Assembly (NCBI RefSeq): GCF_963678975.1
Contig: NC_089274.1
Location: forward strand, 18,741,633-18,805,632
DNA: 64,000 nt
Reading direction: 5' to 3'
DNA from: Dysidea avara
Taxonomy: Eukaryota > Porifera > Demospongiae > Dictyoceratida > Dysideidae
In this document: in pieces, positions 1-64,000 of the stretch
Numbering within the stretch: the first letter of the stretch is position 1
Layout: every line of letters starts with the position of its first letter
Program-made: the position numbers and the translations under genes
The notes under the pieces: generated by a model
The model's input: only the letters and a program-made list of their open reading frames with translations
What the model was told of the DNA's origin: nothing
Databases searched by the model: none

Positions 1-470
1 AGTTGGCCGTGACTCTTGGCGTGGCATTGCCACAAAGTCTATCCGGTATCCCCGTACCGTACTTAGTACCCACTGGTCCTGCGTTATGGCAGACCAGTTT
101 GCCAAATAATGAGCCAACCTGCCTGCCTGCGGCAGGTCTGGTTGATGGCAATGTTCTACTCCGAGACATGCAATCTGATTCAATAGGATACTTTTCCAAT
201 TCATTATCACACTTTTTGTAAAGGTGTGTGCATGAGTCACTTGTTCCAAGTGTTCTTCTGGAATAATTTTCCTTGGCTTGGCCATCCTCTCTGGGCTCCT
301 CCCCCTCCTCGTGTTGGCTTGCGAGAGTAACCCCCGGCTGTTGGGGGGCCTGGTCGAAAAAACGGCTTGGACGTGCCAAGGGTGGACCTCATTGCCTTCA
401 CTTGATCCACATGCTGCTTCGACTTTTGGGCAAACTCTGGCCCAAATAAAGAGGGCGATGCTTTTTTCTC
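1..470 (-). pseudogene. gag C-terminus and reverse transcriptase N-terminus, truncated at the window edge
   Basis: On the minus strand about 155 codons are open from near 470 to base 1, in the frame that follows the 16-bp duplication. Near the left edge the translation contains a GRLAHYLANWS segment followed by a QWVL motif. This is the conserved opening of DIRS/Ngaro-type reverse transcriptases. The catalytic YxDD part would lie outside the window. The start is uncertain, because in these elements gag and pol often overlap or are read through. Confidence 0.6.
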
Positions 471-1321
471 TGAAGTTTGAGTCCTCCGAAGTTTGAGTCC
501 TCCTCGACCAGTGGGAGCAGTGCCTTATTCATCTGTGAGATGACCTTTGTACGTCGGAGGTGACTGATTCGGGCACTGTCCAGTAGCTTAACTGCATCTG
601 TGGCAGTGCTAACAGTTTCCTTTGGGACGTCCTGCTTTGTTTCCAGGATGGCACTAAGTGGGGCAAGGGCATCAAGCACATGGGATTGGATTGTAGCCAA
701 CTCCTTGTCCACAGCCTTGGTTGCTGGTGGTATCTCAGTTTTGAGGTAGCTATCCAGCTGAGGTGTCCGGGATGCTGTCACTTTAGGAAGAGAGTACACA
801 TTCCTTACTTTCAGGCAGTCTGCATACTCCAGTCTACTGGTACAGGCTTGTGAGATAATAGACCCCGTATCCTCAGACACTGCGGCTACGTTGGTGGGGG
901 CAGCTTGGTGCTTACCCGGTCCCATGGGCTCGATATCAGAGTTGTACTCCCACTCAACTACCTCGTTGTATTGAGGTGTATCAGGAATGTCCTCCCAGGA
1001 TTGGGTCCTCTCACAAGTGGGGCTCCTCGAGTTTCTGTCATGGCGGCCACGTGTTTCTCCCCGAGGTGGCGACACCGATCTACTCCGAGATCGCTCAGGT
1101 AAGGAGCTGGTGTTCTCTCTCCGAGAGTGTGACCCGCCTCTGTGGTCCGAACTACTCCGAGATCGTGACCTCGAGGGTGAGTGACGTCTATGGCACCGGC
1201 GAGAGTGCCGCTTGCCATGCTTCTTCCGCTTCTCCGAGCGATACTTCAGCTTATTCAAGTCATTCTGTAAGCCGTCAAACTTGTCTGAAAGGTTTTTAAC
1301 TAGAGACTCTAGTTCAGACAT
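398..1321 (-). pseudogene. gag-like frame of the left DIRS-like element, frameshifted near its end
   Basis: A 307-codon frame starts at 1321. It has a short N-terminal coiled-coil-like segment, then an Arg/Ser-rich tract (about residues 30-95), an acidic stretch, and an alpha-helical core (about residues 185-280) that matches the gag core of the copy at 3458-4759. The last 30 or so residues do not match. At 472-503 a 16-bp unit (gaagtttgagtcctcc) is duplicated in tandem, which shifts the frame. Beyond it the expected frame continues as the open frame running to base 1. The function is structural packaging of the element RNA, known for gag proteins and inferred here. It is probably inactive as it stands. 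Confidence 0.65.
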
Positions 1322-1477
1322 GACCGTTCAAAATTAACTGCGAACACGTGTTTCAGCTAAGAAAAAGGCCGAACTGGGTGGTTCGATTGTGGGTTTTTAT
1401 TTTTTATCCGGAGGATATTTTTTACTACGAAAAGCTGTTCAACTGAGAGAACTGGCCAAACACTGTTGATATGTGAG

Positions 1478-1836
1478 ACTGAGCCTTCTGAATTATAATT
1501 CATAAATGGCTCAGACCACAAAGTGGTTGCAAGCTATTTAGAATTATATGAAGAGGGTGAGGTCGAGCATATCAATGGTGTATGGCCAGTTTCCATTCTC
1601 AAACAGCTATTTCGCAGCTCTAATTATTGCACACTCCTGTGTGTTAGTTTAAAAGGAACCCACAATCGATCCCACCTCGGTCTTTGAGTAGCTTGAACTC
1701 ATGCATTACTCCGGGTGGGAGGGTGGGACCATTGATATGCTCGACCTCACCCTCTTCATATAATTCTAAATAGCTTGCAACCACTTCGTGGTCTGAGCCA
1801 TTTATGAATTACATTTCAGAGGGCTCAGTCTCACAT
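1478..1836. repeat. inverted repeat at the DIRS-like element boundary
   Basis: Bases 1478-1583 and 1731-1836 are near-perfect reverse complements of about 105 bp. Both arms include a segment ending in gaggtcgagcatatcaatgg or its complement. The spacer (about 1584-1730) is a plus-strand copy of the leader found in minus orientation at 4760-4890. The layout fits inverted terminal repeats of DIRS-type elements, or two element ends fused head to head. I cannot tell which. Confidence 0.6.
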
Positions 1837-3457
1837 ATCAGTGGTGAGGTTTGTAGCTGCAGCCAAATTCAAATGAGAGCACTGCTCTACCCTAGACTGA
1901 GGCCTCTGATAACTCTTTGGAGAGCTGATTCTGAGGACTAGTTAGTTGGCTGCTTACAGGGCGTCGATTATGACTGCCCATATATTCAGATCATTGGATG
2001 ATTGCCTGGGAGTTTGGGAGTTGAGTACCACACATATAATATCCCATTGACTACATGTGAGTATTCAGTGTGTCTGCTGTACCAATTTCAAGTGCTCAGT
2101 AAGGAGGTTATCTTGGCTCTTCGGTACTCAACTTCGCCCGGTGTAGAGATATTCATGTGGGTTATACTTATTAAATTGTAGATACCCATTAATGATAGGC
2201 ACAAGGTTTAGTTCTGACCACTTGCTCAAGGCTTCCATGGATGGCTAGTGTTGTCCTCTCCCCCTCCCCACTGGGCTACAGGAATAGCCCTTTGTAATAT
2301 CTTGCAGTTGTTTCTGCGACAGATACATGTTACGGGAAATTGGTTGGTTGTTGAGTACTGAGGGGTTTGGAGAGAAGCTTGGACCACACATCAGTCTTGT
2401 ACTTGTGACCGTGTACCAGGGTTCTGGCCAAAAGGTTTGTAGGGGGTGTTGGACTCCCCCTCGGAACAGGGTAATTGATAAGGCAATATGGTGCTCCATT
2501 GGCCTAGTGTGAACACAAAATGACCCACACGCCTCATGGATTCTGCTCTATTTGCTCAGCTTGAAACTGATTCACTTCAAACTTGAACTAATTGGCCCAG
2601 TGTTATACTACTGGTGGAGCAGTAGATGTCTGGGTTGGGCCAGTTTGGCTCAGTGTCAAAACCTTATCAAAAACCCTGCCTTGGAGTTTATGTGAAGATG
2701 TGGATTGTGATGCACTGCTTGGGGCATCACCTAACTTCTGAGGTAGCTCTGACCCTTTGTGTTTGGTGGCTTCATATCAAGGAGCAGTTATCATGTTTGG
2801 CCTTGTAGAAGTCATAGTGTTAATGTAGCAAGGATGTCACATTAGTTGTTTGAACCCATTTAACACATATCAGCTCCTATTATGTGATAGCTAGGGCTTG
2901 CTGAGACATTAATGGCTGAGTCCCATCAAGATTGATTATTCTATGGCTCATAAACAACTAACAGTATGGAATGACGGTAAGTATTGAGTGCCTATGGGCC
3001 CGGAATGGATCCTCTCTCCAGGACATCATAATCGAACCTGGTTCTGAGTTATGTATATTAAATATCTGAACTGTGAATGGTCTCAGAGCCCAGAAAAGGT
3101 AGCTCAGACCAGTGACCATTACTATATATAGATGACACCAGGTGAATTCTATACCCCCCCCCCCCCTCCTTTCCCGACCAGGGTTGACTGAGGGGGGGGG
3201 GTCTGGTTCTTACACTTTGAGGTTTGCTCCTGTATCTCAGTACTGTGAAATGTGTGGGTACCTTATCTGTTTATGTTTACCCATCATGATTTATATATTA
3301 GGACCACCGGCCCCAATGTAATGACAGTTGACGTGTATTGGGCCAGTTATTTCACTGGAAGTTGGAGGAATATTGTGATGTGATCTTGTTTAAAAGAGAA
3401 CTATTAGCATAGCTTATATGAAAATGTACTATTAGGACATCCAGCAGTCATGTATGA
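1837..3457. other. non-coding stretch between the DIRS-like fragments
   Basis: I see no convincing gene on either strand. Short open frames here have no recognisable motif. A run of C (about 3157-3166) and a run of G (about 3191-3199) lie close together and could pair. The stretch may be decayed internal sequence of the retroelement, but no protein similarity is left to prove it. Confidence 0.4.
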
Positions 3458-4759
3458 TTAGTTCTTGTTCCAATGGGGATATCGTTGGGCGCCCCGTCTC
3501 AATGGGCCAGAGTAGTGTCCTCTCCGGGAGCCCTGGCCTCTTCCGATTCTAGAATTGTATCCTCCCCCACTGTTAGAGGGTTCAGTTCGGAATTGAGTGG
3601 AGTTTTTGAGATATCCGGTTGAGGATCTCATTGCTTTGACCTGGTCAACTAAGTCCTTGGATTGTTGTGCGAATTGAGATCCAAATAGCGATGGGGCTGC
3701 TCCTTCAAAATTCTTGTCTTCATCCAGTAGTGGGAGCAGAGTTCTGTTCAGGGTGCTGACAATCTTAGTCCGTCTGTAGTGTGATATGTGGGCACTAGCG
3801 TTTCCCACCAATTCCATTGCTGCAGTTGCGGCGTTAACAGCTTGGGTATGAGTCACCTCCTCGCCCCTTGAGTTGGCCTCCACAATGGTAGTAAGAGGGG
3901 CCACAGCATCCAGGACAAACGATTGAAGCCCTGCTAGTTGGGCATCTAAAGCTTTCGTTTGAGGGGACAACTCCGCCCTCATAAATCCATCCAGCTTGGG
4001 AGTCTTTGTCTCTGCTACCTTAGGTAAGGCATAAGCATTCCTGGATTTGAGTTATTGTGCCCTTTCTGTCCTTAAGGCAAACCTCTTTGAAAGGAGGGCC
4101 TGTGTGTCGTCGGAGACCTCCACCACTCTGGTTGTGGGTATGGGCTGTGACTCATTATCTGAGTCCCCAAATTCTACTAACCCATCATAGTCGGGGTATT
4201 CTGGTATGTCATTCCAGTCTCTCCGTCTGACATGGCGTGAGTGTTGGGAGGTTGAGCGTGTTGATCCGCTTCTGGACTGGGGCCTTCCGCGACTCTGGGA
4301 AGGTGGTGGGGACCTGCCCCGTGGTGTTCTGCTCCGGGAACGGGGTGATGTTCTACTCCGAGAACGGGAAGGTGTTCTGCTCTGAGAATGGGAAGGTGTT
4401 CTGCTCCGAGAACGAATGGGTGTTCTGCTCCAAGAACGAATGGGTATTCTGCTACGAAAATGAACAGTGGTTCTAGAGTGTCATGTTGGAGTCCTGCTCC
4501 GGGAATGTCTTATTGGCGTTCTGCTCCAAGAACATCTTATTGGTGTTCTGCTCCGAGAACGTCTTATTGGCGTTCTGCTCCGAGAACGTTCAGGTGAACG
4601 GGAGTCGCTCCTTTTACGATGGCGACGGCGTCGAGATTTTTTAGACTTCTTATGTTTCCGTCTGGATTTGATGGAATTCACCTCTGCTTGTAAGTCGACA
4701 AGCTTCGTTGATAGTTCCTGGGTCAATTCAGGTACAGATCGTGACTTGAGCTGTGACAC
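3458..4759 (-). pseudogene. gag-like frame with two in-frame stops
   Basis: A single reading frame of 434 codons runs from the ATG at 4759 to the stop at 3458. It is interrupted by TGA at 4483-4481 and TAA at 4054-4052. It has the same plan as the left copy: an N-terminal helix, a basic stretch, then tandem SRSRTPIR-type repeats that continue past the first stop, an acidic segment and a helical core, ending in a Gly/Arg-rich tail. The repeat block at about 4330-4590 is tandemly repetitive DNA. The protein would be a nucleocapsid-like gag, inferred from the family. Confidence 0.7.
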
Positions 4760-4805
4760 ATGTTCGAGCTATGAAAAAGACCGAGGTGGGATTGATTGTG
4801 GGTTC

Positions 4806-4813
4806 CTTTTATA
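4806..4813 (-). promoter_or_regulatory. TATA box in the retroelement terminal region
   Basis: The minus strand reads TATAAAAG about 50 bp upstream of the gag ATG at 4759, inside the sequence shared with the other element end. At the corresponding site near 1650 the plus-strand copy reads tttaaaagg. It is probably the element's own promoter, inferred from the motif and its position. Confidence 0.45.
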
Positions 4814-4900
4814 CTAACACACCGGAGTGTGCAATAATTAGAGCTGCGAAATAGCTGTTTGAGAATGGAAACTGGCCATACACCATTGATATGTGAGACT

Positions 4901-6421
4901 GAGCCCTCTGAAATGTAATCTAGTATCCTTCCAAGGTGCCCACACACTTCATCACATGCCTTTTGCATGATCGAGTACGTGGGCACATAGGGACGAGAGT
5001 ATAGTAAGTGTAGTTTTACAATGTGTATGGCTTCAATTTTTTTCTAAGCTTGTAGTTTTATATGCTTGATTGCACTTCTTTCAATTGAATGTGTAAATAT
5101 ATGTTGTCTTCCATATATGCACTGGGGTTTAACTACCATTCTCAGGGTTTAACTACCATATACTCCCAGTTTTTTACTTTGATGTAGGCTTCAGTGGGAT
5201 GGAAGTATAAATATCTCCTCTTCTTCCTCATACTAAAAATATGCAACCACCTGTTACCCTGTATGACATAGCTGGCTACCATTTCATCACATGTACACAC
5301 TTTTCATCTCACAGTACACTTTCTTGAGCCACATACACTCACTCTACCTAGCTCACATGCTGGACAGGAACCTTGTATTCCAAAGTGAGGTTATATTCGG
5401 CCTAATTCACTTCATTCAACCAACATAAAATACACAATCATCTTTTTCTTATAACAAGGTACAACAAAATAAAAAGGACATTTACGTGTGTTTATATTGA
5501 AATATTTGTTGCACTTGAAACAGTTTTCACCCATGATTGTATTACTGTAGAGTAATGTTCTGTTATGGTTAATATCATTGCTATTGTGATAAAATCATGA
5601 TATGATAACTGTATTGAGGCTATTTTTACACTTTGTGATATGTTGAGTTGATGAGATATATCATGTTGTTTGCAAAATACAATACCATCAATGTAACTGT
5701 CTTACAACAACAAATTACATTCAAGCCATGGTTCACACAATGTAGTGATAATATCAATTATCATGATAAATACTCCCACAATATGTTGTGGTACGCTTTT
5801 CAGTATAAATTGCCCAATGCTGGTTATGGTGACTGTTCTATTAGAGTATCTGAATTGTACCTGTTTGACTGCATCATAAACCTTGAAATTGTTTCCATAA
5901 AATGACTGTGTGTGTCTTTGTCTTTCTAAATCCACATGAGCAAAATATTTATGCTAAAAACAGTCTGTATGTGAGAAATACAGGCCATGTAGAGCCTGTA
6001 TGAATCTTTCAGATAGGTGAGCATTGCTTTAAGGTGCTCTTCATTTTCATACACGGACATGCCTCAATTCAACTTAAGGAATTTGCCTTTCCTAGTAGCC
6101 TACAAGGCTATATAGCTACACTTTTTAATCCTCATTGGAAAATCATTTTAGAAACTTGCTTCATTCGTGTTTCAACTTTCTCTCAAGAATTTCTATAAGA
6201 ACACAAGAGAACTCTAAAACAGTAGATAAGATACTTCTGTGCATATCCTATAGTTTAAAGTGGTTTGTTCCAATAGTGCTTCCTTCTAGCAGCAGTTGGT
6301 TTATTTAATTTAGCAAGGAATTGTTAAATGAATTATTAATTGAGGTAGGATTGAATTGGGTGATTGCTTGTAAATTAAATGTTGTACTGTGATAATCCCT
6401 TGTATTATAGGGATCACAAAG
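4901..6421. other. AT-rich intergenic region upstream of the NRF-like gene
   Basis: No gene is evident. A short direct repeat of ggtttaactaccat occurs at about 5127-5160. The stretch 6100-6290 resembles 23640-23790 in the pseudokinase-kelch intron; both contain a run ending gtttaaagtggt, so this is a dispersed repeat. A tgtattatag just before 6411 looks like a 3' splice acceptor, which suggests that a 5' untranslated exon of the NRF-like gene lies in this region. Confidence 0.4.
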
Positions 6422-8710
6422 ATGAAAATGACAATGATGTTATTGATGATGATGGTGTGGGGGTTGACTGGTGTGGTGTGCGGTCAAGATGATGATGATG
6501 ATGATGTATCATTGAAGTATTACAGAGCTAATCACCTGTATTCTGTTGTCAACCAGTGGTCAGAATACTTTGATCCTGTTTTGATGATTAATGTATGGAG
6601 GAGAATGATTGAAGAAACTACTGAACCACTGGATCAAGATAGTTGTTTGATGGGATTGTATCATATTGTGACAGCCTTTATCAACAATGATACTGATGCT
6701 ACTAAATATTTTGACTCTTGGGGTAAACCAGGTACTGCACTTCTTCAAGGCAGCATCATCTACTGGGGCTATTATGATGAGTGTATCAACTTGCAGGATA
6801 CTGCAATAAACAAAACTGGGTATTGCCGATTTAAAATTATTGCTGCGTCTAACGTTTCTAGGCAGTCACTATCGCTTGAAGTAGGATTATGTTATCCATG
6901 GCAATGTTCACCTGGTGAATTCAGTAAGATCATAAATAATTCACTGATTCAAATTAATGAATATATTAATAGTAGTGGTCTATTGCCAGCATCAGTTTAT
7001 TTTACTGTGGACCCTACCATTCCAGTTTATTGTCCTTGGCGTGACTTAGATTATGATGCTGGTACCATCATCATGTTGGTGGTGTGTGGTTTGTTGGTTG
7101 TTCTGGCTTTGTTAGGTAGTCTAGTTGATGGAGTAGATTGGTATTATGAGGAATGGTGGGTCAAACCAAACAGCAGTGATGACTCCAGTATTACAGACAA
7201 TGTAGCTAATGGCCAAACAAGTGGTTATTCAAGTATAGCAAGTGACGAGAACTCTGAGTACACAAATGAAGGTGAAAGTAAGTATAAGAAGGTCTCACGT
7301 AGAAGGTCAGCTAAATGTAATCCACTCAGTTTGAGCAGAGATTTTCTGCGATGTTTTTCTTTGTACAAAACTGTTCCTGCAATCTTGGCTACTCATCAGC
7401 CAGAAGGAGCCATCACTTGTCTCAATGGGATAAGAGTTATTGGCATGTTTTGGATTATACTATCTCATGCTTTTGTAAATGGGACTAACTTACAAATTGC
7501 TGATAATCCCTTATATGTAAAGCATCATTCATATACACGGTTTACATTTCAAGTAATCTCTAATGGATTTCTTGCTGTTGACAATTTTCTGTTACTGAGT
7601 GGAATGTTAATTACTTATTTGGTGCTAAGAGAGATGGACCGTCGTAAAGGAAAGATACCAATGGTCTTTTTTTATTTGCACCGATATGTTCGTGTCTCTC
7701 CTCTTTATTACTTTGTGTTGTTCCTGTGGTTTAAAGTAGTCCCTCATCTTGGGCATGGACCAAATTGGCTCTATACTGATCGTCACAGCTGTGACAAATA
7801 TTGGTGGACCAATGTGTTATACATAAACAACTTTCACCCTGACTATAACAACATCTGCTTCATCATATCATGGTACTTGGCAGTAGACACACAATTGTTC
7901 ATCTTTGTTCCAATATTTCTTTATTTACTCTACTACTATTGGCCAGCTGGAGTGGCAGCATTATTAGCTACTTTGTGTGCTAGTTGGACTACTACTGGAA
8001 TAATTGCTGGTGTCAACGAGTATAATGCTAATGCGATTAAAGATGCTTTTAGCGGAATCTACGGCACTGGTGTGTTAGAGTATCCTGATTCTCGGACAGA
8101 CATTTATGAGAAACCATACTGCCGAGCTGGTGCATATTTGGTGGGTATGCTGCTTGGATTTGTTTTGCACAAGAAATGGGAGCCTCCAAAGAATCTACGA
8201 GTTCGAATACCATTTTATGGAGTCATGTGGATATTAGCAGTAGTGTTGTGCATTACACCTGTGTATGGACTGTATGGGAGTTTCAATGGTCACGAGTTTT
8301 CAGATTTTGAGAATATCACTTACTACATGTTCAGTGCTACAGGATACAGTATTGGTCTCTCATGTGTGATCTATGCATGTCATAATGGTTATGGGTTCAT
8401 CATTAACACCATCTTATCATGGAAGCTCTGGGTCCCCCTTGGTCGATTGACGTTTGCAGCTTACCTCATCCATGTGCCATTGTACATCTTTTATTTTGCT
8501 ACTCTGCAAACAAGAGTTTTGATGACTGATTACTTGACTATGCTGGCAGTTATTGCTAATATAGGATTAAGCTATTCAGTGGGGCTAGTCATTGTGGCTT
8601 TGGTTGAGTATCCTTTTGCTTATTTAGTGCTGTTTGTATACAAGGTATTTGGATTTGATTTTGAAAAGGACAGGAAAAATCAAAAGAGGAAAGCTTTGTC
8701 AGCAAACTAA
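6422..8710 (+). CDS. NRF-6-like integral membrane acyltransferase (nose resistant to fluoxetine family)
   Basis: An intron-free frame of 762 codons from the ATG at 6422. A longer reading begins only at a GTG and crosses a likely splice acceptor, so 6422 is preferred. Residues 1-22 form a signal peptide, followed by an Asp run. Residues about 30-205 are the Cys-containing extracellular NRF domain with several N-glycosylation sequons. A membrane segment lies at about 212-233, then a Ser-rich cytoplasmic loop. From about residue 332 to 740 there is a multi-pass acyltransferase-3 domain that opens with a CLNGIRVIGMFW motif and keeps an LSHAF histidine. In nematodes this family acts in lipid transport or uptake; the substrate here is unknown. 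Length fits the family. A decayed partial copy lies at 17303-17920. Confidence 0.93.
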   Translation: MKMTMMLLMMMVWGLTGVVCGQDDDDDDVSLKYYRANHLYSVVNQWSEYFDPVLMINVWRRMIEETTEPLDQDSCLMGLYHIVTAFINNDTDATKYFDSWGKPGTALLQGSIIYWGYYDECINLQDTAINKTGYCRFKIIAASNVSRQSLSLEVGLCYPWQCSPGEFSKIINNSLIQINEYINSSGLLPASVYFTVDPTIPVYCPWRDLDYDAGTIIMLVVCGLLVVLALLGSLVDGVDWYYEEWWVKPNSSDDSSITDNVANGQTSGYSSIASDENSEYTNEGESKYKKVSRRRSAKCNPLSLSRDFLRCFSLYKTVPAILATHQPEGAITCLNGIRVIGMFWIILSHAFVNGTNLQIADNPLYVKHHSYTRFTFQVISNGFLAVDNFLLLSGMLITYLVLREMDRRKGKIPMVFFYLHRYVRVSPLYYFVLFLWFKVVPHLGHGPNWLYTDRHSCDKYWWTNVLYINNFHPDYNNICFIISWYLAVDTQLFIFVPIFLYLLYYYWPAGVAALLATLCASWTTTGIIAGVNEYNANAIKDAFSGIYGTGVLEYPDSRTDIYEKPYCRAGAYLVGMLLGFVLHKKWEPPKNLRVRIPFYGVMWILAVVLCITPVYGLYGSFNGHEFSDFENITYYMFSATGYSIGLSCVIYACHNGYGFIINTILSWKLWVPLGRLTFAAYLIHVPLYIFYFATLQTRVLMTDYLTMLAVIANIGLSYSVGLVIVALVEYPFAYLVLFVYKVFGFDFEKDRKNQKRKALSAN

Positions 8711-10560
8711 TTTGTAGCCAATTAATTGACATGTAGATATGTTTTGTTTCAATAGTTCTCATTTTTCTTCAATTTTCCATTCACACCCCACATCATTGAT
8801 TATTCTTGTACATATTACTTCAAATCATTCAAAATTAATATTGTTAATTACAGTGGTAAATAGGGTATGCAAGTGGTCTACCATGTTTCTCCAACTTTTT
8901 GTTTATGGTGTTAACTGATAACAGAGGTTCATGTATTGCATGCAAATAGTCTATGTGACATTCAGATTACATGTAGTACTGTGATATAGTAGTAACTCAA
9001 GGGCATATTTAAGGTGGTTTCTTGGGCTTCTGGAAACCCCCTCTAAAATTTTAACTTATGTTACAGCAGGATTCAACCCAGAATATTAAGCTAGGGGGCA
9101 AAGTAAGCTGCTTTGGATTCTAGGGGGCTCTGGGGGCATGCTCCCCTGAAAAATTTAGGTGTAAATATACTAAATTTTGGTGAAATTTTACTGTGGTGCC
9201 ATTGAATATTGTCCATTCAATTATAGTACTTTGGGATCAATGAAACCTTTTCACTTATGCATTAGATATAAACCTGGGGGGGGCCAATAGCTGACCTAGG
9301 GGGCACAGCCCCTCCCCCCCCCATGAGGAACACTGACTATCTTAGTATGGCGGCACAAAATTATTGTACATGCAGGAACAGAGCAATATAGCTACAGTTT
9401 AATAGAAAACTTACATTGGTTCCTCAAACCAATAATATTTAGGGATACTAAAGATCAAGATGCTATATTCAGATATATTCTTAATAGAGCAGTCAATAGA
9501 ACATGCATAAAGAAATACAATAATTTAATAAATCTTGAAGGTTAAGTAGCTAAATCTTAAGATTTTTCATTTCAGTTGGAGAATTTGGACCACTATAATA
9601 ACTGGATTATGACCACTGCAGCCAATTAATCAGGTTTCTGACTCCCTGCTTCACAGACTTACTGTTAGCCTCCTTGCAGGTCCCTAGAGGGATAGTTGTC
9701 AAATTATGAATCTATAAATTTTGAAGCATTTTAGTATTCACAATCTCACAGCCTGTACCTATACTATATACCAAATATGGAAACCACCTTGCTGGATATC
9801 CCCTATCATTTGATGACTCAACCTCAGAAATGTAATATTAAATTTTGTACATACCTATTTTTGACTAGTGCATTCAATGGTTCACCTATGTTACTATTAT
9901 ATCTGTTGTGAGGATCTCATTAGTACATAGTGACAGTAATCTCAGAATATCAGGGCTTGTAGCTTTTGTAAGTGAGAAAGTAAAGCTGCATGGAGTAATT
10001 TTTATTTGGTAAATAAGATACACAAATCAAAATCATTAATAAACTAAGGGTGAATTTAATTTCTCTCTAAATCCTTTGCAGATTTTAAATATAATTGTAC
10101 TATATAGTGTCTTACCCCATCAGGGGCTTACTAATTAATAAAAAAATGAAATGAAAATAGAGTTATAACTTAAGGTGAATTTACCAGGAGCTTAACATGG
10201 ATACTCTCCCCCTTATAAACTCTTGCAAAACATTTAGTTTATGGCATGCTAGAATTGTACGGGCTAAGGTTGAATGGGTTTTGTGTGTGTGTGTGTCTGC
10301 CAGTGTCTAACTGCATGGATAGCTCCCTACTACTATATGTAACTCCAAATAGCTACATCCATACAATCTTAAAAATGATTGTAACCAAAATTGTGGGGCT
10401 GAGCTACTTGTCTTAATCCCTTAAATTGAACGTGTGTATGTGATTAGAATATAGCAAAGTGAAAAATGAATGTCAAAATCATAAATCATTAACTATACAT
10501 GTTGGACCACTCCAAGTAGTTACAAGACATTAAAACACACAGACCAAATTAAAAATACCA
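8711..10560. other. intergenic region, degraded repeats
   Basis: Between the NRF-like stop and the ADA-A stop I find no gene. Bases 9000-9330 contain G-rich and C-rich runs inside what looks like an old interspersed repeat. About 9370-10160 is AT-rich, with the dispersed motif ATAGAGCAGTCA at 9484. A short GT run lies at about 10281-10294. Confidence 0.35.
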
Positions 10561-11733
10561 CTAGCTACCAATGTTATATTGTGTCTCAACTTCGCTAAAC
10601 TTATGAAGGACTTTTTCTTTAAGCAACTGCTTTTTGTCATCAGATAAGAAAGCAGCGTCAACACCATTTAGCACCTGTAAAACATAAAACCAACACACTA
10701 TAAAACAAATTTACTGATAGAACTTACAGATAGTTTTATCTGCTTGTAGTTTAGTCCAAACTCATTACTAGCCATAATGTAATCATCTATAAGGGTTTTC
10801 CTCATGACACAGGGATCATCAGAGTTGATAGAGAAATTGACCCCATCACTACTGAACCTACAATAATCCATGATACTACCTACACACAGAACAAGAGGCC
10901 ACCGCCATGTTAACCTTTGTATTGCATGGGGTGCACCCAATCTCTGGGAGCCAGTATGAATACTGGATAGTGGACACAACTGCCAATTGAAACAAGCAGC
11001 ACATGATCATCATGTGCATGAAATACATTGTATATTGTATTGTAGTCAATATGGAATGCTCACATGAGCAAGTGGTCCGAAGTACTGCATGCAAAATAAA
11101 ATTTCGCGACTTTTACATTTGCTGGTGATTATTCATAAATGAAGCTTAGTGACTCTCTAAAACATGCAAGTAAACTAATATCACACAAAAGTTATTAAAT
11201 TTACAGCAGGTTTTATACATATATATATACATCCATGCATGCTTTAATCATAACTATCAACTAAGACACATCAAGCATAAAAAAGTGCCACACAAACAAT
11301 TAACTGTTTGTTGCAAAAGATAGAGGTATTCAAAAAGAACAGTCATTACACTCTAATAGAGCAGTCACATGTAAAAATAAATATTGTCAGTGCAAATAAT
11401 ATGAAAATGCTTTATCCTTAACTAGAGAATTACAAATACATGCAAAACTTTTATCAACAAACTCCCTGCCTCCATTAGGACACTATAAAGTTAACTATAT
11501 ATTTCTGCTCCACTGCCTGCCTGGTCATTTTAAGGAACTGTGCAATCATTTTGTACACATCTTTAAGCCATACAACTGCTACACAGTATCTATATAAAGC
11601 TTTATGTATATCAGTAGACATTACCTCAAAGTGAACATTAGATTTCTTAGCTATTGTGAAAATATCCTCATCCTCCAGCACCCTGTAGCCATGACCTATC
11701 CTCTCAGCTCCCAATACCTCAATTGCCTATAAC

Positions 11734-11770
<37 letters not shown>

Positions 11771-14700
11771 TTCATTATAAAGAGTTGTGATAACATATAC
11801 TCACTCGTTTAACATTAGCTGCAGGGCCTGCCTCCCCGGCATGAATGGTGATGTGTAATCCAGACTGCTTAGCTCTCTACAGACCATAAAGTTGACGAGA
11901 GTCAACAATGAATGTGGTAGTCACTTTGAAAGCATCAATGTGTAGTTGATGCATAGGAACCATCTCATCACCAGCAATGTCCACTGCCACCACACCCTTG
12001 TCACGATAGCGTAGCGCTAAGTCAACCATATCAGCTGCTTGTTCTGTAGAAATTACCATACAACTAAAATATTATCACAAGGGGGTTTATCACCTGTATA
12101 AGGAAAAGGGGGAAAAGTGGCTTTAAATATAACAAAACAGTATGAGGCCAAGTGTATGAGTATTTTTAAAGAATATTCATGTATTACTGAAATATCGCAG
12201 TAAAGTGATGGAATAACAAGAAATTGGTGAAGTCTGAATTTCTAGGTGCTGTGTTCATGAAGTTCAGAATTCTTTAGCAATATTACATGTATTTAGCAAT
12301 ATTACATGTATTTAGCAATATTACATGTATTTAGCAATATTACATGTATTTCAATTAACCCTACACTAACCAGGTGCATTGGTGGTAAAACTGATAATCA
12401 TGTTGATGTCAATCCCAAACTCTTTTTTTCCCTTGTCTAGACCACTCACTATAGCGTCCATCACTTCATCATTGGTCAGTGTGATTTTGTCAGCTGCCAT
12501 TGATGAGTGGGCCAACAATGGAGGATTAAACCTCAACTCTGAGTACAGCACTCCTGCCTGATAGCTGGCCTTACTGAAATCATAAGCAACCATCTCTAGT
12601 GCTTTACTTGAACCACTAAATATAACACCAAATGTTAGTTAAACATTCTAATAGTGTAGTCACAGCTACTCACCTGATGATAGACTGAATGGTACCAAAC
12701 GGTTTCAAGAAAATTGCCAGAGATGGTTGTGGTTCACTCAGACTAACATGACTCCAAAATTCCTCCATGTTGTCACAAGGCAAAGGCACTTCACGTTCCC
12801 TATAACAGTACACACATAATATGTCTTAATATGATGTCACAGGTTACCTGGCTATAGTGATGAGTGTCTGTAGTTGGCAAGCTCCAGCTAAATGAACATG
12901 TAGCTCCACCTGCACATGCAGACAACAGATATTATGTGTAATTTAAAGGGAAATATAAATTCCCACATATCTACAAGGGTGAAAATCTGTTCTTATATTA
13001 TCTGTGGAAACCCTACATCAGTTATTCAGTATATAGTGCATAGGGAGTGTATAAACTGTGGAATGGACTACTGGAATGGAATTTTTAAAATTTCAATATC
13101 ATTTAGTTTTTTTACATCTAAAAAAGTACAACTCCCCCCTTAAATAAGCAAATAAATAGGGATGCTTTCTGACATAATTGTGAAAGAGACTCATTGTAAG
13201 CATTTGCAAGACAGTCTCATTTCACGTGACTTTACCCAAAGATTTTTGCTTAGGCTCCTAGGTTAGGGGTAAACACCTCATACAGGCTCTGCCTTCTGTG
13301 TCCGCCCTCCACTGCCTAACTGATAAAGTTGATAATAAATAAATGAATACTTCATTATACAGTGAATGTACTTTTACAATGCATACATGTAATCAGCTAG
13401 CTAGCTAACTTTTTATCATTTGGGAACAAGGGTTAAGTCAAGAGTATTCTTGGTATTCCCAATAAACTGCTATTGTGCATGTTCATAACTGACTTTACAG
13501 TACATTACATTGGTAAACTGTGTCTATGGTGCGGTGAATTATGCTAAAAGAGCTGACTTCAAGGGAAATCCTATTTATTTGTTTACTTACGGGGAGGAGT
13601 TGTACTTATTTGGATGTAAAAACTGATAATGAACTTTAAAAAATTCCATTCCAGTATTCCACTATTCTAGTAGTCTATTCCACTGTTTATACATTCCCAT
13701 ATTACATGTGTCACTAACAGAGCTGTGATATCCAAGTAAACGATTGTGGACACTTTATGTATATGGCTTCATATTCAGCTTGCATAAACACGTTACGTTG
13801 ACACTGCACTTTGATTGCCAACATATTGCACATTTGGTGTTTAACACCTTACTGGACAATATGGTAGTTATTGTCCAGGCAATAATTGTCCAAGTAAATA
13901 TGCTTCACTGGGATATAAGTGATATTAAAACCTCATTAACTTTCAAAGATCAAACATACTATGCATATCATGTTCTAACAGTTGTTGTTTACCTGACTTG
14001 TTGATCTAAACAATAATTATCACTTAGTTCTTTGCTGGGTGCGCACACCATAATATAATCTGAATCATGTCATATAAAAAGGTCCACTTTTCTCTTCTAA
14101 AAGAACCTACCTAGATAAAAGTCTGGCTATGGCTCTGCAAAACTATAGCCAGTGTTGGGCAAGTTACTTTGTAAAAGTAACTAGTTACATATTACATATT
14201 ACTTGCAACAGAACTATTTAGTTACAGTTACATATTACCCATAAAATAAAGTAACTGTAATAATATTACATATTATATTACTTTGTGTCCACAACCTTAA
14301 ACTGTCACGTGTGAAACTACCACCTTATCACGTGACATGATTGCGTTGTTGAACAATGTGCAAATCTTGGTTATAAGTAAGAAGCTAGTGAATAAGCTTC
14401 ATTCAGTAGGCCTCGTTACTTCGTTGTGGTTAGGCGTTACTCAGAGGATTACTAACGAGATTAGTAACTTCGTTACTTTTAGTAATAATATTACGTCATA
14501 TTAGACTCGTTACAGTAATTATATTACTTAGGTAACGCGTTACGTTTGTAAGTAAAGTATCTTGCGTTATATTACCTGTTTTCATAGCGTATTTCGTTAT
14601 ATTACTTTGTTACCACAAAAGTAATAATATTATGTAACGCGTTACATAAGTAACGCGTTACTCCCAACACTGACTATAGCAATGCAGCTTGTATTGAAAT

Positions 14701-15534
14701 AATTTACTTTAGCATACTTTGCTACAGATATTTCTGAGTGTGAACCAGACTATCCAGATAAGGGAGGTTCCACTCTAGGCTGTTTGCTGATTGCTACAAT
14801 TTCAGGATATTGACTCCTGCAAGCTGCCATTTACAATCACCTTGTCCTGTTGAAAGTTGGGGGTGTACCATGTACTATTGCAAATAAACGCCCTGTGGCA
14901 CATTGCATGGTAGCCTAAGTCTACAGCAGACTATGCTGTTGCTGCGTTCTTACTGGAAGCAGCTGTTGTTTTGTTCTGTAGCTGCTTTTTACATGTACAG
15001 CTGTCAGCTGATGGCTATCTGCAGCTACCGATGGCATGCAACTGTTGCTGATACTAGGTAGCTGTTTATTGTTAGCTGCATGCTGTATATTCTGTCAATT
15101 ATGACCTGTTATCAGCCAGCGATATATTTATATTTATGCTATAATGTGTGTATACCAATCTGCAATGATTCTTTTAGCTAGAGATTTATGACCACAAAAA
15201 CCTGTAGTGTTATCCCACTATCCGTCCACCTTGAGTGCTGCTTATTGCAAGCATGAACAAGAGAAATAATGATAAAACCATAGATACTACACCCACGGGG
15301 GGTGTAGTATCTATGATAACACAAATAATTAAATAATATAAATACGCTTATGCGCCCCTCTGGTATATCCCTATTTAATAAATGGGGTTCCCCACCAGAA
15401 TAAGAAACAGCCACACTAGTACTTCTAGTTACAGCTCAAGATAGTCAAGTACATTTTACGGTAAGAAAACAGTGTCTGCATACCTTTGGAATGGAACAGT
15501 ACAGTTGCGGAATGTTTCGCGGAACAGCTGACAT
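10561..15534 (-). CDS. adenosine deaminase, paralogue A
   Basis: Exons on the minus strand: 15534-15484, 12909-12848, 12799-12674, 12615-12371, 12043-11925, 11876-11805, 11726-11625, 10979-10915, 10857-10728, 10674-10561. All introns are GT-AG and the joined frame closes at 361 residues (human ADA has 363). The enzyme hydrolyses adenosine and deoxyadenosine to inosine and ammonia in purine salvage. Zinc and catalytic residues are present: HVH (H21, H23), HAGE (H213, E216), GHG (H237) and SDD (D294, D295), which matches the metal-binding and catalytic set of family members. No signal peptide is seen, so it is probably cytosolic. The start at 15534 gives a 17-residue first exon ending SIPK before VELHVH, just as in paralogue B. 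Intron 1 (2.6 kb) carries transposon-derived inverted repeats. Confidence 0.93.
12273..12348. repeat. 19-bp tandem repeat, four copies
   Basis: The unit tttagcaatattacatgta is repeated four times without visible mismatch, in the ADA-A intron between the exons at 12371 and 12043. It is a simple minisatellite. Confidence 0.9.
13030..13710. repeat. inverted-repeat element in ADA-A intron 1
   Basis: Bases about 13030-13160 and 13568-13710 are imperfect reverse complements of roughly 120 bp; both arms contain the segment attccattccagta or its complement. The spacer carries no gene. This is a MITE-like fold-back element. I did not find a clear target duplication. Confidence 0.65.
14150..14672. mobile_element. 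hAT-type non-autonomous transposon (MITE)
   Basis: It starts CAGTGTTGGG and ends CCCAACACTG, with an exact 8-bp target duplication ACTATAGC at 14142-14149 and 14673-14680. The CAGTGTTGGG end plus an 8-bp duplication is the classic hAT signature. The interior is rich in gttactt / aagtaac repeats and codes for nothing. It lies in intron 1 of ADA-A. Confidence 0.92.
15279..15315. repeat. short perfect hairpin in ADA-A intron 1
   Basis: The arms catagatactacaccc and gggtgtagtatctatg are complementary around a small loop. The same hairpin sequence occurs at 40768-40804 in intron 1 of ADA-B. Confidence 0.85.
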
Positions 15535-15905
15535 TTCTATCGATAGTTTCGATTATGGTTTATGTCCTATCACGTGCGCACCACAAAGAAGTAAACCTCG
15601 GCAGAGATAATAGAGGGGCGCGTATACTTATTATCTCTGAGCTCGGGAACGTCGCACAACAGATTTTGAAACTGATTTCTTTAACATTTGTTGAAATTGT
15701 GAGCCTGAGTGTAGAAATCATAAGCTGCCAAAAGAAACCTTTTGAAGTTGTGCTAGCTAGTGCTGTTTTATAAGTATGCAATTATTAAAGTGGCAAATAC
15801 CATGCAATATAATAGTAGCTAAACCCTTATCTTTTTTCCCCAACCTCTCTTTGCAGGCTGTCTAAGTTGATTCTCGAGGTTTTTTTTTTTTTTTTTTTTT
15901 GCACA

Positions 15906-16313
15906 TCGCAATGATGGCAGCAGCACTTAGCAGCAGCAGCAGTAAACAGGAGCAAGCAGTACAAGTAACAGCAACAGCAGTAAACAGGAGCAAGCAGTAC
16001 ACTACAAGTAACAGCAACAGTAGTGTGCAGCAGTAAACAGTAGCAAGCAGTAGTTGCAGCAAGCAGTAGTTGCAGCAAGCAGTAGTTGCAGCAAGCAGTA
16101 CAAGTAACAGCAACAGTAAACAGTAGTAAGCAGTAGTGGTGGCAAACAGTACAAGCAGTAGCAGTAGCAGCAAAAGCAAGATCAAGTATATAGTATAGAA
16201 AGTAGTAACAGCAGAGTAAGCATGCATGCTACTGCATGCTGCAGCAAGTAGAATAAGCAGTAGTAGCCAAGCATTAACAAGCAACAGTAGTAGCAGTATA
16301 ACAGCAGTAAGCA
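15906..16313. repeat. AGC/AGT-rich low-complexity tract
   Basis: Irregular repetition of agcagt, agcaac and gcaagcagtagtt units over about 400 bp, next to a 21-bp T run. It is microsatellite-like, with no coding signal beyond simple repeats. Confidence 0.8.
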
Positions 16314-16511
16314 GTCTTTTAAGAAGTTCCGTAAATTATATATGTTTTGAGGATTCATTCACACATAGTATAGAGGTTCAACACAGTAAATGTTTCTAGT
16401 GATGCTAAATAATATTATAACTGCTAATAACTTCACAAGATGAGACTTATTCCTATTGCATGGTCACCAGAAAACTGCATGTGTATATATTTTGAGGATA
16501 CCTGCAGCAAT

Positions 16512-16840
16512 CAGAGGCGGATCCAGAGTTTGGAAAGAGGGGGGGCACCTTTCTAAAAAATAGTTGAAGACCAAAAAAACTTGCTGAAAACCAGTTGACG
16601 ACCAAAAAAAAAAAAAAAGGTCACGACAATAATAGCTAGTTATCCTTACCAGCTATGTCACGTCTGTTATGTAAAATAAAATCCTATTTATAGCTTCATA
16701 GGTAAGCTACACTGCCTCATGAACATTGTGACTGCTTTATTAGAGTAATTGACTGCTCTATTAGAGTATCTCGATCTTGTATGCAATTTCTTGAAGGGGG
16801 GGGCATTTGCCCCAAATGCCCCATCCTGGATCCGCCACTG
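16512..16840. mobile_element. MITE with CAGWGGCGGATCCAG ends
   Basis: The left end cagaggcggatccag is matched by the complement of ctggatccgccactg at the right end. GCAAT occurs at both flanks, which may be the remains of a target duplication. The short interior holds an A run and G-rich and C-rich stretches. The end sequence resembles known hAT-type non-autonomous elements. Confidence 0.75.
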
Positions 16841-17302
16841 GCAATGTGAAATGCTCTTGCCAAACCACTTGCATGCAGAGCCAATTGGACCATGCCAGAC
16901 AGTACCTACAAAATTTTGCTACAAGTATGTCTGAAATTTTGTTCTTCAACATTTTTTATCACAATTTCAGTTGTCACTTGATTACATGCAGCATTTATAT
17001 GCAAAGTGAATCCATGCATGGTAGCTTTGGCATCGAATAGTTATAGTGTGCAATAGATTATGTGTATTCAATGGGGTTTACAGGTTTTCAGTATTATTGT
17101 CTTCTTGCAGACCACCATAATTATAATGAGACAGTAATATGTTCTCTGAACTGCTACCTATATGAGTCACCGGTCTGCCAGTGGAAAAAAAAATCTGTAT
17201 TCACCACTTGTATTGTTGGCAATATAATAGGTTCTTGATTATGCGAGCAAACACTATACTATACCATGCAGTATGGCTGTTGTTTCCTCTTTAATAGTGC
17301 AT

Positions 17303-17920
17303 GAAAGATGATGTTATTGACGATGATGGTGTAGGGGTTCACATGTGGTCAAGATGATGTATCATTGAAACAGTATGAAACCGTCCAAACAGAGCACTTT
17401 GATCCTGATTTTGATGATCCATATTTTGAAAATGGTTGAAGAAGACACTGAAACACTGGATCAAGGTACTGAATCATTTGATGGGCCCCGGATTGCATGT
17501 GTCTCATTGTGATTGCCTTTGTAAACAACAATAGCTACTGTTGCTGCAAAATATTTTGACTAAACTGGAGAAAGCAATTCTTAAGGGCAACATTGCATGA
17601 CTATACTGGGAAATTAATCTGAAGGTCACTGCATTGTCGATTCAAAATTCTTGCTATGACTGATTCTTCTTAGTAACCAATCTTTATTACACTTAAGGTA
17701 GGTTCAATGGTTACAAGTTTTTAGATTTTGAATATTTTTGAGAATATCACTTACTTCATGTTCAGTGCTACAGGATATAGTATTGGTCTCTCATGTGATC
17801 TGTGCATGTCATAATGGTTATGGGTTCATCATTAACACCATCTTGTCATGGAAGCTCTGGGCCCCCCTTGACATTCACAACATACTTCATTATCTTGTGA
17901 TATATTTTATATGGCTCTAA
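17303..17920 (+). pseudogene. partial, internally deleted copy of the NRF-like acyltransferase gene
   Basis: Bases 17303-17697 align to the 5' coding part of the gene at 6422-8710 (roughly 6428-6885). From about 17700 the match jumps to 8277 onward. About 1.4 kb of parent sequence is therefore missing at the junction. Many small indels and stops break the frame. Similarity fades near 17920. It is clearly non-functional as a protein. Same strand as the parent, about 9 kb away. Confidence 0.88.
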
Positions 17921-18195
17921 CGTTTCATAATGATCGATGATGGTATTGTTTACAGTAACTGTGAGACTGAGCTATTGTTCTGCACTGATATTAGCATCTT
18001 CTGTTAGTTCTCATTTACAAATCTGTTAGCAATGGCTTACTATATGAGATTGGTAAAACAAGCCAACAAGGCGAATAGGCAAAAAGCAAAATTAACAGAA
18101 TGATGTTGTCATTCCATACATCCATCCCTATAGCAATGTAAGCACAGTAATATATGTCCTTTCCCTTATATGCATATAAAATTAGAATTGAAACT

Positions 18196-18199
<4 letters not shown>

Positions 18200-18230
<31 letters not shown>
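18200..18230. repeat. TA microsatellite
   Basis: An uninterrupted (TA)n run of about 30 bp, just downstream of the kelch exon on its 3' side. Confidence 0.85.
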
Positions 18231-18233
<3 letters not shown>

Positions 18234-18607
18234 TGCTGCCCCAATAAGGACTTACCTGTAAATGCAGGGGTTAAAAAATGAAATTATTATTTGTACAATT
18301 CATGTAGTTAAAGAACAGTCCATAGGATACATGCATCAATATTTCACCTTGAAATGTATTTGCAAATCAGTCCCCCTCTATAAAAGAATTACACAGTACA
18401 GCATTGTGCACTATTTTAATAAAATAATTTCACATACAGTGCTGACGTATACAAAAGCTATATTGTGCATTCCCTTTACATTATCAAAATGCTAAGTTAT
18501 CAATAATCACAAAATGCATTAAAAAGTTCTATTTCCAATACTTTTCAGAAATTTACTCTTGCTGTTATGCATTTACTACAAAAGTAAAATACATACACTA
18601 TATAGCT

Positions 18608-19615
18608 TCATTTTTTATAAATTGTTAACAAGGTACATGTTTTCACCATATCATCATTAGATGTGTCATGTTTACCAGACAAACCACCAATGAAAAGAAA
18701 TTTGTTTTCCAATATATGAACTGATCTGCCCATGTAATACGCATTGGGGACATCTCCCACGTAGTCCCAGAATTTTGTATCAGGATTGTACATGTGAATA
18801 TGAGGAGTCAGTTTGTATACCGGATCATCATCATCTGGTTCTTCAGTCAGATAGTCCCCAGTAAAAGTTATCAGATGACCTTGATAGTGGTTGAGAGAAT
18901 AAGAGCAGTAAGGCATGTCAGGTAGCTTGTTCCAAACTTGACCAGTATTAGTGGCATTATTGCTCTGTAGTAATTCCGGTAGTGATGCAGCAACCACACT
19001 GACAGTAGTAAAACCTACTTCATTGTCTGTTCCGGTAGCTATATAAAGTTGATTATCAACAAGTAATGGAACTGACTTGCATACAACATGTGGTAGTCTT
19101 TCAACTACACTCCACTGTGAGCTAGCAAGATTGCCATCATTTATGTGCAGGACCTCAACTACTCTGGTAAGAGTGTAGGGATCAAAAGAAGTTGTCCCAC
19201 CAACTACAATAACCACACTTTGGTATGAAACTGATGTACAATGACACCTTTTAGTAGGCATATCAGGGTATGTAGTGAGCCAGCTGTCTATTCCATTCCA
19301 AAGAAATACTGAGTTAAACAATGATATTACACCACTACGTTTTGTATATCCCCCTATGGCTAACAACTGCTTCATATTATGAACAGCTACTAAACTAAAT
19401 TTAGCACAAGGTAGGGGTGGCAGAATGGCCCACTGATCTTTGTCTGAATCATACACAAGTGGATCGATATATGAGCCGTTGGAGTCCTCCACTGATACGT
19501 ATACTTTACCGCTCAGTTCAGTAATGGAAGTAACCCATCTCTTTCCAGGCATATCTGCACATTGTTGCCATAATTTTGAGAGGTTGTTCCAGAAAATGGT
19601 ACTACTTTTGCTGCT
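18608..19615 (-). CDS. kelch-repeat terminal exon (orphan or alternative 3' exon)
   Basis: An open exon of 336 codons, counting the stop, follows a 3' splice site (ttatatag) at 19616. It encodes about five to six kelch blades. These are marked by W-x-x-L-P-x-x-P spacing, paired Gly residues such as LAIGGY and FIGGLSG, and recurring Tyr/Trp. The protein is very similar to the kelch exon at 20750-21763, starts in the same phase (0) with a matching SSKSS-like segment, and has no stop or frameshift. I find no 5' exon of its own between 19616 and 20749. It may be an alternative terminal exon of the pseudokinase gene at 25306, or a gene that lost its 5' end. Kelch propellers bind proteins; the partner is unknown. 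Confidence 0.8.
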   Translation of the reverse strand, partial: SSKSSTIFWNNLSKLWQQCADMPGKRWVTSITELSGKVYVSVEDSNGSYIDPLVYDSDKDQWAILPPLPCAKFSLVAVHNMKQLLAIGGYTKRSGVISLFNSVFLWNGIDSWLTTYPDMPTKRCHCTSVSYQSVVIVVGGTTSFDPYTLTRVVEVLHINDGNLASSQWSVVERLPHVVCKSVPLLVDNQLYIATGTDNEVGFTTVSVVAASLPELLQSNNATNTGQVWNKLPDMPYCSYSLNHYQGHLITFTGDYLTEEPDDDDPVYKLTPHIHMYNPDTKFWDYVGDVPNAYYMGRSVHILENKFLFIGGLSGKHDTSNDDMVKTCTLLTIYKK

Positions 19616-20749
19616 CTATATAATGCACAAGCACAATAAATAACAACAGCTTGAAAAAAAAAAAAAAAAAATATATATAGACTATGCATTGCACGTTCAA
19701 CTTAAACAAAACACTTTTCATTAGTCACCCAGGTAATATAACATGGTCCATCACATTTTGACGAAGAATACCCTTGACCACTGGATTTGACTCCTTTTGT
19801 GACAAACCCAGTGGCATGCTTTTAGTACAAAAATCTTATAGTGACAGCATATACATACTATAGTCTTTTATGTAGGAAGACTACCAAGTCAAAAATATTT
19901 CATATAACATCCTAAATTGAGTTAGTTTAATATCTTGACGGGGGAAACTTTCGTAAGTGCATGTGTTTTGAATACCATTGACCATAAAGGTATTTTGACA
20001 GGCTACTATGGTTATTTGATTCTTCATGCCATAGTTCAGTATATAAAACACTCATGAAGGCATTACATTTTCAAATGTTTTTTTTTACATACACTGGAAA
20101 CACTGCTACATAATACTACATTTGAGTAGATGTATACTACTACATAGCACACAAGAGCAAGAAACCCAACTTGTGTTGTGCTACTAAATGAATTGCTAAT
20201 TGGAGGATGAAACGAACCGTTAATTGCATACAGGTGAAGAAGCATTGAGCCACAAAATGACATAGTTTGTGTACCTTCAACATGTACACACACAAAATTG
20301 ATGCAGATTTCCTTCCAAAGTGCTCTGAAAACCGGCACCTCATCATTACCAGTCAGATGTCACCTTCTAGGTGAATATACTTCTATCCTTGCAGTTGGTG
20401 GCAATACCGTCAGGGTCACCATCAAAGCCTGTCACACAGCACAATATGTACAGGAGTGCACATGACACACTCCACAGTTATGATGCTGCATGAAAGGGCA
20501 ACCATGAGACAAAACCAAGCATTACTTGGTCTCAAAATCTTGAGTCACAATACACACATGCAGTTTTATTTCTGTGCATTTCAGTAAAGTCTTGCAGGGT
20601 AGTTATCATCATATTGTGCGTGTAACTTGTAGGCATTAGTGACTGTCATGGAACGAGAAGTTTAAAAGATCATCATATCATGGTATTTTTGAATATAAAA
20701 TAAGGTTGAAAAATGAAAACAACAAAATTTCAGCTATAGTATTCCTAGG
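19616..20749. other. gap between the two kelch exons
   Basis: No coding exon is recognised. An A run (about 19653-19669) adjoins the acceptor side. A minus-strand AATAAA at about 20573 could be the polyadenylation signal of the upstream kelch transcript. The open frames on the minus strand near 20063-20346 have no family features. Confidence 0.4.
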
Positions 20750-23245
20750 TCACGTGAAGGTCAACACAGAACAGGTCGTCACCAAATCATCATTTGAGCA
20801 TGGATCATGTGTACCTGTCAGGCCTCCTATAAACAGAATTTTATCCTCTCTTATGTGAACTGATCTTCCAATGTAATATCCACAGGGAACATCTCCAACA
20901 TAGTCCCATGACTTTGTATCAGCATTGTAGATGTGTATGTGTGGAGCAAGCTCAAACACTGGCTTGTCCTCATCTGGTCGCTCAATCTGATGGTCTCCAG
21001 TAAAGGTCACCAAGCGCCCCTGGTAGTGACTTACAGAAAACGAGGCATACGGCATGTCAGGTAACTTGTCCCAAACTTGACCACTACAAGTGTTGCTAGA
21101 GCTCTGCAGCAATTCAGGGAGAGATGCGGTGACTATACCACAAGTACAGTGATGCTTTCTGTCATATCCCACGGCAATGTACAACTGGTCATCTACAACA
21201 AGAGGGATCGCACTGTATAATGCATGTGGTAATGGCTCTACAGTACTCCAGTATGAGTCAATAGGATGAGTGTTATCGATGTTAAGAATTTCTACTGCAT
21301 TTGTAACAGCTGGATTGTTATTAGTATGGTCACAAGAAGGTATGCCACCTGCTACAATAACTCTCAACTGGTGACTAATGGCTGAAGAAATATACCACTT
21401 GGTGGGCATGTCTGGATATGTAGTAAGCCACTCTCCTTTCTGATCCCACAAAAACACATCACCACAGACAATTATTTCATTATTATGTTTTGTAATTCCT
21501 CCAATTGCTAACACTTGCTTTTTACAGTGTACAGCTACCAAGCTAAACTTAGCACAAGGCAGAGTAGGTAATATGGCCCACTGATCTTTGTTGCAATTGT
21601 ATACTAATGGATCAGTGTATGAACAATTGCCATCCATCACTGCAATGTACACCAGCCCATCAAGTTCTGCTACAGAAGTGACCCATCTCTTCTCTGGCAA
21701 ATCCGCACACTGTTGCCATGTAAGTTTGAAGCTGCTCCAGAAATTAACACTGCTTTTGCTGGTCTATATATAAAAGATAGTTGGAGTAAGAAACTGTCAA
21801 TGCCAAATCAAAGCTCAAACAGTATTAAAAACAGTTTGATAATACATAATGCACTTTTGCTGCTTGCCAGCCCGACCACAGTCGAAAGATTAGAGACTAA
21901 ATGGTGCATCGTACAACCACCATTTTATGTCACAATAACAAACTCACAGGTGGTACATACCTTATTGGGATGTCTGCCTTGCTTTTACTTTTTAATCTCC
22001 AATCCTATTAGTTGTTGTCTTCCTCAAGAAACCATATTAAGGTGTAAATTTTCCGATGCTTTCCCTACGTTCATATAATTTAGATACCAAAAAACTTGAA
22101 GCGGTTATACTACTGTAGATAAATAGCTCACACATAGCAATCAGTTTTGCTATAGAAAGCAGAACCTGGTGACCACACTCCCTTAATGATCTATTCTACT
22201 TGGGGCTCAGCAGTAAGATCAAGATACTATAATAAAACAGTCACTCTAATACAACAGACATGTACAATATTCTGATAGAACGGTCACTTTGCTATAAAAC
22301 TAATCCATTTAACAATTATTTATTTTTAACATGTATATAATGAAGTAGAGATCCAAACAATAAAAAGTGGTGAGACATGGTAGTATTACAACATAACTAT
22401 GTGGGAAAATCCCTATTTTGCGATGAAAAATGTTATAACATGCCAATGGGTATTTTTCCACAGAGCTTTGTTGTAAAGCCATCATATCTCTTACTTTGTT
22501 TGGATCCTTACTTCATAAGATTTTAGGCACACACTTTTTGTAGTCATAACTCAAGTTGCACCATTATAAAGTTAACAAACAAGTATACAGATATACCCTA
22601 ATATAAAAGTCAACTATGCAGTCAAAGAAGGGTATACTTGATTGGTTTGTAGAAAGAATAAAACTGATACCACTCAGCGTTTCCCCAAACTGTGTATCTT
22701 ACCACTATGCAAAGTCTCAACATCCCACTTCTCACCATAATTAATTCTAATACTTTTGTGTTAACCATCAGGTGCAACCGGGAGCTTATGAGCCGCCAAA
22801 GGAGCATGAAACTTACTCTGCCTGCCGGGTGCCAAATTCATTAGTGATTAGTTTCCATATAAGGAGAGATCTCATTAGTCAATGCCGTATACTAATTGTG
22901 CACGACACTCGTAGCAATTTATTCAAAGAATGTGACGTAATTTGGATTGTGATGGAAATGAGTTTCATGCTCCTTTGCTGCCTTCGGCGGCTCATAAGCT
23001 CCTGGGTTAGGACAGAGTCTTCAAACAGAGCATTATAGTATTATTCAAAACAGTGGATCCTCGGTTATCCAAACATCAGTTATTCAAATGCCCTGATTAT
23101 CCGAATGCCAAAATTGACTGTTCAATTTGAGTATTTCATTGATAAGTACACATTCCTAATAGAATGGACCTTTGTTATTAGGTATGCCAAGACATTAATT
23201 TTTTAAACTAGGCGTGCGCCCGATTTGCTGAAATTGTTTTCGTAA

Positions 23246-23317
<72 letters not shown>

Positions 23318-25306
23318 GTGTGTGTGTGCGTGTATCTATGTTTGTTTGTCTGCACGTACCCACGTGAGCAAAAATGTTAAAAATGATAAAAAGCAGCCAG
23401 GATGTAAGAATTGAAAGCTACATTAGTTAAACTTCCACACACATAAACTTTACTCTGAGGTGGTTTCTTCTCGGCGGTCTCAAATACTGGTATGGTGACT
23501 CTTCATATATTTCTTAACGGTCTCCCTTTTTGGTTTTATAGACGTTTAACAACTTAAAAACAATGTTGAAGGCCTACCAGAGGTAGCGTCTACTTTGAGT
23601 TGAAAGGGGAGCATTACCCATACTTACACGAATGAAAATGAAGGGCAGCCTCGAGGCTTTCTCTATACAATTTACACAAGAAAACACGAGACACACTATA
23701 AAACAGTTGAGAAGATATTTCTGTGTGTAATTTGCAGTTTAAAGTGGTCTGTTATAGTTACGCTTCCTTAGCAGTGCATAGCAATGTAATTACCGGATTA
23801 TAAAATAATTACAAAATATGCTTAATTGCAGTATTTACAAATCTAATTATCTAGCTGAATTAATAATAACAAGAATATAAACTAAATTATATACATGGTT
23901 GTGCCCATTTAGTAGAATGGGATAGTAATAATTGCATGGGCGCCTGGTTTTTAGAAGTAGCATTACATCAACTTGTTTTGTATATGTTATAAGTCAGCAG
24001 ACTTCAGTTATCCAAACAAATTCACTTTTCTGGACACTTTTGGATAGCCCTAGGACTGAAGATATTTGGAGAACTGAGGATCCACCGAAATTTAAACATT
24101 TAAATAAAGTTTTGATAAGCTTCCTACTTATATCCATTACAAAAGGTACTTGACTATGATAGATACCTGTAAATGGGCAGGTTGAGAACTTGAAGATATC
24201 TTCAGCTTGGACACTTCTGACGTTAATGTATCCACCTCACTTTTTAAATGTTGTACTTCAGTATCTTTACTCAGTAGTTCAGCCGTAGCTCTACACAGTT
24301 TGGCAGCTTGATTTGCCTGTTGCTTTTCAGCCTCCTGCAGTCTTAGTTGTGCTTGTAGTAAGTTATCTGGTAAGGTAGACTGTCTGTTGACTACTAGTGT
24401 CTCTAGCTGGTCACATACTTCTTCAGCAGTCGGCCGATCAACTGGAACATTCTCCAGACAACTTGTGATCAAAGGCATAGTCACATCTTCCACTGACTTG
24501 GGGACTTTATCAAGGTACTGACTACGCCTCTCAATCTCTGAAGAAGAATCTGCTACAGTTTGTCCAGACGGGTCATTACAGTTAATCATATTTTGTGCAG
24601 GAGTGGGCCATTGGTGGGACAGTGTGTGAATCATGATACAACCGAATGAAAACACATCTGTTTCCTTTCCTATCACTGCACCGTCATTAGCATACACTTC
24701 AGGTGGCATAAAATCTACCACTAAACTGCAGTGTTTTGTATCAATAAAACGTGCTGTACTGAAATCAGAAATCTTCACTTCCAAACCTTCTGAAACCAGA
24801 ACACTTTCACTAGACAAATTTTTAAGTACAACAGGTGATTCACGAGTGTGCAGATACCTGAGACCCAATCCAATGCTGTGTAAAGTGCTTAATTTGAGTT
24901 CTAACGAAATGGAGGCATTTTCCTTCAGTAGACTAGCTAGATCACAATACAAGTGTTCCATAACGATACTGGGCGTGCTGGAGCTCGGTGGAAAATAAAT
25001 CCCCAAGAAACGAACGATGTTGGGATGACACAATCGACTACTCAGCTCACACTCTCTCAGAAAGACTCGTTTTACCATTTGAAATTCCTGCTCACTCACG
25101 TGATCGGAAATCTGGTCGAAACCAGGTTCCAAATCTTTCACCACCACGAACAGCCCTTCCCATTTCGCCTCTATAAGTCTAGCGTTAGTTCCCTCTTTAA
25201 GCGACTTAATGACTTGAAGTTTATTGATAACACAGTGTCGCAGAGAAGCAGGTAAAGTATCGCGCTGCGTCATTTCAGAGTGTATATCCTTTATTTTAAG
25301 TCGCAT
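20750..25306 (-). CDS. pseudokinase - coiled coil - kelch fusion protein
   Basis: Two exons: 25306-24167 and 21763-20750. GT-AG, phase 0, 717 residues. Residues about 30-305 form a TKL-like protein kinase fold with a VVVK lysine (K57), PPEVY and DVFSFGC motifs. The glycine loop is degenerate. The HRD-equivalent reads LKN (161-163), so the catalytic Asp is Asn, and the DFG-equivalent reads DFS (181-183). Phosphotransfer is therefore unlikely and a scaffold role is more plausible (inference). A coiled coil spans about 313-369 with heptad spacing of L/A/V. The second exon holds a kelch propeller of five to six blades. The first exon starts 68 bp from a CARD-like gene on the other strand. The 2.4-kb intron contains a MITE and a long GT microsatellite. 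Confidence 0.85.
22776..23008. mobile_element. MITE with long terminal inverted repeats
   Basis: The left arm aaccgggagcttatgagccg and the right arm (complement aacccaggagcttatgagcc) match over about 40 bp, including the run ggagcatgaaact. Non-coding, about 230 bp, in the intron of the pseudokinase-kelch gene. Confidence 0.8.
23250..23331. repeat. GT microsatellite
   Basis: A (GT)n run of about 80 bp with a few GC interruptions, in the intron of the pseudokinase-kelch gene. Confidence 0.95.
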
Positions 25307-25374
25307 GTATGCAGGATGATTAAGCTCTGCGCCAAAAAACGAAAAACAGTAGAGACCGTACTGCTGGCTGTAAG
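25307..25374. promoter_or_regulatory. 68-bp divergent intergenic region
   Basis: It separates the start codons of the pseudokinase-kelch gene (minus) and the CARD-like gene (plus). So short a gap implies a shared bidirectional promoter or overlapping 5' leaders. No TATA box is evident. Confidence 0.6.
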
Positions 25375-25710
25375 ATGGGCACCCCTACTGGCTATTACGA
25401 GGCGTATAAGAAATCGTATCTCAGTTTACTGAAAGCTCTTCCTATTGACGACTTGATTCCTGAATTATTCTCAACGGGAGTTCTGCCTGAATATCTGAAA
25501 GAAAGACTAGACGCCACCCCTGTGCGTAGCGAAAAGGTCAAGCTTATGTTTACAGAAATGGACATGGAAGAGAAGCTGAAGGCGGGAAATACAAAACGGT
25601 TTGAAGGACTTATTCGTGTGATGGAAAAATTTAGCACCGATGAAAATGACGTTGTTGTTAGAAAACTAGCACGTGATATTCGAATGCTGATAAATTCGCA
25701 GGATTCTTGA
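25375..25710 (+). CDS. small CARD-like death-fold protein
   Basis: A single frame of 111 codons with an ATG in good context. The whole protein is predicted helical. Short amphipathic helices carry a pattern of buried Leu/Ile/Val, with an LIPELFSTGVLP segment followed by LKERLDAT, and an FEGLIRVMEKF helix near the C-terminus. This layout resembles a caspase recruitment domain, which mediates homotypic assembly in apoptosis and innate immunity. The similarity is fold-level and weak in identity, so DED or another death-fold class is possible. Nothing follows the domain. Its head-to-head pairing with a pseudokinase-kelch gene suggests a shared pathway (inference). Confidence 0.6.
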   Translation: MGTPTGYYEAYKKSYLSLLKALPIDDLIPELFSTGVLPEYLKERLDATPVRSEKVKLMFTEMDMEEKLKAGNTKRFEGLIRVMEKFSTDENDVVVRKLARDIRMLINSQDS

Positions 25711-27339
25711 GGAATTTGTATGTATGCCTATTCGTACATCAAAGTTTACATTGCAAACTTGAGTGTGAGCTTTTACTATTACTGTGACTAGTCTGGAGGT
25801 TTCCACCTTCAACTTGATACATTAACTGTATAATACAGTATACGTAGCTTTAATACTATTTGAACATATGAAGTGTTTCAGTTGAGCAATCAGTCTTATG
25901 TATTCCAGTACTGTATAATTAATCCAGAAGTATTCTAACTTCTGTATTTTCTATGAGCTAAACTTAAATTTTGAAAGTTGTATTTTGTGGTGCCTATAAA
26001 ATTCAGCGTCTTCCTTTTTACTATGTAAACTCACCCTTGCTGTAACATCTAGAACAATCTATATGGTCTAGCCTGGGTTATGATCATGCCTCTGTCCTCT
26101 GATGTACATCTAGAGTTGCATGTATGCAAAATTATCAGTCAAGTTATAGACTAAATTAGCACATGTTCTTGATACCCAAACATGGAGCATGGCTGGAAAA
26201 AGGCGGACAAGCGATTGGGTTATTGGTTTGGACATTTACATGGCTAGCAAAGATACACAAAAATGTGCATGCATCTATAGAACACGATATACTTGTAATT
26301 CACTCATGCACACACCACATGCATGCATTTATAAGTAGTTTAATTTGTTTTTCAGCCTACTGGCAGGACTGTTGAGTCCTGTAGACCCTCAGTTTCTATC
26401 CTGTGAAGTTTTAATAAATATTAAGAACTTTCTGAATCATGTGGTTTGGCCTAGAGTGACACTCGCACTCTAGATGCTCTGAATTAAACCATAAAATAAT
26501 GTCTCTGTTTTCAGTGAAAACTTCTGCCAAAATTGGTGAGTTATACTACTAGAGGCAATTATAATTTTTTAAAAACCCCAGTGAAAATGTCAAGCAAACT
26601 AAAGCTTTACCTGACATGGATACACTGCTGCTTTACACAATTTGGCATTCAGGGAATACATCAATAGATTTACTTAACCTTAGTATGTATAATGGTACAA
26701 TCATTATTGTGTTCGCTATTTACTTATGCACTAAAAAAACTACAACCTTGTATTTTGATCTGACATTTTGCCAGGCAGGTTCTATTGTGGTTGGCCATGC
26801 ATGATATTTGCCTGACAAGTGGCCTATGTCAGGCAGTAATAGTTGACTCTGTACTATTATATACTACTTAAATGTTTATCTACAAATGTATATTGTGGAT
26901 TTCCAAAATCTGTTGTGATCATGGCTGAGTGCACTTGACTACACTGTTAGTAGTATTGATAGTCTGTAACAACCTTTATATAATAAGCTTTTTCCTGACA
27001 AAAGGCTATATAGAATTACAGTAGCTGCACTTCATTGTGTATTACTTTCAACCTCAACATCTGGCATTCACCAGAAGGCACCTGCCCAAGGAAAGTCAGA
27101 GTGAATGCATACTGCTGTGTGTGTTGTGTGTGTGTGTGTGCGTGCGACATAGTTTGATAAATACTGTAATATAGAGTAATGGATGATGATTATGACAATC
27201 CCATGGTATTATCATCATAATATACATCAGTTACAAAATAATGATGATGTAATATAATCAAAAGTAAAATAATATATAATATGTTCATAAATATTCAAAA
27301 TTAATTTACACCACTCTACAAATAAAAACACTACCTCTT
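25711..27339. other. intergenic region between the CARD-like gene and ADA-B
   Basis: AT-rich, no gene recognised on either strand. A short GT run lies at about 27118-27140. The 3' ends of the CARD-like gene (plus) and of ADA-B (minus) converge here. Confidence 0.4.
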
Positions 27340-30300
27340 CTAAGAATCGTCAATTTTATATTTTGCCTCTAATTCTTGGAATTTCTTTATCACTGTGTCA
27401 CGCAACAAAGTCTTTTCTTTATCTGACAAGAAGGTAGCCTCAACACCATTAAATACCTGTATGGGATGAAGCACATACAATTTAACATTATAAGTTTTTA
27501 TTTTATTTACTTATTCATTCATCTCTTATTTCACTGCATAGATCCCTACTCCATTAAAAAAAAAATACTAGTACTGAATCATTTGAGATACGGTGCCATG
27601 TCAGAATCATTGCATTAGGGCATGTTTGAAACTTTTCAACTAGGTTATAAAGCCCATTTCTAGCTGGTCAGGAAACCACACAAGTGCATTCAAAATCTTC
27701 GTCTTTACTTAAATAACATGAATGTACAGGTGCAATCAGTCAAAATGTGGTAAAAATAAATACTTCTAACAGACAATATTTCAGTGCAAAAAGTACAGGC
27801 ACAATCCAATAGAAATAATGTTGTATATCTATGGCTTCATATGCCTTGACCCTCTGTGCTTCTTAACACTGCAAGCTAATGACCTGGATTGACACCTCCC
27901 TTAATCAGTTTTTGGATATGATCATCTTGGGAACCTGAATACGGAATAGCGGAATTATGGAATAAGCGAAAATCACATTCTAAATATTTTGTCATTGTTT
28001 ATAGCCTCTATAACGTTTTAATATACATTCCTCACCTCGTAAAGAACACAATCACAATGGCAGCGATCCTCGGGGCAATCTTTAAATAGGATATGTACAA
28101 AGATATTCACTCTAGAACAATCTAACTAAGCTATACTGTTCACTACATAATCGCTAGAAAACTAGAAGTTCTTTGTGCTATACTTGCTCATACCAGCTGT
28201 CACACACGAGCAGCTAGCTAACTGTCCAAAGAGTTTAGCACAAAACTATCTACGTACCCCTTACGTAGCTACCCTGCATGCATGCATGGAATAATCTGAC
28301 CTTTCTTATAACTCTGTTACCATTTCCTCAAGTGTTTCAAATAAATTCGGAGAATAATACTGCTTTCAGCTCCCAACATCAGAGCTCCAACCTCAGCTCT
28401 AACACTTCGTATATAACTCTAATAAATTCGGGCGGTTACTTGTGTGTGACAGCTGGTATGAGTAAGTATAGCACAAAGAACTTCTAGTTTTCTAGCGATT
28501 GTGTAGTGAAGTGTATTTAACATTAGTTAGATAGTTCTAGAGTGAATATCTTTGTACATATCCTATTTAGAGATCACCCCAAGGATCGCTGCCATCGTGA
28601 TTGTGTTCTCTATGAGGTGAGGAATGTATATTAAAACGTTATAGAGGCTATAAACAATAACAAAATACTTAGAATGTGATTTTCGCTTATTCCGTAATTC
28701 TGCTATTCCGTATTCCGCGGAATACAGGTTCCCGATTATGTGACGGTTAATACGAAGGATTAACCGAGGTAACTACGCAACGGTTTATACTATCTCATGT
28801 GATGATTAGTTATGGTCTGGTGCTGGCGTCGGGTATGATAGTATACGGGGAGCTACTTCTGTACATGCGCATCAGTTACCTCGTGCTTTTAGGCGGAATT
28901 TTCACTGGCGTTTTGTGTGACGGCAGATAACGGTTCAAATCAGGAGAAGCAAGGCACAGAAAGGCCTGAGGATCACACTCAGGACCTGGCACAGGAAGGA
29001 CGTAGTGCTCAAGCGGTGAATGTAGTGCGGGTTGACCGAGTTACAAGACACCATTACTGAGCTGATGAAGAAAGCGTGGGAGAACCTTCTTCCATCATCG
29101 GGAGGTGGAGTAATGAGACCACTCGCCCAAGGTGAGATATCCTTCCTTCTCCCCTTTCGGGATGACTCGCCCCTCCCTGCCCCAGTGAGCGGGGAGGGAC
29201 GTCATTAACCACTGTAGTTATCATTCGCCGGCACGCTATGCCGTGGCCCCCCGTTAAAGGGCATTCGAAGAAGACCCGCAGTTTCATGGTTGATATCAGT
29301 TTGTTCGGCCGTCTACGGGTGGCTCGAGGCTTTTGGGCCCTCCCTGGTGAGGGTGTGGGGATTATGTACAACCGCAGCCGTGCAGCTGGGGCCTGTAACT
29401 TCGTCACGTACTTACCTTATTACTGGAGGCCTGGGGGTCACCTGGAGAACCACAGGTACCCCAGCAGCCAAGCAACTGGTAGTGCCCCTCGGTGATCCTG
29501 CCTTATAACTTGGCCCGAGGCCTGATGTTTCTTCAAGGGAGAAGTGTACTAGCCTGAGTGTAATAGCTGTCGTACAGCCGGTATATATGTCAAGTTCTAC
29601 CCGGTTACTACTGTCGCGTGTCTCTGTTTAGGAGTACCGCCTCCGTCCGCACTTCAGCATGTGCAGCTGGTCAACAACCCCCGGCAGGGGTCGGAAGCTG
29701 GGGGCATTGTGACCGTGACACCAGACAACAATACAGCTACTGGCCTTGCCAGTAGTAGCCAAGTGGGCAACCTCGGCAGGGAGTTGCCGATGGGATATGC
29801 TGGAGGGATTTGTGTTGGGGAAGGTTTGCCCCCAGTACCAGAGAGGCTTGCAGCACGGATCAGACGGGGGGGAATTTATTGAGATGTGCGAGTTGATACC
29901 TGAGTATTGGCTAGCTAAAGAGGAAGATGGAACAGTCAAGGCAGAGAGGCAACGACCCAGGAGGGTTTTGGATGTCTTTACCTGGGTGCAATCAATCACA
30001 ATCTATGTGAGTGTCAGAGCAGCACATGATCCTTCACTGATACCTGAACTGATGGCCTATATGTACATGATTGTTAGGGCTAGCCAGGACTTTGGTGGCA
30101 CAAGTTGGGTCAATTATGATACAGTGTTCCGAAGGCAGGCAGCAGCGACTGGTGTGACAACATGGTCAAGGGTCAATGGAACCCTACACTACATCTGTTT
30201 CAACGGTCCGCGTAGGCAAGCCCATCGCTGTGATCTGTGCTTGGCAGCTACACACAGGACCGAAGACTGTGGGCTTGGAGATCCAGAGCAGGAGGGCTCG

Positions 30301-33300
30301 AGTCGTCTGCGGGCTCTGGAGGCAACAGTTCAGTCCCTGTCGTCAAGGCAGACTGCTAGCCATCGCCAGGCCTCCCAGCCGATACAATCATCTGGTCAAG
30401 TGTGCAGAGCCTGGAACAGGCAGGAGTGTCATTTCCGGCAGTGTCGGCATACACATGTATGCAGCAACTGCGGTGGAAACCACCCAGCAATACTGTTGGG
30501 CCGCCAGTCAAGGGTCACACCACCGAGGTGGTTGGTTCCAGCCTTATTGAACTATGTCATAATTTTGTTGTGATTCAGGTCAAACTCAGCTCTATTCATA
30601 TGTAGCAACCGCTGTGTGTTTTTATTAAATGCTTAATCAGAATTATTACTTAGTGGAGTCTCTCACCAGCCGGTAAGAGGCCTCATCCAACTGCGAACTG
30701 TGCTACCAGTGGCTATTTGCCAGCCTGGTTATTTGATGCTGTAGCTAATCCAATGAATGCATGTGCTTAGGTTAGAGCTAGTGAGAAGTTGGTGGGCTGT
30801 TGGCTGGTGAGAGACTGGGGTATGGGATAGAGTCAATAGCCCCTTATTGTCTCCATAGAGGGCTACCAGTACATGGAAGATTTACAAGCCTTGGACTCCT
30901 GTCGTCCGTTGAGCCCACTGAGACTTCCACAGGAACTGTGCAGGGTTGTGACTCCTTTACACTGGCGGGAGTGGGACAGGTTCCTAAGGCAGCACCCAGA
31001 TCAGCAGTTCCGAAGCTATGTGGTTGATGGGATTAGAAATGGCTTCAGACTGGGGTTCGACTGGAGCAGCCCCCTGCAAGCCCCGTCAAGGCTCAACATG
31101 TCTTCAGCGGAGGAACACCCGAAGGTGATATTGGAGTACCTTGCGTCAGAGTGTCAGGAAGGCAGGGTACTGGGTCCCATGGATCCAGGTCAATTCTCCG
31201 ACGTTCACCGTAGTCAATTTGGGGTGGTACCAAAGAGCACCCCGGGAAAGTAGAGACTAATTGTGGATTTGTCTTCTCCGGAGGGCAAAAGTGTTAATGA
31301 CAGGGTTAGCATACCTCGGTGCTCTCTAGCATATGTTCGTGTGGAGGATGCTGTCCAAGGGGTGGCAGCTATGGGAAGAGGCTTGCTGATGGCTAAGGTG
31401 GATATACGCCAGGCATATAGGGCTGTACTGGTACACCCAGCGGACCGTGATTTGCTAGGAATGATCTGGCAGGGAAAACTTTTCATAGATGCAGACTTGC
31501 CCTTCGGGCTGCGATCAGCCCCCAAGATATTCACAGCAGTGGCAGATGCGGTGACATGGATCATACGACAACAGGGAGTGAGGTTTATCATTCACTACCT
31601 GGATGATTTTCTTCTAATTGGCCCCCCAGGGCGAGATGATTGTGCCGTGGCCCTTGCCATACTACTCCAGATGTTCAACCTCCTCGGTCTTCCGGTGGCA
31701 TGGGAGAAACTGGAGGGACCTACGGCATGTTTAACCTTTTTGGGTCTTGAGATTGACTCAGCAACACTGAAGCTCAGGCTCCCCCAAAAGAAATTGTGGG
31801 AGTTACAGCAAACAGTTGCCAGTTGGCTGGATAGAACAGACTGCCGAAAGAAGGAGTTGGAAAGTCTGCATGGTCAACTGGCTTATGTGAGCAAGGTGGT
31901 GAAGCCTGGGAAAACTTTCACCTGCCGCCTGATAGAACTCTTAGTGGGTTTTTGAAAGTCATATTATCACATCCGGTTAAATGAGGAATTCAAGGCTGAC
32001 CTCATGTGGTGGATGACATTTATGAGTTCCTGGAATGGTATGGCTATCATCACCCCTACCGAGCAGGGCTGTCGTGAGTACCACATCTGGACAGACGCGT
32101 CAGGCTCGTTTGGCTGTGGAGCCGTAGCCCCATCGCAGGAGGAGTGGATACAGTGGAGATGGTCTAACTGCACCCCAGACGGTGCAGAATCAGTAGAGGA
32201 GAGCATTCTGTGGATGGAACTCTTCCCGATTGTACTGGCAATGGCTGTCTGGGGAAGGCGTTGGGAGGAGTCCAATGTGATCATACATTGCGACAACATG
32301 GGAACAGTCGCAGTAGTAAACTCAGGCTACAGCAAGGCAGCACCGGTGATGCACCTGCTAAGATGCCTGTTTTTTTCCAGGGCACGTTTTCAATTTACGC
32401 TGCAAGCAGTGCATACACCAGGGGTCCAGAACACTTGGGCAGATGCGGTGTCCAGAAATAACATCAGTTGGTTCTTGTCTCAGGTCCCCAACGTTGGAAG
32501 AGTCCGTTAAACTGCCATTCCGAGGAGTCTGGCAGCACTCTTGCTGGACCAACACATTGATTGCAGATCAGTGAGTTGGACACAACGGTTCAGCAGTTGT
32601 TATAAACGGTTTGGCCCCATCTACATCCAGGAACTATCAGTCAGGGAAGTAAGCGTTTTATAAAATTTTGTAATTTGTATCACGTAAATTTTCCGTTTCC
32701 TGTGAATGAACAGTTGTTGTCATGTTTTGCGGCATACCTGTTTAAGGAAGGACTGAAAGGGGGCACAGTCAAGAACTACATGGCAGCGGTGAGGCACGCC
32801 CAGATAAGTATGGGAGTTGGTGATCCACGAATGAGCAATATGCCTCAGCTGGGATATATAATTAGGGATATCGGGAGGGTTACTGGGGGTCCACCCAGAA
32901 CAAGGCTACCGATAACACCGGACCTATTGAAGGTGATGCGAAGGTCGTGGTCTCCTTCGATAGATAGGAATGGGGCGATGCTGTGGGCTGCAGCGTGCAT
33001 GTGCTTTTTCGACTTCCTACGATGCGGTGAAGTTGTGATATCGTCGGATGCTAGCTACGACCCACAGGTTAATTTATCTCTGGAGGACGTCCGAGTTGAT
33101 AGCCGGGTGAAGCCAAGCTATGTGGAGGTAAACATCAAGGCATCCAAAACGGATCCTTTTCGTCAAGGAGTAAGGGTGTATCTGGGAGCAACATCAAGGG
33201 ATATATGCCCTGTGAGCGCAATCCTACACTACCTAGCCTTGTGAGGGGCAGGACCGGGCCCCCTCTTCAAGTTTAGCGATGGAAAGGGCTTGACTCGGGA

Positions 33301-36300
33301 ATGCTTTGTCTCTGCAGTAAGAGTCGCTCTGAACGCAGGGGGAGTCGATGCTTCATCATACGCTGGCCATAGTTTCCGGATTGGCGCAGCTACGACAGCG
33401 ACGAAGGTCGGAATTCAGGACTCACTGATCCGAACTTTGGGACGATGGGAGAGTTCAGCGTACCTTCTATACATTAGAACGCCACAGAGTACACTTCAGG
33501 AGGTAGCTGGGACATTACTCCGTACTTGATGGAGGCATAGCTATATAACTTTTACTAGTAGCTATTAGTTGTATACTGTAGCTGTGTAGCTGAGCTGTTG
33601 TATAGGTACATTAATGCTAACGTTCATTATTAGAAAGAAATAATAATGGATCATTACAGTAAGTCACGTCAGCATGTTCATTATTAAGCTGGATAGTTAA
33701 TCAATATAGTTTTACAAAGTTTGGCGAGTGGGCGTTTGGTAGGCATGCTCATTATCGGATTTTGTCTGGAAGGTCGGCCAGCAATTCGGTTGCATGGTTG
33801 GTTAGTCAAGTTCGTACATGACGTGCGTGTCGACTTGCGGTACGTGGGTACTGTCTAAGCCACTTTTCCCCGCCTTTCTTGAGTCACGAGCAGGGGGCGC
33901 GATGAACGGCTAGGTAGCACGAAGAGCGGGTAGCGCACAGGCTTGGGTGATGGGGGGTTCCCCCCCATTGGGCTTGGCATCACCCAAGCCAACAAGGATA
34001 TAGCTAGTACTATAGAGCGGTACATCAGTACGTGACACGCAGGGTACGGATATTGCATGCCAGATATATCAACTAGTACGTGTCATCGTGACGTATTTAC
34101 TTCCGGCGCCTGACCAGCACCAGAGGCCAATCTTGTTTATAGGTAGAGTTGGGACCCCCTCCTTTGGCGCGGAGGAGCAGCATTAAATGACGGTTAATAC
34201 GAAGGATTAACCGAGGTTAATACGCGACGGTTTATACTATCTCACGTGATGATTAGTTACGGTGTGGTGCTGGCGTCGGGTATGATAGTATACGGGGAGC
34301 TACTTCTGTACATGCGCATCAGTTACCTCATGCTTTTAGGCGGGATTTTCACTGGCGTTTTGTGTGATCCCTCCCACCCACCTCGGTTATGCTATAGTAA
34401 TGTGTGGTGCGTGGCCGGTATTGCTACTACTGGGTTTCGCGTCCGGCATGCACTCTATACAGTAAGAGCATGCTGTGACAGATGCTGGGCTTGGCATCAC
34501 CTAAGCCAACAAGGATATAGCTAGTACTATAGAGCGGTACATCAGTACGTGACACGCGGGGTACGGATATTGCATGCCAGATATATCAACTAGTATGCGT
34601 CATCGTGACGTATTTATTTCCGGTGCCTGACCAGTACCAGAGGCCAATCCTGTTTATAGTAGGGGTGAAACGAATATTAAATTTAGGTATTCGAATATTC
34701 TTCAAATTAACGAACGAATTATTCTTTAAGAATTTTCTGTATAATTAGGTGCTTGAAAGGGACAAAATCACTATGATTACTACTAAAACTTTAAATGTTA
34801 AAAAAGAAAAGTCCTTTACATGTATTATTAAGATGAAAAATTATATTTTAAAATGACAGTTTTCAGTTGTCAAAATGTTTTCAAGGTTAAATGTGTACAT
34901 TATCCAATTAACGAATATTTAACAAATAACGAATATTTCTTAACGAATACGAATATTTCTTAACGAACGAATAACGAATATTCGTTTCAGCCTTAGTTTA
35001 TAGGTGGAGTTGGGACCCCCTCCTTTGGCGCGGAGGAGCAGCATTAACTCTTGCTTGTCTATGCATATGCCAATTTACAGTACATTTACTACTGAGCACT
35101 TTATGGCTTCTCCAATACACTTTGGTTTTATTTTGTTAGGTTCTTCAAGCATGATATGATTGGTAATTTTAATGGCAGAGCTTATGATAACGTCCAGACA
35201 CTAGACAAAATCTGGTCAAATTGCATAGATGTCTGACCATAATGCAATTTGTCAGGCAGGACACATTGTCCCATCAAAGCACAAGGAAGGAGCCTAAGGG
35301 CTGAGCTCATGCTATCAACAATAACAGTCACTTGGTTGCCAGGAGATAGTATACATTCTTACAACCCAAGGGAGTGACCACTAATGTACCATTGCCAACC
35401 CTCTGGTGTACTGTAACCATATAACAGCTGCAGTAAGGCATGTGACATCTTACCACTATAATGTTCATTAATTTTGCTATGCTATAGTAGACATATTGGG
35501 CATTCATTTTCCACATGTCCAGTCAATTCTGGCAATTGTCCGGCCAATTTTGGTTTGCCAGGACATTGTTGCAGGACAACAGAGAATTCTTATCATAAGC
35601 TCTGTATATCTAATATGAAATGCTCACACATATATGAGTCGGGTTCATTGACCTGAACAAGTTGGCTAGCTTAATAATGCTGAGCACAGAAGTGTTCAGA
35701 AGGTCCACTTTATTTAACACCTCTAAAGACTGACTGTACAGTTGACAAATTTTTCTAAGAGTTGGCTATGTTAATATCTTTCATGAAAAGTAGCTTTGAG
35801 GAAGATGAAGAATTCAGTACATACTATAGCATCAAGCCAGTTACTTTATAGATGGTAATTTTGTGGATAAGGTAAATATCCACAAAGACAGTTTCTTTAC
35901 TTGAAAAGTTCTATAGCAGTCATAATTATGATATAAAAACTAATAAAACTTAACCCAAATAAAATACAAAGCAGTTTCACACATGCTCACCGATTTCCTT
36001 ATCTGTTTGTAGTTCAGTCTTAATTCATTACATGCCATCTTGTAGTCATCAATTAGCGTCTTCCTCATGATGGAGGGATCATCAGAGTTGATGGAGAAAT
36101 TCACATCATCTTGACTAAACCTGGTAGAAAACTTGTCAGTGACATATATACTGGCAGTTGATAGCAGAACATAACAATTACAAAAGTGATATCTATGCCA
36201 AAATAGCCAACTGTGAACAAAAATTGCAGTACTGATTACTGCATCAATTGATACAAAGTAAAGATGGTGGCCCAGGGGTAGGATATGTATTGTGCACCAT

Positions 36301-37656
36301 TTGCTTTAACCATTAAACCCACAGAGAACTTTTCAGAAATGCGTGTTTACACAATATGGGCATACATGGTAACACTAGGTGGGGTAACTTAATTCTTACA
36401 ACTTACAAATACACATAGATTAAAAGTGTGATCACTGGGCTACTTGGAGAAGAATATATCAACACTGTAACTACAGTGGCTTACTTGTTATGAAGTGATG
36501 AACAGTGACGAGTTGCGTCTGTGTTTCTGTTTCAAAATTCTTGCCACGTGTTTAATTTCGATTGTGGGTTTACTCATGTGAGTCATATATGGCCTGATAG
36601 AAAATTTTACTATGAAACGAATGGAAGTTGTTGCAAGGTGATAGGAGCAACTACCATTGAGTTATCGATCATTTTATGAAGGTATGTAAAGAAAAGGGTT
36701 TGACCGAAAAGTTATTTCCATGGCTAGTTTTGGTCTCACCATTTAACGTTAGGATAAAACCAGGTATCATTTTAATCCTTGTTACCTCACAAGTAGAATG
36801 ACGTAAATTGCATAGCCATAGGATGGACACTTTGAAAGTTACAGCACTTTATGCAAGGCATGCGTATTTATTATGTTTAAATCCAGTTTTCTTGATTATG
36901 TGGGTTTAAGGGTTAATTGAATATTACTATCATGTGAGTCTCAGTAATCGCAGTACAAAACCAGCCGGGGCTTAGTGAATATTTAGATAGCACTTCACAC
37001 AAGCCTCCCTTGTGGCTTGCTTCCTTCCTTAATACAGGAATAAATAAATAGCAAAAATATTTGTAAATTTTGAATACTGAATGCTCTAATATGGTGACTG
37101 CACTATTAGAGTATCTTTATATTCAAAGGGAGCAACAAATTGGGATTCCCTGCTATTCTTCAAAATAAATTCCCACAATTAAAAGTAACCTTGCCTTAAC
37201 GTGATCAAAAAATTTGTCATGGACACATAATTGCTTGTTTTAGCTGCACTAATAGCCAGCTGATTCAGAACTGTTATGTTGGAATTGACGCTGTATGCTC
37301 CAATTCTAGCAAAGGCATGATTGAGCTAATGACTAAATAGGATTCGAGACTCCCCCAGTCTTCTCTCCAGTGCATAGAGTCAGATGGGTTAGTCAGTTGT
37401 TGGCAAGCATGCACACATATATTTTGTAATTTACAAATTTCCATTTATTTGAAATCCACCTGGACTTTAAAATTTGCACTTTTAAAATGTTAAACCCTTG
37501 AAATTTGGACTTTGTAAAACTTTCTGCTTCGAAAATAACCTGTTATACTAGGCCTGCGTTATATGGTAACTGGTTGATACAATTTGCACAGCTTGCATTC
37601 ACTCACTGTCTTCTGTTTTGGGGACATGCTATCAGAAATTGAAATATTACCAAGAG

Positions 37657-37721
<65 letters not shown>

Positions 37722-40700
37722 TTTTTTATATACTCCTGATATTACCCTTATGAGATTAAATTTGGTGCAGCATTGATGAAAACACATCTTAATGTTTTAT
37801 TTGATTCTTGACTGCTCTATTGGTGCTAACCTCATTAGTGCATGGTCACTAAGACGATTGGAACCAGTGTAAATGCTGGAGCAAGGACAGACCTGAAATA
37901 TATAGCAATCTATAACAAGTGACATTCAAACAGGGATAATGTATGGACAGAATAAAAGCCTCTCGGCCTACTAACTTTGTATTTAAAATTTACACTGTCC
38001 ATTAATTAAATTAATTGATTAACAATAATGTATACCTCAAAATGAACCTTCTCTTTGGCCATAGCATAGATCTTTTCATCCTCCAGTACTCTATAGCCAT
38101 GACCTATCCTCTCAGCACCAAGTACTTCAATGGCCTATATAACACCATCCATTACAAACAATGTTATAGTGTTCCGCCATACTGATAAGATATACCAGTA
38201 TGGCAGCAATACTCATTCACCAGTAATATGCATGCATTGTCTATCACATCACTTGTACACATCTTCTAGATGTTAGGATATTTTGATTCATCATGACTGT
38301 TCCATTAAAGTGTCTATGTATGTTGTTAGTTTCTGTTATGTACTGTTTAATCAACAAAGTCTGTATCCATCATGCTGGAATTATGGCCAATGGTATTATC
38401 CATACCTCAAATGATGTTAGTACAATCAGCAGGAGCGCTTATTACTGGTATCAGAGGGTACACAATAACCAATATATTACACTGAAAATATTTGTACTAA
38501 TTAAATACAAAAGAAAGCATTAACAATGCGGACTCAGGTAAAAGTGAGACTATCATGCTGCCCACAAGGGCTCAAAATGAGGCTCACTTGGAACATCAAA
38601 AACTATATTAAACACAACAGTGTTTAACCTTTTGTGGATCTCAAAAGTTTTATCCCACCCTGATTGTACTTACTCGTTCAACGTTAGTTGCAGGTCCTGC
38701 CTCTCCAGCATGTAAAGTAATGTGTAGCCCTGACTGCTTAGCTCTCTACCAAGACAATAGTAATGTTAATATAATACTGGCTGATTTAAGTATGATATTT
38801 AGTTATATAGTATGTGATATAGCCGTATCTAGAGATGTTGTGAAGGAACCCCAGCATGTTTGCTACTAGATTTACAGTGAAGCCTCAGTAGTCCAAATGC
38901 CTACCATGAAAGTTCTATTAGAGCATTTTAACTGGAGTGGTTTTTAGCTACAATATTAGTGGAGCAGCTAAGTGAAAAAATTGTACCAAGATTCTTACCA
39001 GATAGGATACCAATCTTATCATGCACAGAGTATGCAGAAGCCACAAAAGTATTCAATAGTAAACACACTCGAAATTGTATTTTCATAGGCAAGCAAAAGA
39101 TGGTTAGATCTCTGAACGTTGATCAAGGGACGAGATGTCCATCCAGGTCAGTAGGTTGTAATGTATCTGTTCAAAGCCATAGATGTGCCACATGTCATAT
39201 CTATTGGATTGTGGCTGTACTTTTACAGTAAAATATTGATACCTTCAGAAGAGCACTGGTAACACTGAAGCTAAAAAGACAAACTTGTATGGTTTATGAC
39301 AGTTTTGTAACTTACTTTACAAATGTTTTCAAAAAATGCCCTGCAGGCAATGATCTCAACTTCCACACAAAGTGAACAATTATTACAAAAAAATAAAAAT
39401 TTGCCTAGCTGCTCCACTATATATAGCTAATACACCAAGGCATAACAGCTTGCAAATACATACAATGGGATAAAACCCCATGTGAGGTCATGAATCTGGT
39501 TCCAGTATCTATCAAACACCAAATTCTGTCTGGTAAAATGCAATAAGATTGCTCTATTAGAATAATTATTACTACAAAATGTATTGGACAAAACTAACCC
39601 CCTCCCACCAAACAGTCTAACTACACTATAAGTAGATTAGCTACACAGTAATTGTAAAGTTTAACTACAGGGTCAGGAGGGAACAAAGTAGCTACACACT
39701 ACCACCTTGATAGCACTAATATGACGTTGGTCCATAGGTATCAACTCATCACCAGCAATATCCATTGCCACCACACCCTTGTCACGGTAACGTAGTGCTA
39801 AGTCAACTAAATCATTTGCTGTTTCTATATAACACAAAAAATCAAGAGGTGAACATACATCAAAAATAAATTTCAGGCAACAAACTATAAGATATTCTGG
39901 ACCAACCTTATAAGCAGGTGGCTACATTAGGCAATGTTGTACACCAATGACACATTTTGAATCATCAATTTGGCTGGTTTGAGGACTTACAATGGTTTTT
40001 ACTAGGCAGGTCACTTATTACACAAATGACACACAGGTGGCCTGACTAGACAGGTTAATTTCTGTGTATTTTGGATTTCTGAGAAGGTTGGCTACCAAAA
40101 TATTCCAGCCTAAGAACGAGTGTGGCTTCATGCTTGTATGATCACATGTTGTAGGGTTATGAAGTACTACTAAGTACATGTACCAAGGTTTGAATTGAAC
40201 ATACCTGGCATATTAATCATAATGACGATTATTAAGTTCACTCTAATTCCAAACTCTTTCTCCCCTCTGTGTATACCAGTTAGTATAGCATCCATCACCT
40301 CATTGTATGTCAGTGTAACATTGTCAGGTGCCACTTCTGAGTGTTTGCAGAATGCAGGACTGAACTTCAATTCTGAGTACAACACTCCAGCCTCATGGCT
40401 GGCCTTGCAGAAATCATAACTAGCCAACTGTAGTCCCTTAGAAGAACCACTGTGAGAAGTGTCAATCTTGTTGATGTTGTGAACACAGGTACTAGTATAC
40501 TTACCCCATTATGTTATTGCCCGTGTCAAACTTTGAGATAAAGTCAGCAAGTGACTTAGTTGGACTGCTAAGACTAACTTGGTCAAGGCAATCCTGCTCA
40601 TTGTCAGGCATTGGAATGTTTCTCTCTCTGCAATAATTAACATGTAACCTTATATGCATAGGGAAATACCTCAGCTAACTTAGCCATGGCCATTAGCGTC

Positions 40701-40911
40701 TTCCATTGGAATGCTCCATCCAAATGAACGTGCAACTCCACCTAAGACAATAACATCGCTAGATAGCATCATAGATACTACACCCACCGTGTAGTATCTA
40801 TGATAGCATACAGGATACTCTAGCTAGCCTAGCCATATTAAAATTCCGGTGCCAGTAGAACCTTACTTTAGGAATTGACTTGTAAAACGCATCGTCCCTC
40901 ACTGTAGACAT
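27340..40911 (-). CDS. adenosine deaminase, paralogue B
   Basis: Exons on the minus strand: 40911-40867, 40741-40680, 40627-40505, 40449-40205, 39834-39716, 38745-38674, 38134-38036, 37892-37831, 36120-35991, 27456-27340. All are GT-AG and the joined frame is 357 residues. Exon number, phases and most exon lengths equal paralogue A. Active-site residues: HVH (H19, H21), HAGE (H210, E213), GHG (H234), SDD (D289, D290). It should deaminate adenosine like paralogue A. The frame is open upstream to ATGs at 41079 and 41100, which would add a hydrophobic N-terminal segment. I prefer 40911 because it matches paralogue A and avoids overlap with AP5S1. The last intron is 8.5 kb and carries a MITE and a whole retrotransposon. 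Confidence 0.92.
27927..28735. mobile_element. large fold-back element (MITE) with about 280-bp arms
   Basis: Bases about 27927-28210 are the reverse complement of about 28445-28735, with few mismatches. The outer end reads gggaacctg on both sides. The spacer of about 230 bp has no gene. It lies directly left of the YR retrotransposon in the last ADA-B intron. A transcript would form a very long hairpin. Confidence 0.85.
28741..28920 (+). repeat. split direct repeat A1
   Basis: 180 bp beginning tgacggttaatacgaaggat, the left terminus of the YR element. It matches A2 with few differences. Confidence 0.9.
29021..30573 (+). pseudogene. gag of the YR retrotransposon, frame broken
   Basis: The coding signal is clear from 29632. 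One frame runs to about 29880, then a G run (about 29868-29874) marks a shift into the frame of 29746-30573. The second part has a conserved FTWVQ helical region, then a Cys/His-rich RCDLC segment, and near the C-terminus a Cys/His knuckle region (CRAWNRQECHF, then CSNCGG) typical of DIRS/Ngaro gag. A possible intron (donor near 29130, acceptor ctgtttag at 29631) may join an upstream N-terminal exon. The role is RNA binding and particle formation, known for the family. Confidence 0.7.
30873..32510 (+). pseudogene. reverse transcriptase - RNase H of the YR retrotransposon, two in-frame stops
   Basis: One frame of about 545 codons is interrupted by TAG at 31251-31253 and TGA at 31953-31955. The RT part has VDIRQAYRAV, LPFGLRSAP and the catalytic HYLDDF motif. 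The RNase H part begins near 32080 with an IWTDASGSFGCG motif and contains further acidic positions (MELFPI, HCDNMGTV). Ty3-like RT with RNase H is usual for DIRS-order elements. Whether the stops are read through or are mutations cannot be settled here. Confidence 0.82.
32675..33529 (+). pseudogene. tyrosine recombinase of the YR retrotransposon, one in-frame stop
   Basis: A single frame with one TGA at 33242-33244. The N-terminal helical domain has a GTVKNYMAAVRH segment (SAM-like core-binding). The catalytic residues of tyrosine recombinases are visible: Arg in FLRCGEV, the HSFR box, the Trp of LGRWES and the nucleophile Tyr of YLLYIRTP. It would join the element circle to the genome. The stop falls just before the C-terminal catalytic half, so the product is probably inactive unless read through. 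Confidence 0.85.
33970..34187 (+). repeat. split direct repeat B1
   Basis: It begins gggcttggcatcaccc and ends ggaggagcagcatta. It abuts A2 directly and matches B2 once the inserted MITE is removed. Confidence 0.88.
34188..34367 (+). repeat. split direct repeat A2
   Basis: 180-bp copy of A1, immediately after B1. The B1-A2 junction is what allows a circular intermediate of such elements to be rebuilt (known for the family). Confidence 0.9.
34497..35047 (+). repeat. split direct repeat B2, interrupted by a MITE
   Basis: Copy of B1. The MITE at 34660-34995 plus its duplicated GTTTATAG splits it. It ends ggaggagcagcatta, which is the right end of the YR element. Confidence 0.88.
34660..34995. 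mobile_element. hAT-like MITE inserted in repeat B2
   Basis: Flanked by the 8-bp duplication GTTTATAG (34652-34659, 34996-35003). The ends taggggtgaaacgaat and cgtttcagcct(ta) are inverted. The interior is non-coding and rich in acgaat/attcgt. A second copy of the family, in opposite orientation, is at 47075-47385. B1 shows the empty site. Confidence 0.92.
35048..35990. other. rest of the last ADA-B intron, right of the YR element
   Basis: AT-rich intron sequence with no other gene recognised. The short ORFs at 35328-35656 have no protein features. Confidence 0.4.
36121..37830. other. ADA-B intron with a TA microsatellite
   Basis: A 1.7-kb intron between the exons at 37831-37892 and 35991-36120. 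It includes a (TA)n run at 37659-37719 and two copies of the dispersed CTCTATTAGAG-type motif (about 37083-37118 and 37810). No gene is nested in it. Confidence 0.5.
37659..37719. repeat. TA microsatellite
   Basis: About 60 bp of uninterrupted (TA)n in an ADA-B intron. Confidence 0.95.
38746..39715. other. ADA-B intron
   Basis: A 970-bp intron. The plus-strand frame at 38959-39231 shows no recognisable domain and I do not take it as a gene. Confidence 0.4.
40768..40804. repeat. short hairpin in ADA-B intron 1
   Basis: The arms atcatagatactacac and gtgtagtatctatgat are exact complements. It is the same sequence family as the hairpin at 15279-15315 and sits in the equivalent intron of the paralogue. 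Confidence 0.85.
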
Positions 40912-41077
40912 CGTAGTAGACAAACTTTGCACTGTGTCTTGTACTTTTGCACTCGTGTGGTAAAAGTTTTCACGTTGCTTTGGTAATAGCAGGAGCTTAT
41001 AAGCTGGTAATAGACAAAAGGAGGCGCTAACTGCTAGGCTAACTGTTGTAAGCGCTAATTTGAGGTGCGCGTCAAAC
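40912..41077. promoter_or_regulatory. divergent promoter region of ADA-B and AP5S1
   Basis: 166 bp between the preferred ADA-B start (40911) and the AP5S1 start (41078). The minus frame of ADA-B stays open through it. At its right edge the sequence aaacatggtt gives overlapping ATGs on both strands (41078 plus, 41079 minus). Probably a bidirectional promoter. Confidence 0.55.
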
Positions 41078-44000
41078 ATGGTTCTAGGATATCTTTGCAT
41101 CTCCCTGGCTGATAACTCATTCAGGATTCTTCACTCGTGTGTGTTTGGGGATGATACTATAGTGAGTGTAGTCTATTGTAGCTTTGAGAAGTGGCTTATG
41201 TTTTCAAATGTTGAAACTTGTCTATGTGTCATGAACCGAGGTCATGAAGCACTGTAAAGTTTCTTACTTTCGCAGGATGATGATGCCCAGAGGTATGCCC
41301 GTAAGGTCAATTTGAGGTCGGTGGCTAGTCGAGTACAGTCGGAGTACTCGTTCAGGATTAGCTGCAAACTGAAGGAGGAGTATGGCACTGATGAGTAAGG
41401 AATGATTAATACAAAATATTCCATGTGTGTCTGGAACACTGTATAATATCTAAATAGAGAGGTATATAGGTTTTTAAAATAGAAGCAAATTTTCTGATCC
41501 CAATATTGATTTTTGTTGTATAAAACATTGGGAATTACAATACAAATATTGGGAATTACAATACAAACATTGGGAATTACAATACAAATATTGGCTACAA
41601 TTGGTTTTATGCAACACAAACCAATATTGGGATTGGAATTTTTTTTCCTGTGATATATGAGACTATAGTTTCCTGTCCTGATATTTTCAATATTTGGTGT
41701 AGGTGGGAGGCTCATTATCATTATTAAATGGTGTGACTACTGTATTAGAGAATCTCGATCTTTAAAGGTCATGAAACTGGCTTCTTTGTACTACACCTAT
41801 AGCCAGCAACCACCAAGACCATTCCTTGATTATTTTTTCATTGTGCACAATGCAAAATGGAAGGTTCCATGAGGAGTTTCTATATAGCAGCACAGAAAGT
41901 GGTTTTGGAAAAATAATGACATCCAATGCGGTGGGGAAAACTGCAGTCTGATTTGGAGTGGCCTTGTATAGATTTGTCACATTTGCTTTGTAATAGGTAA
42001 ATAAATAAATAGGGTAGTCCCCTTTGTGCACTAGCCATGGCACAAAACAAGTGATGTATGTGCGATTATATTGTCAATTGTATAGCATTGCCAGTAAACT
42101 AATATACTGCTTCAAGTGCATCTTGCAGTAAATCAAAACCAGTTTCTAGCCTACTATCATATCCCACATTTTTTGTAGGTATTAAGCATATGCCAGTATG
42201 TTCTGATCACAAACTAAACTCGCCAGAGAAGCACCATCTTTACCAGGTCAATACTATGAACCAGTGAATTGAGATTAATTTTATCAAGAGTTCATATATA
42301 CTGAGGAGAGTATCCTATTCTCATATACCCCTGTAGAAGGGCATATTGGGAAGTTATGATGTAACAACAAGGTGTTGTGGTTTGTGACATACAAGCAGCC
42401 ATAAAAGTGCAAGAATCGTTAGCACTTGTGCTACACTTGCAATGCTTAGGAATGTCGTATTCACGAAAGTCCTGGCAAGAAATGCCTACGCAGTTGTCTA
42501 AACCCATGAATATGCGCTCGTAGTTCGGTGAGAAACGCTGAAAGCTAGAGTTAGTTTGGTTGCTAGCAACATTGTTAGGCACGCGTTCATTAATTATACA
42601 AAGAGAAATGGGAGAATTCGGAAGCGTTATAGCATAACTTCATGATATGCCCTTCTACAGGGGTATATGAGAGTATCCTTAGTATATATATATTATGAAC
42701 TCTTGCTGTGACCAGCAGCCTTACCTAACAACTAGCCTGCAATAGGTCAATCATTTGCTGCATTAAAATGAGTGTTTTGTTTTAGCAGTAAGGGAAGTGG
42801 ACTGATAGAGAAAGGATATTTCAAGTGAGTCAAATGTATACACCACAAATATCATTACAATGTTTTATTCATAGGTTATTTGCAGGAGAACCATTTCCAG
42901 TTGATTCCATTGTGGTGTGGCTTGTATCTGGACAACAGTAAGGACAAGTTAACAACTTTTGTACTATTACACATCAGGTCCTAAATGTATCAGCCATTTA
43001 AGTACAAGAATCCAAACTTGTGAAACATGGTAGACACATTGTAATTTACTAACCTTGGTAGGATTACGTGGATTTAGGAATTTGTAATAATATTGGATTC
43101 TGTGCTGAAGGATTTGATACCAAATCAAAATTTTGTGTACTCCAAAAATTTCTTGCAACAAGGTTTATTAATCATTCACAACTGCTCTGTCACGATGACC
43201 TGACTGCACCAAGGCTACACATTGCTGGAGGATCAGTCACCACTAACTCAGGGATTTTTTTTGTGTGTGTGTGTGTGTTCAACAGATTCAGTGTTAAGAT
43301 CTCCGAGGCACAGTTTCCTAGAGGATAAAGGTGTTGAGGACTGTAGCTTCGTTTACTGTCTGTGGTTGAGATTTTTTGTTGTAAATTAAAAAAAAATCTG
43401 TTCTTGAAAATGGCAGGCTTAATGCTTTTTGTAATGATTACTACATCCTTCAACCATACTTTGCAAATATTTTAAACCTTGAAGAATTTGTCTCTGGTTG
43501 CAGTGAACCGCTCCAAGGTGTTAGCTACAGTGAGGGTGAACACCATTGCAAATGTTTTGTTGTTTGTAATCTAGAGACCTGTCCTTCCTTATTAAAAGAG
43601 GTTGTTCCCAATACAGAGGTGTCAGAGAGGTTCCATTGTGTATAGTTCATAACAAGGTATACATTAGGTAGATCACATCAGTTTTAGCACATGTGCACAC
43701 TACTAAATATTTCAGGTGTGGACATGCTCTGGTTTGTTTAACTGATGAGAACAACTTGTTAGCAGACAATGTGCTACAAGTGATAGCTAAGGCTACACAT
43801 GATAATATCCTGAGAGATAACTCACTAGCTGAGGTAAGCCTCACCACAACTACTGTGTAGCTACCTATGTGGGGCAAGCATTTGAACAGTAAATCTTGCC
43901 ATTAATTTTCTCTACTGTACTTCTTTATAGCAGTCACAGCTACACATCACTTTGCTAAATGAATATTTACTTTTTTCATATACCACAATGCCATTGCTTA

Positions 44001-44403
44001 CGTGTAGGCTTTTTACTTTGAAGTGCCTTTTTGTACCATTACCCTTTTTGACATAGTGGTGAAGTGTTCTTAATGCACATAAAAAAAAAATTTGCTTCCA
44101 TCATTTTACCAGCTAACATTTACAATTACTTGCAAAAGTATTAAAATAAGACCTTTTATTATTCGCAATGCCCCTAGTCTGCTGCTGCTGTGTCAACTAT
44201 ATACATATGTCTCTTTAGATTCTGCTGAAGCCAGAAAGAATGGCAGCAATAGTACACCAGTTCTTGCCAAACGGACAGGTACGTTATCACATGATCACGA
44301 CCTATGTTCACCACACCTTTTCTTACAGTTATTATTCATGAACCACAAGTTAGTGAAACAATATGAAAAACAGTTGGACTCTATTTTAGCTGCAAAACAC
44401 TAA
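41078..44403 (+). CDS. AP5S1: AP-5 complex subunit sigma-1
   Basis: Exons: 41078-41161, 41276-41394, 42786-42824, 42875-42937, 43716-43833, 44219-44278, 44329-44403. All GT-AG; 185 residues (human about 200). The protein is the small longin-type chain of the fifth adaptor complex, which works with SPG11/SPG15 in late-endosomal retrieval (known). Supporting matches to the family are the N-terminal FRILHSCVFG, the VVWLV strand, a LLADNVLQVI helix and a C-terminal PERMAAIVHQFLPNGQLLF segment, which is the strongest signature. Exon 3 has two tandem acceptors (tttag, cag), giving one extra Ser or none. Intron 2 (1.4 kb) holds a fold-back transposon. It is head to head with ADA-B and convergent with ELP6, whose stop is 59 bp away. 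Confidence 0.88.
42285..42705. mobile_element. fold-back MITE in AP5S1 intron 2
   Basis: The ends caagagttcatatata and tattatgaactcttg are inverted. Both arms (about 80-90 bp) include gcatat...cccttctacaggggtat or its complement. The ends match the small element at 62861-62988, so both belong to one family. No clear target duplication here. Confidence 0.82.
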
Positions 44404-44462
44404 CACACAATTCATTAATTATATCAAATTAATAAAAATAAGTATCAGAAAAATGACCTCTG

Positions 44463-47400
44463 CTATAACACTGCACTAGAAGTACCCTTAGCAAACAAGT
44501 GAACGTTTCTGTCTGTCACTTTAAACTGGAGTATTTGTGCTGAGTCATCTTCATATCGTTGTACCTTTAACTAGACAACATGTAATTTATTAGAGTACCG
44601 TGGTGTTATGAGTACCTCTCCATGAACATCTTTGCTGTGGCCAGTCTTCAGTCCAGTAGCACTGATGTGCATGTGACAAACATGTGCCAAGTGATCCCTT
44701 AGTAGACGTCCATCTTCATCCTCGTCCATGTCTTCATCACAGTGTGTCATTACCACAAGGGGACCTCCCTAGTGTACAACAAACAGTGGAACCCTCACTC
44801 CTTAAACACTATCTCACTAGGAGGCTATAACATAAAGAAGGAAGTCAGAAAGTTCTGTTGAAAAGTCTTAACCCCAGTGGTGACTACCAGTCTACACATG
44901 TACCAAAGGAGCCACAACAACTGGATCTTCATCCTAAAAAAAATCAACTTGTTGCCACCAGCAAATGAGTTTTGTCATTAAGTGAAGTCCCTAAAGGACA
45001 AATTTCTTAATGTCACTAAATTTTCATCAAAATCTCAAAGAAAGGGTACACCACCACACACACATACATTAGTGGTGTCAGTACACAACATCACTCTGAG
45101 GTAATGTATGAAGTCCACTAGATGTGATAGGGTGACTCCCAGACTCAGTAAGATGCTGTAGTCATCAATTACAATGGAACATGTGTTGCCCTTGGCTGTT
45201 TGTGCTTCCACTTCTATCTTCAGTGCCTCATAGAGTGGCCTCAACGACATGTCCCTGAGACAATGATAATTGTAAAAATCACTACTGTATCAGTTGGACC
45301 ACCTTTGAGACACATAATGAGACAGTCTTATTAATGAATTGAAAATTAACTTGATTTTCCCAAACATTTAAAAAAAAAAGTTTTTTTGTGGTACATGTGA
45401 CTACTCCTTTATGGACTTTATCAGATGGTTGCATTATTTGGGGTACAGGCGCCTATGGAAAAATTGTTTTGATCATCATATTTCACTTGTGAAGCAAGAT
45501 ACCTAGTGTTGTTTTAGTTCTAAGGAACTAGAACTAAATCTAGTTTTAGTACAGCAATTTAATTCTAGTTCTAGTACACTAGAACTAAACTAAAATTGTG
45601 GTCTATTTTAGTTCTAAAACTAAACTAAAATTCTTTCAATTTTTGATTCAAAAACTAGAACTAAACCAAAACCATTAAAACTTTTAGCTCAAGAACTAGA
45701 ACTAACTGAAAGGTTTCTCAAGCAATCCTACATAAAAAGGTATTGTACACTATATAAACCACTTAACACTTTTCTTTGAAGATGGTGATACCTGCAAATG
45801 CTACTATAAAACATTGTTATTCAGCATTAATTCTGCTGATTTAGGTTATTTAAGCATTCTATATAGAGCTTCTGTTCATTTGTGCACAATGGGCAAGTGG
45901 AAGTTGTGCTGAACCAGGTGGAAGGCCTAGTCAAGTGGATCGAGTGTGGAACCACTTCAGGAATGATAAGATCAAGGACAAAAGTGTGTGTACTATGAAA
46001 AGTACTGATGGTTTGAATAGACGATATGCAAACTATTACTCGGACGAAAAATGATCAATTAAGCGTAGACGGCGCAAAACTCGATGGTAACTTAAAAGCG
46101 GAAGTCCCATACAAAAGTATGGGAAGCAAATGCGGCTCGAGCAATAACTCACCACTCGAGCTAAGGACAGGCCATCTCGCTTGCCATACACTTCTTTCCG
46201 TGCAAAAGAAGTGTATGGCAAGCAAGATGGCCTGTCCTTAGCTCGAGTGGTGTGTTATTGCTCGAGCCGCATTTGCTTCCCATACTTTTGTATGGGACTT
46301 CCGCTTTTAAGTTACCGTCGAGTTTTGCGCCGTCTACGCTTAAATGATCATTTTTCGTTCGAGTAATAGAGTGTGCATATCATCTATTGTGGTATATAAA
46401 GAATTTAAAGGACAATATTCTATAAACTTGAAGAAGCATTTGAAGACATGCCATACTGACACTTATAAACATTTTGAAGCAGCTGAAATTGAAAAGACAA
46501 AGGGAGAGGTTCTTCTAGCCATTTGAAACAGTCCTTCTTGCCAATACGTAGATTAGGATCTAAATTGTACAACCCTAATAACTGAAACAGTCCTCCTTGC
46601 CAATACGTAGTTTAGTATCTAAATTCTACAACCCTAATAACAATAAACATAAGGCTATTATACATTTCATCTTGCAATCTTTATAGGTGCTAACAATGTA
46701 CCACTGAATTTAGTAGATAACAGCAAATTCCGTGTAATAATTGAAGAATTGAATTCTCGGTACAGTTTGCCTCATTGATATAAAATGGGAAATAAAATTG
46801 AAAAATCTATCAAAACACCAAATCTAAAGTTTCTGGAAGTCTAGGGGGTGCTACCAAGGTTAGTATATGTGAAGATATCTAACACTAAAACTAACACTAA
46901 CTATAATGAAACTAATACTAACTAAAATTACAAAAATATGTGGTACCAGAACTAACACTAACTAAAACTGTAGTGGACTATGGGTACAAGAACTAGAACT
47001 AAACTAAAATGAATTTGCTGTACTAAAACAACACTAAAGATACCAACTGGTAGCTAACAGGTATGGGTATAAAGTAAGGCTGAAACGAATAGTACGAATA
47101 TTCGTTCGTTAAGAAATATTCGTTATTCGTTAATCAGATAATGTACACATTTAACCTTGAAAACATTTTGACAACTGAAAACTGTCATTTTAAAATATAA
47201 TTTTTTAATAATACATGTAAAGGACTTTTCTTTTTTAACATTTAAAGTTTTAGTAGTAATCAAAGTGATTTTGTCCCTTTCAAGCACCTAATTATACAGA
47301 ATATTCTTAAAGAATAATTCGTTAATTCGTTCGTTAATTTGAAGAATATTCAAATACCTAAAATTTAATAATCATTTCACCCCTAGTATAAAGTAACAAA

Positions 47401-48667
47401 AGCCATTGCAAACGAGCGTTATCTCGAAAATTTTCCAGCATGCGATACAAATCGTTCATTGTTTTGTCTTGTAACTATACCTGTTGCTTAGAGGTCAATA
47501 TCTCCTTCCCTAGCTGAAATATGATCGATTAAAACAATTTCTGCATAGGTGCCTGTAACATTAGTCCCCCAAATAACACGGCCATCTTGTGCTCGTGACG
47601 TCATTGTAGATAAAGTCCATTGAATCTACTATTCACAAGGCAGTGCCATGGGTCAGTTGACTCGGTTCATTAAGTTCTCACCGACACCAACAAGCCAATT
47701 TCAACAATCTTTTAAATTACCCATGCTCACATCATGATTACATAGATACATCCCATTCCACCATGGTCAAATCACTAGTATAACATTACGCAATCTACAA
47801 CTATATATAAATTATTATAATGAATGCAAGGTATACTGTGCACATGTGTATCATTCTGTGTGCTGGGTAACCAATTTGAGTAGTTTTCTTGGGACAAATG
47901 TGAATAATTTGAGTGCTTGAGCACTACAAAGTTAAGCAATAAGACGAACATTAGCGATAAAAATCATTAGAACGTTACATGCTTCAGCCAAAAAGTAACA
48001 ATCTTCAGCACTGCGTACTACCACACATGGCTGTGCATATTTAGGCCTTTAGGGTGGACTTGGTAAATGATAGCAGACTGAATACCACCTCCTAATAGAA
48101 TTTGAAACCACAACTTACTTCTGGTCTAGCTTGAATGACTTCAATGGGTCAGCACTATCTGGCATGGTATCATTGTTAAATAGTTTTGTGAGACAATCCA
48201 CAAAATGTAACTGTCCAGTACTAACACACTTTGACACATTCACTCCCTATGACACAACAGTAACAACATGACAGTACAAAGACACAACATACCAGTTTGC
48301 TGGCTATGGTACTATAGTGAACCAGTAGTTGTCCAAAGGAGACAAGATACACCATACTACCACCTAATGGGTGAAATTATGGAACTGTCAGAGTAGTCTA
48401 TCATGGCCAGACTGTATTTCCCTTTCATTGTGTTTCTTTTCCTACCCTGGGAAAAGTAGTCTGGCCACGTGAGACTAACAAAAAGTCTGGTACTTTTCAA
48501 GGCTTGCACAAGGAAGTGTTGAATCATGAAGTTTCCATTCACTTGTGAGTCAGAAATCAAAACAAATTTATTCTGTAAAATGACATGATCACGTGCGACT
48601 CTCAAATAACACCTCTACACACCTTGAATTCTTTACAAGCTAAGAAGGTAGTTACATCTGGAAACAT
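44463..48667 (-). CDS. ELP6: elongator complex protein 6
   Basis: Exons on the minus strand: 48667-48623, 48572-48494, 48363-48293, 48246-48119, 45254-45068, 44768-44616, 44570-44463. GT-AG throughout; 256 residues (human 266). ELP6 is a RecA-like, catalytically inactive subunit of the Elp4-5-6 ring of Elongator, which modifies wobble uridines in tRNA (known). Family features are the MFP start, a VNGNFMIQHFL strand-helix, IDDYSILLSLGV with DFIHYLR, and the C-terminal DRNVHLFAKGTSSAVL that matches the human tail. A Glu/Asp run (about residues 180-188) precedes the last strands. The 2.9-kb fourth intron is filled with nested transposons. It is head to head with the GTSF1-like gene (187 bp). Confidence 0.92.
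45504..47036. mobile_element. hAT transposon remnant with BED zinc-finger fragments
   Basis: The inverted ends are TAGTGTTGTTTTAG and CTAAAACAACACTA, flanked by a perfect 8-bp duplication AAGATACC (45496-45503, 47037-47044). Subterminal regions repeat actagaactaaa. Inside, plus-strand fragments at about 45919-46015 (VWNHFRND...) and 46389-46526 (NLKKHLKTCH) read as a BED-type zinc finger, typical of hAT transposases. One of the CxxC cysteines appears lost. No catalytic DDE part remains. A palindromic element (46016-46388) splits the BED domain. Confidence 0.9.
46016..46388. mobile_element. near-perfect 373-bp palindrome
   Basis: The arms (about 46016-46197 and 46207-46388) are reverse complements with very few mismatches and a loop of about 10 bp. 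The interior includes tcgagcaataac...gttattgctcga. The same amino acid frame is therefore readable on both strands, which is an artefact of the symmetry. It is a fold-back MITE inserted in the hAT remnant. Low divergence between arms suggests recent activity or arm homogenisation. Confidence 0.92.
47075..47385. mobile_element. hAT-like MITE, second copy
   Basis: Reverse-orientation relative of 34660-34995. It is flanked by the 8-bp duplication GTATAAAG (47067-47074, 47386-47393), with ends taaggctgaaacgaat and catttcaccccta. In the ELP6 intron, 38 bp from the hAT remnant. Confidence 0.92.
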
Positions 48668-48854
48668 CTCGTTAGACGTGTCTCAGAGCATGTCTAGTAG
48701 AATATTAGTATCGTTCTTGAGAAGGCTCACGTGCAATTATTGAAATAATTGTTCGCGTTTCTATGGATCTAATTTATTGTTGGCGCGTTTGTGCGCGACT
48801 GTAGAACAGGTGGTCTACTGTAGAGTTTGACGGTGTGTAGTGTTGTGTTCTGAC
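48668..48854. promoter_or_regulatory. divergent promoter region of ELP6 and the GTSF1-like gene
   Basis: 187 bp between the two start codons. It contains several CpG-bearing stretches (gttggcgcgtttgtgcgcga), unlike the AT-rich surroundings, which fits a shared CpG-type promoter. No TATA box is seen. Confidence 0.6.
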
Positions 48855-51800
48855 ATGGATATCGACTACGACGATCCGGAGGAACTAGAAATCTGCCCTT
48901 ACGATCCGATACACAGAATTAGGAGGAAGAGATTCCCTTACCACTTGGTAAAATGCAGAAAAGTCAGTTACCAGTTTTTAAAAAAAAATGATTTTGTTAC
49001 ACTTTTATCGCAGAATCATCCAAATCAGAAATACAAACTATGCCCGTTTAATGCCCGTCACGTTATACCCGTACCAGAAATAAACTACCATATCAGAGTG
49101 TGCCCGGATAGAGTAAGCCAAGTGTGGCCTTGTTTAAAATGATTCATATCTTGGCCTTCTGTAGAGCGTAGTTGAGAGAAGATTAGAGAAAGGTATAGTG
49201 TTTGACGTACAAGTATTCCAGAAAAATGTGCGTACGTGTGAATTTGAATTTTCTCACGTGCTTTTGCATGCCTGCATGGTGTTGTGGCCTTTTACAGTGA
49301 TTTGCATGTCGGTTGTCAGTCGTACAAAAATTCTGAATGGCACTCATGTGAAAACCAACCAATGATAGGCGGCCAGACTTTTTCAAATTCTTATGAAATA
49401 TCTGATTAGCTGTTTTTCATGTGATCACACCAGCAAAAGGAATTGTAACTGACAACTGTCTTGCAATTTACTGTAGCTGTATTTGGGATATCCATTTTTA
49501 CTGTATGTCTCTCAACACAGTTGACCACACACAGAAAGGAAACACTGAGGTGCCATCATACAACTTAGAGTGGTCAAAACCCACAAGCGTGGAATCTTGG
49601 GATGAAGATGGTGGGTGCTAACTAAAGTTGGCGTTAAGTAGTAGTTTCTGATTTCTGCTGCTGCAGACTATGTTGTTCAGCCGAAATCAGACAATGAGCA
49701 GAGTCTCCCTGGAAATACTGTCAACTTTCAACCTCAACTAAAGACAGAACATCACCTGGTAACACAAACTGGTATGTGATTATAGCAGCACACACCAAGA
49801 AACATGGTCAACCTGTAATCAGTGTAAACACCTTTAAATCTATTTATTTGGAAGTCAAAATTCTTGTCATCAGTATACTTGTAGCAAATGTTTGTCAATG
49901 TCCATCAAAGTTTCAGTAGTCTTAGTTGGATTGTCTGTTCATTGTGTTATAATAATAGGTGCACATGGAGGAAGCGGCTCTGCTATCCAGCCCCACCTCC
50001 CCAGTGGTGTTGCAAATGGTACAGTAATGACACAACTCCAGAATGGGAGAGGCGTAGCTGTTACACAGCAGAAGCCTACCACTGGTAGAGGTTACTGCAG
50101 GGGAAGAGGTCGCAGTACTGCAATAACAACATTCCCAAGACAGCCACAGTGGCCTATTGGTAGAGGAGCCACAGCAGTCCCCCCTACAAGTATGTTATGT
50201 AACTATACTGTGTAGAAGTGGATGTTTATTATGACCTGCACCCAGTCCTGGGCATTAATTTCTTAGTGTGCACCAAGTGCAGGATGGTAGCTAATGGTAG
50301 TGATGTTTATATGGTCAGCTAGAACTTTGACCAACCATGGAACATATATTATGACTTTAGTGTAGTAACTAGGGTTGAGCGATAATATCGATAGTTCGAT
50401 ACTCACGATCAAAAAATCATTATCGCGATATAATTACAGCTTACTATTGCAATATTGCTGTAAGATTACTAGAAACACTGTTTTGTAACTCTTTAGGCTT
50501 GCTTATTCACGAAATGTTCGGTTGCAAGGCTATAACAAGCGGTGTATTTATTGTCCGCCCACGCAATTAGTCAATCGCTTCGCAAAGGGTCTAGAATTCC
50601 ACTAAAAATTCTGCTTGAGAAGCTGGCTTAGCTGTTTTATAACTATTTGGCTTGCTTTATCATAGATAAGTTTGGCTGCAAGGCTGTAACAAAAATTGTG
50701 GAAATATCGGCCGCCCATGCAACTAATTACCTAATTGATGCACTTACAAGAAAACCAAGCAAATAGTAATCAATGATGGTGTTAATTATGCTTAACGTGC
50801 ACTGAATACTTGGAACTTGACTGAAGATCATTCAAAGTGTAATTATCGTGATATTATCGTGATATTATCGTATATCGTGAATAATACTTCAATCTCTATC
50901 GTGATAGTGAATTTTCTTTTATCGCTCAGCACTAGTAGTAACTCCAGTGTTTATTAGAAATTTAGAATTACAGCTAAGTATTTAGCACCTTGGCAAATAA
51001 AGCATGTAATTTGCTTGTGGTATAAACACTGTTAAGTGTTGATAGTCATTCTCATCTCAACTGAAGGAATGATCTGTTTAGTATGTTGTTGTTTAGTTGA
51101 TCAAAGTACTGCATACATTAAAAGTGTACACCTGCAGCAAGTATTGTCTTCTTTGCAGACACTTTAACAAATGGAGGCTTGGCATCAACTGCTGCACACT
51201 TTCCACTAGAACAAGCACAATATCCTCCTACCCTTCACCCTAGCCAGCCTCCACTGCTACAGCAAGATCACAAACAACCAGTTGATCCAGTCTGGCAAGC
51301 TTTGCCTGATTTCTTGAGGGTGTGTTTTGTGATGATTAATTGTCAGTTGTTACTGAGCACTAAATAGGACCTGACTAGAGAAGATCTAAAGAAGAGAGAC
51401 AGGAAACTCAACAAGATGTTAAGACAGGTGAAGAGTGGGCACAACTGTGTGTAGTGTTAGAAGTTTGGAATTCAATATTTGAGTGTATAAATAATGGTAG
51501 AATACTGGAATTGCAGAATTAGATACTTGCAATTTTTGTAGATGATGTGTTGTGTGTCTAGATTTGCATGCAGCGTTTGTAGACAGGCTTTAATAGGAAA
51601 TAAGCTTACCATTCCTGTAAAATGATCTTTACTTGTACATCATTGCATGCAAAGTTGTACATTCTTGAAATTCTCTTTATAGATCGAGAAATTAGAGCAA
51701 GCCAGAGACAATGGTGAAAACCTGGACCCTGATCAGGTAGGTACTTTGTGTTTGAAGTTTTATTATTACTAGCAAGACCTCTTGTATCCGATAGCTTCAG

Positions 51801-51869
51801 AAGATCTCGAGAAAGTCAGAAGTGTTAGAACAGTTGGAATTACTCAAGCCACTCAACCTTCAGAGTTGA
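48855..51869 (+). CDS. GTSF1-like CHHC zinc-finger protein with long RG-rich tail
   Basis: Exons: 48855-48962, 49014-49112, 49165-49192, 49521-49610, 49667-49771, 49959-50189, 51159-51319, 51368-51427, 51683-51736, 51801-51869. GT-AG; 334 residues, twice the length of human GTSF1 (167). Two CHHC (U11-48K type) fingers: C14-H20-H30-C34 and C46-H52-H62-C66, with the family motifs FPYHLVKC and CPFNARH. Then a Trp-containing acidic motif (SVESWDEDD) like the PIWI-contacting tail of GTSF1, several GRG/RGR motifs (about 165-205) that could be dimethylated and bind Tudor proteins, a Pro/Gln-rich part, and a charged C-terminal coiled coil (LNKMLRQIEKLEQ...). GTSF1 proteins stimulate PIWI slicing in the piRNA pathway (known). 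The function here is inferred. The 3' exons are supported by frame and splice sites. Confidence 0.85.
50371..50935. mobile_element. hAT-type MITE with GAGCGATAA ends
   Basis: The left end agggttgagcgataa is matched by the complement of ttatcgctcagcact at the right. The 8-bp duplication TAGTAACT lies at 50363-50370 and 50936-50943. Subterminal tatcg / cgata repeats. It lies in intron 6 of the GTSF1-like gene and is non-coding. Confidence 0.9.
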
Positions 51870-52394
51870 TGGCTGTTATGTTTTACCACCTACCACAGTC
51901 ACTTTTGTATACTTTCATTCCAATACATACGTATATATGTACATACATACATACATATGTAGTTTGCATACATACATTTGTATGCTAGAACTAGCTGTCA
52001 GTGGTTGTATTCAAGTATATTCACCAGTGTTTACTAATGTCCAGTAATGTTGTGCCTCAGCTACCCTAACAAATGGGTGAGCATCCAAAATTGTCCACTT
52101 GTCTAAATTTGTAGTAGAATTTTTTTCATGGATGCCATTGATATCAATGATGCAAATATTTACGCTTTTGTGTCTAGGCCACACTGGCATCAGGGGTTTT
52201 GTGTAAGTGCAAAAGGAGCTAGTTGGCTGTATGACATTCATATAATACCTTAATGCAATTAACAATGATCCAGACAGGGTGGTGTCAATCACATCTATTC
52301 ATTATTGTAATACTGTCAGAAACCAAAGAGATTATAAGCTTAATGCACAAGTGTAGAGACTGCTACAAAAATTAATGGAGGGGGTAGCTAAGGT

Positions 52395-53015
52395 AGGGTT
52401 TCCACTCAAAATAGGAAGGTGCTTCAATTTGTTGTTTCTGGTGATTTTCACGTGGATTTACCTTTAAGATTAAGCAAACAAGTGCTAATTTGTTATTGGA
52501 ATGTTTGCAGCAGTTGCTATCAGCACAATTTTAACATGTAAATATCCAAAAGTAGTCACATGACCAAAAATCCCTTCATATAGGATTCCCACTGTAAAAT
52601 AAGATGATGTCTCAGCCTTTTTCATTATTTCTGATGATTTTCATGCAGGCTGACCTTAAGACAAAACAAACAAGTGCCAAAAAAGTCACGTGGCCCATAA
52701 TGTCCATTACAGCTATAAAGAATGTGCTATATAGCTCTACAAGATGTAGAAGTCTTCATTATAAGGTAAGAATAATGACTGGTCACCCTAAAATACAGTA
52801 ATTTTCTAATAAGCTTCCCAATTTAACTATTATGGTATTTTGGTCACGTGACCACTTTTTGTATGTTTTTACATGTTAAACTTATGCTGGTACTCAGTGC
52901 TACAAGCAATCCAATAATAAATTAGCACTTGCTTGCTTTATCTTAAAGGTCAGTCTGTGTGAAAATCACCAGAAACAACAAAAAGAAACACCTTCCTATT
53001 TTGAGTTGGAACCCT
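52395..53015. mobile_element. fold-back MITE
   Basis: The left end agggtttccactcaaaatag is matched by the complement of the right end (cctattttgagttggaaccct). The arms stay similar for about 150 bp with indels. Part of the arm sequence also recurs around 52584-52690, so the interior may itself be a partial duplication. Confidence 0.8.
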
Positions 53016-53123
53016 AACTAAGGGAGTGAATTTTTATTGACTTGAGACTGCATAAGCATTAAGAACACATCTCCATATATAGCTATAGATAGTACAGTTT
53101 GCCAAATCTAGATGTATATAAGC

Positions 53124-53177
53124 TAGTCTGGCGCGGCCGCCCCTTCGTAAACAGGAAGGGGCGGCCGCGCCAGACTA
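53124..53177. repeat. perfect GC-rich hairpin upstream of PNKP
   Basis: 22-bp arms (53124-53145 and 53156-53177) are exact complements around a 10-base loop. Each arm contains GCGGCCGC. It lies 93 bp upstream of the PNKP start in otherwise AT-rich DNA. Confidence 0.95.
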
Positions 53178-53270
53178 ATAAGCTACCTTCTGTGTTCGCC
53201 CCACGGGTAAATTTATCCCACAATCGATATTGTCAACGAATAGTATTGTTCTAAATAAGGCGCACCAGTC

Positions 53271-54989
53271 ATGACAGATGATGGTCACTCGTCACAGGTA
53301 GGGGGGACTTGTTGTGAACTACACACCAGCGAATCTTTGCCTATTTCTCTACCCCACGATACTCCAGTTATTTTAGGAAGGGGCCCGGAAACTAAGATAA
53401 CTGACAAACGATGTTCTCGCCAGCAACTTGAGCTCATAGCTGACTTAGACAAGAAAGAAGTAGTCGTGAAACATTTAGGAACTAATCCTTCAATAGTTGG
53501 CGGAAAGACACTGAAGAAAAACGAGTCGTTCACAGTTGGCTCTGGTGCATGCCTAGAGTTAATAGAAGGGAGTTACAAATATTTTGTGTTCTTCAAATAT
53601 CCTCAGCAATCTGCAGAGGAATTCACTGATGGAGTTGAAATATCAGATGAATGTACAGGAGACAAACAGGTTGATGTTTCACCTGTTATGCTTAACAACA
53701 ATAGTGACCAAGGCAATAGTAGTAGTAGTATGACTTCACAACAACCTCGACAACAACCTTCTAGTGAGAAACCAGTTCAAAAACGACTCACCAGTTTTTT
53801 TGGCATCAAAAATGTGGCTACAAAGAAGAAGGCTAATGCATTTAATTGGTCTCAGAAAGGTTCAATTATTGTTGGTAGTAGTGCTGGCTTGATGGCAGGA
53901 AGTAGCAAAGTTGCTGGGTTTGATATTGATGGCACAATTATTACTACTAAGAGTGGTAGGAAGTTCCCAATTGATGCTAATGATTGGAAGATAAGATTTT
54001 CAGTGATTTCAGGTCGTCTACAGCAGTTGGTTAGAGATGGTTATAAAATAGTTTTCTTCACTAACCAGTTGGGAATTAAAAAGGGTAAACTCCCCATTAA
54101 TGATTTTCACTCCAAGATTGAATCTTTAGTGGACCTTTTGAACGTTCCTGTGTTAGTTATGGCTGCATGTGAATCAGACATCAATCGTAAACCATGTGTG
54201 GGTATGTGGAACCATTTCTGCCAGAATCACAATGGTGGGATTGGAATACACAAGGTTGACTCATTCTATGTTGGTGATGCTGCTGGAAGAGTAGAAAACT
54301 GGACACCCAAGATGAAGAAAGATTTCTCCTGCAGTGACAGAAAATTTGCTGCAAATTTATCCATACCATTTTATACGCCGGAAGAATATTTTCTTCGCTC
54401 AAACAAGGCAACCTTCACTTGGGGTGAATTTATACCAATGGACATTGATCCTTCTAAACCTCTACTAGACCCAGCAGATGCTTGCATTACAGTAGATTAT
54501 CAAGAGATGGTCCTATTTGTGGGACCACCTGCCAGTGGCAAATCAACATTTTACAAGAAGCATCTACAGCCAAAGGGATACATACATGTCAATCGTGACA
54601 CACTGGGAAGTGTTAAGAAATGTGTTGCAGAATGTGAGAAGGCTTTACAGTGTCCTGGTAACTCACACATAGTCATTGACAACACAAACCCAGACCCTGA
54701 GGCCAGAAAATACTATCTTGGTCTTGGGAAAATGTATAAAACACCTGTGAGATGTTTCATGTTCACAACTACAATAGCTCATTGTAAACACAATAACAAG
54801 TTCAGAGAGCTGAAGAACACTGGTGACACTACATACAAACCTGTGCCAGACATTGCCTTTAACTCTTACTCTTCACGGTATAACCAGCCGGACATTAGTG
54901 AAGGATTCACTGAAATAGTTAAAGTTAATTTTATTCCCGAGTTTGAGAATACTGAAGATGGTGAATTGTATTGTAACTACCTTGTATGA
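53271..54989 (+). CDS. PNKP: bifunctional polynucleotide 3'-phosphatase / 5'-kinase
   Basis: A single exon of 572 codons (human 521). It repairs DNA strand-break ends by removing 3'-phosphate and adding 5'-phosphate, in the nucleus (known). The FHA domain lies at about residues 20-110 with LGRG and KRCSRQQ motifs that bind phospho-XRCC1/XRCC4. The linker (about 120-200) is Ser/Gln-rich and contains QKRLTSFF (about 169-176), a consensus PCNA-binding box. The HAD phosphatase has FDIDGT (about 216-221) and FFTNQLG. The kinase P-loop is GPPASGKST (about 416-424), followed by a conserved IDNTNPD. Its lack of introns contrasts with its neighbours and might reflect an old retrocopy or intron loss. 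Confidence 0.95.
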   Translation: MTDDGHSSQVGGTCCELHTSESLPISLPHDTPVILGRGPETKITDKRCSRQQLELIADLDKKEVVVKHLGTNPSIVGGKTLKKNESFTVGSGACLELIEGSYKYFVFFKYPQQSAEEFTDGVEISDECTGDKQVDVSPVMLNNNSDQGNSSSSMTSQQPRQQPSSEKPVQKRLTSFFGIKNVATKKKANAFNWSQKGSIIVGSSAGLMAGSSKVAGFDIDGTIITTKSGRKFPIDANDWKIRFSVISGRLQQLVRDGYKIVFFTNQLGIKKGKLPINDFHSKIESLVDLLNVPVLVMAACESDINRKPCVGMWNHFCQNHNGGIGIHKVDSFYVGDAAGRVENWTPKMKKDFSCSDRKFAANLSIPFYTPEEYFLRSNKATFTWGEFIPMDIDPSKPLLDPADACITVDYQEMVLFVGPPASGKSTFYKKHLQPKGYIHVNRDTLGSVKKCVAECEKALQCPGNSHIVIDNTNPDPEARKYYLGLGKMYKTPVRCFMFTTTIAHCKHNNKFRELKNTGDTTYKPVPDIAFNSYSSRYNQPDISEGFTEIVKVNFIPEFENTEDGELYCNYLV

Positions 54990-55668
54990 TGGTTAATAAA
55001 AATAGCTTATAAAATTACAGATTTATGTATAATTGTTAGAGAAATTACATTATATCATACATTCCAAACATCAGCCAGACTACGGCCTGGTGAGTTCATG
55101 GGGCTATTAATACCATTTGTGCTATTACCATATTTGGTATTGTTTGTGCTATTATTGGCTTGGTATGGTGGGGATTCCCATGATGTGTGTAATGAAGTTG
55201 GCTTTCCATTAAACAACCCTTTGACATTGATCACCTACAAGGTTACAATAAGACGTGTTCATACTGCTATAGCAACTTACAGTGCCTATGAATCTGTTGA
55301 TACTCTCGTAGTAACCATAGCAGGTCCACGTGGCATTGTGAGTTCCATTATCAAAATGTTCAAGGTGTTTTATCGATGTCCCTGAATACTAGTAGCAGCA
55401 GTAGCAAGGATTATGACATGTATACTACAGTAACTACACGTGCATACATTACAATTCTAAAAAAAATTAAGTTAAGTCACCAAACTAAAGTAGCACCTCA
55501 CATCATGACATTTTGTCCTGCCCAAAAGACAGTTAGTGTTCTGTGAAAAGACAATCAGTCTATTGATATGGATATGTGACACACTTAATAATAGTGCTCT
55601 CCAACCTAATGAGAGGAGTGTTGTAATGGGAAGGGACAGCCAGGAGAGGAGGGAAGTTGGGAAGTACT
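54990..55668. other. gap between PNKP and the BEL/Pao element
   Basis: It holds the PNKP 3' end (a minimal ttaataaaaatagc polyadenylation-like stretch at 54991-55004). A plus-strand frame at 55098-55385 has a hydrophobic N-terminus but no recognised domain. I do not call it a gene. Confidence 0.4.
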
Positions 55669-55866
55669 GTCAATGATTAGTTATGACTTCAACATTACGT
55701 AGTTTTACAGACACATGTATTACATTAGGCATTACATCACTTTGTACTTTGAATGGTGTGGTACATGTAATCATTAGTAGTGACAGTGTTGTATTGCATA
55801 TGTATCTGTGGTGATCGTGATGATTGTGGCGGACAGCAGAGCTATACCCATTGACAGTCCCCCACA
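55669..55866 (+). repeat. 5' LTR of the BEL/Pao element
   Basis: About 198 bp. It is similar to the 3' LTR, with scattered substitutions and small indels. Confidence 0.85.
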
Positions 55867-56049
55867 TTTTGGTGCTGTGACCAGCAGAAGTCCGTCTCAA
55901 GAACAAAGCCAACCCTGAGCTAGTTGTGCTCACCTCAAGTATTAACCCATCACTAAAATGTTGTGGTACCATGGCAAAATAAGAGAACGATACCTCGAAA
56001 GGTGAGCACCTCTTACTCAGTGAACTGTTGTTTGCTGTTCTTCCATTGC

Positions 56050-59000
56050 AGGCTTCCCAGTGGTTGGCATTAATTCGAAGCCAAGTTTGTCACAACATGG
56101 AGGCACTGCTTATCATGTCGCAGATATAGAAGCCACCTCAATAGGATAATTACTGCATACTCAGGGTCAGATGAACAACTTGAATGAAAGAAAGACATTC
56201 TCACTGATGTTGTTGATGCCAAAATAATTATTAGTCATATTGAGAACTGAAATCTGAGAATTCTTGAAACTGAAGAAATTCAGGAAATCATCTCCCAATA
56301 AGCAGCTCAGATTGAACAAGTTTTGAGGCAATATTGCCTTAACAATCCAGACCCCAGCACTGCTAAGGTTGCTCTACTGCAGGTCCCTTAACCTCTGGTG
56401 TGAACAATAAACGGTCCACCACCTTTTGTCAGTCTGCTAAAGAAGTGATGTCTGATTCTGTGAGCTCACTAGGATCCTTGTCAATGAGCACCCGCTGAAG
56501 ATGACACTCCCAATACACAAATAATCTCACACGACACAGAAACTCAAACGCTACCAGTCGCAGTCACACACCAGATGATCACACTCCCTGAAAACCATGT
56601 CACACCCCCATGTGGTCACACCCCCAGCAAGCCATGGAGCCCCAGCCATGCACCAAGCAGCAACAACAGCAGAGTTACTACTCATCTACCTAAACTAGTA
56701 TACCAATCTTCTCAGGCGAACCATTACAATGGCAGTCTTTCTGGGACTGTTTTGAGGCAGCTGTGCATAATACTCGTTTCTAAGTGATGTTCAAAAAATT
56801 AAGTCATTTGTGTGCACAACTGCAACATGATGCTGCAAGAGTAGTGGCTGGTTTCCAACTGACATGACTCAACTATGAATACTCTGTTACCTTATTGCAA
56901 CAAAGATATAGCCAACCACATAATGCTCATATGAATGCCTCAATTGAAATACCTAATCTAACAAACACTTCAACTCTTCTATGATTCCTTTGAAAGATAC
57001 GCACGCCACTGGGCCAATCCCGTGAAACATAAAGTTCACTGTTAGTTCCTATTATACTGAACAAACTTCCAGAAGATATCAGAATAAACCTAGCAAGACA
57101 GCATGGTAGTGATGAGTGGACCATTGATGAATTACAAGTAGGGGTGGGCTATATACCGATATTTAGTTGGTGTACAATATATATTTTAACCGAATTTAAC
57201 TTGTTCACCCACATATGAGAATACCAGTAGTATGGCAGAACTTATTAGCAAGAGTAGAGCGAAGAGGGTAACATGGGACTACTAGAAAGGTGCTAATGGG
57301 AGACCAATCAAATATGGGAGTACTATTTGACACCTCTGCTGAAAAAGTTTGTTGGCTAACACCTCACTTGAAAAGTAAGCACTGCCTAGTCTACAATAAT
57401 ATTTATACAGCCTACCTCTAATTACAAGGTGCCTTACTTACTGAGATTTGAACTTTAGAAATCAGACCACAGCCAATCTAATTTGTATCAGTTAACAGCC
57501 TCCTTTCATATACACTCCTTCCGTAAACCTCCACGTAACCCAACCAGAAGAAACTAACATGTGTTTACTGCAAGAGTTCTCATACTCTTAGTAACCGTGA
57601 AAGTGAAAGTGTCAAAGACCATCAGAAATGCCTAGACATTATAAAACGTGAGAAGTTATGCTTTAATTTCCTGGGCCATCACAGAGTGTTTCATTGTAAT
57701 TCTAAGTATTGATGCCACAAATGTGGCCACAAGCATCACACAAGCATTTGTGGTGAAGCAACTAGAAATGGAGCTCAAGTTCAGCTATCTTCTCAGCCAG
57801 CAACCTCTGAAACACAGGTCACAGGGAACAGTAACAACTCAACAGCTTCACTTACCACCCTTCACCACACAATGTGCTCATCAAGGAAGGCACCTGCCTA
57901 TTGAAAACTGCTGTTGCCATAGTTTCCTCATCACCCTCAGAAACTAAGATTCCAGCCAATATACTATTTGATGAAGGGTCTCAGTGCTCCTTCCTTACCC
58001 AAGAACTGGCAGATTTGTTGTCACTGAAGACACATAAGAAAGAAGACATTCTCAGGCTGCATTTGGTGCCAGTCAACCACACAACAAGAGCAAGGCAGTT
58101 GCAACCATTTATATGATGACACAATCCACAGACCTTACATTGATATCAGTCCTCATTGTACCCACTATTGCTGAGTAGTGATCGACACCAGAGATGCAGA
58201 AGTCTCTATCTGTGTTAATGGGATGGACAAGCTGCAATCCTCGTAGATATGGGAGTTCCTTAACTCTGGAGGTGGCAGTGATCTTCAGTGGCAGGAAAAC
58301 CACACCATTCGAGGGGACGGCCCAAACACTACTAGTTCAAAGATTGGATACCTACTTTCAGGACCAGTTTCACACACATACACACATTCTTTCAATGTGG
58401 TAATTCGCTCATTGGCCCCACCGTCTGTCACTTACACCAAATTTCCTACAAACACACAACAGTATCACTTGTGATCAACTTAATAGAGGTTTTATTGAGT
58501 GAGTACATACACCTGAACTTCCTGGCTTGACCCATTTCATTCCTCATCACTGTGTTAAAAATAACTCAGTCGCAACACCAATCTGCACCGTGTACGACTG
58601 CAGTTGTTGTCAATCAAAGGACTCTGAATGATCGTCTGCTTACTGGTCCTCACTTCCTATGTTCCATCATTCTCCGTTTTCGTACACACAACTATGCTAT
58701 TTCAACTGACATTGGAAAAGCCTTTCTTCATATCCACCTCCATGACATTACACCTGCTTCTTCTGGCTCAGTGACTCCACAGATCCCAACAGTGAGCTCA
58801 TCATGTACTGATTCAAGGCGGTACTCTTTGGAGCTGTAAGTTTACCTTTCATGTGGTATGTTACACTGTATCATCACTCACAATACTACAACATACCACT
58901 CTCACATGACATCCAAGCCAATCTTTATGCTGATAACATGTGTACACAGGTTCTAATAGTTCCTGTGCGACAACAATAACAAGCGAAACCATGTGCATAA

Positions 59001-61455
59001 GACTTCGGCCAATCAAACCAATTCATTTTTGAACTTCAAACAACAATTACCACACGTGACTTCTGCTTTAAATTTGTTGACGCGCAAGAACCATTAGAAC
59101 CTGTGTATCAGGATGTGAGACAGAGTTAGCCACAATCCACAATTATCAACAGGCTAGCATCATTATGACAAAGGCCAAATTTAAATTGAGGTCATGGGTG
59201 TCAAATAACCCACAACTTACAGCACTCACAAATCAACAAAACACACCTGATTCCACCATGCCTGCCAATATCCTTGGCATTCACTAGAACAACAGCATAT
59301 CACTCATACCCAAATCTGCTACCTTGACTACCACAATCTTAATCACAAAACAAGTGAGAAATTCTTCAAGACTCCTCCAAAGTATTCGACCCCATTGGGC
59401 TAGTAGTCCCAGTTACCATCCATGCCAAGCTTCTGATGCAGACCCTCTGGCAAAAAACATGTGGAATGGGATGAGCCACTTAAATCCGAGCTTCGTCAAC
59501 AATGGCAGTCCATAGTCACAGGCATCACAAAATTATTGTACATCAATAGATGCTACTTCACATTCACATATCAGAACCACAACATGCTGCTTCACCTGTT
59601 TGCCGATGCTAGTATCAAGGCATATGATACTGTAGCCTTTCTTAAGCTTCAACAAGAGTCTTCGTTTGTCATTGCGAAAACACATGTTACTCCACTCAAA
59701 CGCCCAACTCCATCTTACCTGGGGCTCATGGCTGCATTGACTGCCAAGTTCATTATCAGTTCCTTGCAACTGCACAATATCCCTGTTTACATCTGGACTG
59801 ACAGCCAGATTGCGCTTTACTGGATCCATAGCCAGAAGACCCTCTACAGTTCGTCTCTACACAAGTAAGTGAGATTCACAACTTGCTGCCGTCAACTTCC
59901 TGCCGTCAACTTCCTGGAGGTTTTGCTGACTAATAACAATCCTGACAAGATGTATTACTTATGACCAGTTGCAGTCTTCCTTGATGTGGTTTAATGATAC
60001 ACCCTGGTTGCTGTCTGAACACCTTTGGCCAGAGTGGGAACCTACAGAATCTCTTCCAAGTACAAATTTCATTAGTGGAAGCAGAGGAGACTGCTCAACC
60101 AGAGAGACAAAGCACTACACCTATGGAAGACACTGGACTTCACTGTATTATTGATATCTCAGCACTCAACGGTCTACCATAACTCCTCAACATAACAGCA
60201 CACATTTTAAGATTTGTTAGAAATGCCAGAAAGCCATCCATCAAGTACTCACGCCCTATCACTTCTGCAGAAACGACATAAGCTAGTCTGAAGTGGATCC
60301 AGGCTGTACAACAGCAATCATTTCCTGCCAAAATCAAGAATATTAACTCCAAATATAGTCGACTACCCTTACTTCATCAGATTTTTAGATAAGGGTAGAC
60401 TCATCCATTGTGGCGGGAGGATTCACAATGCTTCTGTCTCTGAACTGGTGAAATTCCCTTACCTTCTACTAAACAAACACTCATTCACCAAACTCATTAT
60501 CAATGCAATGCACAAGAAACATCTACATGTTGGAGTAAACTTGGATGTTGACAGCCATCAGACAGAACTAGTGGATCCCCGGTGCCATGGAAACTTCTTA
60601 GGCATTGTGTGATCTGCAGGAAGACTGAAGGAAAGCCTTACCAAATACCACCCCCACTCCCCCCCTTGTTAAGTGTAGAGTTCAAGAGACATAACCGTTT
60701 GAGGTGACAGGCATATGTGAGAGATGTGGGTAAGGAAAGTAAGAAGTATGTGTGTCTCTTTCATGACTAGAGCTGTACATCTTGAAATAGTGACTGATCT
60801 CACCACTGAGAATTTCATGCAAGCTTCAGTAGTCATAAGTCTCTGTCCAGGGTGATGATATCGGACAACGTGTCCACATATCTTGCAGCTGCTGATGAAC
60901 TCAATGAACTATTTGGTTCTGTCCCCTGGTATCTTTTGGGAGCGATTTATTGGATTAACTAAAGCTTCCCTCAAGAAGGTACTTGGAAGGTCATATGTGA
61001 GAGTTTACTCGACCTGCAAACAATTGTCGTAGAAGTCAAAGCCAACCTCAATGATCACCCACTAACATATCTCTACTGACCAGAGCCACTCACCCGGTAC
61101 ACCTACTGTATGGTGGAGAATTGTTTTGCTTCCACATCCAGTGACTGAAGGAGATGAAGGTCACGACCTAGATTATGGCATGGAGGACAATGAGGTGAAG
61201 AAGAGAGCTAAGACTAGAACATTATTGCTGAACCACTTCTGGAGAAGATGGAGAACAGAGTACCTCACATCACTGAGGAACTTTCACAGAACTGCAGGAA
61301 ACAATTCTCAGTTAGTCAAGAAAGGTGACATTGTCTTAGTCCATGATGATGGTCCTACAGCATGTTGGAAGCTTGCAACAATTGAAGTTATCACCGGACG
61401 TGATGGACTTATTACAGCGGCTAACATTTGTATGAGCAAACAGACTCACCAGTAG
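56050..61455 (+). pseudogene. gag-pol remnant of the BEL/Pao element
   Basis: Recognisable pieces, in order: a retropepsin-like segment near 57950-58030 (LFDEGSQCSFLT); a reverse transcriptase around 58541-58960 (AISTDIGKAFL, later LYADNM in place of the usual YxDD context); RNase H at 59580-59850 (LFADASIKAY, IWTDSQIALYW); an H2C2 integrase zinc-binding region near 60510-60630 (HKKHLHVG, CVICRK in shifted frames) with integrase core traces to about 60950; and a DUF5641-like C-terminus at 61126-61455. Multiple stops and shifts break every part, so no function is left. Confidence 0.82.
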
Positions 61456-61578
61456 ACTGTACCCCTTGAGATAAACCATCCAGAAGAATCTACCAGTCAC
61501 AAGATGTCCATCCCACTAGACAAGCTGTGACGAAGGCCAGTGAAAGATTGGCTGTATCCTACATGGCCACTGGTAGGA

Positions 61579-61761
61579 TGTCAATGATTAGTTATGACTT
61601 TAACATTACATAATTTTATATAGACATGTGTAGACATTACGTCGCTTTGTACTTTGAATGGTGTGGCACATGTAATCAATAGTGTTGTATTGCGTACATA
61701 TCCGTGGCAACCGTGGAGAACAGTGGACAAACCAAGCTATACCAACTGACAGTCCCGCACA
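61579..61761 (+). repeat. 3' LTR of the BEL/Pao element
   Basis: About 183 bp. Same start and end as the 5' LTR. No clean polypurine tract precedes it. Confidence 0.85.
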
Positions 61762-63693
61762 AATACCTAACTCAATGCAGGATCTTAACAAATCCTGCGT
61801 CAGCAGTGATGGGTTACAAGCCTCACCCTAAACATACAAAGTTGCTAGCCCCACAAGGCAGACCAACTAGTACATGTCTAGGATGAGCCAGTTTAACCCA
61901 TCATCAACCTAGCAGTAGTCTCATACAAAGTCCCTAGGTAAGCGTATCAAAGGGATACACTTCCTGAATGTATGTTAGTAGTCTCACAATCTCCTGTGAA
62001 GTATTCTCTGTTTGATTAAACCAGTGCATTGGAGGACTCAGTGGTCAAGTTTGTATCAGCCAGTCGACTTATCACGTGAATACTCCTTCTGTCATCTGAG
62101 ATGTGAAACGGAGGAACAGGCAGAACAGTTAAATAAACAATTTCCTCTCCTGCAGTTATCCCTAGATGAAGAAAAGTGGAAATCTGTTGAACAGGAAGAT
62201 GAAATTAAGCAGCAAAACAAGACTTTAGCAAGGAAAAGCCAAAGAGGTTTGGTATGAACGGTAGCATGACAATGAAGATGGCCCCAAAGAGAAAGAAAGT
62301 GAGATCATGCAATTGACAAAAATTACTTCACTCTGTCAAGACATGAAAACCAAAAGAAGAGAAGGAGCCCACCAATTCTCTAGCCCTTGCCATTGAAGGC
62401 GCCACCTCTTCATCTGTTTGTGAAGGATTAGAAGACTTGTGGGCATTTAAGAGGGCTGCCCAGTGGAACAGTTGGACTGATTCCGAATGCTTGCTACAAC
62501 TTGCAAACCACAATTTTTGTTTTCAAAAAAGTCGTGGGCAGTTGGTGTCTTACTGCCAGTATTAAAATTAATTTCTTTCCAAGTGCAGCTATGGTTGGGC
62601 GATTTCTCCCAACATGCCACACAGAGTCCAAACAAATTTGTACCTGGCAGGCAAGCCTATGGTCAAGACAACATGAGTGCAGACACATGCAAAATATTCT
62701 TGTGTTCCCAATTGCAGGAAGGCTGTGCTACACCCTCATGAGGCCCTATCAGTGTCTGGTGCCCGTTACTATGAGGAAATACACATCACAGAAAGAAACG
62801 AGGCGCATCTCTTGACACATCTTGCCAAGAAGGGCCAATAAAACTTCCAATTGCTAGTAGCAAGAGTTCATAATATTTGTGTAGGGGAGAGTGTCTAACT
62901 GGAGTACATTCAGCAAACACACTGCTGCAAGTAACACCTCAGGCCTTGGAAGAAAGGCTTGACTTCCACACAAATATTATGAACTCTCGCTAGTAGTTAA
63001 CTACAGTGGAAAATCTGATCACATAGTACAAACCTGCAGCCAGCAGACCGACAGCAGAGGGGAGACTATACTTGTGACTGAAAGGAAGGAGGTACAAAGC
63101 CTCCAAAAATCATCATATCAGTGGACAAGAACCGCATATCTAACCCCATGGGTATCCTTTCATTAGACTCTGATGACACAAGAGTTGGAGTAGTACATGT
63201 CATGGCAGTTGACACAGTAGATGTTACTGGTGTGTCTATCTAGGTGCTAGTTGACACTTGGTGATATCACCATCATGGATCGATCCTGAGCTCTTCAGAA
63301 AGGTGGCAGAAATTGAGCAGAAGAAAACACACAAGACCCCATTTATCTGCAATTTCAGTTGGATCGATGGATATGTGGAAATTGATGTTACATTTTACCA
63401 GTTTATGTTGCACATGATGACTTGCTATTGTCAGAAAGGAGGCTTATGTTGGTAATTGGGTATTGTGAAATATCACCCAACGGTGTCAGTAGATCATCAA
63501 AACACTCTAGAACATTCTGCTATACAAATGTGAATTAACTTTAACTGTGTATAACCTTCTATTTGTGAAGTTTCACAGTATTGATAAATAAATAAATAAA
63601 GATATATACCACAAGTAAAAGTTACTCATGGTAAACAGGTTTTAAGTACATCTTGAAAACTACATCCCTGCTATTTAGCACTATCATACTAAC
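61762..63693. other. region right of the BEL/Pao element
   Basis: No intact gene. Plus-strand fragments such as 62012-62257 (charged, Gln/Glu-rich helix) and 63258-63455 look like scraps of another retroelement, but I cannot place them. Contains the small transposon at 62861-62988 and an ATAAATA run near 63583. Presumably this includes the 3' intron of the ABHD13-like gene, whose last exon I could not find. Confidence 0.4.
62861..62988. mobile_element. 128-bp MITE
   Basis: The ends caagagttcataatattt and the complement of aaatattatgaactctc are inverted, with an 8-bp duplication GCTAGTAG at 62853-62860 and 62989-62996. Same end sequence as the element at 42285-42705. hAT-type by duplication length. 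Confidence 0.88.
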
Positions 63694-63962
63694 CTGGTAC
63701 AGTTCAGTCATCATTTTAGGTGGTATTAGCTGATCCATCAAACCTGACAGAAACAGACTGGGCATCTTAGTTGACTTGATCTTAACAATACTCATAAACT
63801 ATCAACAAGAAACTCCAAATATTATCACCAGTGAACACACACACTCCAATGCCCACCTGATTCTTGAAACAGAACAAGGGTAAGTATTGTGCTCCTGGGA
63901 ACATCTGCTGTGCCATGGCAGGTATACTGGTAAACGTGTTCTCCACAACAAGTGCCATTATC
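63694..63962 (-). CDS. ABHD13-like alpha/beta hydrolase, two internal exons
   Basis: Exons 63962-63857 and 63798-63694 on the minus strand, with GT-AG borders and compatible phases. The first encodes a VVENTF..IPAMA segment. The second encodes [19 protein letters not shown], which carries the conserved Asp of the catalytic triad region. Both match the BEM46/ABHD13 family closely. The 5' exons with the nucleophile Ser lie beyond the right edge. The expected last exon with the catalytic His (a DGTHND-like motif) is not seen down to the BEL/Pao element. Either the intron is very long or the gene is truncated. The family is a membrane-anchored serine hydrolase of uncertain substrate. Confidence 0.8.
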
Positions 63963-64000
63963 CTATAAGAATATATTAAGACAGTGAAACCTATAGTAGT

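Follow-up and report, generated by a model that had tools for sequence, protein, structure and literature searches.

What does a kinase-like gene that ends in a kelch propeller do in a sponge, and does the small CARD-like gene beside it belong to the same system? Both lie in a stretch of 64,000 nucleotides of Dysidea avara DNA (the window; contig NC_089274.1). We propose that the larger gene would be a member, without catalytic activity, of a TKL kinase–coiled coil–kelch family that has expanded, that it would modulate active sister kinases, that its first exon (A) would be joined to either of two kelch exons (K1 or K2), and that the CARD gene would be independent. Taken as a whole, we give this proposal an even chance of being right.

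Exon A, on the minus strand at 24167..25273, encodes 369 residues that Pfam, a motif table, a family alignment and a heptad test identify as a TKL-type pseudokinase with a C-terminal coiled coil. The Pfam matches to Pkinase (5.2e-27) and PK_Tyr_Ser-Thr (1.3e-24) agree with the TKL-like kinase fold assigned by an earlier sequence-only reading. The best PDB relatives are CTR1 and MLT, with WNK, TAO and JAK2 lower; an active sister, L009, has CTR1, ROCO4, TNNI3K, MLK and RAF as its relatives, with Aurora and TAO among the remainder. Judged by its Pfam and PDB relatives, the window kinase is of the TKL type. The coiled coil named in the same reading also holds up, as a heptad contrast as high was found in 1 of 2000 shuffles. 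No relative of exon A was confirmed among 33 pattern matches in prokaryote genome contigs.

In the motif table of 30 loci, the HRD-x-x-x-x-N motif reads LKN-x-x-x-x-S in the window kinase. That is, the catalytic Asp is replaced by Asn, as had been claimed, and the loop Asn by Ser, and the complete catalytic set is absent. The claimed loss of DFG is half right: the Gly is gone (DFS) and the Asp is still present. The β3 Lys and αC Glu are also retained, and one of the three Gly residues of the glycine loop is left, the other two being lost. With the Lys, the Glu and the DFG Asp in place, the domain may still bind nucleotide or have some activity left. In an alignment of 15 of the 30 kinase loci, the activation loop is shortened in the window copy, L006 and L007, and is slightly shorter in L012 also. 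The closest sister of the window kinase is L006, and the kinase sequences of the two give a dN/dS of 0.13. Since L006 keeps the catalytic Asp (HKD), the loss in the window gene may be recent.

The donor of exon A is CAG/GTATCT, in phase 0 (the slash marks the splice point). Across an intron of 2403 bp lies exon K1, at 20750..21763 on the minus strand, which encodes 337 residues and a stop and has the acceptor TATATATAG/ACC, also in phase 0. The kelch propeller previously read here is confirmed by Pfam Kelch_2 (2.6e-9, 37 bits) and Kelch_6 (9.3e-6), both above cut-off. A candidate poly-A signal, AATAAA, lies 180 bp beyond the K1 stop at 20565..20570 on the minus strand, as a consensus match only. 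AATAAA-type hexamers occur nine times on the minus strand across 17.5–25.4 kb.

Given the length of that intron, and given that the A–K1 join is predicted from sequence, one might suppose that the kinase and kelch exons are two genes, wrongly read as one. We consider this very improbable. All nine paralogues examined (six by eye), taken from 17 loci with a kelch match, have the phase-0 kinase–kelch junction, and their introns at the homologous site are just 45–66 bp. The distant member L071 (C8:7892300-7894600) has Pfam Pkinase and kelch matches in a single frame of 680 amino acids. Moreover, a kelch match lies downstream on the same strand, within 12 kb, in 26 of the best 34 kinase matches. 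Because nine paralogues share the junction and L071 encodes both domains in one frame, the kinase–kelch fusion described in the sequence-only reading is, by these comparisons, a genuine family architecture. A 781-aa frame at L025 was also considered as a one-exon fusion, but part of it resembles a retained intron by eye, and L071 was used in its place. Sponge kinase–kelch genes were not found in the literature searched, a weak negative, as its coverage omits most subscription papers.

The family is not uniformly dead. Among the 29 readable kinases (the 30 loci of the table without L020), the catalytic Asp is kept in 21, of which 19 read HRD, and lost in eight. On a tree of 28 kinases, from which L020 and L032 are excluded, the state of this residue requires six changes, at least four of them forced by supported branches. 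It follows that the dead members are interspersed among active-looking sisters.

The earlier gene model, exon A joined to K1, is upheld as far as it goes, but it overlooked an intact second kelch exon. This exon, K2, lies at 18608..19615 on the minus strand and encodes 335 residues and a stop, with a Pfam Kelch_6 match of 40.7 bits, above the curated cut-off. Its acceptor, ATTATATAG/AGC, is in phase 0 like that of K1, and both exons start with the motif (T/S)SKSS. The two are 60% identical, with a dN/dS of about 0.15 at dS values near 2, which are close to saturation, and they are sisters in the kelch tree with modest support (83/79). K2 is free of stops and frameshifts, where the neutral expectation is about 49 stops per substitution per site. 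About the last 6% of the K2 branch, estimated from half of a dS of 2, could have been neutral and still stop-free. A candidate poly-A signal, ATTAAA, is found 188 bp beyond the K2 stop (18415..18420, minus strand), again as a consensus match only. No second intact kelch exon was seen at other loci among the matches listed.

From these sequences, the likeliest role of K2 is that of an alternative terminal exon, which would provide the protein with another propeller. It could instead be a kelch-only gene or the recently orphaned remnant of a tandem kinase–kelch gene, in which case the kinase gene would end at K1 only. Tandem kinase–kelch genes and broken extra kelch exons do occur elsewhere in the genome, as with a frameshifted second copy on C12 and a partial one at C13:4741978. 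In the sister gene L006, unlike here, a frameshift disrupts the second kelch copy. Nevertheless, K2 retains, at the corresponding position, the splice acceptor typical of the family, has been under long constraint and appears to lack a head of its own: no kinase remnant at E < 0.1 was found between K1 and K2 or past K2 in the segment searched, 8000–20749. We therefore regard a separate K2 as a minority possibility, and prefer the alternative exon. A search of the literature for alternative last exons with kelch propellers found none, which is a weak negative given its limited coverage.

The differences between K1 and K2 are concentrated in loops. They fall at 44 of 75 BC-loop positions and 16 of 36 DA-loop positions, versus 73 of the 220 other aligned positions, and one of 336 label rotations gave an enrichment as high, with 15 of the 22 kelch pieces used. 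By analogy with Keap1, we take the BC and DA loops to be the binding face. In propellers generally, loops are more variable than strands.

On the plus strand, at 25375..25710, lies a stand-alone protein of 111 amino acids. The interval separating the two start codons, 25274..25374, is 101 bp long and is a candidate shared upstream region. It was previously given as 68 bp, which is correct with an in-frame ATG further upstream at 25306; the ATG at 25273 is the one that matches the start of other family members in the alignment. A bacterial-type promoter scan, a model ill suited to animal DNA, gave no sites in 25200–25450, and Rfam at gathering thresholds gave no matches across the whole window.

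Profile searches matched Pkinase and Kelch in the larger gene; the 111-residue protein, however, has no match to Pfam CARD at E up to 1. The CARD-like assignment stands at the level of its in-genome family, in which 11 of 28 aligned members match Pfam CARD with E no higher than 0.1, the strongest at 3.3e-6; the alignment includes the window copy as L035 and leaves out L060 and L061. A family profile matched PDB chains of RAIDD, APAF1, RIPK2 and CARD8 weakly (best E 0.015), with unrelated chains also among the 40 matches. Hence, through its family and not its own sequence, the protein is a member of a large CARD-type family, one of at least 148 such places in the genome at E up to 1, and like the kinase, K1 and K2 it is under constraint.

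The proximity of the start codons invites the idea that the two genes form an innate-immunity or cell-death module, the pseudokinase–kelch scaffold and the CARD protein being co-expressed in one pathway, as the sequence-only reading had suggested. A looser link between CARD and kelch does exist: among the five closest CARD paralogues, three have a kelch exon behind them, and that of L070, the paralogue examined, is 52–60% identical to kelch exons behind kinase matches, so that CARD and kinase heads share a type of sensor. In addition, a study of D. avara exposed to microbial patterns reports higher expression of an Ig-CARD gene and of a DEATH gene and lower expression of one kelch gene (PMC6208332), none of which can be linked to the genes of the window. 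Against the module, the pair was not found again at the paralogous loci covered. Of the 148 CARD-like places listed, only that of the window has one of the 111 listed kinase matches at a distance of 30 kb or less, and testing the 58 places below E 1e-3 alone left the outcome unchanged. With the window CARD as query, tblastn (E up to 1e-3) detected no CARD copy in the 1.5 kb flanking each of 29 other kinase-family loci. Finally, in a tree of 11 of the 30 CARD loci, the window CARD falls outside the CARD–kelch clade (support 96/97). By the same placement, the window CARD gene is not supported as a truncated CARD–kelch gene. In sum, the CARD-type gene looks like a chance neighbour of the kinase gene, not a conserved partner, and we think the proposed module unlikely.

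Comparison with other systems places the window gene most closely within its own genome. It has the domain order, phase-0 junction, coiled coil and kelch type of L006, L009 and L013, and differs from the family, in which HRD prevails, in that it lacks the catalytic Asp as well as the loop Asn and has a second, intact kelch exon. L071 likewise carries kinase then kelch in one protein but is active-looking (HRD, DFG) and intronless, has no coiled coil evident by eye, and is distant (41% identity in the kinase, 36% in the kelch). The KSR/RAF pair and other pseudokinase–kinase pairs belong to the TKL group, and in them a dead kinase partners active relatives; the likeness to the window gene lies in the group and in the partnering proposed here. 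KSR is not known to have a kelch propeller. The CARD family resembles RAIDD, APAF1, RIPK2 and CARD8 at the weak E values given above, and differs in the kelch exon that follows three close paralogues. Entamoeba histolytica has kinases with kelch domains in one protein, as here; they are termed tyrosine kinases, and the passage that describes them mentions neither a coiled coil nor a pseudokinase, nor a further propeller (PMC2939887). The likeness drawn here is one of architecture.

We suggest that the minus-strand gene, as a dead member of a lineage-expanded family, would produce a 706-aa protein from A and K1 and probably, through alternative terminal splicing, a 704-aa protein from A and K2. 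The propeller would bind a target or ligand, and the coiled coil would mediate self-pairing or pairing with those sister kinases that share its domain order and are active. The dead kinase domain may then tune these sisters, either allosterically or as a decoy, while K1 and K2 would supply two recognition faces for one signalling head. The CARD-only gene would be an independent member of its large family that may share the 101-bp upstream region. More speculatively, and with a rather small chance of being correct, a single phase-0 intron would let kelch exons, of which the genome has at least 193 places, join TKL, dead-kinase or CARD heads by exon shuffling. At this locus one dead-kinase head would choose, by alternative terminal splicing, between two propellers whose binding loops have diversified, and the kelch places of the genome would form a repertoire for recognition.

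If our proposal is right, pseudokinases arose several times within the kinase–kelch repertoire, and this animal has a receptor-like repertoire in which kelch propellers are the common element and kinase and death-fold heads can be exchanged. The window gene would offer a direct test case for the regulation of living sisters of the same build by a dead kinase, and the choice of K1 or K2 a test of splice choice. Were the modular-sensor reading true, an early animal lineage would have a kelch repertoire whose role resembles that of NLRs.

The window gene lies on the minus strand and opens with exon A (25273-24167, 369 aa), which encodes a kinase domain (Pfam Pkinase, 5.2e-27; PK_Tyr_Ser-Thr, 1.3e-24; closest PDB relatives CTR1 and MLT) and a coiled coil whose heptad contrast was equalled by 1 of 2000 shuffles. 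The exon ends in CAG before GTATCT, in phase 0. It is followed by K1 (21763-20750, minus, 337 aa), a kelch propeller exon with the phase-0 acceptor TATATATAG, and by a second kelch exon absent from the sequence-only reading, K2 (19615-18608, minus, 335 aa), with the phase-0 acceptor ATTATATAG. The introns measure 2403 bp (A-K1) and 4551 bp (A-K2), and the predicted products are 706 aa (A+K1) and 704 aa (A+K2). Two further features sit in the A-K1 intron: at 22778-23005 an inverted repeat, which may be a small mobile element, with 25-nt arms that are 92% complementary and separated by 178 nt; and, around 23250-23330, a long GT tract.

The proposed fusion of kinase and kelch is borne out, both domains being matched by profile search against Pfam and the junction recurring in paralogues. 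The window is C3:18741633-18805632 in a 550.8-Mb assembly of 108 contigs; this assembly was searched, and the matches listed are all on contigs C1-C15. At least 26 of the best 34 kinase matches, and at least 42 of the 111 listed, are followed within 12 kb by a kelch match in the same orientation. Seventeen loci had a kelch match; nine of these, with a kelch exon close behind the kinase exon, were surveyed (CARD locus L038 was excluded). In all nine, the kinase-coil exon closes in CAG or GAG before GTA, the intron is 45-66 bp, and the kelch exon opens in phase 0; in most, its first residues are V-x-K-S-S or close to it. A script gave three of the nine introns (49, 54, and 56 bp) together with other candidates; the other six were read by eye. 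Moreover, the distant member L071 carries both domains in a single uninterrupted 680-aa frame (L071:106-2148, C8; Pkinase 5.2e-32, kelch 2.8e-19), with an active-looking kinase (HRD, DFG).

The claim that the window kinase is dead stands for the catalytic Asp, which is lost, but not for DFG, whose Asp is present. Also missing are the catalytic-loop Asn and two of the three glycines of the glycine loop; the Lys and Glu are retained. Among 30 family loci, the catalytic loop is readable in 29 (L020 is broken by a stop); the Asp is kept in 21 (19 HRD, L006 HKD, L008 HCD) and lost in eight, including the window copy. On a 28-row kinase tree, Asp loss needs six changes, at least four of them forced by well-supported branches. 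L006 is the sister of the window copy (96/94) and L007 is next (100/98); the three have a shortened activation segment in common. The kinase exons of the window gene and of L006 give a dN/dS of 0.13 (NG86; dS 2.24, near saturation). Given the lost residues and this constraint, we infer that the domain is maintained for a role other than ordinary catalysis.

K2 is 60% identical to K1, opens with SSKSS where K1 has TSKSS, and is free of stops and frameshifts; under neutrality, 49 stops are expected for each substitution per site, and none is observed. K1-K2 dN/dS is 0.15, with dS about 2, and comparison of their flanks found no resemblance. Since the two are sisters (83/79) on long branches (0.44 and 0.41), an old local duplication is suggested. 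Searching the interval between K1 and K2 and the stretch 8000-18607 gave no kinase match with E under 0.1; only 13-24 aa pieces (E 0.4-0.9) matched. Poly-A-like hexamers follow the K1 stop by 180 bp and the K2 stop by 188 bp, such hexamers being common locally (nine on the minus strand in 7.9 kb). Alternative terminal exons appear to explain K1 and K2 best. The sister gene L006 also has a second kelch copy, L065 (C12:22828824-22829821), which is frameshifted and is a separate exon duplication, since decayed; an additional, partial kelch copy lies at C13:4741978.

We took the BC and DA loops of K1, set beforehand, to be those given by analogy with Keap1. K1 and K2 differ at 44/75 BC-loop, 16/36 DA-loop, and 73/220 other positions, and for both loop kinds together an equal excess arose in 1 of 336 label rotations. 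Entropy across 15 kelch sequences was as high in none of 336 rotations (DA loops alone, 12/336). Since loops are more variable than strands in most propellers, the pattern is compatible with diversified binding without proving it.

Facing exon A is the CARD-like gene (25375-25710, plus), its start 101 bp from the kinase start common to family members. Its 111-aa protein alone has no CARD match in Pfam and no convincing PDB match, but its family supports a CARD-like identity: 11 of 28 aligned members match Pfam CARD (best 3.3e-6). The 40 PDB matches of the family profile include RAIDD, APAF1, RIPK2, CARD8, caspase-1, and CED-3 chains, with unrelated chains interspersed and a best E of 0.015. 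With E up to 1 as the limit, the protein has at least 148 matching places in the genome, its own locus among them; 58 have E below 1e-3. It is constrained (pN 0.23-0.31 vs. pS 0.61-0.83, five close paralogues). The head-to-head pair, proposed as a module, does not recur among the matches listed. By tblastn with the window CARD, no copy lies within 1.5 kb of the 29 other kinase loci, and one of the 148 CARD-like places listed, the window copy, has a kinase match within 30 kb, against 111 kinase matches listed; the pairing is thus local among these matches.

Among the five CARD paralogues closest to the window copy, three have a kelch exon downstream on the same strand, with strong Pfam kelch matches. 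In L036 and L040 (C8:23146136-23156299), the intron, read by eye, is about 45-60 bp, GT-AG, and phase 0; in L038/L070 (C5:1603135-1607856), the kelch exon is about 2 kb downstream, and on the upstream side another kelch frame stops about 600 bp short of the CARD match. L037 and L039 have no kelch frame in 3.7-3.9 kb downstream. The L070 kelch is 52-60% identical to the kinase-linked kelch exons C5:666500, C5:1450630, C5:832119, and C5:1410610; its identity to the kelch exons of L040 and L036 is 51-52%. The three kelch-linked CARD exons form one clade (96/97) with the window copy outside (11-row tree). We infer that a single event brought a CARD exon together, at a phase-0 intron, with a kelch exon of the kinase type; relative to kinase-kelch genes, this is a head swap. 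Two kelch searches combined gave at least 193 distinct places, fragments counted; upstream of 63 lies a listed kinase, upstream of 3 one of the 58 better CARD places, and upstream of 127 neither.

Elsewhere, the window holds a long palindrome (27937-28715; arms 193 and 78 nt, 94% complementary), a retroelement (29719-33244; reverse transcriptase, RVT_1 2.4e-12) with a downstream frame tyrosine recombinase-like by eye and without Pfam match, similar-looking RS-rich frames, by eye, on the opposite strand (398-4480), and a Pao-type retrotransposon fragment (59437-59868, Peptidase_A17). Open frames encode NRF and acyltransferase-3 domains (6374-8710, 778 aa) and a polynucleotide kinase 3'-phosphatase with an FHA domain (53259-54989, 576 aa). 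Two minus-strand frames resemble adenosine deaminase exons (35940-36305, 1.6e-9; 40170-40508, 3.5e-6, just under the cut-off).

Kinases carrying kelch, as the window gene does, are reported from Entamoeba (PMC2939887); in the portion of the literature searched, neither kinase-kelch nor CARD-kelch genes of sponges were described. After microbial patterns, a kelch gene of D. avara goes down and an Ig-CARD gene and a DEATH gene go up (PMC6208332); these cannot be tied to the locus described here. Domain content, lost residues, constraint, and the conserved junction are read from the sequence. On these we build a model to which we give about an even chance: the window protein would be a catalytically dead companion to active kinases that share its architecture, joined to them through its coiled coil and aimed at a target by either of two propellers, with splicing presumably choosing between K1 and K2, and its role may be immune.
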